Shown in pieces: positions 1-64,000 of a DNA stretch of 64,000 nt (the stretch's first letter is position 1; every line of letters starts with the position of its first letter). The position numbers and the translations under genes were made by a program. Under the pieces are notes generated by a model. The model worked only from the letters and a program-made list of their open reading frames with translations. It did no database searches and was not told the origin of the DNA. Source of the stretch: Chiridota heheva (taxonomy: Eukaryota; Echinodermata; Holothuroidea; Apodida; Chiridotidae); assembly GCA_020152595.1 (NCBI GenBank), contig JAIGNY010002621.1, forward strand, positions 1,681,001-1,745,000, read 5' to 3'.

Positions 1-2849
1 AAACAGTTTTTTTTGTCCAATATACTCTTCATCCTTATTAATATAACTGCACTTCTATGCAAACACAGAGTTTGCATCTTTAAACTAATCATCATTTGTA
101 CAATCTTTTTACCATTTTAAAAAAATCTAAACTTTATCTGTTTAAAGCAGAAACAATATTTCTTAGTCTTAATTGTTACTTGCATTAGTTGATCTCGAAC
201 TACTAATAATTTCACGGACTGGTACTCTTAATCAAGTGAAGCATTTGATCAGCATTACTAAAGAATGATTTGAAGATATTTAATGATGAACACAACACTT
301 TAACTAGGTCAAGAGTGAAGTTTCCACAATGTAAACTTAAAAATGACATCTATTCCACAGGAAAAGGCTGAGTCCGGTATATCTCAAGATTCTTTGGTGT
401 GCAATTCAATGATATTAGGGCTTCAGTAATCCCTCAAATGTCCTACACAGATTCTTTACATTACGAGTAAAATGTTTGTGAAAAATACAAAACTTATAAT
501 TTCAATAAAAAAGTTTATTAAAAAAGTTGTAATTATTTTGGGAAATTTTGCAATTATAATCGTCTCATCTTGAAATGGTGTTCTATGTTTATTACCCTAC
601 AATTTAAATATCTGACATTTATCTTTTTCTTCCAAACTTTCAATTCGTGGTTAAATTTGAGTATCTTTGTTTAAAGGACTGTGACATGTAGAAGCAAGTT
701 TGCTTTAAACTGATGTTTGTCACTCACTGAATACTTAGTAACTCCTATTTCTCCAAAATAATAATTGGAAAAGTGAAAAAAAAAGTTGGAAATGCCTGTC
801 TCATGCAGTACATGCACTGATTCATACAATTCTTTCCTTTTTGTCTAAGCTATACCATCATGTGATCCATTTGCTAGAAATCACAAAAAGAGAGCTTAAA
901 GTTTAGGCCTACAACTGGGACTCGAGCTAGTAGTAGCCAGTAAATACACATGTACATGCATTGTATGTGTAGGCCTACGTACATACGTCCAGTCGGAGAT
1001 AAATCGACATCAGCTGCAGCACATACGTACAGTATTAAAGAGTCAAATGTTAAGCGGTGTGCAAGAAATTTTGTCAATGTGCATGAAAAAGGTGGCCCTT
1101 GCCGTGTCAATGTTACTCAGTAATATTTGCTTCCATAAATCATTATGACACACAGGCTTCCATGAATCATTATGACATACAGGCTTCCATGAATCATTAT
1201 AACATATAGGCAAATATAATTGAAAATAGTGGAAACAGCTATATAAAAAATCATCAAAGAGAAAAAAACAATAACTTGTAGAAATGGCCCATCCTTGGTC
1301 AAGTCTCAGGAATAAATGTTTGTATGAAAGATGGATATACAACCTGGATATTCTAAGAACTAGACCCAGAATTAAGTCAAAGTACCTTCCAAGAGTAATA
1401 AAAACATAGTTTTATTATTACATTTGTAATAATACCAAGTAACAGTTAATGATATAAATCTACATAACAGGAGGTAGAGCGCAGGAAGTTTAATATTACA
1501 TGAAACCAACTTTTCTGCAACTCTTTAACTGCTCTTTCATTTTCCCCTGACCAAAAAATGGCTGAATAAAGATAAATGCTGCTTTGTAATTACTAAGGTT
1601 GTGAAAGTGCAAAAACAATGAGTTGTTAATATCAATGCACTGTTAACTAATTGCAACATAACAGATATATTAGAGGTATAACATTAACCAGGTTTTATGC
1701 ATGTGCTGTATCACATTTCCCTTATATGCTTACACAAGTGTTTAGAATCACAGCACTAGCAAATTCTGAGGAGTTCATAAAACTTCACTCTAACTCCATA
1801 ACTCCTTACAGATATTTCATTTTATTTTATTTATATCATTTTGCTTGATGGCATACAGCTATAATAATGTAAGTACTGCTCCATGGCCTATCTTGATTTG
1901 GTGTAATGACAACCAGCAATGACAGTTTGTCACATTATACTACAATTCTTATAGGTTGCATCTTCAAGATATTTAGATCAAAAGTTTCTCACCTAAACAT
2001 CTATTAAATCCAATGGATATGTTTTCATTCACAATTATGAGAAAATTTATTTTTGAACTCTCAATCTCAAATTTGTTACCTTAAATATGCAGGATTGACC
2101 CAGTCTGCCCAAACAGGAGGCCCAACCTTTAAAACCTTTTTCCACTTTACAAAATGTCAAAACTCCCAGGAGCTTGATATCGAGTGGATGTGAGTAAACA
2201 CAATTGGTTACTGATGAGTGGTTCAAACAATTTACCAAGTCACCAAGAGGTCTTTGAATGAAATACAGAATGACACCCATTTTAATTTAGAAGTTTTTTT
2301 AAAATTCACAATTGTTTATCTGTTTGTCAATTAATTGTCTGCTTCCTTTACAACCACCCAAGTAAGGTTAATTACTTGTATAGAAGATTGAGGTAGATCA
2401 GAAAGTCATGCAAAGCTGTAACTTTTCAGTAAGCTATTAAAAAGCTACAACACAAAAGTAATATGCTTTTGATTTTAAAGAAACCAATGAAAGCACTAAA
2501 TTAGTATCAGATCATTTTTCTCTTGGAAACCTTATGTTTACATATTTTGCACTCACATGTTTGAAAACAAAAATTAAAAGACAGGAAAAGGTAAAAGCTT
2601 GTCCAATACCTCACAAGAGATGGCTCAGTCTAAAAATGTTATTTGTTGCATCTGTTTGATTCAAAACCTTCATTGCAAAGCACAAATTTTCAATAGACTT
2701 ATCCACTTCATGAAAAAGCTTTAAGAATGTTTAATTATGAATAATCTCTTCCTACCTCTTGCCCACCCCTCCCCTAAAATCAATTCTCTGTAATTCCAAC
2801 TTGAGACTGCTACAAAAAAATTTGTAGTTGAATCTACCAGATAATTCCC
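1..2849. other. 3' flank / possible 3' UTR of the coiled-coil gene; no other gene seen
   Basis: AT-rich sequence downstream of the stop codon at 2850-2852 (minus strand). The short open frames here have no recognisable domains and poor composition. I see no convincing poly(A) site. The only structure is a small tandem repeat at 1132-1210. Confidence 0.5.
1132..1210. repeat. Short tandem repeat, about 26 bp x 3
   Basis: Three successive near-copies of a unit containing TCCATGAATCATTATGAC. The shadow protein in this region repeats the same residues three times for this reason. Confidence 0.8.
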
Positions 2850-3034
2850 TTATTGCGGCTTGCACGCCGCTACATCACTTTCTTCCAGATCGTTGACCTC
2901 CAACCACTGATTGACGTCTTTTTGGTGTTTCTTCTGGGGTGACACTTCTTCCGTCTTCGTATTCTCTGCATCAATCTCTTGGATTCGCCTCTTTACTGTG
3001 GATCGTGAAAGCTCATTTACTGGAATGTTATGAT
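2850..3034 (-). CDS. Coiled-coil gene exon 37 (terminal coding exon)
   Basis: The acceptor AG is at 3035-3036 and the stop TAA at 2850-2852. The 185 bases complete the split codon left by exon 36 and encode 60 residues plus stop. The sequence is hydrophilic and charged: it starts near HNIPVNELSRSTVKRRIQE, continues through a Lys/Gln-rich stretch and ends in AACKPQ. It looks like a non-coiled tail with phosphorylatable Ser/Thr and basic clusters. No family motif is recognised. Confidence 0.8.
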
Positions 3035-3289
3035 CTGAAAGATAAATTGCAGGAAAAAATCAATTTGCATTTCCTGCACTTTTTGTAATCTGACGTGAAA
3101 TATGCTCAGTGAAAGTATCCAGAAGAGGAGGAATATATCTAAAAAACGTTTTTGTAATTAAAGAGCAACTACAAGTCGAACAGAATCAAAAGGTTTTGTG
3201 GTTCCGATGCTTCTTTTTCATAAGCTGATTGATTTGCAAAATTTGTGTTTACTGTCATGTCATTGCATATCATGAAATATTTGTTCCAG

Positions 3290-4320
3290 GATATTAATTA
3301 ATAAACCACACCCACCATGCAGATCAATAAAAATGTTGACAACATTAGCAATTTGCACAATAATTAACAACAGTATCATAGCAAGTATGATGCAGAAAAT
3401 GATTGCTTATTTATCCTGTTGCAAGAATTTGCCAGTAAGCCCCACCTACTCATTTATATTCACTACCACAACATTAGAACATATGTACAGACGATGACCA
3501 ATCTTGTGTACCTGATACAGCATAAATCTGATGTATCGTTCAATGGGTACGGTATGGTGTTTACATCATTTAGCACTTTCACATTAAGCCATGCCCAGCA
3601 TGCATATTAATGACATCTGCTGATAACATAAGCATGTACACAATAACCGACAAAATTATCATGCCCAATATGACGTAAAACGGAAAAACAATTGCTCATT
3701 TATCACTTTTTCATTTCAAAATTTTCCCTTTAAGCCCCTCCCATTTATAAATATGCAAGATATCACCATTAAAAACAATAGGGCATATCTACATACCATG
3801 GGCTATCTGTGTACCAAATATGACATAAATCCAGTTTACTGTTCTTGAGATACAGTGTTTACAAGCTCTTTTCATCAAAATCATATAAGGCCGTGCCCAC
3901 TATGCATATTAATGAAATTCAACATTTTTACATCATAAACATGTACCCATCAGCTAAGATCATAATTATCCCAAATATGAAACAAAACAGACATGTGGTT
4001 GTTAAAATTTCAAGATTTTTACTTTAAGCCCCGCCTACTCATTAATATGCATGATATCATCACCAAAAACAATAGAGCATATCTACAGACCATGGGCTCA
4101 GACCATGGGCTATCTGTGCACCACATATGAACTGAATCCCATGTATAGTTCTTGAGATATTTTGTTTCAAGCTCTTTTGAACAAAATCATGTTAAGCCCT
4201 GCCCACTATGCATATGAATGAAATTCAATGTTTTTACATCATGAACATGTACACATGAGCTAACATCATAATTATTCCAAATATAAAACAAAACAGACAT
4301 GCGGTTGTTAAAATATGAAC
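3290..4320. repeat. Tandem repeat of about 300 bp, roughly 3.4 copies
   Basis: The same block recurs about every 300 bases. It contains a TTTAAGCCCCGCCTACTC-like part, an AATATGCATGATATCA part, a 'CCATGGGCTATCTGTG' part and a 'GCCCACTATGCATATTAATG' part. Copies start near 3290, 3590, 3895 and 4195, with divergence increasing leftward. It is intronic (between exons 37 and 36) and non-coding; the ORFs seen here are shadows of the repeat. Confidence 0.8.
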
Positions 4321-5100
4321 ATTTCAAGATGGGCAGACTCGCGGTGTGTGAAAGGAAGGCAGATAAAAGAATTGCCGACATCTGGCGTACATCCTCATCT
4401 CGCATGGTCTCAGCTTGTTTGTATTTAGGGATTGTTTTGACGGGTTGTGTTTGTCATGTGATGCTGGTTTTACCACGCGATTGGCCCACGGCCTGAGGCT
4501 GTTGTCAAATGGTGGCCCTTAGAAAAAATTAATTAGGAAACCGTGTAGTATGGTATGAAGTATTTGCATTTGTCTGCTACAATCATAGTCCGAAATCTTT
4601 ATACCTGCAGGTTATCAGTGTGACCCTAAAGTCTTTTCTTTTTAAGCAGGATTTACCTAAAGTCTTGTAAGGCAGTGTGAAATTTAAAGTGGGAAGCACT
4701 GTGTATATATCTCATCAGCGTTGCAATTATTCCTGTCCTCTATGGTGAAGCCCACTGCTTCTCTAACTGGTTTGCTTCTCTAACTGCTTTAAACCTATTC
4801 ATGTGTCCTCAATGTTACAAAGACTCATTGATCATCAAGAGCAGCTTACATTAACAATACATTTATCAACAACAAAAGTAAACTGTCAAATTTCTTCCAG
4901 TATTCTTGCCAATCCCAAAAAACCTTCATGCATGTGATAAAACCCAAAATAACTGTTTCTGATCAATTTTACTGGATACTTTTGTTTTTGTAAAAAATAA
5001 TAATAATATCTATGCAAAAAAAGTTATAAAAAGTTCTATGGACAAGAACTTAATGGGGTATGCTTAGCAGAACAAATATTGAAAATAGATAGATTCTTAC

Positions 5101-5231
5101 TTTTTAAAGCTTGAGGAGTGCCTGCCTTCTTTGCTGCTTGTAGATGTGCCACCTTGGAAGGATCTTTGACAATTTCAGCACATTGACCTTTCCAGTAGTG
5201 GGCCTTCTTTTCCATGTTCTTTGCGCGAGTT
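5101..5231 (-). CDS. Coiled-coil gene exon 36
   Basis: 131 bases bounded by TTTCAG at the 5' side and a strong GTAAGA donor. It starts by completing a Lys codon and reads TRAKNMEKKAHYWKGQC, then a DPSKVAHLQAAKKAG stretch. It marks the end of the main coiled coil. It is split from exon 35 by the DIRS-like element. Confidence 0.85.
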
Positions 5232-5390
5232 CTGAAATTATATCATACATAAACCATAAAACAGTCTTGCTATGCCAGTGGGACATCATTTAAGATTTAT
5301 TTTCTTCATATGTAAAGGTTGAAAATCAAACAGCTTTATCACCGACAAATTCACCTTGCTTGGTTAGCGGCGTTAGGGGGGAGGGGGTGT

Positions 5391-5535
5391 ATTTTCGAGA
5401 ATTATACTTACCTTCTATGTTATAAATATATGCAATCTGGTCTTAGAGACCTGATTCACTGCACTATACAACCAAAAAAAAAAAAAGTTACCACTATAGC
5501 GCCCCCTCTTGTGGCTCACATATCGCGACATGTAT
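5391..5535 (+). repeat. Left inverted terminus of the DIRS-like element
   Basis: Matches the reverse complement of 11265-11412 with a few substitutions and small gaps. Homologous termini occur at about 50.44 kb, 50.69 kb, 36.3 kb, 49.35 kb and 60.0 kb. Confidence 0.85.
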
Positions 5536-5639
5536 TCACTAAATTACCACTGAGGCCTGAACCACAGGGGAGGTGGGAGGAATGCATAGACGGTAAGTAT
5601 CATTCTGTTCTTGCGACGTTCCCCTGATCCTCAGGTACA

Positions 5640-6360
5640 TCTTTCAAGTAGGCTGACACACAGGTTTCTCCCATACTGCTTTGCTCATTATCTCATAAAT
5701 TGGTACCCCGAAGAGGGCCTTGGATGTGGCTAGTCGGCGCACTTGGTGTGCTCACTACCTAGCAGAGCCACAGAGTTGAATGTGATTGCCTGCGCAATCC
5801 AACGCAAAATGATGTCCCGTGACACTGCGCAATGTGGTTTTTGTAACGATACGCAAAGTGCTTTAAGAGTCGTTTCTAAGTGACTGAGTACGCTTAATAT
5901 AATATTTCAGACAGCCAACTGGGCAACAGATCCTGTCCTCTTCCGTTTCTGAAAAAGTTGAGAAAGACGGGAGGAATATTGCCTGTGGCAAGAACTCCAA
6001 AATCTGTTTTTTGGCTAGGAAGGAAGGGTTCGGGACAAACGAACTCCCCAGACTCAAACATGATGTGGCCTGTCCCTAAGAACAGGGTGTGAATCCCCCC
6101 TCCATCTTGCGGAGGCCGCTGAAAAAAAGAACACCGTTTTTAGGGTAAGTTCTTTCAGGGGAATGGAGGCGAGAGGCAAGAATGGTGGCTTGGCTAAGGT
6201 ATCTAGGACGACCTGCATACTCCATGCTGGGGAGAGGTTACGGACCGTAAGTCGCTGTAAGAACATCCCATTTAGAAGGTTCTCTAGCGGTTGTGTTGTA
6301 GAGACCGTTAGCCATCTGAGAAACCTCGGTGGATGGCTGCTATGGCCGACCTGAATCCCT
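5640..6360 (-). pseudogene. DIRS tyrosine recombinase, C-terminal part (broken)
   Basis: Frames at 6054-6350 read NLSPAWSMQVVLDTLAKPP, then PLKELTLKTVFFFSAASARW, the family's region leading into the first catalytic Arg. A second frame at 5863-6057 continues with FVPNPSFLAKKQILEFLPQA and CPVGCLKYYIKRTQSLRNDS. This order and wording are typical of DIRS recombinases, which join the circular intermediate into DNA. At least one stop and a frame change separate the two blocks, and the conserved R-V-S-E context after 'ITSAR' is altered. It is therefore unlikely to be active. Confidence 0.8.
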
Positions 6361-6364
6361 TAAT

Positions 6365-7541
6365 GGTTTGTTTGTTTGTTTGATGAGGTCTTAACGGCAC
6401 CACCACAACAAGGGTCAAATTGTGCCTGAAAGGTCAGATCATTTTAGAGGTAGGAAAAAAAGGAAACAGGGGGAGAATGAGAGAAATTCAAGAACAAAAG
6501 TCAGAAAGCTGTGATCGAGAGAGGAGTTGCATGAGTGAAACAAAAACAAAGTAGAGAGGGGGTGGAAGAGGAGAATTAAATATGGCTGTAGAGGGAAGCA
6601 TGATGAAGGAAAGAGATAACTTTATCTGGAGGATTTTTCTGAAATAACTCAGCAATTGAGTTGTGGGGAGTAAGGGAAGCTCTGGGAAGGTTGTACAGGG
6701 GGCAAGCAAGGAGAACATGATGGATTGTGAGGGTGCAGTGGCAATTGTTACAGAGGGGTTGGGGGGAACCAATAAGGAGGTGGGAGTGAGTGAGGTGGGT
6801 GTGACCAATTCTAAGACGGGTAATATGAACGTTGTTGATACGAGAGAGGTTGTTGATGGTGGATTTGATCGGAATTGTGGGCTGGATGACATGGAGTTTG
6901 TTATCAATTTGGGATTTCCATGAGGTTGTTAGCGGTCACGAACAAGGGAAGCGATAAGCGGTTTGATGTCAGAGAGGGTTTGGGAAAAGGGGTAGGGAGG
7001 AGGTTGAGGGCAAGCTTAGCGGCTGCATCAGCCCTGTCATTTTCAGGGATGCCATTATGGCTGGGTATCCAGAAGAAAAGAACACTTTTCCTGCAGAGGG
7101 TGGGAGAAAGGAGTTTCCAGAGGAGGAGGTGACATGTGAGATTATCCCATTTAAGATTGAGTAAAGAAGAACAGCCTTTTGAGTTGGAGAAAATGGCAAA
7201 GTGGCTGAGAGGAGAGTACTCAATAAAATTGAGGGTGAGGAGAATGGCCTTTGCCTCGGCTGAAAAGATGGATGAGTAGTCAGGAAGTCTGCTACTGAGG
7301 GTGATGTCTTGGATGACGGCAGCAGCAGCTGTCTTGTTGCCTTTCTTGGAGCCATCAGTATAGATGGAGGTGTAATTTGAGAGTTGGTCTTTGATTTGGT
7401 TGTGTAGATTGATGAAGAGGTTAGGGTGGGTTTGAGTTTTGTGATGAGTGGAAAGGTCTAGGTGGACAGAAGGAAGGGGGGTGGCCCAACGAGGAAAAGT
7501 GGGCCAGGAGTAGGTGCCGAGAGTGGCAGGGTTGATGCCGT
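6365..7541 (-). mobile_element. I-like LINE fragment (5'-truncated, nested in the DIRS-like element)
   Basis: Collinear with the 3' 1.2 kb of the full-length LINE at 23066-28565. It runs from the TTTGTTTGTTTGATGA tail at 6365 to the point of truncation at about 7541, where identity stops at GTTGATGCCG. It covers the RNase H end and 3' UTR. In this copy the RNase H Glu codon (7255-7257, GAG) is kept, but the later Asp is Asn. No flanking duplication is seen. Confidence 0.9.
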
Positions 7542-7559
7542 ATCAACTTGCTTTTCGAG

Positions 7560-8000
7560 GTTGGACTGGTGCATGAGGAAATTGGCTATGAACCGTAAAC
7601 GTGGAGAAGACACTCTCTTATTGCACCAGGTTCAGAAGATTCCAAGTCTTGAATTATACATGCCCAGAGTGGAGGCCCTTCAGGACTGCGCCACCATTTG
7701 GGCAGCATCCTGCGAGAGACCTTCCGCAAGCATTGATTGGTGGATAGTGGCCACACAGTCAAATGTAGCAATCCTGGATTGTAGTGGACTTCATCCAATC
7801 CCAATATGGATACCAGATCCATGCCGTTCGGGAGCTTGTAGGGATACCCCATTACTAGTCTCAGAAGGTGTGGGAACCAGGACTGGCTTGGCCAGTTGGG
7901 TGCTACCAGAAGTATAGAATTACATTGGTCTTGTTCCACTTTGCCCAGTACTCTTGGGATGAGAGTGAACTGTGTGATGGCATAGCATATGAAGCCGTCT
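7560..8000 (-). pseudogene. DIRS RT/RNase H C-terminal linker region (broken)
   Basis: The minus frame at 7586-7939 contains APNWPSQSWFPHLLRLVMGY followed by LHLTVWPLS. In DIRS polyproteins this segment follows RNase H and precedes the recombinase. It continues the pol frames at 8011-9060 after frame changes. Confidence 0.7.
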
Positions 8001-9240
8001 CACCGGAAAGTTAGTGCATCAACCCGCCACCATCCTGTTTGTTGACATATGCCACTACTGTGGTGTTGTCTGTGCGGACTAGAACTGTCTTGTCCCTGAC
8101 CTGTGGCAGGAAATGAAATCGGGCCCGGCAAACTGCCTCCAGTTCCAGCAGGTTTATATGCTGGTGGCACCAGGTTCCCGACCAGATCCTGGCGGCTGGG
8201 AAGTGGTATAAATGCGCTCCCCAGCACAAGAGTGAAGCGTCGGTGACGACTGTCACTGATGGTTTGGGGGAGGGAAACTCACTCCTTGCATAACGTGGCA
8301 TCAGTCGCACCACCTTCACAGGTGTGGGACCACGTCTGGGGAGAGAAGGGACTGGGGAAAGCAGGTCCCTCTCTGATGGGAAGAAATGTCCCAGGAGGTG
8401 AAACTGGAGGTCACTCATGTAGAACCTACACCTGGGGACGATGTCCACCAGACTGGCTAGGTATCTCAGAAAAACGAGTCATGCCCTCGCCGGTGAGGAT
8501 AGGCTGGATAGGAGGAGGTTCGCTCCTGCCTGCATGGCGGCAACCCTTGTCGGGTTTGGAGTGATCAGGTCCTTGGAGAAATTTAGTGTCACCCCTAAAT
8601 AGGTCGGGGTCTAAAAGGGGACTAGGTCAGGGTCTGAGAGGGGACTAGGTCCGACTTCTCGTGGTTGATCAACCAACACAGTCTCTAGGCTACAGAAATC
8701 ACAGTGTCCGTATGTCTGGCCACTAGCAGTGGGTTGTCTGCAACGATGAGCCAGTCATCCAGATGGGTAAAGATTCAGATCCCCTGCTTGCACAATTGTC
8801 ACATTGGTAAACACCCGGGGTGTGGTCGAGAGCTTGAAGGGGAGAGCCTTGAACATGTAGAGGATTCCTTTATAGATAAAGATGAGGAGCTTTCTGTGGC
8901 TGGCATGGACGGCTTCATGCAGGCAGGCGTCTGAGAGGTCGATTGAAGTTCCCACAGGCCTTTGTGCAAAAAATGGAGACACTGCTGTGCAGTGTCTCCA
9001 TTTTTGAAGTTCTTAGGGCGGATGAACTCGTTCAGTGGTTTAAGGTTTGGCCGCCACAAGCCTTCTTTCTTGAGGGTTAGAAAGAAGATGGAAATAAAAC
9101 AGCCTTTCAGTAGCGATGGTACGGAGGTAATTGCCCTTTTCCTTATTAACTCTTTGATCTCCTCACATAACAGTTATACATGAACTTGAGAGATTGGAGC
9201 AGGAGTTGGCCTCAGGATCCCCCGACCTCGCTAAAAGGGG
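8001..9240 (-). pseudogene. DIRS reverse transcriptase-RNase H (broken)
   Basis: In minus-strand order: FWRPNLKPLNEFIRPKNFKM (RT N-terminal motif), TSIDLSDACLHEAVHASHRK (first catalytic Asp), KALPFKLSTTPRVFT, and then HLDDWLIVAD (the catalytic Asp pair, 8751-8762) in a shifted frame. Next comes VTDASLLCWGAHL (RNase H first Asp), INLLELEAV (Glu) and VRTDNTTVVAYVN (Asp) in the 8011-8448 frame. RNA-directed DNA synthesis and RNA removal are the family roles. Motifs are well preserved but spread over three frames with stops, so this copy is dead. Confidence 0.88.
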
Positions 9241-9389
9241 GAGGGGAGAGTTAACTCCAGTTTCTACCCTTCTTGTACGGTATGCGGCACCCACCCGTCT
9301 TTGGTTATTTGGGTGCACTCTCTGTGAAAATCACCCGGACACCCCCTTCCTTCCCGACTGGCTGGGCAGCACCATGACGGGGGTTGTGC

Positions 9390-10340
9390 TGCTAATGCTG
9401 CTTCCCTTTCCTGCGGTAGGCTGCCCTTTGGGCGAAAGGGAAGAAGCATTTACCTGAAGTCACTAAGACCTTCCCTGACCAATCTGAGTTGTCTTGGAAG
9501 GCAGATGGACTAGGAAGTTTGGAGACGGAAACCATACCCCTTGGGAGCCTGAGCCCTACCCGCCTGGGCTTGGGTTGAAAACTCTTTACCAGTGGTGCTT
9601 TTACGATCAGCTTGCCTTTTTCTGAAAGTCGTCTTGCCAGCCAGCCTGGCTCGACAAGACGTCCTGGAACTGTCCCGCAAAGAGGTCCCGACCTTCCCGT
9701 GGCAAGCGCCACAGGTCAGTCAAGGTACCCAAAGATAAGCCCAACAGGTAGAGGACGTTCTTCCTACGTTCCTGCGTCACCCTTGCTGATGCTCTCGCCA
9801 TATAATCTACGATGGCGACGAGCAGGTCTGAGAGGCCTGTCAGCAAGGGTGTGGCTGCTGACGTAAGTCGGGGGCAGTACCTAGGACACTGTTTAGGCCC
9901 TTGGTCACCCAGTCCGCCAGTGCCTGGTACTTGTACCCCTCCCTGATAGCACTATCAGCACCCCACAGAGCTGCTTCCCTCTTCTGCATGACAGGGTTAC
10001 GGAATTTAGTTCCAACACCGGGAAGGGAGGGGGAATCCTGTCTGAGGGTGACAAAGGAGGCGCCAGACTTCCTCGGAGATTGCCAGAACCTCAACTAGGT
10101 CTGGATAATCCCTGTTACAGACTTTGATGGACTTGAGAATGGTAAGCAGAGACTGTCAGCCAAGACGCCCTCCAAACTGTTCTCAGAGAAAGAATTAAAC
10201 AATTAAGCCAAATCCATTCTTTCACTTACTGTGGGCAGTAATCTGACTTTAAAAACACAGCCGTGTAGAGACCAGAAAACAAACCCCCTTAACCTTTATC
10301 AACTCGCGACTCTACGGTAGGAAGCACAACGAGTTCCTCT
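9390..10340 (-). pseudogene. DIRS Gag-like protein (broken)
   Basis: Minus frames at 9840-10094 and 9607-9846 overlap and read ALWGADSAIREGYKYQALAD, then LTGLSDLLVAIVDYMARASA, then FAGQFQDVLSSQAGWQDDFQ. The 9392-9712 frame follows. These phrases are characteristic of DIRS Gag, the putative RNA-packaging protein. A frame change near 9840 splits it. It lies upstream of pol as expected. Confidence 0.75.
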
Positions 10341-11264
10341 GCGCTGCGCACGAAGGCAGACCAAGTTAGAATACAAATTTGAAAGTCCAGAAATTTTTGC
10401 AACAAAAATATTTTCACAACAAAAATATTTTCACAAGTCTGAGAAATTGACTAAAACAAAATTTCCTTCCCGCTGAACCATTAACATAACCTGAGAATTT
10501 TCTGCACAAAAGTTCTGAAAAGAGAAGAGAAATACGAAAAATGTGAAGACCGATTGGTGGGCATATCATAGTTAACATAAACAAGCCCCTTAGGGTGGGT
10601 TACCAACTGATACAACAGCTCAGAAAAATTAACTCGAAAAGGAGTTATGTTAAGCTGGTAGCATAATTACAGAGTAAGGTATCTCTTTAGGGCTCAAGAA
10701 TTTCCTGGAACAGCTGTTACAGGTCAACGGAAGTCACCCTTGGAAGCACCCGGATGAGCGGCAGGAAGACTTAAAGAATAGAAGATACACAGTAAACATA
10801 TCCTAAAGAGGGAAAGCATAGAATAAAATAGCCTTAGGTTAAGGCCTCATTTGTGAGAGAAAAACTACAAGAATAGCACTTGAAAACTCACTGGGAGGTG
10901 TTCCGAAGCTACACTAGGGGATACAAACACTGTAATATGACAGACTTATAAAAGAATATGCATTATGATGCCAAAAATAAGTCTGACCCTCCATAGCTTA
11001 TCTATGTAAGCTACACACTGCAACTCGTCTAACACCAAGATGGCGGCCTGAAAAATAACTTTATTACCTGTATTTCTTTGGGGAAAGGGTTCCCAAAACA
11101 CCTCAAACCTGTAGCTACTGTAGGTAGCAAGGAAGCAGGTAGAAACTCCTCAGAAAAAAGATTTTGCGGAAGAAGAACCAGGAATTTCAGCTGTGAAATT
11201 CAGAGACCCTTGCGGTCTACAGCTAGCAGACGTGCAAAAGAAAGTGAATACGTGATGTGATACG
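10341..11264. other. DIRS-like element 5' leader (non-coding)
   Basis: Between the Gag-like region and the right terminus I see no conserved frame. It is probably the leader of the minus-strand element. Confidence 0.5.
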
Positions 11265-11412
11265 TGAGCCAGAGAGGAAAGAGGGAGGGGGAGGAGGGGT
11301 GCTATAGCGGTAGCTTTTTGTTTTAATTATATATAGTATGGTGCATCAGGTCTCTGAGACCGGATTGCATATATTTATAGCATAAAAGGTAAGGTATAAT
11401 TTAAAGTAAATT
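11265..11412 (-). repeat. Right inverted terminus of the DIRS-like element
   Basis: The inverted partner of 5391-5535. The outermost bases resemble AAGGTATAATTTAAAGTAAA, the same end as the right terminus near 60.03 kb. Confidence 0.85.
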
Positions 11413-11731
11413 GAGTGATTCAAAAATCTGGTAAGCATTAATTTCAATATGCTATATAGATCATTAAATAGGCAATGAAGATATTATCAAGATCAACTAT
11501 CTTTCAAAGTTGTGAAATGCTATGTCTGATAGTTGGAAACATCTTGCCATATCTAAAAAAACTTTCAATGAATATTTGTTGTTGTTACCAACTAAAAGAT
11601 TAAACAAAGAATCAAAATAAGCTCAGGAACAAGATGTAAACCTATGAAGATATTAAATTCAAAAAGTAATAATACTAGTTAAAATCATCAAAACTATGTG
11701 AATGTGATTGTTTTTTAGTGCATATACTCAC

Positions 11732-11864
11732 TTCTCCTTCTCAAGTGTCCTCTTTGCTTGACTCAGTTCTTTCTCCAAGTGGAACTTTTGTGCCCTGAGA
11801 GAATGAACACCACAGGAGCTTATGATGCCTGAACCACCCTCAAACTCATACCCAGAAGATGAAC
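11732..11864 (-). CDS. Coiled-coil gene exon 35
   Basis: 133 bases, acceptor CTGAAA-side AG at 11865-11866, donor GTGAGTA. It reads SSSGYEFEGGSGIISSCG (a Ser/Gly-rich flexible break) and then re-enters coil with QKFHLEKELSQAKRTLEKEK. The Ser/Gly segment interrupts the rod and could be a phosphorylated hinge. Confidence 0.85.
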
Positions 11865-12192
11865 CTGAAAAAAATGACAAGAAAAATGTTCAAAAGCAGT
11901 TAAATGCTGCTTTTTGAATTTTGGCATATATTCTAATTACTTCTAGTTTTGTCTTTCAGAACTCACACAATTTTTAAGAAATTTAAATCCACACCAAATA
12001 ATATAATACCAAAATATGATCACCAACATGTGTATCTCATAACAGTTCAGTCACATAATGATTACTTTCAGAACAGATATAAAACACACAAAACAAACTG
12101 CATTTTATCTTCATACCAAACAAATGACCTTCATTAGTTGTTTCTTCTCGGGATGAAAATTAAAAGGAGAAATTTGAGAGGTGTTTTCTTAC

Positions 12193-12263
12193 CTGTGGAG
12201 TTGTTCAAAGCAGCTTCAAGCTTCCTCTCAAGATAATTCTTCTCACTCGTTAAAGTTGAAATT
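12193..12263 (-). CDS. Coiled-coil gene exon 34
   Basis: 71 bases between TTTCAG and GTAAG. It reads ISTLTSEKNYLERKLEAAL and then NNST, continuing the coil from exon 33 in phase. Confidence 0.85.
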
Positions 12264-12384
12264 CTGAAACAAGACAAAAACATGCAATTTGATAATAATT
12301 TTACTCATATAACACACAGCTGTTAAAAACGGTAAGTGGTAAGTGATCATCTTGATGTTAAAAAAGAAAAGAAAAAAGAGTTAA

Positions 12385-12690
12385 ATTTCATCAAGCCTTT
12401 AGGGCTTATAGAGCTGGTGCTTATACCCCGTTTCCATGGTGCTAAGCAGATGTGAGTACTTGACCCCCTTCCTGGATGGGACACCAGTCCATCACAGGTT
12501 AACTCCCCAGCCAATACTGGCACTCATTTCATTGCTGAGTGTGAACTGGAGCAAATGGGATAAAGTGTCATGCTCAACAACACAGCACAGTGCCCTGGCT
12601 GGATTTTATCCCAGTACCTTTTGAGGATAAGACCGTCTGATTAAGTATAAAGCTAACCCCTGGGCTATTGCACTCCCCATCTTGATGGAG
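12385..12690 (-). mobile_element. tRNA-derived SINE-like copy 1
   Basis: A block ending in a degenerate tRNA-like head (minus strand, AGCCCAGGGGTTAGC near the right end, with a degenerate B-box-like GGGATAAAATCC). Its body includes ACACCAGTCCATCACAGGTT and CACAGCACAGTGCCCTGGCT. The same body recurs at 21.1, 22.85 and 60.7 kb. Confidence 0.65.
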
Positions 12691-13089
12691 CCCTATAAAA
12701 AATCACCAAAGAAAGCTAAATATGGTCTTCCATATCAATTTCACTTTTTATCATTGATATCAAATAGCATAGAAAGGATTACAAGGGTACAAATTTTAAA
12801 TCTCTGGAAAGAATTCTACTTCTCTGATGACATTTGTTAATACCCTGCTAGACATTCATCTGTCACTCTTCAGATATTTTTACTTCACTCAAGTTGACAC
12901 GACATGTCAAGCCAAAGTCAAAATGATTGGAAGAACATCTATTTTTAGAGTAAGAAACATATTACTGATATTGATGGTTTTAATACATTACTTTGTTAAA
13001 AGGATTTTGCTGAGATCGTAAGAAAACTATTAAATAACAAGCAATGATATCCAAGGCATTTGATCTTTGTTAATAGATGATGCACTCAC

Positions 13090-13175
13090 TGGTTTTCCAT
13101 ATTTAGAATCTTGGATTTGAATGTTGCGTGTTTCTCTTGAGTGAGTTGGTTGACACCTTTTAAACCAGATGACTT
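13090..13175 (-). CDS. Coiled-coil gene exon 33
   Basis: 86 bases, acceptor CTGCAG, donor GTGAGT. It reads KSSGLKGVNQLTQEKHATFK. This is the first exon, going 5' to 3', that leaves phase 0, which marks the end of the modular exon series. Confidence 0.85.
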
Positions 13176-13743
13176 CTGCAGAGCAAAAAGAGGCAAACGT
13201 GTTTGATATGCCACATACTTTACTTTCCTGAAAAATCACCAAATATATCTGCGTGGCTTTAAAGCAAATTGTGACCAAATAGAAACCATTCCATCAAAAC
13301 TGCTCATTTTATTTTATAACTTTGGTGTTTGGTCCATGTACAACATATAACAAAGAATGTATAATATTAGTAACAATGCATGGTACTTGGAGGGAAATAA
13401 AACACACAAACAATAATAATAAACATACAATAATATACTCAATATTTCTACTAAATGATTGGAAATAAATTTCTGTAATTACTGAGATGGGTATAATATA
13501 CAGTTGATATGCATATGAATTACAAATCTGCTCAAGAACCCAATAGTTTCTTTAATTAAAAAAAAAAAACGATGGCAATGTTTTATCTGGATACACATAC
13601 ATGATGTCACACAAAACCTGTAACCAGTAATTTGCACTTAAGTCTCTTGAAACTTTATTATCTCCTTGTAGGAATAATGTCTCTCTGGTTTAATGGTCAG
13701 CTGTGTATGCACATTGGAATATAAATTTGATTAGGTTGGATAC

Positions 13744-13962
13744 CTGCAACTGCTCCAAAGTCTTCTTGGTCTCTGAATGCTCCTTGACCTCTCTCTCTAC
13801 CTTAGCCTCCATCTCATCCGCTATCTTTGTATTCTTCTCCCACATCTTCCTGGCATGTTGCTCCTTCTTGGTCATAATCTCAAGTCGTTTCTCTGTCTCT
13901 GCTAGCTTGGATTGATTGTTTTTTAAGGTTCCACCTGGTGAGCCACGTTTAGATTCAAGACC
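13744..13962 (-). CDS. Coiled-coil gene exon 32 (type C module)
   Basis: 219 bases, 73 residues, phase 0 at both ends. A Gly/Ser/Pro start (GLESKRGSPGGTLKNNQSKL) is followed by coil ending in VKEHSETKKTLEQLQ. It shares the E-H-x-E-T-K ending with exons 17, 28 and 31. Confidence 0.88.
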
Positions 13963-14377
13963 CTACACAGGACATAATAGTTCAATGTATTGATTGCATT
14001 TTGTATATTAAAGCTTTAGAGTTTGAACAGCTACCATAGTAGTTTTCAAAAGTTAGGGTTAGATAATTACTTAAAAATGAATGACAGCCAAACATTCTCA
14101 GATTTCATTTTTAGGCACTTTTTTATTTTGCATAATATTTTATTCAATGACCCTGATGTGTAGAAAATTGATCATTATTGCAGAATAAGTGTCCTGTGGT
14201 TCAAAAAAAAAAAAAAAACTATCCCAAAACCCACACTGTAGTTCTCTATTTCAAACATAATCAAATTAAAATTTTCCAAATGAAGAAATCCTGAACTGGC
14301 TTGGCCCACACCAAGAGAAAACCCATGAATGTATTAGACACACTCAATGCTTAACAGATGAAGAAAGCATCTCATAC
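13963..14377. other. Intron 31, nothing recognisable
   Basis: AT-rich intron between exons 31 and 32. It contains a 16-base A run near 14204 and no coding signal. Confidence 0.6.
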
Positions 14378-14575
14378 CTCCAAGAGTTTCTTGGTGTCGG
14401 AGTGGTCCTTTTTCTCTTTCTCCAGTTCATCTTCTAAGTCCTGCCCAATCTTGTAGCATCGATCCCACTGCGTCTTGGCCTGTTCGTACATCTTGGTTAC
14501 ATTCTGCAGCTTCTTCTCAACCTCTGCAAGCTTTGTATGCAAATCACTTTCACTGCCTGGATCACACACCGATTG
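14378..14575 (-). CDS. Coiled-coil gene exon 31 (type C module)
   Basis: 198 bases, 66 residues, phase 0. It includes TQWDRCYKIGQDLEDELEKE, closely parallel to exon 28 (SEWDRCFKIGADLEDELIQE), and ends in DHSDTKKLLE. It is a diverged copy of the same module. Confidence 0.9.
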
Positions 14576-15401
14576 CTGAAAAGTTACAACAAATGCCACC
14601 GGTCAAAATGATGCACCCCTCAATGCATACAGATCTGGTACCATAAAGCAACAACATATCTGGTTATACCCTTATCCGAGTCTAACAAACACTATCAACC
14701 AATAAGCACTGAAGGTCTATGAACATGAAACATGTAGTGCAAGTGCTTGGAAAATGCTTTCAAAGTAATATGAAAGTAGCAAAATCTGCAAGTAAATCAC
14801 TAAATCAATGGACTATTCATTTAGCTATATATAGGAATCTTAACAGAAACTATCATGAAATCTACATAAAGGTTCAACATATTACTGGGCAAGTCTTTTA
14901 AAGAGTCATTCAATATGTTTTATTTTGATTTATGGATTACACTAACAACATAAAAAAATCTTAACAGAAAATCCTTTCAAATTTATGTAAATATGTCTTT
15001 TGAAAACAAAATCATATTTTTTGTTAAATTGTCTACTACATTTTCAGGATAGCATTCCCCCATAATTTTGCAATATCATTTTTTTGTTTAATAATAAAAG
15101 TTTACCAGTCATATGCTACTTCATAACACTTTCTTTAATTGTAGCATTAACGAAAACAAAACAATTACCTTTATATTCCTAGTTCATTCATCATATGTGT
15201 GACACACAACTGAAACTTTCATGTACTTAAATCTCTAAACAATATAGGGTATTGCAATCAGTCAAGGGTAAGGGTATTAGAAAAGAGGAAGTAATAATCT
15301 ATTCGCACCAGTGAAACTTGTTACATATCCATAGAGTTTTAAATGATTTGAGTGTTGCATGACATACTTTACAAGCAATAATCCTATGTTTAGTCTCTGG
15401 A
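14576..15401. other. Intron 30, 3' part; nothing recognisable
   Basis: AT-rich, with no exon or repeat signature, up to the target duplication at 15402. Confidence 0.5.
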
Positions 15402-15887
15402 AAAGCAACAAATGTTTGTTTATTTGATGAGGGCTTAATGGCACCACAACAACTAGGGTCAAATTGTGCCTAAGAGATTAGATCATTCTAGAGGTAGGAA
15501 GGAAAGAAAACGATTGAAAGAAATACAAGAACTAAAACTTAGAAAGCTGGGATCGAGAGAGGAGGTGCATGGGTGAAAAAAAACAAAGTAGAGAGAGAAG
15601 GTGGTAAAGGGAGACTAAATATGGTTGTAGAGGGAAGCATAGTGAAGGAAGGAGATAATTTTATCCGGAGGTTTTTTTGGAAGAAGTCGGTTGTAGAGGG
15701 AAGCATAGTGAAGGAAGGAGATAATTTTATCCGGAGGTTTTTTTTTGGAAGAACTCATCAATTGAGTTGTGGGGAGCGAGGGAAGCTCTGGGAAGGTTGT
15801 ACAGGGGCAAGCAAGGAGATGTGATGGATTATGAGGGTGCAATGGCAATTGTTGCAGAGGGGTTGGGGGAGCCAATAAAGCAACAAA
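15402..15887 (-). mobile_element. I-like LINE fragment with 11-bp target duplication
   Basis: The 3' 460 bases of the LINE, bounded by direct repeats AAAGCAACAAA at 15402-15412 and 15877-15887. The 3' tail (TGTTTGTTTATTTGATGAGG) is on the left, so it lies in the minus direction. It contains a tandem duplication of about 57 bases (about 15628-15747). Confidence 0.92.
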
Positions 15888-16555
15888 ATAATAAATAAAC
15901 AGGCAAGCACCTTCTTTACTAAGGTCCCCATATCACTTGCATATTACGTCATCACATACAGATTGTCACTGTAATAGAAATTGCATCCATTACATCATCA
16001 TACCCGAAAGTCTACGTCATTGATCAACCTTCATCTTATATGACAGAGGATGATGGCAACAAAAGAAATAGAAAATATCAAAAATCTGATTCTTCTAAGC
16101 TTAAAGTTGTATCAGATTTGTGTACAATCTGATTGACCCCTGGTGACATCACTTTCTCACAATCGTCAAAGTTAATTAATGGAATTTTGTTAAATACTTT
16201 TAAGAACGATTTTGTGACTTAAAACCATGTGTATATCACAAGAGTAGTAAAAGTTGGTCTAGTGAAGTAGCTGTGATGGGCGATCAAAAGAAATATTAAA
16301 AAAATATGTTCAATTCATGAATAATTTCAATAATTTAAAGTGCAATAACACTTGTTAGACAAAGTGCTAGCACATCATGTCTCTTGTTCAATAGTTGTCT
16401 ACACCAGTCACAAGCAGCTTCTAAATTCCAGATGTCTTGATGAAACAAGATATCGTAGTTTCGTCACTGTTAAAACTTTTTGGTCCTCTATTAAAGATAA
16501 ACATGTCTCACTAATGAATTTGTCATTTAAACCACTATGATTAAAAGGATTAGTT
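15888..16555. other. Intron 30 middle, partial match to the fold-back repeat
   Basis: No coding signal. Around 16025-16110 a stretch (CTTCATCTTATATGACAGAG) resembles the fold-back repeat that begins at about 16560. Confidence 0.4.
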
Positions 16556-16559
16556 TAGT

Positions 16560-17340
16560 GGTCAAGCATGTCCATCTTATATGAAAGAGGACTTTAAAAG
16601 AAACAAAATGGTGAAGAAAGCATTCAAAAATCTTATTCCGTTAAAGAAATATTTAGGTTTAAAGTTTGGTATCATCTCTGTAGAAACGACTAAAATCAGA
16701 CTAGTTGTGATGTCATAGCCTCAGATTCCTCAAAATCTTTATGTATTTTAAAGAAAGTTTATTTCATTTTTTTACTATTTAAATCAATTTCCCTCAAACT
16801 TTCTGCAGGTGGTATATTATAAATACCATTTCCAGATTCAGTTTTACTACTTTTCTGACATATCCCATGGTTTTTAAGCCACAAAATCGCAGGACAATTT
16901 CAGTCCTTTCTACAAGGACTGAAATAAGATTTTGCAATGCTTTCTTCACCATTTTGTTTCTTTTGAAGTCCTCTTTCATATAAGATAAACATGCTTAATC
17001 ACTGAACTAATCCTTTTAATATCTCCTTAACAGAATAAGATTTTTAAATGCTTTCACCATTTTTTTTTTTTTAAGTCCTTTTTCATGTAAGATAAATATG
17101 CTTGACCACTGAACTAACCCTTTTAATATCTTCTTAACAGAATAAGATTTTTGAATGCTTTCTTCACCAATTTGTTTTTTTGAAGTCCTCTTTCATATAA
17201 GATAAACATGCTTGACCACTGAACTAATCCTATTAATATCTCCTTCACAGAATAAGATTTTTGAATGCTTTCTTCACCAATTTGTTTCTTTTGAAGTCCT
17301 CTTCCATATAAGATCACCATGCTTGACCCCTGACATAACC
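16560..17340. repeat. Fold-back repeat with tandem arms
   Basis: A forward arm at 16560-16650 (CATCTTATATGAAAGAGGAC...) is answered by at least three reverse copies at 16920-17340 (TTTGAAGTCCTCTTTCATAT). Adjacent reverse copies repeat every about 100 bases. A diverged copy lies at 63.34-63.63 kb. It is non-coding and of unknown type, possibly a MITE-like element with an expanded arm. Confidence 0.7.
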
Positions 17341-17354
17341 CTTTAATTGCATAC

Positions 17355-17513
17355 CTGTTTCAGTTGATCCTTGACAGATTGGAGTTCTCTAGTAAGTCTG
17401 TCCACTTGAGTTTGTTTTGCATTTAAGACATCCTTGATGGAGCTCTCAGCCTCCACGTTCATCTCCATCAAACACTTCCGCTCTTCCTGCAGTTTCTCAT
17501 ACTCCTCTTTTTG
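17355..17513 (-). CDS. Coiled-coil gene exon 30 (type A module)
   Basis: 159 bases, 53 residues, phase 0, acceptor CAG at 17514-17515, donor GTATGC. It reads EYEKLQEERKCLMEMNVEAE and then LTRELQSVKDQLKQ. It is a diverged A module (compare exons 13-16). Confidence 0.9.
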
Positions 17514-17535
17514 CTGTGAATAGAACAAGAAAAAT

Positions 17536-17857
17536 GCTTCTTTCTTTGTTTGATGAGAGTTTAATGGCACCACAACAGCAAGGGTCAAATTGTGCCTGAG
17601 AGGTTAGATCATTCCAGAGGTAGGAAGGAGAGTAAACAGGGGGAGATTGAGAGAAACACGAGAACTAAAAGCCAGAAAGCTGGGATCGAGAGAGGAGGTG
17701 TATGACAAATAAAAAAAGTAGAGAGAGGGGGTGGGGATGGAGGGCTAAATATGGTTGTAGAGGGGAAGCTTGATGAAGGAAGGAGATAATTTTATACGGA
17801 GGTTTTTTTTTGGAAGAACTCAGCAATTGAGTTGTAGGGAGCGAAGGAAGCTTTGTA
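17536..17857 (-). mobile_element. I-like LINE fragment, 3' end
   Basis: Matches the LINE 3' UTR from the TTTGTTTGATGAGAGTTTAA tail to a truncation at GGAAGCT near 17857. It starts only about 22 bases 5' of exon 30's acceptor in gene order, so it lies inside the polypyrimidine/branch region. No clear target duplication. Confidence 0.85.
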
Positions 17858-18349
17858 AAATATTATTCACTGCACTGCATGGACTAATGTTTTACTATCT
17901 AATGAAGATATCTTTGCTGCAGTAAAAGCTCAACATATCCCAGTGATCATACTTTCTAAACATTATAGTAAAATAATAAAAATAAATGAATTTTATAAAT
18001 TGACTTCATTTTTCTGATTTAAATGATTTGAAATCACTTCCAACAAACAACCTAACATTTAACATGAATGCATGCACTTTATGCATAATCTTCTTCATTT
18101 ACATTTTCCTCTCAAATTTGGGCTGCCCTGTTTTGAACAAACAAATTTGCAGAGGTTTGTCACTTATTTCCACAAATCATTCCTGACCAAACTATCGGTG
18201 AGAACTACAATAACATCTCTGAAATCTAAAGCTTTGTCAAGTATGACATGTATATGCAACTTCCCTACCATTGTTTTCTCCCAAACAATTTTTCCATCCA
18301 CACTTGGATCATTCATCAAATTAAGATAGAAATATCAGTACAACTGCAC
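17858..18349. other. Intron 29, nothing recognisable
   Basis: AT-rich, with no coding or repeat signature. Confidence 0.5.
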
Positions 18350-18547
18350 CTTTTCCAGGCTTTGTTTTGTCTCTTCATGGTTCTTCCTCTCCTCACTTAG
18401 TCTGCCCTCCAGCTCATCTGACTTTTGTCTGCTACCGTCCCATTGCTTCTTCATGTCATCATTGCACTGAACAGCTGCCTCCAGTTTCTCTTTTAGTTCA
18501 GAGAGTTTTTGCTGCAAGCCATCAGTTTCATCTGATTGGTTTGATGT
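18350..18547 (-). CDS. Coiled-coil gene exon 29 (type B module)
   Basis: 198 bases, 66 residues, phase 0. It has the B pattern: QQKLSELKEKLEAAVQCNDD, a QWDGS core and ERKNHEETKQSLEK at the end. It is six residues longer than exons 21 and 24 because it keeps NQSD and QKS insertions. It is probably the least-altered founder of the B family. Confidence 0.92.
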
Positions 18548-18954
18548 CTGAGGTTTAGCAAAACAGAACAAAAATTGTTTGCAAAAGATGTTTTACATGG
18601 ATGCAAAGAGTTGATCTATATTCAAGCATGATGATAATAATCTGCAATATACCATAAATTACTTGTATTTGACCAGAGAAATAAGAAAGATGCACATTTC
18701 TAAGATGATAAAAGTGCATTTGAAGATTTCAGAATAAATCAAACTTCCACATTCTTTAAATGTTCAAGAAAAATAATTTCAATACTAGATATTGATTATC
18801 TTTAAAAATTAAGTAAAATATAAATTTGATACTTAAGACAATGCATTATGGTACCCCACAGAGGTAAAATATAACATCAAATGTGAAAGGTTTTTTGATG
18901 TAATTTGACCTTAAGCTGGATAAGTTATTGTTATAATAAAGTAAATCTGCAAAC
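18548..18954. other. Intron 28, nothing recognisable
   Basis: AT-rich intron between exons 28 and 29, with no coding signal. Confidence 0.6.
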
Positions 18955-19161
18955 CTTAAGGATTTCCAGCTGTTGCTTGGTCTCTTCATGCTCCTTCTGC
19001 TCTTGAATCAGTTCATCCTCTAAGTCCGCTCCAATCTTAAAGCACCTGTCCCATTCACTCTTGGCTCTGTTGTACGATTCTGTCATACTTTTCAACTTTC
19101 TCTCAGTTTCTTTCAACTTCTCCAAACTTTCCTTCTGAGAATGTAGTTCATTGGTAAGATG
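18955..19161 (-). CDS. Coiled-coil gene exon 28 (type C module)
   Basis: 207 bases, 69 residues, phase 0. It reads HLTNELHSQKESLEKLKETE, then SEWDRCFKIGADLEDE and EHEETKQQLEILK. It has the same length and ending as exon 17. Confidence 0.92.
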
Positions 19162-19406
19162 CTGAAAGATTGCAAATTTCAACCTCTTTAATTTGATAAA
19201 TTGATAACATAATATCAGGTTTGGACTTAAGATCGGTGAATGCCTACATATTTCATGGCCTATTTCAAAGGACTTGAAATTCTGAGAAGAACAAGTTTTT
19301 AGAAGAAAAAAAATATTTGAAAATAAAAACATTAATTATATTTTATTATAAAATTATTTAAAAAAACTATATATATATTTTTAATTTTGAGATAAAATTA
19401 ACCTAC

Positions 19407-19562
19407 TTGTAATTGAGTGCTAGCAGCTTCTAATGCATTGTTGAGCTCATTAATTTCTTGCTCCTTGGCTGCAGATGCTTCCTTAGCTGTGTTCTCTGCA
19501 TCCGTGCTCATCTGTATCAAACAATTGTATTGCTCTTCAAGTTTTGTGGATTGCTCTTTTAC
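19407..19562 (-). CDS. Coiled-coil gene exon 27 (type A2 module)
   Basis: 156 bases, 52 residues, phase 0, donor GTAGGT. It reads VKEQSTKLEEQYNCLIQMST and ends LEAASTQLQ. The A2 type is recognised by the -QLQ end and by being one residue shorter than A1. It pairs with exons 20 and 23. Confidence 0.93.
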
Positions 19563-19716
19563 CTGTGAGAACAGCAACAAGGTCAAGAGTGTTTCAGATC
19601 TGATATTTGTTGTAACACTTGAAGGTATTATTATTTGAAGGTGTTTGAAAAAAAAGAAAAAAGTCAGTGTCTTACAAAAAACATAATCCACTTTCATAAA
19701 GTAAAATACAGCATAC

Positions 19717-19875
19717 CTGTTGTAGTTCAGCTTTTGCAGCATCTAATGCTTTGGTCAGCTCATCAATTTCTTGCTCCTTGGCTGCAGATGCTTCCTTAGC
19801 TGTGTTCTCTGCATCCGTGCTCATCTGTATCAAACAATTGTATTGCTCTTCAAGTTTTGTGGATTGCTCTTTTAC
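19717..19875 (-). CDS. Coiled-coil gene exon 26 (type A1, extra copy)
   Basis: 159 bases, 53 residues, phase 0. Nearly identical to exon 25, including the flanking intron, so it arose by a recent local duplication of a unit of about 314 bases. It ends KALDAAKAELQQ. Confidence 0.93.
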
Positions 19876-20030
19876 CTGTGAGAACAGCAACAAGGTCAAT
19901 AGTGTTTCAGATCTGATATTTGTTGTAACACTTGAAGGTATTATTATTTGAAGGTGTTTGAAAAAAAAGGAAAAAAGTCAGTGTCTTACAAAAAACATAA
20001 TCCACTTTCATAAAGTAAAATACAGCATAC

Positions 20031-20189
20031 CTGTTGTAGTTCAGCTTTTGCAGCATCTAATGCTTTGGTCAGCTCATCAATTTCTTGCTCCTTGGCTGCA
20101 GATGCTTCCTTAGCTGTGTTCTCTGCATCTGTGCTCATCTGCATCAAACAATTGTATTGCTCTCCAAGTTTTGCAGATTGCTCTTTTAC
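20031..20189 (-). CDS. Coiled-coil gene exon 25 (type A1 module)
   Basis: 159 bases, 53 residues. It reads VKEQSAKLGEQYNCLMQMST and ends DAAKAELQQ. Its 5' flank (NFYQNK-type shadow sequence, TCTTAGGAATCCTAACTTCT) matches the flank of exon 22, so the two are paralogous. Confidence 0.93.
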
Positions 20190-20582
20190 CTGTGAAAACA
20201 GTAACAAGGTCAAGAGTCTTAGGAATCCTAACTTCTATCAAAATAAAAGTATGTTTAACTTTCAAGTCATATCATCTACGAAAATGACTTCCATTATTTC
20301 AACTTTTGTTACTTTATCTGCTTAGTTGAAAACATAAATTATATACACTTTTGAAATGTATGAATGGACCATGTCCCAAACGCAGTAGCAATTTGTACAT
20401 GACTATCAAATTGGCAGGTATGAGTTGTCATGATTGCAATGTTGAAATTTTGGTAATAATCCAATTCCTCTCTTGATTTGCCATTTCCTATTTATAAGGT
20501 ATTCATCAATTGTTTTAAACTCTTTATCATTGTCATCAAAAAACAAAAACTTAAACTCCTGATGCATTGATGAAGACTGCAC

Positions 20583-20762
20583 CTTTTCCAGGCTTTGTCT
20601 CGTCTCTTCATGGTTCCTCCTCTCCTCACTTAGTCTGCCCTCCAGCTCATCTCTGCAACCGTCCCATTGCTCCTTCATGTCATCATTGCACCTACCGGCT
20701 GCCTCCAGTTTCTCTTCTACTTCAGAGAGTTTTTGCTGCAAAACATCAATTTCATCTGAGGT
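20583..20762 (-). CDS. Coiled-coil gene exon 24 (type B module)
   Basis: 180 bases, 60 residues, phase 0. It reads TSDEIDVLQQKLSEVEEKLE, has a CNDDMKEQWDGCRDELEGRL core and ends ETRQSLEK. The same exon recurs as 21 and 18. Confidence 0.93.
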
Positions 20763-21459
20763 CTAAGGTTTACAAAGAAATGAAAAGGTCAGCTGAATCT
20801 TAGAATGAACTTCAAACTAAATGAAATATAGATGTATGGATCGAAGTAATAAATATTATTCTATACATTATTAGGTAACTGCCTAACTTAAACTATAAAG
20901 TAGACTCTACAAACAAATTGTAACCTGGTGCATTTCCTATCAAGGTTTCAAGACTATTTTTGGTACCTAATCAATGTTTGATGTATTCTAAATGTTCTAT
21001 GCTGTTTACATATGGTCAAAAGAATTCTTTTTTTCTAATGAAAAATCACTTTCAAGAATTCATTTGAATAAAAAATATTCTATCACTTATGGTATGCAGT
21101 GGCTGCAGAGGATCTGTGGTAAATAAGTCATTCTCCTATGTGAAGGTAGCGGCTTCCGCTCCCATCGCAAGCAATGCATTATGTCTTGAGCAAGACACTT
21201 TACTTGTTCCAGTCCCCTCAGCTGTAAAATGAGTACCAGCACTGCTGCAGAGTTAACCTGCGATGGACTGGTGTCCTGTCCAGGGGGAGTCATGTGCTCT
21301 CACTCGCATACAGTAAGGAAACCAGAGATAAGCACCGGCCTGATGGGCCTTAGTACTTCCAAGTAATGATTTACCTAGTCATGGTATGAAGATTTACTTA
21401 CATCTTTAAATAGTCTAATAACTTAGCAAAACAGGACTGTGGCAAGATAATCAACATAC
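20763..21459. other. Intron 23 including SINE; duplicated as a block at 22512-23065
   Basis: The sequence from the B exon acceptor side to the SINE is repeated almost unchanged in the next trio, so introns were copied with the exons. An empty LINE target is preserved here at 21317-21325 (GGAAACCAG). Confidence 0.85.
21087..21360 (+). mobile_element. tRNA-derived SINE-like copy 2
   Basis: A plus-oriented tRNA-like head (TGTGGTAAATAAGTCATTCT ... GCGGCTTCCGCTCCC, a degenerate B box) is followed by TTGAGCAAGACACTTTACTT and the body with CTGCGATGGACTGGTGTCC. It is the paralogue of copy 3. Confidence 0.7.
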
Positions 21460-21615
21460 TTGTAATTGAGCATAAGCAGCCTCTAATGCTTTGGTCAGCT
21501 CATCAAGCTCTTGCTCCTTGGCTGCAGATGCTTTCTTAGCTGTGTTCTCTGCATCCATGCTCATCTGCATCAAACAATTGTATTGTTCTTCAAGTTTTGT
21601 GGATTGCTCTTTTAC
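21460..21615 (-). CDS. Coiled-coil gene exon 23 (type A2 module)
   Basis: 156 bases, 52 residues. It reads VKEQSTKLEEQYNCLMQMSM and ends LEAAYAQLQ. Phase 0, donor GTATGT. Confidence 0.93.
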
Positions 21616-21774
21616 CTGTGAGAACAGCAACAAGGTTAAAAGTGTTTCAGATCTGATATTTATTGTATCACTTGAAGGTATAATTATTTGAAGGCGTTTT
21701 AAAAAAAGATTTAAAAAAAAGTAAAGTGTCTTACAAAGACATATTCCACTTTCATAAAGTAAAATACAGCATAC

Positions 21775-21933
21775 CTGTTGTAGTTCAGCTTTTGCAGCAT
21801 CTAATGCTTTGGTCAGCTCATCAATTTCTTGCTCCTTGGCTGCAGATGCTTCCTTAGCTGCATTCTCTGCATCTGTGCTCATCTGCATCAAACAATTGTA
21901 TTGCTCTTCAAGTTTTGCGAATTGCTCTTTTAC
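21775..21933 (-). CDS. Coiled-coil gene exon 22 (type A1 module)
   Basis: 159 bases, 53 residues. It reads VKEQFAKLEEQYNCLMQMST and ends DAAKAELQQ. Phase 0. Confidence 0.93.
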
Positions 21934-22331
21934 CTGTGAGAACAGCAAAATGGTCAAGAGTGTTAGGAATCCTAACTTCTATCAAAATAAAAGTATGTTT
22001 AACTTTCAAGTCATATCATCTATGAAAATGACTTCCATGATTTCAGCTTTCCTTACTTTATCTGCTTAGTTGGAAAAATATAAACTATACGACACTTTTG
22101 AAATCTACAGATGACCATGTCCTAAACTCAATATTAATTCGTAAATGACAACATTGTTAGATATGAGTTGCAATGTTTGCAATGTTGACATTCTGATCAT
22201 AACTGAGTTTATCTTTTCATTTGCCATTACCTACTTACTAGGTTATTTATCAATTGTTTAAAACTCTCTTTTTTATCATTCTCTTCAAAAAACAACACTA
22301 AAAATTCTTAATGGATTTGTGAGAACTGCAC

Positions 22332-22511
22332 CTTTTCCAAGCTTTGTCTCGTCTCTTCATGGTTCGTCGTCTCCTCACTTAGTCTGCCTTCCAGCTCATC
22401 TCTGCAACCGTCCCATTGCTCCTCCATGTCATCATTGCACCGAACGGCTGCCTCCAGTTTCTCTTCTAGTTCAGAGAGTTTTTGTCGCAATACATTAATT
22501 TCATCTGATGT
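22332..22511 (-). CDS. Coiled-coil gene exon 21 (type B module)
   Basis: 180 bases, 60 residues. It reads TSDEINVLRQKLSELEEKLE and has a CNDDMEEQWDGCRDELEGRL core. Phase 0. It heads the second copy of the trio. Confidence 0.93.
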
Positions 22512-22832
22512 CTAAGGTTTACAAAGAAATGAAAAGGTCAGCTGAATCTTAGAATGAACTTCAAAGTAAATGAAATATAGATGTATGGATCGAAGTAATA
22601 AATATTATTCTATATATTATTAGGTAACTGCCCAACTTAAACTATAAAGTAGACAATACAAACAAATTGTAACCTGGTGCATTTCCAATCAAGCTTTTAA
22701 GACTATTTTTGGTACCTAATCAATGTTTGATGTATTTCAAATGTTCTATGCTGTTTACATATGGTCAAAAGAATTCCTTTTTATGAAAAAATCACTTTCA
22801 TGAATTTATTTGAATAAAAAATATTCTATCAC

Positions 22833-23056
22833 TTATGGTATGCAGTGGTTGCAGAGGATCAGTGGTAAATGAGTCATTCTCGTGAGTAGCGCATTCGACC
22901 CCCATCGCAAGCAATGCATTATGTTTTGAGCAAGACACTTTACTTGCTCCAGTGCACTCAGCTGTAAAATAAGTACCAGAACTGCTGGGGAGTTAAGCTG
23001 CAATGGACTGGTGTCCTGTCCAGGAGGAGTCATGTGCTCTCACTTGCATACAGTAA
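22833..23056 (+). mobile_element. tRNA-derived SINE-like copy 3, split by the LINE
   Basis: Paralogue of the SINE at 21087-21360. Its 3' part resumes at about 28575-28620 (AGCAAAGCACCAGAGATGGG) beyond the inserted LINE. Confidence 0.75.
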
Positions 23057-23270
23057 GGAAACCAGTTTGTTTGTTTGATGAAGGCTTAACGGCACCACAA
23101 CAACTAAGGTCAAATTGTGCCTGAGAGGTCAGATCATTCTAGAGGTAGGAAGTAAAGGAAATAGGGGGAGAATGAGAGAAATTTAAGGACAAAAGGTCAG
23201 AAAGCTGTGATCGTGAGGGGAGGTGCATGGTTGAAACAAAAAAAAGTAGAGAGGGGGTGGAAGAGGAGAA

Positions 23271-25740
23271 TTAAATATGGTCGTAGAGGGAAGCATGATG
23301 AAGAAAGGAGATAATTTTATGCGGAGGATTTTTCTGGAAGAACTCAGCAATTGAGTTGTAGGGAGCGAGGGAAGCTCTGGGAAGGTTATACAGGGGGCAA
23401 GCAAGGAGAATGTGATGGATTGTGAGGGTGCAATGGCAATTGTTGCAGAGGGGTTGGGGGAAGCCAATAAGGAGATGGGAGTGGGTGAGATGAGTGTGAC
23501 CAATTCTAAGACGGGTAATATGAACGTTGTCAATACGAGAGAGGTTGTTGATAATGGCTTTGATCGGAATTGTGGGCTGGATGACATGGAGTTTGTTATC
23601 AATTTGGGACTTCCATGAGGTTTGCCAGCGGTCCTGAACAAGGGAAGCGATAAGCGGTTTGATGTCAGAGAGGGTTTTGGGAAAAGGGGAAGGGAGGAGG
23701 GTGAGGGCAAGCTTAGCGGCTGCATCAGCCCTGTCATTACCCGGGATGCCAACATGGCTGGGTATCCAGAAGAAAAGAATAATTATCCTGCAGAGGGTGG
23801 GAGAAAGGAGTTTGTGGAGGAGGAGGTGGCATGTGAGGTTATCCCATTTAAGGTTGAGTAAAGAAGTAAGAACAGCCTTTGAGTTGGAGAAAATAACAAA
23901 GTGGCTGAGCGGGGAGTACTCAATAAAGTTGAGGGCAAGGAGAATGGCCTTAGCCACGGCTGAAAAGATGGATGAGTAGTCGGGAAGTCTGCTACTAAGG
24001 GTGATGTCTTGGATGACCGCAGCAGCAGCTGTCTTGTTGCCCTCTTTGGACCCATCAGTATAGATGGAGGTGTATTTTGAGAGTTGGTCTTTGACTTGGT
24101 TGTGGAGATTGATGAAGAGGTTAGGATGGGTTTGAGCTTTGTGATGAGTGGAGAGGTCTAGGTGGACCGAAGGGAGGGGGGTGGCCCAAGGAGGAAAAGT
24201 GGGCCAGGAGAAGGTGCCGAGAGTGGTGGGGTTGATGCCGAGATGGAAGAGGTCTGATTTAATACGTAAGCTGAAGGGAGGGGATAGGGTTTTAGTCCAA
24301 TCAAAGAGGGTGGAGAAATTGGGGTACCTAATGAGGTTGTAAACAGGGTTCTGGGTGTTGGTGAGGACCCTAAAAGCATAGGATAGGCTAAGCTTTCTAC
24401 ATCTAAGTAGAAAGGGGGGTTCGTTGGCTTCAACATGACGGCTGGTAATTGGGGAGGTCCTGTAAGCACCTAGACAAAGCCTGGGGGCTTCATTTTGGAT
24501 GTTGTTGATGTGGTTGAGGTATGAGTTGTGAGCGACACAGTAGACAATATTGCCGTAGTAAAGCTTGGCACGAATGGTGAGCCTGAAAATTTTGAGGAGA
24601 GCAAAGCGCTTCGCACCCCAAGTGGTGTTGGAGAGGAGTCTGAGGAGGTTGAGGGAGCTGTTGCATTTCAGTTTTAGGTTGGTGATGTGTTGCTTGTAGG
24701 CAAGCTTGGGGTCTAGAGTTAGACCCAGGAACTTTGTGTGTTTAACTTTTGGGATGTGATTACCATTGAGCACAAAGTTCGGGTTGGGGTGGAGGTTGTT
24801 GAAATGACAAAAGTGCATGCAGACTGTCTTGTCTTTGAAGAATTTAAAACCGTTTTTGTTGCTCCAGTCTTGCAGCAGGTCGAGGCTGATTTGGAGCCTA
24901 CTTTCAACAATAGAAAAGCTAGGGGAGGAGTAGAAGATGGTGAAGTCATCCACATATAAGGTACGTTTGATGTTGGGGCCAGGGTTATCCGCGATGTCAT
25001 TGATGCTCAGGTTGAAGAGAGTGGGAGAGAGGATGCTGCCTTGGGGGACGCCCTCTTCTTGGGGGTACGGGTTGGAGAGGGTGTGGCCAATACGAACTTG
25101 GAACCGCCTGGATGAGAGGAAGTTTTGAATAAAGATGAGGAGATGGCCTCTGAGGCCGATGGTGTGAAGTTTGCGGGTAATGCCGTATTTCCAAGTAGTT
25201 TCGAAAGCTTTCTCAAGGTCAAAAAATATGGCAATGAGGTGTTCCTTTTTTGCAAAGGATTCTCGGATAGCGGTGTCGAGCGTAATTAACTGGTCTAGGG
25301 TATCGCGACGTTTTTGGAAGCCGCTTTGGTCAGGGGAGAGGATTCTGTTGGTCTGAAGAAACCAGTTTAGTCTCTGATTAATGATCCTTTCCATAATTTT
25401 ACAGAGACAGCAAGTTAGGGCGATGGGGCGGTAGCTGGAGGGGTCGGTACCGTCTTTCTTCGGTTTAAGGACGGGGATGACAATAGCTGTCCTCCATATA
25501 GGGGGAAAGGAGTGTGAGGTCCAAATGTTGTTGAAGATTGTGAGAAGGGTTGTGGTGGCCTTGATGGGAAGGTGTTTCAGGAACTGGTAGGGGATGTTAT
25601 CTGGGCCCTTGGAGGTACAGCCAGCGTCATGGATAGCTAGGTTCAATTCAGAGAGGGTGAGAGGGGCCTTGTAGCTTTCGGAGTTGTCGGAAGGAAAAGT
25701 GATTTTCCGGGCTTCATCAGAAGCTTTTTTGGTTTGAAGG
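23271..25740 (-). pseudogene. LINE ORF2, reverse transcriptase and RNase H part
   Basis: RT motifs in order: TAIVIPVLKPKKDGTDPSSY, FDLEKAFETTWK (first Asp), EEGVPQGSILSPTLFNLSIN, then TLYVDDFTIF (the catalytic YVDD, intact). RNase H follows with YTDGSKEGNKTAAAAVIQD and GIPGNDRADAAAKLA. The Glu of the expected SA-E-AKAI is Val here (codon 23955-23957), and the Asp of F-S-D-S-K is Asn (23883-23885). A zinc-finger-like CNNCHCTLTIHHILLAC lies near the C-terminus. RNase H is probably inactive; RT looks chemically complete. Confidence 0.92.
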
Positions 25741-26977
25741 TATTGGAGTAGTTGGTCGGGGATGAGATGTTGCTAAAAGTGGCGGCGAGGTGGTTAATGA
25801 AGTCCTTTTTTGCGGTGAGAAGGTCACCATTCTGAGAGAGATGGGAGATGGGAGATTTGCCCACTCTGCCGTGGAAGCTGTTAACCATTCTCCAAATCTT
25901 CTTTGTAGGGGTGTTGGTGGTGAGAGAAGAGATGAAGTTGTTCCAAGTGTTAGTTTTACTGTCCTTAAAAGTGCGTCTGGCCTTGGCACGGCTGATGCGA
26001 AAGAGGTTGAGGTTATGGGTGGTCAGGTTAGTTTTGAAGTTCCTGAGGGCTCTTTTCCTGTTCTTGATGGCGGTTTTGCAGTCATCAGAGAACCAGGGGT
26101 TGGGGGGATGATTTGGGGGTTTGGAGGTTTTGGGAATTGAGCAGATGGCGATGTTGATAAGGATATTACTGAAGTTTGACATGGGTTCCTCATCCTCAAG
26201 GAGATGGGGGGAGAGGTGTGAGTCACAGAGGGTTTCGAAAAGGGGCCAGTCAGCCTTCTCGAGGTTCCAATTTGGGGTGTGGTCAGTGGGGGTTTGAAGG
26301 TTAGAGTGTATAAGAAGAGGGTAATGATCACTACCACAGAGGTCAGCGGTGACTCTCCAGCTAAAATCAGGGAGGAGGTTGGGGGAACAGATAGACAGGT
26401 CAATACAGGTAAGGGAGCCTGTGGCAGGGTGAAGGTAGGTCCGGGAGTTAGTGTTGAGCAAGGAGAGGCTGTGCTGACGAAGAGTGTTCTCGATGAGCTT
26501 GCCTCTGGGGTTGGTGGTAACAGAGCCCCACAGAGGGTTGTGAGCGTTGAAGTCACCAAGAAGGATGAAGGGGGAGGGGAGCTGAGAGATAAGGTTGTTA
26601 AGGCTGGTTGGCTGAATGTTGGTGTTGGGAGGGAGATAGATATTGCAAAGAGTGAAAGTTTTGTGGAGGGAGATAGATATACAGATGGCCTGAAGGTCGG
26701 TGTGCACTTGAACAGGGCTGTGCGGGATATCGTGTCTTACGAGAATGGAGACGCCCCCACAGGCCCTGTCGGCGTCCACTTGATGTTTGTGATAGCAAGC
26801 GAAGTTGTTGAGGGAGTAATGGTCGGTGGTTTTCAAAAAAGTTTCTTGTAGGCAGAAGACGACCGGGTTGAAGGTGGTGACCAGAAGGTCAATTTCTTTA
26901 GAATTGGCCTTAAGGCTCCTTATGTTCCATTGTATGATATTGAGAATGTTATTTCTATCGTTTATGTTGCACGCCAT
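25643..26977 (-). pseudogene. LINE ORF2, APE-type endonuclease part
   Basis: Starts at ATG (26975-26977) inside the last bases of ORF1, an overlap of about 23 bases. It has the endonuclease hallmarks: IIQWNIRSL, VFCLQETFL (catalytic Glu), LLGDFNAHNPLWG (Asp-Asn), and GSDHYPLLI (Ser-Asp-His). This enzyme nicks target DNA for priming. The frame ends at 25643, but the RT frame is already open upstream. The two frames meet at a run of six T (25725-25730), so a one-base slip there explains the split. Confidence 0.92.
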
Positions 26978-28350
26978 AAGGAGGCATAAGGTTATCTTGA
27001 GGAGGATCTGTTTGGTCTGAGCTGCTTAATTTTCTCTTTGGATTTGTCCCTATTTCTTTGGGAACGGTTTTTTTTAAAGTTGGACGAGAAGTATGTTCGG
27101 TAACCGAACAATCCATGTTCTCTTCCGTGTCATTAGTGTGGGTGTGGGTTTGGATGGTGGACTGTTTGTTTATTGGTTGTTTCTTGGTTTGTTGCTTGTT
27201 GATTGGGTGACTGTTACTGTTAGCCACGTTGGCTTGAGTTTGTTGTTTGTTGGCATTAGATGGGTTGACGTAGGGGATGGCGGAAGTCTTTGAGGAGGAA
27301 GGAAGGTTAGGGGGAGAAGTGGTGGAGGTGGAGGTCGTTTGGGTAGTAGGTGTGGTTTGTTTGTTGTCAATGGTGATGGGCTTAGGACTTGGTAAGAAGA
27401 GCCAGGTGAGGTCTGTTTGGGTATGCGAGTCAGTTTTTTTTGTGTTAGGGGGGGCATTATTGGTGTTGGAGGAGACTACGCTCGAGTAGGATGGAATAGT
27501 ATGCAGTGAAGCGAGAAATTGCTTCCTGGCCTCTGGGTATGTGATGTTGGGGTTAAGGGAGTTTAGTTTGGTTATTTGTTTTTCTTGGAGCCAGGTGGGG
27601 CAGTCTTTAGAGAAGGAGGGATGGTTTGCTGGATGGGTACCGCTGCAATTCGTGCAGTGTGGGGTGCTGGTGCAGGAGGTGCTGTCATGGTCTAGGGCTC
27701 CACAGTTGCCACAGCGCGCTTGGCTGCGGCAGGAGTTTTTCCCATGGCCATACCTCTGGCACTTATGGCAACGGAGGTGGTTTGGGATGTAAGGAGTGAC
27801 TGGGATCCTTAAGCAGCCTGCTGTTAGGTGGGAGGGGAGAGTTGGTGTGGAAAAAGTTAGGAAAATGGTGTTAGTGGGAGTTTCGGCACCGTCTCTCTTG
27901 AGGACGAAACGACGGGCTTCTGTGACATTTTTGTTGGTTACTTCGTTTACGAGATCTTCATCAGTAAGGTAGGCCAGATCCCTAAATCTGACCACACCTT
28001 TACTGTAGTTTAGGGAACAGTGGGGGGTGACAGTAACGTCAATTCCTGTATTAGCTAGGGTTTTATTCTTGAGGAGGGTGGTAGCTTGAGTATCTCTGGT
28101 GCAGTGCACCAGGAGATCGCCAGATCTGAGGGTGGAGACTTTAGGGAGGGTACCGACAAGACCTTGGAGTGCCTTGTGGATTAGGAATGGGGAAACTTTC
28201 TTCTTTATTTGTGGCCTGTATTATAAGGATTTTAGGGATTGGGGCTGAATAATGGTTAACAGTGGTGGTAGGTGGGTCACGGGGAGGGGAGGGAGGGTCA
28301 AGATCAAGGTCAAGGCAAAAGCGTTTTGTCATCGTGAAAAAACAAACCAA
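26955..28350 (-). pseudogene. LINE ORF1, Gag-like CCHC protein (one frame break)
   Basis: The main frame is 26955-28109 and continues in-frame upstream to about 28200. The N-terminal part (28141-28350, MTKRFCLDLDLDPPSP onward) lies in another frame and joins at about 28195-28206, where a one-base change is needed. Three zinc knuckles are seen: CHKCQRYGHGKNSC, CGNCGALDHDSTSC and CTNCSGTHPANHPSFSKDC. These bind element RNA in the I and related clades. A long Ser/Thr/Asn/Pro/Gln tail follows. Confidence 0.88.
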
Positions 28351-28574
28351 GGGCCGAGACTCGAGGCAGCTAGAAAAAAAGTCGCGGAACTACTATATTA
28401 GGACCGCTATACTGTACCGAAGGCGCAAAAAAAACTGGTCAGAACGAAATGGAACGAAAGGGAGAATATAAAGGAAACGATCTCACCGAGAAGAAAAGCC
28501 CATCCACAGAGAGAAAATCCGAAAATGATGATATAAAACAAAATTTGTGCAAAGTCAAGTGAAGTGGAAACCAG

Positions 28575-28714
28575 AGCAAAGCACCAGAGATGGGCATTCA
28601 AGTTCCAAGTAATGACTTAGCTAGTTATGATACATCTTTTAATAGTCTAATATTAAAACCTTTAGCGAACAATTAATCTAGCAAAACAGGACTTTGGCAA
28701 GATCATCAACATAC
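28575..28714. other. Remainder of SINE copy 3 and intron to exon 20
   Basis: Alignable to 21326-21459 (TTCCAAGTAATGA and GCAAAACAGGACT shared). It confirms that the LINE split a duplicated intron. Confidence 0.8.
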
Positions 28715-28870
28715 TTGTAATTGAGCATCAGCAGCATATAATGCTTTGGTCAGCTCATCATTTACTTGCTCCTTGGCTGCAGATGCTTCCTCAGCTGTGT
28801 TCTTTGCATCCGTGCTCATCTGCATCAAACAATTGTGTTGCTCTTCAAGTTTTGTGGGTTGCTCTTTTAC
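28715..28870 (-). CDS. Coiled-coil gene exon 20 (type A2 module)
   Basis: 156 bases, 52 residues, phase 0. It reads VKEQPTKLEEQHNCLMQMST and ends LYAADAQLQ. More diverged than exons 23 and 27. Confidence 0.93.
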
Positions 28871-29024
28871 CTGTGAGAACAGCAACAAGGTTAACAGTGT
28901 TTCAGATCTGATATTTGTCGTATCACTTGAAGGTATAATTATTTGGAGGTGTTTAAAAAAAAAAAATTAAGTCAGTGTCTTACAAAAAACATAATCCACT
29001 TTCATAAAGTAAAATACAGCATAC

Positions 29025-29183
29025 CTGTTGTAGTTCAGCTTTTGCAGCATCTAATGCTTTGGTCAGCTCATCAATTTCTTGCTCCTTGGCTGTAGATGCT
29101 TCCTTAGCTGCATTCTCTGCATCTATGCTCATCTGCATCAAACAATTGTATTGCTCTCTAAGCTTTGAAATTTCATCCTCAAC
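29025..29183 (-). CDS. Coiled-coil gene exon 19 (type A1 module)
   Basis: 159 bases, 53 residues, phase 0. It reads VEDEISKLREQYNCLMQMSI and ends DAAKAELQQ. Its first ten residues differ from the other A1 exons, while the rest and the 3' intron match them. This suggests an exon hybrid or partial gene conversion. Confidence 0.93.
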
Positions 29184-30017
29184 CTATGAAAGAAACCAAC
29201 ATATTATTGTCAAAAGGGTTTTGAATCCCTTTTAAAGTTCATCAAAATTTAGTTATACTGTCTATGAATATGTTATTCCTGATATTCAATTTCTTCACTT
29301 GTTTCACAACTTTCACTGGTTATGTAGATCAGCAACACTATTAGCCATCTACTGAAAATTGGCATACCTTAACTGAATTTCAGTTACCAATTATTATATC
29401 CTTGTTAGGTATGTTTAGTCTACATTGTTGCTAACATGACGATCTGAGAGGCCTATCAAAAACTTGTCCAAACCCCTCAGCACAGAAACCACAATTTATC
29501 TACCAATTATCATCCTACCTGAGTACTTTTTATTCTTTAAAGTCCTCCAGGCACTAATTGGAGAAAACTATTAGTGAATTGCATGGTTGGCTTTGCTCAG
29601 AAAATAAGATCTCCAAACCACACTTTACTAAAAGGGCTGTGTATAGCCAGCAATTTAGCTTGCTCAAATTCACTGGTTAATCAAGCATTGATGTTAACAA
29701 AAGAGTCCAGGAGAGTGAGACTTAGTGGAGACGGGTTTGAAATATAATATCGCTGACTTGTTCCATTTGCCAATCGGGACTTGGTGTTGGAAACTTATAG
29801 GCCTCTTGGATCGTCATAAATGATCAGAAACGTATCTTTATGCTAATTTTGGTCCTTTTTCTTTTGTCAAGGAACTTCTCAGTTACAAATCAAAATTTCA
29901 TTTTTGGTGCTATCAAAATAAAACCAAGAAATGTAAAAGTTATCTCTCCAGCAGGATTATTCCAGTGATTCTTCTAATACTAGTATTCAAATTTAAGTAG
30001 AAAAAGCTGAACTGCAC
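29184..30017. other. Intron 18, no recognisable element
   Basis: Unique-looking, AT-rich. It lacks the block shared by the corresponding introns of the other two trios, so it diverged or was replaced. Confidence 0.5.
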
Positions 30018-30206
30018 CTTTTCCAGGCTTTGTCTCGTCTCTTCATGGTTCCTCCTCTCCTCACTTAGTCTGCCCTCCAGCTCATCTCTGCAACCATCCC
30101 ATTGCTCCTTTATGTCATCATTGCACCGAACCGCTGCCTCCAGTTTCTCTGCTAGTTCAGAGAGTTTTTGCTGCAAAACATCACTTTCATCTGATTGGCT
30201 TGATGT
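30018..30206 (-). CDS. Coiled-coil gene exon 18 (type B module)
   Basis: 189 bases, 63 residues, phase 0. It reads TSSQSDESDVLQQKLSELAE, has a CNDDIKEQWDGCRDELEGRL core and ends ETRQSLEK. It keeps the SQSD insertion of exon 29 but lacks its QKS, so it is intermediate between exon 29 and exons 21/24. Confidence 0.93.
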
Positions 30207-30629
30207 CTGAGATTTTAAAATGGTTAGGTTTGCATGCGAATAAAGATAAATGTACGATTAATATAAATGGTGAAAGATATGTGCTATAAATAAAATAAAC
30301 ATTAGAAAAATGAACTTAAAAAAAATGAACTAAATATTAATTATGAAATTAAAATATGAAAATAAAAACTGCCCAATTCAAATTCATGTAGCATTTCATA
30401 CACTTCATTAAAGTATCTAATTATAATTTCCAATTTAATTTGAAAATGTTAACCTAATTGAGTAAAGATATACATTCTTAAAATTTTGAAACAAATTGAT
30501 CAAAATTCAAAGTAGCAACAAGAAAGTATTGCATTATCCATCTTTATGAATGGTTTGGATGCTCAGATGTTTTTTGTAAATCTCTCTTAGTTAAAATGAT
30601 ACTATTACTTTGAAAGTAAATCTGCAGAC

Positions 30630-30836
30630 CTTGAGGATTTCAAGCTCCTGTTTGATTTCTTCATGATTTTTCTTCTCTTGGCTCAGTTCACCTTCCAAAT
30701 CCTCTACAAACTGCTTCAAATGGTCACATTGAGCTTGGGCTGCGACATACAATTCTGACATGTTCTTCAAATTTCTTTCACTCTCTTGCAACTTTTCAAC
30801 ATTCTCCTCCATGGAAAGCTTTTCATTAGCATGAAG
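30630..30836 (-). CDS. Coiled-coil gene exon 17 (type C module)
   Basis: 207 bases, 69 residues, phase 0. It reads LHANEKLSMEENVEKLQESE and ends NHEEIKQELEILK. It has the same length and ending as exon 28. Confidence 0.9.
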
Positions 30837-31264
30837 CTATTCAGGGAAGAAAAATGTTGATATGAAGTGAATAAATATCATGTACAAATAAATGAGAAAT
30901 AATGAGATGAAAATAAAAATCTGAAGCCAGTGATCAATAAAGAAACAGGACTATCAAGAACAACTGAGGCTTCATTGAAATATAGACGAAAGGTTCTAAT
31001 GCTGAAGGTATTTCTTATAATTACAATAGCTGATCAATCTTTTGATTTAACTTAATGGTAATTAACGATTAAACAATATAAGATGTTATTATATGCTAGT
31101 ATTTAATATGGACTTCAACTTAAAATTACAAACAGGATAATTTTCCTTGGAAGTTCACCAATGATTAAGGTACGACACAGATCAAAAACTTTGAGAACTT
31201 TCTTTTTAATTTCAAGACACTATGATAGATCTGTGAAACAATGACAAAATCAGCACTTAAGTAA
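30837..31264. other. Intron 16, 3' part; nothing recognisable
   Basis: AT-rich, with no coding signal. Confidence 0.5.
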
Positions 31265-31527
31265 AAAGAAGAAGGTGGAGGTGGATCGGCTATGTGATGC
31301 GCATGAGAACTATTAAGCACTGTGTGACAGCTATGACGTGGAAACCAGAGGGGAGAAGGAAAGTTGGTCTTCCTAGAACAACCTGGAGAAGGACAGTCGA
31401 GAAGGAGAGGAAAGTGATGGGATGGAGCTCGTGGACAGAAGCCAGACAAGTTGCAAATAACAGAGTCCAGTGGAGAGAGTTTACTGCAGCCTTATGGGCC
31501 AGGAGGCCTGAAGAGACTAGGTAATGA
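31265..31527 (+). mobile_element. RTE-like LINE, C-terminal RT tail fragment
   Basis: The plus frames read MTWKPEGRRKVGLPRTTWRR, TVEKERKVMGWSSWTEARQV and ANNRVQWREFTAALWARRPE. Together with RRWRWIGYVMRM-type sequence upstream in another frame, this is the typical C-terminal tail of RTE-like endonuclease-reverse transcriptases (G-R-x-K-x-T-W-R-R-T-V-E). It is a severely 5'-truncated relic. Confidence 0.85.
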
Positions 31528-32700
31528 TAGATCTGTTTCATTCTCACAACTTTTTCTTATTCTGAATTGGCTTAAAATTCAAGAGGTTCTAAATGACCAA
31601 TTTCGAACCAATTTTGAAGGGATATTTTTTTAGTGCATTTGTGAATTTTTTGTCTTGACTGATACGTCAATAAATGTTTCCAATAGTGTTTATCATGATT
31701 GGTAGAATAAACCAAAGTAAAAAGGAGTTTGTCATCGTAAGCTCAGACATGAAATACTAAGTTAACCTTATACAATAACAATTACCAACAAAGGATGCAG
31801 AAAAGGGCAAACTTAAACAGCTTACAGCACTTTGCTTGACCCGAATGTATGCTTCAAGACTTGCCTCAAAACATTTCCTGAGAAAATCTCATTTATATTT
31901 TTCTTAGTAATATTCCTTAAAAACAATTATTTGAAGTCAGTGATGAAAATTGCTAAAGGGTAGTATTCTCGCAGGTATTGGTACAGATTGATTAAAGTAT
32001 GAAGTTCACCACAGACATGTTACCAACAGTGTACTATTATACATTTCTCAATTCTGAAAATGGAAAATACATTTGGTGTGTGATTTAACTTATTTTGAAT
32101 GGGTCGTTTCTAAGTCTCCTCGTTACATTGTTGAGGTGCTCACTGCAGACACAAGACCTTGCTGGCGTGAGTCTAGGTTGGCTACGAATCAAGTCTATTT
32201 TAACTTTTGCAGCTCAGATTTTACTTTCTTCAATATCTATGAGTTATTCTCGAGTTAGTTGAACTTCTCTTTTTGTATCTATTAGTGCCTGACATCAGTA
32301 AAGAGTTGCATACTAGGGAGACGAAAGCGAGTGGTCCTTTAACCAGTTGACTCAGGAGCATTCTTGGTGTCACGCTGTTTGAGTCTGACATCAGAGTAAC
32401 AGTGTACTGTAAGCCACGTGCAATTAGACCTAAATGATGTCAGAAAACCATTTCTGACTTAAACGTTTGAATAAACTTGGATGGTCGTAGAGACATGCAT
32501 GGTTGAAAAGTGTGCAGACAACACAACTTTGTGGGTCTGAATGGTATCATTGACTCTGGTTAACGAGTTTAATAGCGAACCATTAACGTATGCCATAAAC
32601 CATAGGGCCATTAATTGTAAGAAGGTACTTGTAAAATGACTAGAGAAGTACTTACAGACTTTACACCTCAGAATGTCTTGAGTACGTCTGGCTATGCTGG
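31528..32700. other. Intron 16 middle; no clear element
   Basis: AT-rich to about 32250, then moderate GC. Motifs such as CCACGTGCAATTAGACC hint at the left, eroded part of the element below, but no boundary can be drawn. Confidence 0.35.
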
Positions 32701-32914
32701 ATGCCCAGCATTGGGTGCCCATATCGTAAGGTAAACCATACAGTGATACTAAACAATTGATTTAGTCAATGCTATTAACACTACTTAAAGGGTTAATTAA
32801 AGAGGGCCGTTAACATACGCCGTACACTATAAGGGCCACTAACTGCGTAAAGCTTTGAGCCGTAAGACCTTGGAGTGGTAAGCAGTTGGCTATGGCTGTG
32901 GAGATAACTAGCCC

Positions 32915-33715
32915 CATACGCCAGGGGTGCAGATCTATGTTTGAGTTTGAGGGGGCAAAAACTAGAGCAGTGGCGAAGCTAGACTTTTTGGGAGAGCAAA
33001 GGAAGTGAAATTTCCATAAATGTGCGATTAGCCCCCCCACCCTTCCTCCAAAAGAAAATGAAAAATCAAGTATGCAAACTTGAAAAAGTTGTGTTTACCA
33101 TTGTTCAATTAATTTATAAATATTTTTTCTTTTATAGTTATGCAATATTTTCTCTTAGTTTTCATCAAAGCTTACCTAAAAATAAAAGGAAATTATACAA
33201 AATTGAAGCAAATTTCACAAAAAGGAACAAATTTCATGAACATGAAAATACTTTTAAAAATTTGAAAGAACTTTTTTGAAAATTGATAGAAATTTTTGAA
33301 AATTAACGAAAATTTCCAGAAAATAAAAGTATGAAAATTGAAGCAAATTTCACGGAAATAAAAAGAGATTTACCAAAATTGAAGCAAATTTTACAAAAAA
33401 AAGAAAAATTTACGAAAATTGAACAAAAATTGAAATGAATTATGCCAAAAATGAAGGAAATTGCACAACAAATTTGGTGCAGATATTCTGGAAATAAATA
33501 AAAATGCGCACAAATTGAAACAAATTTGATGAAAATCAAGAAAATTAACAATTGAAGCAAAAACACCCAATTTTGGTTTGAATATGGCTGCTCTCAAGTT
33601 CATGAATTCAAATTTTCATAGGGGCCTACTTATATTTTTGAGGGGGCGAAACGATACTTGCCCCCTACCATTTCATCTGAGGGGGCTAACGACCCTCTTG
33701 ACCCCGTGATCCGCG
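32915..33715. repeat. Nested A-rich element within the 32.7-36.3-kb element
   Basis: A block between GGGGTGCAGATCTATG and ACCCCGTGATCCGCGCCTAT that interrupts the subrepeat array. It has short inverted hints at its ends (GGGGGCAAAA/GCCCCC) and an internal degenerate array of about 30-base units of the type AAAATTGAAGCAAATTTCAC (33170-33560). No coding capacity. Confidence 0.55.
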
Positions 33716-33719
33716 CCTA

Positions 33720-34840
33720 TGCCGTACGCAGTACATGCTGTTAACTAATTAAAGGCCATTGACCTGAATAGATTAATCTAAATGGTGTAATAATGTGCAC
33801 TTAACGTTGACAATTAACGTTTTGAACAGTTTCTTGCAACCGTGAAAATGAGGGGCCGGTGGCTACGGCCTGTCCGGCTATTAACTTAGTTAAGGTATTT
33901 TAATATCTCGTTAAAGTATAGCATATACTATACGGGTCGTTAATGTTGAGAAGTTGTTACAACTGTTTTAATATAGTGTTAACGTGTGGCGTATACTATA
34001 CGTTAATGTTGAACAGGTTGTTACAAGCATGGAGCCGGAGGCTACAGCTCTTTCAGTTATTAACTTCATTAAGTTGTTTTGATGTCTTGTTATGCTATAC
34101 AGGCTGTTAACGTGGTTTATTAACTTTGCTAATTTATTGTACTGATCTGTTAACGTACTGTGTATACTATGCGCACCGTCAACTTTGAACAGGCTGTTGC
34201 AGTCATGGAACTGCATTGTCACTGGCTACTTATGTCAGGATCTTAACTAATGTTAAGTTAATAAGATATAGCGTTAACGTATGGCGTATGCTATACTTTG
34301 GAAGGTTGTTATAACCATGGCTATGGATGTGGAGAAAACTGATACCATACGCTGTACTAAAAAGCCGTGAATCAGCGAGCCCTGTGAAGTTACTTTATGA
34401 AAGCGTTACCGTACACCGTAAACTATACGTGCCGTGACCTTTAGCAGTTACCATGGTCGTAGAACTGTGTAACTGTGTGGCTACCTATGCCAAAAGATTT
34501 AAGTTGCGTGAAGTTATTTACAAAGGTGTTAACGTACTACGCATACTGTACGAGCCATTAAACCAATCACCTTACCATGAAGTTGCTTTGTAAAAGTGTT
34601 AACTTACAACGTAAACTATACGTGACATTACCTTTAACAGTTGTTACGGCAGAGGAGCTGCGCATTAATTGGCTACTTGTGTAGGAAAAATTAACTTGCG
34701 TGAAGTTAATTTACAACAGTGTTAAGGTACTAAGTATGCTATACGAGCCGTTAACTCAGTTTACTTCTATTCAGCACGGAGCTACGAAGCTAGTAGCTAC
34801 GTGTGGGGGATTATCATACTCAGTACGAGTCCCTTTTAGA
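33720..34840. repeat. Degenerate array of palindromic 110-120-bp subrepeats
   Basis: Units contain GTTAACGTATGGCGTATACT...ATACG (itself nearly palindromic around GTATAC), then TTGTTACAACCATGGAGC and GGCTACG. At least seven degenerate units can be followed. The same motif style occurs at 54.0-55.2 kb. Confidence 0.7.
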
Positions 34841-34849
34841 AAAACTATA

Positions 34850-35215
34850 AGTCCTATGGAGCCGTATGGATCCGTTCTATGGAGGAGCCATGTGGACCCA
34901 TTCTATAGAGCCGTATGGACCCATAAAGCCATACTATGCAGCCGTATGGGCCCGTACGAAGCCATTTATTAGGGCCAAATGGATCCATTCTATGGGGCCA
35001 TTTGGATCTGTGAAGCCGCATTTTGAGCCATATGGGCCCATACGGAGCTGTTTAATGGAGCCGCATGGACCCTTAGAGCTGTGCTATGGAGCCGTATGGA
35101 CCGCACGGAGTAGTTCAATGGAGCTGTTCGACACATAAAGCCATGCTATGGAGCTGTACGGACACGTACAGAGCCATCCAATGGAGCCATAAAGTCGCTA
35201 TGGAGCCGATGGATC
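34850..35215. repeat. GGAGCCGTATGGACCC short-unit array
   Basis: About 14 degenerate copies of a 25-30-base unit around GAGCCGTATGGACCC. The related unit GGAACCGTATGGAAC fills 57.1-58.6 kb. The three-frame open stretches here are caused by the repeat. Confidence 0.8.
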
Positions 35216-35269
35216 CGTGATATAATGCTATCTATATTTTACGATGCAGGTACAACATGTGTCAGAAAA

Positions 35270-36070
35270 TTTCAGCCATAGGGTAACAAATTTGTTGTTA
35301 ACGCTAACCCTGCATGAATGTACACCATTCATAACTTAAGTTATGTGCTCATGTTATACATTTTGTATAAGAGTCTATTGTTATGCAAATAACCTAATTA
35401 ATATGCACACTTCACTTCACCATTAAGTGTAGACAATGCTCTTCACATGTATGATCATTTGTGCAAACAAAATCCCCACATCCACTTTGATTTAAGACAT
35501 AATATCATAAATACAAATATTTTCATTGTTATGCAAATAAGCTAATCAGTATGTACAAATAACCCCTAATCATGCTCACTTGAACAGTACCCCTATGCCA
35601 CACAACCCCTAATCATGCTCACTTGAACAGTACCCCTATGCCAAGTTACATCAATGAACACCATTCATAACTTTAACCAAAAACTTTAACCAAACCTTTT
35701 AACCTGACAATTTGTTTTCATTGTTATGCAAATAAGCTAATTAGTATGCACACACAATCCCCCAATCATGCTCACTTGAACAGTACCCATATCCTCTACC
35801 CCTATGCTAAGTCACATTAATGTACATTATTTAACCAACCATGAAAACTTTGAGCTAACAAATATTTTCTTATGCAAATAAGCTAATTAGTATGCACACA
35901 GAACCCTACAATCATGCTCATTTGATCATTACCCATTTCCTCTACCCCTATGCCAAGTTACATGAATGTACACCATTCATAACTTAAGTTATGAAAACTT
36001 TAACTGGACGCCGACGCCGGGGTTAGTAGTAGAATAGCTCTACAATTTTTTGAATAGTCGAGCTAAAAAC
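35270..36070. repeat. Repeat block with TATGCAAATAAGCTAATTAG units, nested
   Basis: Four or five units (near 35380, 35533, 35717 and 35872) with TTATGCAAATAAGCTAATTA, AATCATGCTCACTTGAACAG and CCTATGCCAAGTTACAT. It ends in ACGCCGACGCCGGGG followed by a small TAGCTC/GAGCTA hairpin. It looks like an independent mobile repeat inserted near the right end of the truncated element. Confidence 0.65.
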
Positions 36071-36684
36071 CAAATCAGTGGGAAATCTTCACGGTTGAAG
36101 CTGCTAAGAGAAAGTGGTATAGAAAAAGGTGAAATTCAAGTTGATTTTCAGACCAGTTCCCAGCCGTGTTGAGTCATCAGCACACTGAAGAAAAGTGAGG
36201 GAGTAGAGAAGTAGACTGGAGGTCAGGGCTGGATCGGTAACTACGTTTTTAAGGTTTAGATGAAAGTGCGTTAGAATCAGGTCATGGGACCAGATTGCAT
36301 ATTTATAGCATGGAATGTAAGATATATTTTGAAGAAAATATTCATATTAACCCTTTATTGTTGCGTGTTTTTTGGGTTTTTTTTGGGAGGGGACCCCTTA
36401 AAATACCCCCTTCACTTTTCGGTCTAGTGCCCTTTAAAATAACGTTTAGGGTATTAAGTATAATATATGCATTCCCATTGAACCAAAAATGGGACTATTT
36501 CTATCTAGATTTTCATGAGAATTATATTCTTGACAAATATATTGAAGTGAAAAAAAGAACAAAAGAATCATAGATTATGTAAAAGGTCACAAGTTAAAAC
36601 ATGATTGCTAGGAAGAATTTTTCACAAAATGGATGCCTTGTAAACCATTTGTAGCCACATGATTGATGTACATAAAAAGTATAC

Positions 36685-36834
36685 CTGTTGCAATTCCTCC
36701 TGAGCACGTTCCAGTGCTTTGGTCAGCTGATCAATTTCTTGCTTGAAAACTTCTTCTGAGGAGAATTTGGAGTCTTCAATCATTTGTAAGAGGTTGTTAC
36801 GTTCCTCTTCAAGGGCTGAGTATTGCATTTTATA
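36685..36834 (-). CDS. Coiled-coil gene exon 16 (type A module)
   Basis: 150 bases, 50 residues, phase 0. It reads YKMQYSALEEERNNLLQMIE and ends LERAQEELQQ. A diverged A module, three residues shorter than A1. Confidence 0.9.
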
Positions 36835-37719
36835 CTGCAAGGAGAGTAAATACAATACAATACATATTTCTTGAACAGTTTAATAAAAAGATATATTAAC
36901 AAAAGTTACAACTTATATATTGCTCTATTAAATACTAAAAATATTAGTTTGTAAAGAGATACTTTCCTGAGAACCTTCAGTTTAATAGCTTTGAATTGTT
37001 TTTGAGGAAAGAGTTACCAACTGCACTAATAAAAATAATGTGTGTACATGATGTAGTCATAAATCTTGACTAAAAATCATACAGCGCTGAAAGCTCTTTA
37101 GAAGAATACATTAAATTTCTATATTAACAGACAGGGAAGAGCAAATATCAAAACAGATATACAAAAGCAGTTAGTTAGTGCTGTAAAGAATTCAAATTTA
37201 CAACAAATGATCTTTAGCCAATATCAAAGAGAAAATGCATGAAAAAAGAACATTACTGAGGTGAACTCTTATTACTTGATAATTCAAGCAAAGATAACAA
37301 AAACAGACATTCAATAGCTGTTTAATTAAGAAATATTTCACCAATAAAATACTACATGTAGGCTGTAGGAACAGTTTTTATTTGTCCATTTTTCCTTACA
37401 TAACATAGTTCCTTTTCTCTTATTACACAATACACCAAATTTACTCCAAAAGGGTAATACCTAATTAACTTGCATAATATCTTAAGCATCATTAAATTTT
37501 TGCATCATTTATGGCATGTGTGCTATGAGTCTGGAAATTTTACAATGTTAAAGGACTTTAAAGATGCTTACATAAAAAGCATTATACAAACTGAGTAGTA
37601 TAACTAATAATCTTTCAATGAAAATACTTTTATTATAATTGTTTTCCATGCCTGAAGCTGTTAATTACTTTCCATGACTACACTCTATGTATAAGACATA
37701 TGACTGGCACGTACTCTTT
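36835..37719. other. Intron 15, nothing recognisable
   Basis: AT-rich intron sequence, no coding signal. Confidence 0.5.
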
Positions 37720-37870
37720 TTTTTTAATAGTCTTTATTGTCCCTGTTTCAAAACAAAATAAGAAATGACCCTGACGATTGGGGTGCTCCGCCGGGACATT
37801 TTACAAATATTTTACGGTAAATAAAGCACCTATTTACAGAATGTCACATGACTTGAAAATATAAATTAAC
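37720..37870 (-). mobile_element. Retroposed 3' end with poly(A) (LINE-like)
   Basis: On the minus strand the block ends ACAGGGACAATAAAGACTAT followed by an A run. It contains a poly(A) signal (AATAAA) and a GC-rich part (CGGCGGAGCACCCC) unlike its surroundings. It looks like a truncated LINE or processed 3' UTR. Confidence 0.45.
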
Positions 37871-37985
37871 GTGTGAAGAATGTAAAGGGGTATTCAACAC
37901 ATACCATATGTATAAATATAATCATTAAAATGAAAAATAGCAACAATAACAAAAAGTCTAATAGTTAAGTATGATTGGCACATAC

Positions 37986-38135
37986 TTGCTCTAAGTCTGC
38001 TTTTGCAATCTTAAGTTCCTCTGTCAGTCTTTCCAAATCTTCTTGTACTGAAGCCAAGACAGACTCCTTTACATTTGTGTTCATCTCAGTTAACAGTCTG
38101 TGCTCTTCTTGCAGCTTGAAGTAAAGCTGTTCATG
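37986..38135 (-). CDS. Coiled-coil gene exon 15 (type A module)
   Basis: 150 bases, 50 residues, phase 0. It reads HEQLYFKLQEEHRLLTEMNT and ends ELKIAKADLEQ. Donor GTATGT. Confidence 0.9.
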
Positions 38136-38510
38136 CTGAATATACAAAAGCAAGCAAAAAAGCTTTGAAAAGGTTGTGACATAAGATGGGTTGCATATAC
38201 AAAATAATTTCATATTTCAAAATTAGTTTAAATGCTGCACCTTGAGTGACATTTACCTGAATCATAACTGTATTGTTATGTCATTTAGTTTAAGGAAGAA
38301 TATCCAATTCTTCCTGAAGGGAAACTTTTAAGCCCTCTATTGTGTGTGTGCACAAAGTGTAGCATCTGAATCAGGAGGTGTATATTGAGTCTATGTGTGC
38401 TCTGAGCCTTCATGCTTGAATGAATCACAATATAATTTTCTTTTCCGTCAAGATCCTAAGGGATCCTTAGGGAAGGATTGGATATGCTCCCTAATAAACA
38501 AGCAATAAGT

Positions 38511-38788
38511 ATCAATGTGTTTGTTTGTTTCTTTGATAAGGGCTTAACGGCACCATGATAGCGAGGGTTAAATTGTGCCTGAGAGATTAGATCATTCCGG
38601 AGGTAGAAAGAAAAGAAAACAGGGGGAGATTGAGAAAAACATGAGAACTAAAAACCAGAAAGCTGGGATCGAAAGAGGAGGTGTATGGGTGAAAAAAACA
38701 AAGTAGAGAGAGCGGGGTGGGAGAGGACGACTAAATATGGTTGTAGAAGAAAGCATGATGAAGGAAGGAGATAATTGTATCAATGTGT
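38511..38788 (-). mobile_element. I-like LINE fragment with 10-bp target duplication
   Basis: The 3' 258 bases of the LINE, between direct repeats ATCAATGTGT at 38511-38520 and 38779-38788. Same direction as the gene. Confidence 0.93.
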
Positions 38789-39144
38789 TACAGTTACAGT
38801 GTAATGTTTTAGACATGGCCTGAGATCAATAATGAAATGTTTGGTTTACAAAGTGAGGAGTAACACTTCACTGTTGTCTTGTAATATTATGGTCCGTACA
38901 GCTTGTTAAATTGGTAATGCTTAATCTGCTGAATAACTGAAATTGTATATGATTTTGATTTTCCATTAATGCATAATGGTCATCTCTCCCATAGTGCTAT
39001 CGTTATTTTTCTGCCTAAAAGAAATTAAATGGCATATCATTTCTTATAATACAAATCAAAGGTTAGTAAAAAAATTGCTCAAGAAACAATATCTTGTAAA
39101 AGGAATTGAAACTTCCCTTAATACTTAATATACATATCACAAAC
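38789..39144. other. Intron 14, 5' part; nothing recognisable
   Basis: AT-rich; no coding or repeat signal. Confidence 0.5.
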
Positions 39145-39303
39145 CTCTTGTAATTCTAATCTAGCTGCCTGCAGTGATGTTGAAAGCTCCTTTATTTCTC
39201 TCTGCTTTGCTTCAGTAGCCTCTTGAGCAGATTTCTCGGTGTCTGAATTCGTCTGAAGTAGACAGTTGTGCTCCTCTTGAAGACGTTGCAATTCTGCTTT
39301 GCT
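39145..39303 (-). CDS. Coiled-coil gene exon 14 (type A module)
   Basis: 159 bases, 53 residues, phase 0. It reads SKAELQRLQEEHNCLLQTNS and ends SLQAARLELQE. Confidence 0.9.
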
Positions 39304-39535
39304 CTGAAAGAAATGTTCAATTTATTTACAAAATTGTAAAATTCAAGATTTCTTATTGAAAAATGAGCAAGATTTCTTATTAAAAAAAAAAAATGAACAA
39401 AATATCAATGACAATGACAAATTTGTTTGTTTCATTACTTTCAGATATTTTCTTATCAATATTAGTGATCTACACTACTTTTTGCATCTCTAATGCTTTT
39501 TGGCCTGGACTGGACTTGTTGAGACATCTACGCAC

Positions 39536-39694
39536 CTGATGGAATTGAGTCTGCAGTACTTGCAATTCTTCGGTCAGCTCATTCACTCTGCGATGACTTT
39601 CAAAAGACACTTCGTTCATGGTGGTTTCTGTATCAACGTTCATCTGCAGCAAACACTCATGTTCCTCTTGCAGGCTGAAGTATTGTTTCTTCCC
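39536..39694 (-). CDS. Coiled-coil gene exon 13 (type A module)
   Basis: 159 bases, 53 residues, phase 0. It reads GKKQYFSLQEEHECLLQMNV and ends LQVLQTQFHQ. Confidence 0.9.
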
Positions 39695-39915
39695 CTTTAG
39701 TGATGGATTAAACAAAAAACATTTTATCAAACATGAACAAGCTGTTTAATGTGGTGACATTCAAGAAGCATACAGTGCACAGAAAAACCACACAGTGAGT
39801 AGGGTTTTTCCAAACCCAATCATTTGGAAACAATCAAATTGAACATCATATTTTCTAAGAAACAGCATTCATAAAGACACGAATGAGCCAAGATAGCATA
39901 AGATTATCTTGTTAC

Positions 39916-40113
39916 CGCTTCCAGGATTTCCTTTGTCTTCTCGTGACTCTGTATCTCTGCTTCCAGCTCAGATTTCATCTCCTCTGCATCTCTTCTGGAT
40001 TGCTCCACTTCTACACTAAGCTCATCTTGCACTGCTGACAGTCTTTTCACTTCCTCATCCTTCGTTGACAACATCTTATTTACATCACCCATGTCATTAT
40101 TTGCATTAGAATT
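39916..40113 (-). CDS. Coiled-coil gene exon 12 (type B/C-like module)
   Basis: 198 bases, 66 residues, phase 0. An Asn-rich start (NSNANNDMGDVNKMLSTKDE) is followed by coil ending EIQSHEKTKEILEA, the same S-H-E-x-T-K ending as the B and C modules. It heads the modular series. Confidence 0.9.
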
Positions 40114-40430
40114 CTGAATAAGTAGGATAAAAAAGATAGAAATATTAGCAAGACAAAAAATCACTGTCACTAATAGAGTACAGTAAATACCATACAGTGA
40201 TGTTACAATTACCACATCAAACAGTTTACCTTTATCAAATTCTGTTAACTTTCCTGATTGTCCAATGTTTTCAAAATCCATTTTAAAACATTTACAGAAG
40301 TACAGAATTTACTTAGATCCTTAAGATCATGAGGTGTAAAAATGAATATTCATAGCAATATGATGTAAATGAATAATGCATTTGGTATACAAACATCGCA
40401 AACGATACAAATCCCCTCACTGCTAATAAC
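40114..40430. other. Intron 11, 3' part; nothing recognisable
   Basis: AT-rich, no coding signal; the adjoining part is the CT-rich array. Confidence 0.5.
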
Positions 40431-40434
40431 ATGT

Positions 40435-41240
40435 TTTTGACCCTCTGTCACAACTGCCATCCCACCCTCTGTAATCCATGATATCCCATCCTTCAATCCT
40501 CCCTACAGGAAATCATACATGAAATCCAAATACCATTCCCTTACATGACCCATATGCCATCACACCAACAATCAAAATCAAGATGACATCCCACCATATG
40601 CCTTGCCACCCTGTCCCATATACCATGCCACCCTGTCCCACATGCCATCCCTCCCTGTCCCATATATCATGCCACCTTATCCCACATGTCATCCATCCCT
40701 GTACCATCCTACCTTGTCCCATATGCCATCCCTCCATGTACCTCGTGCCATCCCTCCCTGTCCCGTACATCATGCCACCATATCCCACATGTCATACCTC
40801 CCTGTACCATCCTACCGTGTCCCATATGCCTTCCCTCCATGTACCTCGTGCCATCCCACCCTGTCCTACAGGCCATTCCATCCTATCCCACATGGTATCC
40901 TACCCTGTCTTATACGCCATCCTGCCTGAAATCTGACAACATGCCATCCTGTCTCACATGGCATTACACTTTGTCCCCCATGCCAACCCACCTTTCCCCA
41001 CATGCCAACCTAGCCTGTAATAAATGCCATGACACTCCCTTCTTTCACATGCCATGCAACCCTGCCCAACATGCCATCCCACTCTGTCCCACATTTGATC
41101 TCATCCTGTCCCCATGCCATCCCACGTTCATCCTAATTCCTACATCTACCAATCATTTTACCATCTTCCACCCAACATTCTTTCCTCTAATTTCCATCCC
41201 CTCACTTCTATCAACCCAACATTCACCTACCACAACATTC
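40435..41240. repeat. CT-rich minisatellite, about 22-25-bp unit
   Basis: About 25 degenerate units of the form CATGCCATCCCACCCTGTCC. The array is open in several frames on both strands with Pro/Cys/His-rich or Gly/Trp-rich translations. That is a property of the unit, not evidence of a gene. Confidence 0.9.
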
Positions 41241-41359
41241 ATCTATCATATAATCACAGCCAGACAGAAAAAAACAGTGCAGTATGTTGCTTTATAAACA
41301 ACATGACTTATTAAAAGATCATACTCAGTCCGTAGATGCCTTTCCCTTCAAATCTTTAC

Positions 41360-41443
41360 CTCATTTGCTTGAGTTGTTTTCTCCTCTGCAACTGACTCGA
41401 GCCCTGCCATTGTCCTTGACATGGTTTCATATTCGATCTTGAG
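41360..41443 (-). CDS. Coiled-coil gene exon 11
   Basis: 84 bases, 28 residues, phase 0. It reads LKIEYETMSRTMAGLESVAE and ends TTQANE. Donor GTAAAG. Confidence 0.85.
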
Positions 41444-41713
41444 CTATACAGGGTAAACACAATCAAAGTAAAATTCAACATGAATTATAAAACAGATATG
41501 GTATTATCAGCTGTTTACAGTCCAAGAACAATATATGATAACATGACATGTCTAGTATTATTCTCTATCTCAGCCACTATGGAATTGTCACAAAATTTGT
41601 ATCTTGTAATATTGATGAAGTCTTGTTTCACTGCTCTGGTCAAAACATGATTATGTCATACCATTGTTGTTATCTTAGGCATTACAAAACATCAAAACCT
41701 TATGTCAAAATAC

Positions 41714-41881
41714 CTCTTGCAGATGGAGCAAAGTCTTGTTGGACTCCTTCTTTAGTGCCTCAATGACCTCATCCTTAATTGAACACTCTTTGACCATTTG
41801 TTCTGATTCTTCCTCAAAGTGTACAAGTTTCTGCATAAGTTCATCCTTCTCTTGTTGTAGAAGAGCCACTGCATCAGTGTA
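41714..41881 (-). CDS. Coiled-coil gene exon 10
   Basis: 168 bases, 56 residues, phase 0. It reads YTDAVALLQQEKDELMQKLV and ends KKESNKTLLHLQE. Confidence 0.88.
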
Positions 41882-42665
41882 CTAAACATCAAAATGAATA
41901 TCATGAAAATTTATCTCAATGAGATTCTTCCTGTAATTATCAAATTGCTCAATAATTAAATTTTAGCACCTACCTGAAAAGAAAAAACTAAGTAAATACT
42001 CTATAAATTTTCAAACAAGAAGAAAAAATAATTTGCAAAATAGAACTGTCGATACAAATAAGCTTAATATCAGATCGTAATTCAATTCAAATAAATGTAA
42101 AAGAATGTGAAATAAAAGTAAGAAAGACAAACATTAAAATTGGTTGTTTGAAAGATTAAGTTTGACAGCAACTGTGTCAGTATTATCTACCTTCTTTATC
42201 AAACCACTGTGGCAAAATGTTTTCTGTCAATCAGTTGATATTGACATATGGATAGTACATAAATATAGTAAAACATTGCATACTTTAATTGAATGGAACA
42301 ATTCTGGAAAATCCTTCAAGTTGATTCTACTAATAAGTTCGTATTATCTCCATCAAATTCTTTAAAAGCAATTCACTAAAATTAATTCTCTAAGTATTTG
42401 GATAACTTTAAAGATAGACATCACAGGGAATAGCAAATGTAGCACGTTTACAAATACATAAGCTTGGTATGGTGTAACACAACTTCTAGCTCATACTTAA
42501 TCAAAATAGAACAAATACATTCTCAAAAAACATTATTACTGTTAGTCACAAATTGGAATACAAATGTAACACAACACACTTAGTTTATCCACTATGACAG
42601 GAAGTTAATTGTAATTGATTATACAAGTTTACAAGATAATTGAGACCTTAGCACAAAAATGTTAC
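41882..42665. other. Intron 9, nothing recognisable
   Basis: AT-rich intron, no coding signal or repeat. Confidence 0.5.
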
Positions 42666-42836
42666 CTGATCCAAAGCCATGTCCTTATGCTTTTCAATCT
42701 CGACCTGTGAATCGTTTGCAATGGATGCAATTTCATGTTCGTAGTCCTTGAGTCTTATAGTCAATTTATAAATCTCTTCCAATTTCTTATCAAGGATTTC
42801 CTTGGTGACCATAAGTTCTGCACGTAAGTTGTCCGC
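42666..42836 (-). CDS. Coiled-coil gene exon 9
   Basis: 171 bases, 57 residues, phase 0, acceptor TTTTAG, donor GTAAC. It reads ADNLRAELMVTKEILDKKLE and ends EIEKHKDMALDQ. This is the most 5' exon of the unbroken series. Confidence 0.88.
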
Positions 42837-42925
42837 CTAAAAGAAACAAAGTTTTGAAGGAATTCAATAGGCTTGATGTATGTGAGGCTTATCAAAAATA
42901 TTATTTCCTATTTAATTAATAATAA

Positions 42926-43090
42926 GCTGTTACCCATCTAAGGTCAGTGGTGATTCAGGTCTACAGTGTGCGAAATGGAGATGAAAAGAGAAAAAAGTTT
43001 TTTAGTTTTTTAATTAAATCATTGCCCATCTAAGATCAGTGGTGACTCAGGTCTACAGTGTGCAAAATGGAAATGAAAAGAGAAGCAGAG
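42926..43090. repeat. Direct repeat, about 73 bp x 2
   Basis: GATCAGTGGTGACTCAGGTC...ATGGAAATGAAAAGAGA occurs twice, 90 bases apart, with a few substitutions. Confidence 0.85.
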
Positions 43091-43329
43091 TTCAGGTTCA
43101 AAGTGGTACCCGGTACATCAACGTCTCTGAACAAAATGGCAAATAATATACTCTTGAAATCCTTTCACACAAAGGACATATTGAATTTATTGAATTGATT
43201 CAATCTAGAAAGTAACAGAAATGGAGCTTGCCTATTTTATGTTTTTTGAGAATGCATAAAACAACTTTACATTAAAGAATTTATATTGTACTATGTATAC
43301 ATAACATAACAAGATGACAAGCTAAGAAG

Positions 43330-44000
43330 GGTTAGTCACCCCATAAAAGCCCAAACTAACACCACCACCACCGCAAAAAACAGAATCAAAGACGTCCAGA
43401 GTTAGTAAAGAACTTATCAATGTTGACTTTGAAATTGTGAACAGAATTAGAGCTAACTACCCACTCAGGCAAACCATTCCACTCACTAACAACTCTTTGC
43501 AAAGAGCTAAAATGCCGAATATCTATTCATGAGAATTTTTGGTCAACTTTAAACTGTTACCACATGTCACATGAGGATTACCAGAAACATGCAAGAAATA
43601 ACAGGAAGTCAAAGCATCACTACCAGATAGGAATTTGAAAACCTGAATCATATCGGCGCATTTTTCTCAACTCAAGCGTGGTCAAACCAATAATTTGCAA
43701 CCTAAATTCATAAGAGAGATTTCTTACTCAGGGAATAAGTCTCGTGGTTGTTCGCTGAACCTGTACTCAAAATGAACTTGTCCTTCTCATAAAAGGGACT
43801 CCAAGCCTGAATAGCATACTCAAGGTGAGGTCTGACTAACTGCTTACACAAATTAAAATCATCCTCTCTACCAGGAAAACAAACATTTCTTCTAATCAAA
43901 CCAAGCATCCTATTTGCCCTTCCAGCTGCTGAAGCACACTGCTTATAAGGTTTCAGATTGCTAGTAATGACAACATTTACATCTACTTTTAAGAACACAT
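43330..44000 (-). mobile_element. CR1/L2-like LINE, 3' RT fragment (minus)
   Basis: The minus frame reads KPYKQCASAAGRANRMLGLI, CKQLVRPHLEYAIQAWSPFY and, after a stop, SEWNGLPEWVVSSNSVHNFK. These are the C-terminal RT phrases of CR1/L2-type LINEs. It is broken by stops and begins about 30 bases after the exon 8 donor. Confidence 0.85.
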
Positions 44001-44031
44001 TTGTTATCTTTAGTTCTCCTAACACTCCTAC

Positions 44032-44238
44032 CTCATCATCATTATGTGTATCTTCCAAGCTTCTTATTCTCTCCTGGTGTTCATCCTAAGTGCTTGTATC
44101 TTTCTTCACTGTCCTCTCTTTCTTTCAAGTTAGAGCATCCTGCCAGAACTTCATCTCCTCACTGAATTTCATATTTTCATCTGATAGAAGTTTTAGCCTT
44201 TCTTCAAGTTCATTTTTATCTGCAACCCATACAGCAGA
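44032..44238 (-). pseudogene. Coiled-coil gene exon 8 (frame disturbed)
   Basis: 207 bases with good splice borders (ATAG, GTAGGA). The first part reads ELEERLKLLSDENMKFSEEM in frame 0, the middle reads LKEREDSEERYKHL in a shifted frame, and the end (EHQERIRSLEDTHNDDE) is again in frame 0. Two in-frame stops result. Overall length stays a multiple of three, so two compensating one-base errors or mutations are implied. Confidence 0.7.
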
Positions 44239-44818
44239 CTATGAAAATATACAGAATATCAAACTTTTAAAATTTTGAAATTCAAAATCAATAGAATAAA
44301 TGTTTGTATAATTGCACGTTTGCTTGACTTGCGGTTTTTTGTTTCAGCTGGAATTAATTGTATGTAACGTTTTTTCTCAAATCAATAGAAAAGATCTAAC
44401 AAGCAGTGCTCAAGGCTAACACATACATTGGGTACCAAAAAGTATCTTAAAATAAGTAAACTGCATGCAACAAATTAGAGTCAGGATTTTTTTCTGAAAA
44501 TACTCTTTTTCATTCATTTTTCAAAAAAGTAAATTAGTGTAATGGATTAATAGATGAAGCTTATTTGCAGGTCAAAGGTCATATTGCAGCAGATATATTT
44601 TAATTATTCTAAACTGAATTAAAGAAACAGTGGTCTTAGAGAGGGATACAGCAGTACAGGAATCAAAATGGCATTGTTTCATAAGACAGTGAAGTATATC
44701 CAAATAGCATTTCAAAATGGAAGCATATAGCACACAGTTACATTCATTGCACTGTAAACAATCACCTGACATTGTCTTCAAGGTGTTTAGTTCCACTATC
44801 ATGTTTGCATCTTAATAC
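44239..44818. other. Intron 7, nothing recognisable
   Basis: AT-rich, no coding signal. Confidence 0.5.
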
Positions 44819-44996
44819 TGCAACCTCCTCCTTCATGCTCCAGCTCCTCGACATCTGTCTGTTTTCTTGCCAATTCCTGCATCTGCTTCAACTGCTCATC
44901 CTTTTGGCAGAGGCTGTTTTGTAGTTTCTGTACTTGCTCTGATTGGTTATACAGCTGGTCTTTGGTTTGAACCAGATCCTCCTGGATATCCACCGA
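44819..44996 (-). CDS. Coiled-coil gene exon 7
   Basis: Reads SVDIQEDLVQTKDQLYNQSE, then QKLQNSLCQKDEQLKQMQE and VEELEHEGGG. The acceptor is clear. The donor is uncertain (44817-44818 or 44823-44824), and neither choice gives phase 0 for exon 8, so one base may be wrong here too. Confidence 0.75.
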
Positions 44997-45509
44997 CTAT
45001 TTTAAAGGAATGAAATCATAACAATGAACTCCTGATCAATATTAAATAATAAGTTTCCAAATAAAACAATCTTAGAATGATAAAACCTTCTGATCTGAAG
45101 AACTGCAAGGCATTCAATAACTCTTTACACAGCCAAAAACTAGCAGATTAATGACTCATAGGACATAGTTGGTAGATTATGGCAATCTTCTTCCATAATG
45201 AAAGGCTAGCAAAATAATGGTTACAAAGTGTTTTACATTCCAATCTCATGACTTGATGGGACTAATTACCACCAGAGCAGAAACTGCTGTTTTAAGCAAA
45301 GTTTGAAATAAATAGGCGGCTTTTACGGATAGCAACCTTTATAGATTTCAAGTATCATAAAGTTCATGCTCCTACATTTTAGTGAATGTGCTTGTCAAAT
45401 ATCATCAAAAGTACAAACAATATGGTAAAATGTTTCTACAACATTTTGACATTAAATGACAAGTCACATTCATGATAATTCGCAATAAGAAACAGACACT
45501 ATAAACTTA
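44997..45509. other. Intron 6, 3' part; nothing recognisable
   Basis: AT-rich, no coding signal. Confidence 0.5.
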
Positions 45510-46130
45510 CAGATGTGTTTTTAGAAGTTGCCAGGGCAAATAAGATGTTTGATTTGATTAGAGCAAATTTTGTTCTCATGGAAGGGAGGTTGTTCTTAAT
45601 TTGTGGAATCAGGTGGTCAGGCCTTCACATCAAAGCATTTTACACAGGGTTTGAGTCCCTTTCAAAACAAAAGTAGGTTTATTTTGGAGCAGATTCAGCA
45701 AATAGCTACTACATATTCCCAAAGTAAGGAATTTTTCTATGATTCTAGTAGATTTGAGTATTCTTGGTCTGACTGCACTTCTTTTGAGAAGAGTCAGGTG
45801 TTATGATTCAGGTTATTAAATTCCTATCTGGTAGTGATGCTTAGACTTCCTGTAATTTCCTGCATGTTTCAACTATGTCTAATATAACAAGTGGTCATAG
45901 TTTGAAGTTGACCAAAGACTTTATCAGATTATTGTTTTGAAGAAGTTTTACCGAGAAGAATAAGTTGCTTGAGTGGATGATTGGCAGTGATTCTGTTAAT
46001 ATTTTGAAAGTTAAAATCAATAACTTTTAACAACTCTCATGTTTTTGATTTTGTTCACTTTTATGGTGGTATGCATTTGGGCTTTTCCTGAGATGACTAA
46101 ACCTCCCCTCCCTAGCATGTCATCTTGAAC
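45510..46130 (+). mobile_element. CR1/L2-like LINE, 3' RT fragment (plus)
   Basis: The plus frames read VARANKMFDLIRANFVLMEG, then a degraded match to the exchanged LVRPHLEY region, then SGHSLKLTKDFIRLLF-type and LLEWMIGSDSVNILKVKI. It aligns, inverted, with 43330-44000, so it is the same family in the opposite direction. It ends about 30 bases from the exon 6 donor. Confidence 0.75.
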
Positions 46131-46158
46131 ATTAGCTTATGCTAACTTTTTGACTTAC

Positions 46159-46210
46159 ACCTGATATACTTTGAAGGTCTGCTTTCACTTTTTCATATTC
46201 TGCTCTCAGT
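46159..46210 (-). CDS. Coiled-coil gene exon 6
   Basis: 52 bases between TTTCAG and GTAAGT. It joins exon 5 in phase to read LRAEYEKVKADLQSISG. Confidence 0.8.
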
Positions 46211-46737
46211 CTGAAAGTAAGAAATGATGAGAAGAAGAAGAATCAAACGTCAGATACAACAGAGCAAATGTCAATGTCAAGTTAAAAGGTTTGCTATGGG
46301 TGGGTAAACAACCTCAAATAAGCTTTCTTCTCGGTTTTAATTGACAAAATCCAGAATGGATCTAATACCTACTTTAAATGATGAAAAGAGGGGAAATTGT
46401 AAACAAAATAAGTTGGATAGGTCCTTTCAATAGCTTATTCTATATAAGAAACATAATATCACTGGACTAACTACATGTATATTTCTAAGGAAATAAACAG
46501 CCACAAATAACCCAATTACAAATTCTAAATTACAAAATAAACTGTTTAAAATTGAAGTGCCTTTCTTAACAATGACCCTGTTAATAACACTTGCTTTTCA
46601 ATTACCACAAGTTAATATTTCAAAAAATACTTTCATTTCAGGTTATTGCATATTGTCAAAATATTATTGAGAAAATATTGAGGCACGATTCGACTTATAG
46701 CTGACAATGAACTAAAACAAAGAACGTGTCTTCTTAC
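46211..46737. other. Intron 5, nothing recognisable
   Basis: AT-rich, no coding signal. Confidence 0.5.
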
Positions 46738-46967
46738 TGTTCTAAGTCCCTCTTCAGATCCAAGGTCAGTTGTTCATCCTGCTCAGGTTCTCCTGAGTTA
46801 CCCTGCTGTGAAATCTCATTGTAAGCCATCTGCAACTGAGACCTTAACTCATTCACTGCATCCTGGTTGTGAGCTTTCAGTCTCCAGAAGAAACTCAGAC
46901 TCACTCTTCTCTTGATTCAGTTGAGAGATCTGCTTTGCAAGGCGGTGATTTTCAGCTCTAAATCGTG
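46738..46967 (-). pseudogene. Coiled-coil gene exon 5 (one frame break)
   Basis: 230 bases. It begins AENHRLAKQISQLNQEKSES in one frame and continues RLKAHNQDAVNELRSQLQMA in another after GAGTTTCTTCTGGAGACTG (near 46880). It ends LDLKRDLEQ with a GTAAG donor that joins exon 6 in phase. A one-base error or mutation is implied. Confidence 0.72.
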
Positions 46968-47294
46968 CTGTATGTAAATATTATAACAAAAATGTCAAAG
47001 CAATCAGATTCAAACATGGTTCCGTGAAGTGATTATACACGCTGGAAATACATTTTGTAAAAGGTAACAGGCAACACAAAAGTTCTGTCCCTAAAAGCTT
47101 GCTGAACCTAGTCCTGAAAGCATCAGAAATGTTCTTTTATGATTGTTCATCCATAGTCATGCATACAAACAGAAGAAAGACTAAACAACATTAAAAAGAT
47201 CTTGACTATAATCAAAAGTATATTGAATTGGCATCTTGTGGTGTGATACAATGACAGCACACTATTTTGATGTCTTTAATTGTTTTGTTGGACA

Positions 47295-48465
47295 TATTTA
47301 ATGGAGATAATCCTGTTAAATAAGATTTATAACATATCTACAATAAAAATACAACCATACATGCTAATATTTAATGGAGATAATCCTGACAAATAAGATT
47401 TATAACGATCTACAATAAAATACAGCCATACATGCTAATATTTAATGGAGATAATCCTGACAAATAAGATTTATAAGATGTCTACAATAAAAATACAACC
47501 ATACATGCTAATATTTAATGGAGATAATCCTGACAAATAAGATTTATAATGTATCTACAATAAAAATACAACCATACATGCTAATATTTAATGGAGATAA
47601 TCCTGACAAATAAGATTTATAATGTATCTACAATAAAAATACAACCATACATGCTAATATTTATTGGAGATAATCCTGACAAATAAGATTTATAATGTAT
47701 CTACAATAAAAATACAACTATACATGCTAATATTTAATGGAGATAATCCTGACAAATAAGATTTAAAACATGTCTACAATAAAAATACAACCATACATGC
47801 TAATATTTAATGGAGATAATCCTGACAAATAAGATTTATAACATGTCTACAATAAAAATACAGCCATACATGCTAATATCTAATGGAGATAATCCTGACA
47901 AATAAGATTTATAATGTATCTACAATAAAAATACAACCATACATGCTAATATTTAATGGAGATAATCCTGACAAATAAGATTTATAACATATCTACAATA
48001 AAAATACAACCATACATGCTAATATTTATTGGAGATAATCCTGACAAATAAGATTTATAATGTATCTACAATAAAAATACAACCATACATGCTAATATTT
48101 AATGGAGATAATCCTGACAAATAAGATTTAAAAGATGTCTACAATAAAAATACAACCATACATGCTAATATTTAATGAAGATAATCCTGACAAATAAGAT
48201 TTAAAACATGTCTACAATAAAAATACAACCATACATGCTAATATTTAATGGAGATAATCCTGACAAATAAGATTTATAACATATCTACAATAAAATACAG
48301 CCATACATGCTAATATTTATTGGAGATAATCCTGACAAATAAGATTTATAATGTATCTACAATAAAAATACAACCATACATGCTAATATTTATTGAGATA
48401 ATCCTGACAAATAAGATTTAAAACATGTCTACAATAAAATACAACCATACATGCTAATTATTTAA
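47295..48465. repeat. 73-bp minisatellite, about 16 copies
   Basis: The unit contains ATGGAGATAATCCTGACAAA, TAAGATTTATAA, TCTACAATAAAAATACA and CCATACATGCTAATATT. Copies start about every 73 bases from 47301 to 48393 and are more than 90 per cent alike by eye. Variants (AATGTATC versus ACATGTC; AATGG versus TTGG) recur non-randomly. Intronic and non-coding. Confidence 0.95.
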
Positions 48466-48583
48466 ATGAAGATTGAAATCAAGAATTGCCATCTTAGATA
48501 TCTGCATCACAATTTGAGTAGTCATTCATTGGAAATAATAACTTGGCTAAGAGAGTTTTTATCATAAACTTTTAATTTCTCAC

Positions 48584-48680
48584 TCAAATTCCATCTTAAC
48601 ATCCTTCTCCAAAGTTTCAAATTCCCGTAGCTCATTTAGTTCTCTCACTTGGCGATTTAAAAATATTATTTTGTTTCTCA
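48584..48680 (-). CDS. Coiled-coil gene exon 4
   Basis: 97 bases, acceptor CACAG, donor GTGAGA. It reads RNKIIFLNRQVRELNELREF and then ETLEKDVKMEFE. The REFETLE wording weakly recalls the region after the motor of kinesin-7 proteins. Phase with exon 5 is off by one. Confidence 0.7.
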
Positions 48681-49134
48681 CTGTGTAGTAATCAAAAAAA
48701 AAGTTGAATCAAGAAAAATCACAAGAAAAGAAAGTGGCAATTTTTGGTTGAATAAGTTCATCATTAAAAACCCTGAAACAAAAGTATGACAAATAATTCT
48801 TAAATGGATGAAAAGCAAGAAATTAGTACAAATTATGTCACCAAATGTTACTGAGATTACCAAATGCTACAACAAAATACTTTCAGTGTCCCTGACACTA
48901 TTTTAGGATAAATCTGGAAACAGATTAATATATTTTACTTATTTATGACATAAGACCTGAAAACAAATCTGGCAGAAGGATTATTTATAGTAGGGAAAGA
49001 TTGGTGAAGCTTTGGAAAAATTTCAAACTATCTCTAATTTTCTGAAAAGCTTACAAAACTTAATCACATTTTAAATTCGTTCCAAGTCTTCACTCTACGA
49101 AAAAGACCAAATTGTACGTGAAAATATAACTTAC
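48681..49134. other. Intron 3, nothing recognisable
   Basis: AT-rich, no coding signal. Confidence 0.5.
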
Positions 49135-49263
49135 AGCTGCACTACTGTTTCACTCAGTTTCTGCAGTTCATTCTAGAATGTTTCAAAAGGTTTTCTGCTG
49201 TTTCTTTCTCTTCAATCAGACCATCACAAATTGCAAAGGATTCTTGCAGTCTGTCACCAAATC
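49135..49263 (-). pseudogene. Coiled-coil gene exon 3 (one frame break)
   Basis: 129 bases, acceptor CTCAG, donor GTAAGT. It reads FGDRLQESFAICDGLIEEKE, TAENLLKHS and, in the next frame, NELQKLSETVVQL. The break is at TTCTAGAATG near 49175. Confidence 0.65.
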
Positions 49264-49330
49264 CTGAGGCTAATAGAAATAGTACCAATACAATATTTGT
49301 AAGCTTTATTGATCAACGCATTATATTATA

Positions 49331-49412
49331 TAAGTTATACTTCCATGCTATAGAATCAGGTCATGAGACCAGATAGTATATCTATAGCATGGAAGGTAAG
49401 AAATAACTTGAA
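49331..49412. repeat. Minimal relic of two inverted DIRS-type termini
   Basis: AAGTTATACTTCCATGCTAT on the left faces TATAGCATGGAAGGTAAG...AATAACTT on the right, with GAATCAGGTCATGAGACCAG between them. Both outer ends of the element family lie here within about 80 bases, without an interior. Confidence 0.7.
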
Positions 49413-49842
49413 GTAAATGCATGTTCGGACATTTCACTGGAGATATGTCTTCAGGAACATCACATATGTTATCAAAGTTTTGTGAATCCATTAGCTTTAT
49501 TTCTAGTAGCTTTAGGTAATGTACTATTTTTTCCTTTGTTTAAACACAAAGGTTTAATTTGGTTGTAAATAAGTTTATTGACAAAAATAATATAATTTTC
49601 AATAAAAATAAAAATAAACTATCAATGTCAATAACTCAAAATGAAAAGTCAGTTTGAATGCTATATCAGCCAAAGCCTGTGAGCCATCTGCAGCTGTTAT
49701 GAGTTAATTACATTATGAGTAAATTCACAGAGCATAGACTTCATGAAAGTTAGAGATGCATAAACAAACAATGCATGGTAAAGCTCTGGCTTGTCCACAT
49801 AACGAGCCCTAGTGATTTGTACCAATGTTAATCTCATCCTAC
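49413..49842. other. Intron 2, nothing further recognisable
   Basis: AT-rich, no coding signal. Confidence 0.45.
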
Positions 49843-49937
49843 CTTGAGTTGAGCAGAATTTTCACCAGGTGACTGTTGACCCTGTTCTTCAACAATTGCA
49901 CCTTAAGTGATAACTCCTCAGCATGATGTGACTTTTC
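49843..49937 (-). pseudogene. Coiled-coil gene exon 2 (one frame break)
   Basis: 95 bases between TTTTAG and GTAGGA. It reads EKSHHAEELSLKVQLL in one frame and VEEQGQQSPGENSAQLK in the next, overlapping at GTGCAATTGTTGAAGAACAG. A one-base change is implied. Confidence 0.62.
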
Positions 49938-50302
49938 CTAAAACAGCAAATAACATCAGCAAATTATAGATAGCATAACCCTACATTGTATAGATAGGGT
50001 TTATTGAAAAATTTGTCATAAAACAATTTCACTAATATGATAACAAAATATATATAAAACAATTCTCAAAAGTGAAAAACGTCTTTTATCAAATGTAAAT
50101 ATTAGGACCTAAAATATCAACATATGACAAATTAAAAGTAAAGTCCTTTTGCTCAATATAATAATTAGTGTAATAATCTTTATATTGAGTATCAAAATCA
50201 AACCTTTAAATGAATGATCATCAAACTGAAGACAAAATAGCAAGCAACTTGAAGTATCTGACACATATTCCAAATTATGTCTCCATTTCAGATTTAAGAT
50301 AT
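49938..50302. other. Intron 1, left part; nothing recognisable
   Basis: AT-rich; it runs into the TA tract. Confidence 0.45.
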
Positions 50303-50360
50303 TTACATATATATATAGATATACATATATATATATATATACACATATATATATATATAT

Positions 50361-50441
<81 letters not shown>
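50303..50441. repeat. (TA)n microsatellite, left of the large element
   Basis: Long alternating TA with a few interruptions. A matching tract lies at the other end of the element. Confidence 0.97.
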
Positions 50442-50449
<8 letters not shown>

Positions 50450-50705
50450 GCTAAATGTGAGGATATTTACGAGAGTTATACTTACCTTCCATATAATATG
50501 CAATCTGGTCACACGACCTGATTCTAACGCACTTCTAACCGAACCCTAAAAAAACGCAGTAACCAGCCAAGCCCTGACCTCCATAATACCTCTGTACCAC
50601 CTCACCAACATTCCACCGAGGCCTAAACGCAGAGGGAGGCGGGCGGGATGCATGAGAGGTGGGGTATAACTCAGTAAAATATCCTCGCCACGCTAGCGGG
50701 TAAAT
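50442..50705. repeat. Left-end unit framed by its own short inverted repeat
   Basis: ATTTACCCGCTAAATGTGAG at 50442 is answered by CCTCGCCACGCTAGCGGGTAAAT ending at about 50705 (shared core TAGCGGGTAAAT, AATATCCTC). A second copy of the family terminus follows directly (50706-50760, ACTCAAGTTATACCTTACC). Left termini are therefore present twice in direct order. Confidence 0.7.
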
Positions 50706-51173
50706 TTACTCAAGTTATACCTTACCTTCCATGCTATAATATGCAATCAGATTACAACCGAGATAGGAAGGAAGGGAGTTCAGATCGCCAGCACATTTTT
50801 TTTTTTTTTTTTTTTTAATGGCTGGTACGAAACTCACACGAACCAATCCCGCTTAAAGGATTTTAAATTCCTTCACCTCGAAGGATGAAAGACTCAAGAG
50901 TGGGAAGAACTAAAACATAGTAAAACCACGGCGAGGTACAGTCAAACCGAACAAGGCACCATTCGCTGACAGTAACGGAGGCAAACTCAAAAAGAACCTG
51001 GAGCGAAAAGCCCAGAAAACAAGCCAATCGGAAGAGCGTTTGGACACAATTACAGCAAAGTGTCCACAAAAACGCCACAAGCCACACCGGATTCGGGTCC
51101 CGAGACAGAACCGCGAGGAAACTACGATTGGGAACGAAGCGTGTACCAACGTAAAACGAATTGAAGAAGGCGT

Positions 51174-53124
51174 TTGTTTGTTTGATGAGGTCTTAACGGC
51201 ACCACGACAACGAAAGGTCAAATTGTGCCTGAAGGTCAGATCATTTTAGAGGTAGTAAGGAAAGAGACCAGGGGAAGAATGAGAAAATCAAGAACAAAAG
51301 CCAGAAAGCTGTGATCGGAGAGAGGAGGTGCATGGGTAAAACTAAAAACAGAGTAGAGAGGGGGTGGAAGAGGAGGATTAAATATGATTGTAGAGGGATG
51401 CATGCTGAGAAAGGAGACTATTTTATCTGGAGGATTTTTTTGGAAGAACTCAGCAATTGAGTTGTGGGGAGCGAGAGAAGCTCTGGGAAGGTTGTACAGG
51501 GGCAAGCAAGGAGAACGTGATGGATTGTAAGGATGCAGTGGCAATTGTTACAGAGGGGTTGGGGGAACCAATAAGGAGGTGGGAGGAGTGAGGTGGGTGT
51601 GACCAATTCTAAGACGGGTAATATGAACATTGTCGACACGTAGAAAGGTTGTTAATGGTGGATTTGATCGGGATTGTGGGCTGGATAACATGGAGTTTGT
51701 TATCAATTTGGAAGTTCCATAAGGTTTGCCAGCGGTCACGCAACAAGAGAAGCGATAAGCGGTTTGATGTCAGAGAGGGTTTTGGGGAAAAGGGGAAGGG
51801 AGGAGGTTAAGGGCAAGCTTAGCGGCTGCATCAGCCTGTCATTGCCAGGGATGCCAACATGGCTGGGTATCCAGAAGAAAAAGAACACTTTTTTCCTGCA
51901 GAGGGTGGGAGAAAAGAGTTTCGGAGGAGGAGGTGGCAGGTGAGGTTATCCCATTTAAGATTGAGTAATGAAGTAAGAACAGCCTTTGAGTCAGAGAAAA
52001 TGGCAAAGTGACTAAGAGGAGAGTACTCAATAAAGTTGAGGGCGAGGAGAATGGCCTTAGCCTCGGCTGAAAAGATGGATGAGTGGTCAGAAGTCTGCTA
52101 CTGAGGGTGATGTCTTGGATGATGGCAGCAGCAGCTGTCTTGTTGCCTTCCTTGAGCCATCAGTATAGATGGAGGTGTAATTTGAGAGTTGGTCTTTGAT
52201 TTGGTTGTGGAGATTGATGAAGAGATTAGGGGTGAGTTTGAGATTTATTATAAGTGGAGGTCAAGGTGGACAGAAGGAAGGGGGTGGCCCAAGGCGGAAA
52301 AGTGGGCCAGGAATAGTGCCAGAGTATGGGTTGATGCCAAGTTGAAAGAGGTCTGATTTAATGCGTAAGCTGAAGGGGGCGATAGGGTTTTAGTCCTATC
52401 AAAGAGGGAGGAGAAATTGGGGTACCTAATGAGGTTGTAAACAGGGTTCTGGGTGTTGGTGAGGACTCTAAAGCATAGGAGAGGCTAAGCTTTTTACATC
52501 TAATTAGAAAGGGGGGTTGGCTTCAACATGAAGGCTAGTGATTGGGGAGGTCCTAGGCTCCTAGACAAAGCCTGAGGGCTTTCATTTTGATGGTGTTAAT
52601 GTGGTTGAGGTATGAGTTGTGAGCGACATAGTAAACAATATTGCCATAGTCAAGCTTTGGTACCTAATGGTGAGCCTGAAAATTTTGAGGAGAGCATAGC
52701 GGTTCGCTCTCCCAAGTAGTGTTGAGAGCAGTCGGAGGAGGTTGAGGGAGCTATTGCATTTTAGTTTCAGGTTGGTGATGTGGCTTGTAGGTGAGCTTGG
52801 GGTCTAGAGTTAGACCAAGGAACTTTGTGTTTTCAACTTTAGGGATGCGATTCCCATTGAGCACAAAGTTCGGTTGGGGTGGAGGTTGTTGAAATGACAA
52901 AAGTGCATGCAGACTGTCTTGTCTTTGAGAATCTAAAACCGTTATTGTTGCCCAGACTTGCAGCTGATTGAGGCTGGTTTGAAGCCTATTTTCAACAATA
53001 GGAAAGCTTAGGAGGAGTAGAAGATGGTGAAGTCATCCACGAGAGGGTACGTTTGATGCTGGGGCCAAGGTCATTCCCGGCGTCATTAATGCTCAGGTTG
53101 AGAGAGAGTGGGGAGAGATGCTGC
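51174..53124 (-). mobile_element. I-like LINE fragment, 1.95 kb, nested in the large element
   Basis: Collinear with the 3' 1.95 kb of the full-length LINE, from the TTTGTTTGTTTGATGAGG tail to truncation at GAGAGATGCTGC. It has many small deletions. RNase H residues are ancestral here: Asp at 51990-51992 (GAC) and Glu at 52062-52064 (GAG). No target duplication seen. Confidence 0.92.
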
Positions 53125-54000
53125 AATCCCGGACAAGGGAAAATTCGTTAGCGCATAACCGCGTAAGAGCTAAAGTTACCAGGAACATTTAACGCCGAAA
53201 AGTGAGTCAGACCAAAAACAAGAGAAAAACTGCAAAAAGCGTTTTTTCAACGGGCGCACGAGAGATCCCGGTGAAAAAGAGGTTATGCCCCAACCCGAAA
53301 GTGCATACCGCGCCGTTCTATGAACAGTTCAGACTACTTTAAAAGAAAGCCACTGGATGATCTATCGGAGGAAAATGTCACATGACACACTACAAAGAGA
53401 TCTCCCAGAACTTACCAGTGGTCGCGAGTCAAAGACCGTGAGACCCCACTGGAAAAACCTGGTGGATAGCTGCAAGTTATCCCAGAGCTCGCGATCGAAC
53501 TAAGCTTGAGAGGGCCCACCTCCACAACGGGAGGGGTGAACAACCCTCAGAAAAGCCATGCTACATCGAGGAAAGGCAGGCCGAGGCCACACCATCAAAA
53601 GGCGCTCCGGGACTGAGATGCAACCGCCGGAGCCCGAAAGAGACAAAAATCGCCCCTGACCCGAGGCTCGTGATTGAAGCCTGCAAGGTCTTGAGCAGCC
53701 AAAGTTCGCCCTCGCGCCGACGAAAAAGGTCAAGTACTCCGGCCAAGTTTCCGGCAGAAGGGGTCACAAGAAAGTGCCCGACCTTGATCAAGAAGCCCGC
53801 TGGCACCGACAGTGATATCTGACGGGTGAAAACTTCGCTCCTTACTCCCAGGTGGGAGCACCGCATCACCACCCAAAGGGGGTGACCACCGATTGACCGC
53901 AAAGCGGAGGGACTGAACGACACCATCCGCAGTCCAGAAAACTGCTGACCCTGGAGCAAAGGTTGTTGGAAAACGACTGACCAAAAATCAAAGGCTGGCG
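53125..54000. other. Large element interior, unique GC-rich part
   Basis: A 208-residue minus-strand open frame spans 53561-54187, but its translation matches no family I know and GC-rich DNA leaves long chance frames. No gene called. Confidence 0.5.
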
Positions 54001-55250
54001 AAACAAAAGGCAGGCCGTTAATATAAAACGATACAAGAAGGGCTGCTAACCGTAAGGCCATGTAGCTGTGAGACGGCATGGGTTGTAAGACGCCGGAGCC
54101 GCATAACATAGTCGACGGCACCAAGCGAGGTCCAAAACTGTAGCAGTTCTTGTGGACCGAGCTCCAGGCCACGCCTATCAACAGCAAAACTTGGCTAAGA
54201 AGTTGACTGAGAAAGTGTTAACGACTCCACGTTATAGTAACAACCTTGAAACCGCCGGAGCCTACGGCCACGGGCGAGAAACGAATATCAGTATGTCTGT
54301 ACGGGCAGTTAAGTAACAGGCCGAAACCGCAAGGAAGCAGCTGTAAGGTGTTAAAGTTTGAATGAACCATACGCCGCTGTTGGTAATAGCTACCCCAAAC
54401 GTAAGGTTGTCTATCAAAAGGCCACCTATGGTCAAGAAAAATATCCTTCATGGAGGTAATATTGACAAGTAGGGGGTAACGTGACCTACGCCAACCGTAT
54501 GAGTCATAAACCCCAGCACTGGGGTAGAAATCAAAAGAGGTGACGCCCTGTGTATACTACACGGACTGCTAAACACCCTGCACCACGGAGCTGAAAAATG
54601 CGGGCTACTGGGGGACTTACGCATGCATAAAGTATGCAACCCCGTTAAGTATTATAGATCCGTTATGGGTCTACAAAGCGCCAGCATGACAAGTAAAACC
54701 ACGAGTCCTCCGCCAACTATGTTCTGTGCACCACGGAGCAAAAAGCTCGTGGCTACGTGGAGGACAACTGGTACTGGTACGTGTCCCTAACGTAGTAGCT
54801 ATCAGTACAAAAAGGACCGCCGAGGTCCACGATAGCGTGAACGCATGCTACACCTGTGTAACGTGAGTCGCTATCTCATTATACCCTATTCACCACGGGC
54901 CACCGAGTAAGTGGCTACGCCAGGGAAGATGTACGCATACGCCGTTCCGCTGAGAATAGTTAAAATATATATACTGAGGCCGTAAGAAACACGGAGGAGT
55001 TCACGCATGCGGCAAGCTATGCAGTCGAAACTGAGTTTGTTTCATCACGAGCTACGAAACCGTAGCCGCGTGGGGAAGAGGGGATCACCGGCCGACTCAG
55101 CACGTGTCCCGTAAGAGAAACGCCGCCGAACTCAGTAGTTCATGGCTACTGGTCCTCTACCAGCCGCCATTGCTGGTATAGGCCGTTAACTCCGCTTTGT
55201 ATAAAATCACTACGAGCGCGAAGCCGGGGCTACGCTGCGGGGACTGCCGC
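54000..55250. repeat. Subrepeat array homologous to 33.7-34.85 kb
   Basis: Repeated phrases such as CACGGAGC, GCTACGTGG, ACGCATGC and GTAAGAAACAC. At 55033-55110, CATCACGAGCTACGAAACCG...GTGGGG...ACTCAGCACGTGTCCC aligns with 34770-34845. No coding signal. Confidence 0.7.
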
Positions 55251-55349
55251 CGAACGCTAAAAACGCCCCAGCAAGAAACGACCGCTGAACACTGCAACAC
55301 GCGACTAACGGCCGCAATATCCCAAAGTTCCGTTACCGGGTTTATCGTG

Positions 55350-57100
55350 ACGCTTTATGCGAAACCGCGTTAATATCTGTAGAATGTGAGCCGAAGGTCT
55401 CGCTCGACGCAAGAATCACATTCAGAGTAGTTTCAACGGTCGCGGAACCACGTAACATGGAGGGAATAGCTCGTGATGGTATGCCTCCCATAAAGAAGGA
55501 AATCTTATCACCCGAGCGCTGGGCCTCAAAACCGAAAGCAAGCGCTAACACGCGACGCATCCTGGGAGCGTGACGCATCGACAAACGGGACTCGCCCTCG
55601 TGTCCAGGAACTGGTGAAAAACTATGCGGAACCGTGACGTTCAACGCGAAAATCTCACCAAGTCAGCTCACACGGACGGAGATCTCTCCGAAACTAACGG
55701 GTGTGACGTATGTTGTACATTACCTTGCTGTAGAACTAAGCAGCACTACAGACCCGAACGCCATCCCATGCCCGGACGGAGCCGCTTGTTGTGTTACGGA
55801 CTTTTACGGGCCAGAAACAGCCGTGGGGCCGATGGATCCGATAACCGAGCCGCACGGACCCTAATGGACCCGATGCAAGTAATCCAATGGCTCTACAACT
55901 AGCCGTAAAAAGGGGACTAACTCACGTAAGACCCCGTGAGGGGCGCCGCTCTGGGGGCCTATACGTCCCATCCAGAACCGAGGACCACAGCGATGTACAC
56001 GGGTTTGAACATGTCGATAACACCAAAGCGCAACCTAAGAAGCGTATGCGACGATCGCAGGACAGTCAAGGCGCTGAACGCACCGACACCAGGGACCCTG
56101 CCTGGGCCGATGGCGATGATATAGGCGCAAAACATCGCGGAACTGTGACGCTCAACGCGAAAATCCTACAGAGGCAGTTCACGGCCGCGGAACAGCGTAG
56201 CTATGACCAAGTAGCTTCCTAGCCAGCGAACTCAACTTCGGGTTCATCGCCCAGTGTACGTTATACCGCTGCAAAACTCGGAAGTCGTACAGGCCGTGCA
56301 CGGGTTCAGAGAAGCGCGCACGCTATGCAAAGCGGGACCTCTGAGGTGCGTAACGCATCGACGCCGGAGGCCTGTCCTCCGCCTCACGTATACTGTGAAA
56401 GTAATTGCGGAAATGTAACGCTCAACGCCGGATAATCGTATAATGGTGTTCACGGATCGTGGAACCGCGTAGCCAATGGCCACGGAACCATGAATAGAAT
56501 AGCTCTCACGACGCTATACTACTTGTGAAGATTATCACTTTGTCACCTGGCCACATAGCTCGTGAGCTAGCTGGTGCATATCCGGTAAATCGTGACGTGT
56601 ACGATATCCCGCTACAAAACTACGGAGCCGCACGCATCCAACACCGAGCCGCACGCCGTCGGTCGCACCTGAAAATACCGGTCGCGGTGGAGTCTGTGTT
56701 CACCATGCCGCTGAACACAATCGCAAAGAGTACCACTTAATGGACTCGAAAGAGCATAATCTGCACGCCGTAACGCTGCGAGATGGATGTGACCGAGCGT
56801 AAATCAAAGAAGCGCTAGCACGCCGCCGACATCAAGGGTGTAGAGCATCGACGCCCTAAGACCTGTCCTCCATGTCCATGATACTGGTGAAAAATAATTA
56901 CGGAACGGTAATGTTCAACGCGACAATCTTAATTGGCGCTTTGTACGAAGTCGCGAACTGGGCGAGCTAACGGCTACGGGCCAAGAAGAAAATAGCTGTC
57001 GTGATGCTATACTTCTTGTAAAGAAAGTCATCTGTCACCTGACCACGCAGCGTAGTAGCTAGTGGGCGATAATCGGGTGAACCTGACAGTGTACGTTATC
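55350..57100. repeat. Higher-order repeat region, part 1
   Basis: The phrase GGAAC-GTAACGCTCAACGC-GA recurs near 55640, 56145, 56405 and 56895. The block 56405-56900 is repeated at 56895-57730 with GTCACCTGACCACG-AGC, GTGGAGTCTGTG, AATCGCAAAGAGTAC and GAGATGGATGT landmarks. Confidence 0.75.
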
Positions 57101-58650
57101 CCATTAAAGATAAGTTCCGTCACTGGAGCCGCCCAATGGAAGCGAAGCGACCCGTAAACGCGACCGCGGGAATCGTATGGAACCGACGGGACCCGAAACA
57201 CGGGCCGCGAACCGCCCATCGGAACCGCACGGACCCGTGAAACACGGACTGCGGAACCGCACGGGACCCCAAAACATGGGCCGTGGAACCGATAACTGCC
57301 GTAGCCGCTGGCTACGGGACCAAGAAGAAAAAATAGCTGTCTCAATGCTATACTTTGGATTAACCGCACGGGTACGCCTTTTCTAGAGGCGCCCGCTGAG
57401 AGTGGGCGGGCCCCGCCCCTGGCTTTGGACCTGGGTGGCGGTGGGGAGACGAAGAGGGCCTATCAGACCGTCGCTTCCACTTTCTCCGCCGCTTGAAAGT
57501 ACCGGTCGGGGTGGAGTCTGTGCCCGACCACGCCGCCAGATCCCAATCGCAAAGAGTACAGGGATTTGACTCGCAGCATAATCTGCACGCCTAACACGGA
57601 GATGGATGTCACCGAGCTGCACTTAAAGAAGCGCTTGCACGCTACGCATCACGGACATCCTGGGTGTGTAAAACATCAACACTGGACCTGTCCTTCATGT
57701 CCATGATACTGGTGAAAATAAACACGGAACTTGTAACGCTCAACGAGACAGTCTTAATTATGCGTTCACACGAAGCCGCGGAACTGGCGTAGCTAATGGC
57801 TACGGACCAAGAAGAAAATAACTGTCAATGCTATACTTCTTGTCAAGAATGCCACCTGACCACGTAGCTTGTACCTAGTGGGCGATAACCGGATTAAACC
57901 GCATGATGTACGTAACTCATAAATACGGACCTCGCGGTAAACATCGGGCCGCTGAACCATCCAATGGAACCGTCCGCCAGAATAACGGGTCATGAACCGC
58001 ATGGAACCGCCTCCGCCTCAGAATAACGGGCCGCTGAAATCAGAGGGAACCGCCCGCCCCGTGAACAACGGCCGGAACCGGTATGGAACCGGGTTCGCCT
58101 GAATATAACGGGGCTGGAACCAGAGGAACTGGCCCGCCTGGGTGAATAACGTGGCCGCTGAACCAGACATGGGATCCCGGAACCGTATGGATCCGCCCCG
58201 GACCGCACAATGCCCGCACATAGGGCTGGCGGAACTGGCCAGGGACGGCCCAACGGAATCAGAGTGGGATCACGGAACCGCCCATCGGAACCGCCCGCCT
58301 GCAACAACGGGCCGCGGAACCGTATGGGACTCCCGAAACCGTGATGGGACTTCGAATCGCATGGAACCGGCCCCGGATTCGCACAATGCCCGGCAGCACA
58401 GGGCCGCCGCGGAATCGCCGGGACTGGGTCCAATGGAACCGCTGGGAACCTTCCAATGGAACCGCTCGCTTCGGTGAATAACGGGCCGCTGAACCGCATG
58501 GATTCACGGAACCGGCCCAATAACCGCTCGCCAGAATAACAACGGGCCGCAGAACCGTGATGGACTCCTCGGAACCGTATGGAATCGCCCCTGACTCGCA
58601 TACAATGCCCGTGATAGCTTGGGAATCGCTGACCGTCCAATGGAACTGCT
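57100..58650. repeat. GGAACCGTATGGAAC short-unit array and higher-order repeat, part 2
   Basis: Dense degenerate units of CGGAACCG(T/C)ATGGAACC alternating with GAATAACGGGCCGCTGAACC. It is the counterpart of the 34.85-35.2-kb array. Between them, 57480-57960 repeats 56650-57100 at a spacing of about 830 bases. Confidence 0.8.
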
Positions 58651-59860
58651 TTTACTACAACTTAGGCGAATGCCACAACGCCCCTAAGAGGTTGCCCTCT
58701 CTCTCTCTTACTGCTATCACGAGGCACAACGCCTCTAAGAGCGTAACCTTCCTGGTGAATTTCTTTTTATATCTGAAAAGAGAATATATATCCATGCATA
58801 TACACAAATACTGCAAAGTAAGTATGATCTTACTTGACACGCTAAAGAGAGACTTAGGCCTAGCAGTCTAAACAGAACATCAAAATCCTCTTAAACAGAA
58901 AAATTTCACTGAAAAATAAATTTCTTAAGAGAAGAACGATGTCCATGCATAAACTAATACGTGTAAAGTAACTATGATCTTAATGGACACGCTTAAAGAG
59001 AGATTTGAGGCATAGCATTCTAAATAGAACAAATAAATAATTTGCTTTAACAGACAAAAAAATGTTAAACAAAAAAATTCTATCTAAAATTTAGAAACCC
59101 GAGAAAACGTGATCCAACGAATGACTTTACTAGCGCGGGGTAGGGGAAACACCAACCACTGTGTACTTGAGGTCTGTAAAGATAAAAAGGAAAGATTATT
59201 TTCTGTAATAGGGTCGCCGGAGAGACTCCATCCACGGCCCTCCTCCGACACCCCTACCTAACTTCTGAAAATTAAATATTTTATCTCAAATCTGTGTAAG
59301 AAAAATAAAAATATTCATATGCTGGGTTAACGTGGAAAAAAACGTAAATAGCTCATGAGTAACAACTGTAGCTCCCTAGACTTGTTACAGGGCACCTACA
59401 TTTACTCCAGCGTGACTACGCATCTGCACGCGCATGCACAAAATCAAAAAGGAAATTGGCCCATGATATGAGAAGGTGTACTGAAATATCCTAACGCATA
59501 AACACTATACATAGTATAACGCTTAGGGTCACCCCGAGGCGGTGGGGCTAAGGAGAAAAAGACTAATTCCCTCAAGTAGAGGTCCTCAGACAGGCATAAC
59601 CTGGGTGCTCTAGACCTAAACATCACCACGAGAGTAGGACGCTCTCTAACTAGCCACTCGCTATGTACATCGACAAACCCGCTATCCTGGCGTAGGCTAC
59701 ACGGTAAAGTCATGTAGGTCGGCCAAGAAATCTCGGATCCATGGCTACCGCACCCTTCTCGAAGACTTGAAAAAGGCGAGCCAGATGGAGAACGGGCAGC
59801 GAAAACCCTTCAGGTAGAAGCTACGAAGAGAGTGCAGTTAGAAAGGTTAATTAAAAATAA
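58650..59860. other. Large element, right AT-richer part with a 150-bp duplication
   Basis: A stretch at about 58745-58890 (TCCATGCATATACACAAA, GTATGATCTTACTTGACACG, AAAGAGAGACTTAGG) is repeated at about 58915-59045. No coding signal. The composition returns toward that of the host. Confidence 0.6.
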
Positions 59861-59869
59861 AATAAAATG

Positions 59870-60041
59870 ACCAGTTTTCAGCGAAGTGTTAGCATAACAA
59901 CGCATCAGAAAAGAGTGAGGTGGTACAGAGGTATTATGGAGGTCAGCCATTGGTTAATGCTTTTATAGGTTCAAGTTAGAAGTGCTAGAATCCAGGTCGT
60001 GTGACATTATAGCATGGAAGGTAAGGTATAACTTAAAGTAA
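59870..60041 (-). repeat. Right inverted terminus of the large element
   Basis: Reverse complement of 50455-50600, ending AAGGTATAACTTAAAGTAAA before the TA tract. Confidence 0.85.
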
Positions 60042-60246
<205 letters not shown>

Positions 60247-60393
60247 CTGATTTTGATACTTTGAGAATTATTTCAAACACCAGAATCTTTTAAGCAATGT
60301 TTTCTAAAATCATGAAGGAATAAACTTGTAAATTCTTATCTTCCTAAACTATGTTTATTTGGTGAACGACATTTACAGTTTCTAGAAACTACC

Positions 60394-60478
60394 TGAGCTA
60401 CTTTGTTCTTTCAGTTCTTCCCCTCCAGTTCAAGTTCCAGTTTTGCTATTTGGCATGAAGATTATCCAGTACAACCTG
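60394..60478 (-). pseudogene. Candidate coiled-coil gene exon 1 (damaged)
   Basis: After an ATGCAG acceptor the minus strand reads VVLDNLHAK, then in another frame IAKLELELEG, then (another) EELKEQSSSG before GTAGTTT. The composition fits the gene's coil, but at least two frame changes are needed. The most tentative exon. Confidence 0.4.
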
Positions 60479-60659
60479 CATCATAAAAATCATTCAAGAA
60501 AAACAGTTGTCAAACAAACAATAGCTTTAATCTCTTGTAAGTACTGAATGGTAACTCTCTGTGCATCATATTTAAATTTTCAGATGCAACTTTAATTTAA
60601 TGTTCTACAAAAACATACAAACATTAAAAGTGTCATGAATGCATGATGCTTAAAAAAAC

Positions 60660-60945
60660 TTAAAACCATTCAAGCCATGAGCGCTTTATAAAGCTGGTGA
60701 TTACGCTTGCCATATGGTGCCCAGTTGATAAGAACACTTGATTCTCCTAGATGGAACAATTGTGTCCATGGTAGGTTAACTCCCCAAGGAAACTGGTACT
60801 CATTTCACAGCTGAGTGGAGCTTAAGGAAAATAGGATAGTGTCTGGTCTAAGGACACACAGCACAGCGCCCTGGCTGAGATTTGATCAGGTACTTTAAGT
60901 ACAAGACTGACGCCCTAACTGCTCCCTGACTCCCAATACAGAGGC
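60660..60945 (-). mobile_element. tRNA-derived SINE-like copy 4
   Basis: Shares GTAGGTTAACTCCCCA, TGGTACTCATTTCAC, ACACAGCACAGCGCCCTGGC and a tRNA-like end (minus, GGGAGCAGTTAGGGCGTCAG) with the copy at 12.4-12.7 kb. Confidence 0.7.
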
Positions 60946-61084
60946 TTAAAAAGAGCAAAATGTTTTTTGAAGACCCGAGTCTTTTTTTTGTGAGGAGCTT
61001 ATTGATAGAAGACAAATAGTAACTCCCCTAAGCTAGGGGAAAAGGGTGGTGCTCTTTTTAAGGGGGAAAAAGGGTCCTGCCATT

Positions 61085-61525
61085 CCCTTTTAAAACACTT
61101 TTTAAACATAACCTTTTTAACCAACTATCAAAGACTTTAAACATCACATTTAAGAAACATGGGAAATCACTATAAGCAAAACCCCATATTAACCAATCAT
61201 ATAAAAGTTTTAAATTCACATGTAAAGAAACATAAGAAATCACTATAAGCATAACCATATTAAAATCATATCAAAGATTTTTAAATGTCACATGAAAAGA
61301 AACATAAAAAATCACTATAAGCAAAACCCCATATTAACCAATCATATCAAAGATTTTAAATGTCACATGAAAAAAACATAAAAATCACTATAAGCAAAAC
61401 CCCATATTAACCAATCATATAAAGACTTTAAATGTAAATTAAAGAAACATAAGAAATCACTATAAGCAAAACCCCATATTAACCAATCATATAAAAGACT
61501 TTAAATGTAAATGTAAAAAAAAAAG
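61085..61525. repeat. Tandem repeat of about 70-75 bp, about six copies
   Basis: The unit contains AATCACTATAAGCAAAACCC, CATATTAACCAATCATAT and a TTTAAATGTCACATG-like part. Copies vary by small indels. Confidence 0.9.
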
Positions 61526-63335
61526 TTACATTTATCCATTTTCCAAAAAAAATGGGGGAAAGGGAAAACACTGCCCCAAAAAAAGAAAAAAAACAAAAGA
61601 GGATCACAGGGGTTTTCCTAGGACTTCATTCTTGGCAGCTAATTTTTTCTCCAAACTTGAAACTTGATCTAACCTTCAACAACATTATCATCAATCTGAA
61701 AACAGAAGTTGATCGAGCAAAGATCCTATCCATCTATAATTTGTTAATCAATAAATTTTTAAAAGAACTGTGACATATCAAAGTAAAAACAATAATGGTA
61801 AATAATGGGAGGCATGTTTGATGTTAGCTAACACGGGGGGATCCTAACCCCAAAGAGAAGCTGAAAACGGGGTGTTATAATCAAGAAGCAGGTAATGTCA
61901 ATGTACCCCTGGATCTGCTAAAGTCACTGGGTTTTTTTGATCAATGGTAGAACAGAATCAAAGTTTAAAAAAAACATTTTGTTAGGGTTTTTTTGGGGCA
62001 AAGTATGAAAATTTTTTAATATATAAAAAATTTGATGCAAAAAAAGGGCCGAAGACTTTCGAAAAATTTTTTAAATTTATTACTTAATTTCTTTTCATTG
62101 ATAATAATAAGATTCCCTTTTTCCCGCGGAAATTGCTTAAAAGGGATTTTAAAGATTTCTAGTGGTTACATGTTCAAATTTCTTCAATAGCGTTTACAAT
62201 TTCTAATGCCCTTTGGGTTTAAAACCAAATATTTCAATAAATGCATAACAGTGAACCCAACACTCCCCTTTATTTCAATTTTATCAGCCTCTCTCCTTTC
62301 ATTGTAGCAAGGATCAGATAATAGGGAAATTTAATAGAAAAAGAATTTTGCAACAATTTAAAAATACAAGAAATTTCTAATTAATTTTTATTTGATTTTC
62401 TCAGCCTGATTCTTAAGAATTTTTTTTAATTATTATTGTTCCCTTTTCACATCCAAGCTTTGTAAATTTTTTTAATAGCAAAAAAATTTAGATTTACATC
62501 AAGAACTGCAAATACATATTCTAATTATCATTCATAGTGTATACCCAAAAATGTTTTCATATCAAAAACCCAGTACTAATTATTTCATTATTATGAAGTT
62601 TGTCAACAAAAAGTGTTTTGGGTAAAAAACTATCTTAATATCGATGTAATGAAATGGCAATCATTAATAATTTATATACATTTTAAAAAAAAAAATTGAG
62701 TTTTAAAAAAAATTCATGCCCTATTCTTTGTATTTTATTAAGAGTTTCTAACGGAAATCCATTCCCACCTCATCTTTTGCATTGGCCGAAGTACAGTTCC
62801 TCTTTTTTTCCGACGTTTGGGAGCGACAGAAGGGAAAAACACCCCGGAAAAATCTCCATTAAAACTCAAATTTTTTTTGGGGATCTGAAATCTGAGTTGA
62901 AAAAATATTTTTAAAAACAACAGATCTTATCATTTCAAAAACAGCACCTTCCCCCATTCCCCTTTATTTTTTTAGAATCAATTTACAACTTATCTTTTCA
63001 ATTAAGATTCACAACAAATCTAAAGTTGTCCTATCTTGCAGTCTACCAATTTCATTTGCTACTTTCAAACTACAGTTGTATATCAGGTCAAATTACAAGA
63101 TTTTATTTTCCTTTTTTTTTTCAAAGAACAAACAAAAATTTTTAAATTGATGAATTCTATCATTAATCTGTGTTTTGTATTAAACTTTTAAAAATTTAAT
63201 CAGAAAAGTATGGTAATCAAAATTTTTATTTTCGAGATCAATTTATTTTACTTAAAGCTGAATCAATAAACTCTACATCATGTATCTTGGGGCATTGAAT
63301 AAGGATTAGTTAAAAGAGTCAAAAGGTATCTTTTT
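61526..63335. other. Homopolymer-rich sequence, no supportable feature
   Basis: Many runs of A, T, G and C of 5-10 bases. The short open frames have no family resemblance. Either low-complexity DNA or poorly corrected sequence. Confidence 0.5.
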
Positions 63336-63337
63336 TG

Positions 63338-63640
63338 AAAGAGACTTAAAAAAAAAAAATGGTGAAAAACATTAAAAATCCTTCCTAGATTCTGTTTTAC
63401 TACATTTCTGACATATCCCATGTTTTTTAACCCAAAAAAATCGGGGGAAAAAATTTGATAAATATAAGTTTTGGGAATCAGGAGGGCATCACAACTAGTC
63501 TGATTTATCATTTCTTTGGTTTTTAATTTTTTAAAATTAATATCTCCTTAAGAATAAGTTTTTGAACTTTCTTCCCTATTTTGTTTCATTTAAATTTTCC
63601 CTTTCATAAATAGACTTATCTTTATTTATCATCTCACCTT
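63338..63640. repeat. Diverged copy of the 16.6-17.3-kb fold-back repeat
   Basis: Shares GACATATCCCATG-TTTTTAA, AATATCCCCTTA-type and CTTTCTTC-C-ATTTTGTTTC landmarks with 16850-17060, in the same order. Confidence 0.65.
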
Positions 63641-64000
63641 CCTTTTTAAATTTAGCATTTGGGTTTAATTTAATTATCCGATAGTAGAGCAATTAAAAAT
63701 AGGTTATGATACTTTACCCTAATATACTTTAAATTTCTTTTTGTGACAAAATGGGGAAAAAGAGAGAAAACGGTTGGTTTAAAAAAATTTAACCCGATGT
63801 TAATCTCACCACTTTACCACTCTGAGATGAAGACTGAGGGAAAGGGGGTTTCAACAGGAAGTTTTTTTATTTCTAAAGCTAAAACTCGAGCCGTAGCGAT
63901 TGGGTTACCCCAGGGACTCTTTAATGATCCTGGGCCCTGTCTCTCTCCCCCCTGAAAAATTCAATTTTTAAAACGATTTTATGAAAGAACTTAGAACTAA
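63641..64000. other. Right edge, nothing supportable
   Basis: AT-rich with homopolymers. The 63743-63955 open frame has no recognisable domain. Confidence 0.4.

Follow-up and report, generated by a model that had tools for sequence, protein, structure and literature searches.

Vertebrate CENP-E carries a very long discontinuous coiled coil behind its kinesin-7 motor, and the human protein is prenylated at its C terminus (PMC6028960, PMC7475649). The reason for this great length is an open question. Artificially shortened CENP-E is impaired, but a review notes that the loss of function might have causes other than length in such constructs (PMC7475649), and adaptively evolving sites in mammalian CENP-E are described in a preprint (PMC11230421). 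Tandem exon repeats within one gene are known from the Argiope spider silk gene MaSp2, which is composed of iterated exons and introns and for which unequal crossing-over and homogenisation are proposed (PMC9779670). Amplification of an exon cassette in CENP-E, a chimeric exon and exon-limited homogenisation were all absent from the literature matches listed. Here we describe a locus of the sea cucumber Chiridota heheva that is probably the rod part of a CENP-E gene, composed of two families of phase-0 exons, and that grew stepwise, probably with crossing-over inside exons of one family (A) and separate homogenisation of exons of the other (B).

Results

The gene that contains the cassette array is most likely CENP-E (kinesin-7), as judged from structure matches of upstream motor pieces, weak similarity in the neck and C terminus, and a terminal CKPQ. 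Three features of the window (the whole 64,000-nucleotide stretch analysed) bear on this identity:

2850..3034, minus strand: last coding exon, ending in CKPQ and a stop, with the acceptor tatctttcag just before it
11701..11838, minus strand: C-terminal stretch with GGSGII..LEKELS, like the human CENP-E C terminus (E 0.005; match range, not exon limits)
48583..48774, minus strand: stretch with NELREFETLEKD, like the start of the human CENP-E rod (E 0.047; match range, not exon limits)

The CKPQ directly before the stop is CaaX-like, and prenylation is predicted. For a kinetochore-targeting and BubR1-binding region, the one indication is the GGSGII/LEKE similarity (E 0.005). Beyond the 64-kb window, at 66-76 kb, the strand that carries the gene contains noisy motor fragments; three of them (28.1, 26.6 and 24.3 bits) exceeded the top score from 20 shuffled probes (23.5), and the other pieces did not. 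When the motor pieces were joined with X, their top matches among solved structures were 1t5c (E 3.9e-15) and 6m4i (2e-14), with the next kinesin at 6.6e-11, a result that is partly circular because the pieces were picked with a human CENP-E probe. A single unjoined motor piece of 69 residues had no match among solved structures, nor did a rod piece of 513 residues. No PP1/Aurora site of the form RVTW or RVTF was matched after the motor in 48-79 kb, a region with much noisy sequence; Pfam returned for the cassette weak matches alone, all under cut-offs, and Rfam returned no match at gathering scores within the window.

The coiled-coil rod comprises 1,219 residues over exons 12-32 (heptads from a home-made model):

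13744..13962, minus strand: exon 32, B/C family (HMM)
14378..14575, minus strand: exon 31, B/C family (HMM)
17355..17513, minus strand: exon 30, A family, old (HMM, dS)
18350..18547, minus strand: exon 29 (B), dS 0.118 to exon 18
18955..19161, minus strand: exon 28 (C), dS 1.27 to exon 17
19407..19562, minus strand: exon 27 (A2), trio 3, its 3' part containing an array edge
19717..19875, minus strand: exon 26, chimera of A2 (5') and A1 (3') by diagnostic sites
20031..20189, minus strand: exon 25 (A1), trio 3
20583..20762, minus strand: exon 24 (B), trio 3
21460..21615, minus strand: exon 23 (A2), trio 2
21775..21933, minus strand: exon 22 (A1), trio 2
22332..22511, minus strand: exon 21 (B), trio 2
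28715..28870, minus strand: exon 20 (A2), trio 1
29025..29183, minus strand: exon 19 (A1), trio 1, its 5' part containing an array edge
30018..30206, minus strand: exon 18 (B), trio 1
30630..30836, minus strand: exon 17 (C) (HMM)
36685..36834, minus strand: exon 16, A family (HMM)
37986..38135, minus strand: exon 15, A family, marginal score (HMM)
39145..39303, minus strand: exon 14, A family, end corrected (HMM)
39536..39694, minus strand: exon 13, A family, start corrected (HMM)
39916..40113, minus strand: exon 12, possibly B/C family (HMM score under the best shuffle)

All 21 are open and flanked by AG/GT, and the claim of an earlier note on this DNA that the exons are phase 0 and a multiple of three in length applies to every one, once two limits (the start of exon 13 and the end of exon 14) are corrected; the dS comparisons, exon trees and register model used exon 13 minus its first 17 residues. 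Donors are weak for the B exons and for C17/C28 (gtgcag, gtctgc, gtttgc). The rod exons fall into two helical families, A, with exons of 50-53 aa, and B/C, with exons of 60-73 aa, assigned by HMM scores against shuffled sequences. That note had also regarded the modules outside the cassette as older products of the same process, which is borne out for A13, A14, A16, A30, C17, C28, C31 and C32, all scoring well over all shuffles, and is marginal for exon 12 and for A15 (score 13.5, best shuffle 13.3); it fails for B29, which is not old at the exon level. Trees of the A and B/C exons, which the note had called for, were built, with modest support and with the A tree blurred by the chimeric exon 26.

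A tandem cassette occupies 19407..30206 with both limits as first proposed, and the order B-A1-A2 is found three times. Trios 2 and 3 do share intron sequence: they repeat with a 1,740-bp period, their introns are 83-90% identical (609/684, 324/389 and 139/154 positions), and self-comparison aligns 19720-21325 with 21460-23065 at 89.5% identity over 1,621 columns. Adjacent exon copies thus have a common flanking intron, as in tandem exon duplication, and tandem amplification with introns included is supported. The gap between trios 1 and 2 is wide because of a later insertion:

23066..28565, minus strand: LINE (endonuclease, reverse transcriptase, RNase H) of 5.5 kb in intron 20-21, with a 9-bp flanking duplication GGAAACCAG at 23057-23065 and 28566-28574

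Trio 1, described as the more diverged, does stand apart in the introns on either side of B18 and at the 5' end of exon 19, but not in the A1-A2 intron, where intron 19-20 is 93.5% identical to intron 25-26 and intron 22-23 is 90.8% identical to it, placing trio 1 closer to trio 3 than trio 2 is. In view of these identities, trio 1 is not the most diverged of the three in its A1-A2 part; it is diverged mainly outside the array, whose edges are steps in identity inside exons 19 and 27.

Comparison of trios 2 and 3 indicates constraint (dS 0.127, dN 0.037, Fisher p 0.0054). None is detected between trios 1 and 3 (dS 0.057, dN 0.053, p 1.0), nor is it significant between trios 1 and 2 (p 0.51) or B18 and B29 (p 0.49). 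Rod exons at the 5' end, near 49.2, 46.9, 45.0 and 44.2 kb, apparently shift frame internally when read by eye, and these breaks seem to be assembly error or decay. Because several exons seem to change frame in this way, the whole locus could be a copy in decay, with the expanded cassettes as neutral debris, as the noisy motor and the result for trios 1 and 3 might also suggest. We consider this very unlikely: homopolymers are inflated from ~61-62 kb upward, pointing to consensus error there, exons 12-32 are all open, trios 2 and 3 are constrained, and in a search of the animal's own genome with the A exons this locus was the sole match (11/11; 13 candidates scored).

Exon 26 had been taken for a younger, single-exon duplicate. 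It is indeed young, the duplicated stretch that includes it being identical at 265/266 compared positions, plus one gap, but it is a chimera, A2-type at its 5' end and A1-type at its 3' end. Along the stretch, 70 diagnostic sites match A2_27 only and the following 72 match A1_25 only, a single switch among 142 sites that rules out plain duplication of one exon. The switch lies between exon positions 60 and 112, with 5 and 12 of the diagnostic sites intraexonic, and exons 25 and 27 have a 51-bp exact run in common there. One switch between two parents inside shared sequence is the pattern expected from unequal crossing-over within an exon, which we infer here. An assembly loop would give the same picture: because of the 51-bp run, an assembler could have circled twice round a loop between exons 25 and 27, making exon 26 an artefact among real trios. 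The sequence is the product expected of such a loop, the copies differ by just one base and one indel, and the assembly contains a bad stretch upstream. The copies do differ, however, homopolymer statistics are normal in the cassette region, and long reads, if those were used, would span 314 bp; we regard an artefact as unlikely, and crossing-over as the preferred reading.

The B exons (18, 21, 24 and 29) are alike (dS 0.11-0.20 over the six pairs), unlike the diverged introns around exons 18 and 29. B18 and B29 differ at a dS of 0.118, against 1.27 for C17-C28 and saturation for A19-A30, and resemble other B copies across the exon and ~8-11 bases past it. Traces of old homology persist in the introns: the observed score was reached by 1/200 shuffles for introns 17_18/28_29 and by 0/200 for both 18_19/21_22 and 17_18/23_24, while homology of 18_19 with 24_25 is weak (8/200) and that of 18_19 with 29_30 was not found (87/200); in all, homology is supported in 3 of the 12 intron pairs tested and not clear in 9. 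Exons more alike than their flanking introns and neighbouring exons allow are the mark of gene conversion tracts, and because B exons differ little where introns have diverged, they were probably homogenised by exon-limited conversion. Constraint on synonymous sites might likewise keep dS low while introns differ, but dN is not correspondingly low, reaching 0.10 (dN/dS 0.26-0.73 in the six B pairs), and in the same gene dS is saturated or high for A30 against the cassette A exons and for C17 against C28, leaving this explanation highly doubtful beside conversion.

Discussion

To account for the duplications, the chimeric exon, the array edges and the contrast between B exons and their introns, all directly visible in the assembly, we consider it likely that old duplications of B/C-A blocks were followed by tandem copying of a 1.74-kb unit and then by a 314-bp step that gave rise to exon 26. 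Recent junctions all fall within A exons (19, 26 and 27), suggesting that exons of this family recombined by unequal crossing-over. When such an exchange occurs in register within a phase-0 exon, the product is a chimeric exon of full length, and therefore the frame is kept. B exons would have been homogenised separately. Each step would add ~53 or 165 residues to the rod with the frame intact, and in the home-made register model the added units break the heptad register little.

We infer that all exons are spliced in, so that the predicted rod is longer, with a possible effect on chromosome congression. Alternatively, the A exons may be mutually exclusive or skipped, and rod length would not rise with copy number; phase 0 and near-equal exon length are typical of mutually exclusive clusters, and the B donors are weak. 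Exclusive choice would nevertheless change little, because the peptides of neighbouring copies are almost identical (3 residue differences between exons 25 and 26), and the ~155-bp introns are not evidently too short for splicing; we think alternative use quite unlikely. Natural rod-length variants may exist, and polymorphism in copy number and length between individuals is plausible. Steps like exon 26 are young enough to be read as segregating, and it is tempting to speculate that CENP-E rod length segregates in the species, with individuals varying in A-exon number through crossing-over that keeps frame and register, as a selectable trait tied to centromere or spindle change; this is a distinctly long shot. 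Natural variants whose rods differ by entire exons, with no effect on frame and little on register, would test the role of length more cleanly than truncated constructs, and the locus suggests a safe route for coiled-coil growth, by crossing-over inside phase-0 exons.

Comparison with known systems

The predicted protein resembles vertebrate CENP-E in its long coiled-coil rod after a kinesin-7 motor and in its CaaX-like C-terminal end. A 467-residue piece of the human rod contains internal repeats, with 20 window pairs at E <=0.01 and 23-70% identity; in windowed queries the strong pairs are mostly ~150, 203 and 352 residues apart, and with the undivided piece a self-BLAST listed no pair off the diagonal. 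Fast-evolving repeats in a kinetochore protein recall KNL1, reportedly shown by Tromer in 2015 to undergo rapid repeat evolution; the KNL1 repeats are short linear motifs, whereas those here are phase-0 coiled-coil exons. Tandem copying of phase-compatible exons is familiar from titin, nebulin and Dscam, but the recent junctions here are intraexonic and a chimeric exon results. Finally, the locus shares with Argiope MaSp2 its intragenic tandem exon repeats, and differs in that the silk introns are homogenised too (PMC9779670), whereas here the B exons are alike, with diverged introns flanking exons 18 and 29.

Exon families of the rod

The gene, most likely that of the kinesin-7 CENP-E, lies on the minus strand, and 21 exons (12-32, numbered as in an earlier sequence-only note, with one limit each of exons 13 (start) and 14 (end) amended) were identified from 40113 down to 13744. 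All 21 are phase 0, have an open frame and lie between AG and GT, totalling 1,219 residues, in the transcript order 12, A13-A16, C17, B18, A19, A20, B21, A22, A23, B24, A25, A26, A27, C28, B29, A30, C31, C32, where letters denote exon type and that of exon 12 is uncertain. An HMM built from the seven cassette A exons scored A13, A14, A16 and A30 at 35-54 bits and A15 marginally, at 13.5 (best of 3,800 shuffles, 13.3); one built from four B exons scored C17, C28, C31 and C32 at 27-36 (best of 3,400 shuffles, 15.1), and five control coiled coils taken from this gene reached at most 5.4 and 8.2 with the A and B models, respectively. These scores define two exon families, A and B/C. The suggestion that modules outside the cassette are its older kin thus holds for the exons scoring well clear of shuffles, but not clearly for A15, for exon 12 (12.5 with the B model; 18.2 with a C model, best shuffle 18.5), or for B29, with dS of only 0.11-0.20 to other B exons.

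Probable recent exchange in the cassette array

The tandem B-A1-A2 cassettes (19407-30206) comprise trio 1 (exons 18-20), trio 2 (21-23) and trio 3 (24, 25, 27, with exon 26 as an extra A exon). Trios 2 and 3 do share intron sequence at the proposed spacing of about 1.75 kb: their period is 1,740 bp and their introns are 89.0, 83.3 and 90.3% identical. Their exons differ by dS 0.127 (10.0/85.8 synonymous sites) and dN 0.037 (13.0/361.2 nonsynonymous; Fisher p 0.0054), omitting exon 26 and everything beyond codon 36 in exons 23/27. Constraint is not evident in the dS/dN of trio 1 against trio 3 (0.057 and 0.053, p 1.0, omitting codons 1-7 of exon 19 and the end of exon 27) or trio 2 (0.092 and 0.072, p 0.51). 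Trio 1 had been considered more diverged, and identity is indeed low upstream of exon 19, but its A1-A2 intron is nearer that of trio 3 (93.5%) than is that of trio 2 (90.8%). A LINE whose empty site is present in trio 3 inserted once the trios were in place, which accounts for the apparent remoteness of trio 1. Some 0.93 kb from the 3' part of this LINE recurs in at least 39 other places at 96-97% (40 candidates scored).

Repeats in and around the array
23066-28565, sense orientation: non-LTR LINE with Pfam RVT_1, endonuclease and RNase H, flanked by GGAAACCAG
6370-7540, 15414-15878, 17541-17855, 38523-38780, 51172-53124: further fragments of the family of the array LINE, 81-92% identical to it
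21186-21339, 22922-23062, 12373-12610, 60652-60887: dispersed SINE-like element, 72-76% between copies, with copies in A2-B introns of trios 2-3
47294-48473: array of a 73-bp unit, 16.2 copies, 94% matches
16923-17344: 110-bp tandem repeat, intron after exon 30
16540-16661: inverted copy of the 110-bp repeat

Identity between trios changes inside exons. In 25-column blocks, exon 19 against exon 22 is 32-68% identical upstream and ~60% where the exon begins, reaching 88-100% between about position 18 and the exon's end. Exon 27 against exon 23 stays at 88-100% over the exon as far as about position 120, then drops to 72-84% and, within the intron, to 24-56%. Across exon 26 and 150 bases either side, 142 sites separate exons 25 and 27 (58 gap columns excluded); 70 in succession carry the exon-27 base and the following 72 that of exon 25, with no exceptions, and 17 of them lie inside the exon (five exon-27-like, then 12 exon-25-like). 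Exon 26 is young, as proposed, the duplicated stretch being identical at 265/266 compared positions with one gap, but it is a mosaic rather than a simple single-exon duplicate. Unequal crossing-over between misaligned A exons would produce the junctions in exons 19, 26 and 27. For exon 26, the switch falls within 51 identical bases common to exons 25 and 27, and an assembler passing twice round that loop could also have created it.

Probable exon-limited homogenization of B exons

B18, B21, B24 and B29 differ by dS of 0.11-0.20, while C17 against C28 gives 1.27 and A19 against A30 is saturated. Likeness ends ~8-11 bases beyond the exon in all pairs but B21/B24, although the BLAST match of B18 to B29 extends into the following intron by about 31-34 bases; with B21/B24 set aside, none of ten comparisons of 100-base flanks outscored all of 200 shuffles. 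In three of 12 intron pairs (17_18/28_29, 18_19/21_22 and 17_18/23_24, named by flanking exons), old homology still spans most of the shorter member (at most 1/200 shuffles as high), so that these introns appear to be old duplicates surrounding young exons. Judged by nested 9-bp losses, B29 is closest to the C exons, B18 comes next, and B21 and B24 are farthest, an order that a tree also gives with modest support. The simplest reading is exon-limited gene conversion; pairs 18_19/29_30 (87/200 shuffles as high) and 18_19/24_25 (8/200) lend it little support or none.

Gene identity and rod length

Kinesin motor pieces lie upstream on the same strand at 66-76 kb, beyond the window; three score above every one of 20 shuffled probes and weaker ones do not. 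Joined with X, they match CENP-E structures best (1t5c, 3.9e-15; 6m4i, 2e-14; next kinesin 6.6e-11), a partly circular result, since they were picked with a human CENP-E probe; a single 69-residue piece searched alone against solved structures gave no match. Farther along the gene, and collinear with human CENP-E, are weak matches to that protein at 48.7 kb (E 0.047) and 11.8 kb (E 0.005), amid further weak coil matches. The last exon closes with CKPQ and a stop codon, in keeping with the prenylation described for the CENP-E C terminus (PMC6028960). Homopolymer runs of at least four number 55-71 per kb in 3-kb blocks from ~61-62 kb to 79 kb, against 10-33 in other blocks, and an N run follows (79001-84000); the motor is thus poorly read here, and its broken pieces in ~61000-79000 are probably consensus error. 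Read by eye, the frame apparently shifts inside several 5' rod exons (44100-49300, near 49.2, 46.9, 45.0 and 44.2 kb), seemingly through assembly error or decay.

In a home-made heptad model (exon 13 in short form), all 12 A exons start at d and contain a single internal discontinuity; the last position is c in ten of them and b in the other two, these exons being relatives and so not independent observations. Given these ends, extra A exons are predicted to keep the coil nearly in register. A coiled coil rises 0.15 nm per residue, and gaining exon 26 (~53 residues) or trio 2 (165) would lengthen the rod by roughly 8 or 25 nm. Human CENP-E measures ~230 nm in length and its stalk is important (PMC6028960, PMC7475649). 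A change in rod length at this locus may have a functional effect.

Comparison with known systems

Searches of the open-access literature on CENP-E exon duplication, repeats and length, splicing and rod domain listed no cassette of this kind. The nearest mechanistic parallel found is in spider silk genes where, according to PMC9779670, the introns are homogenized too.
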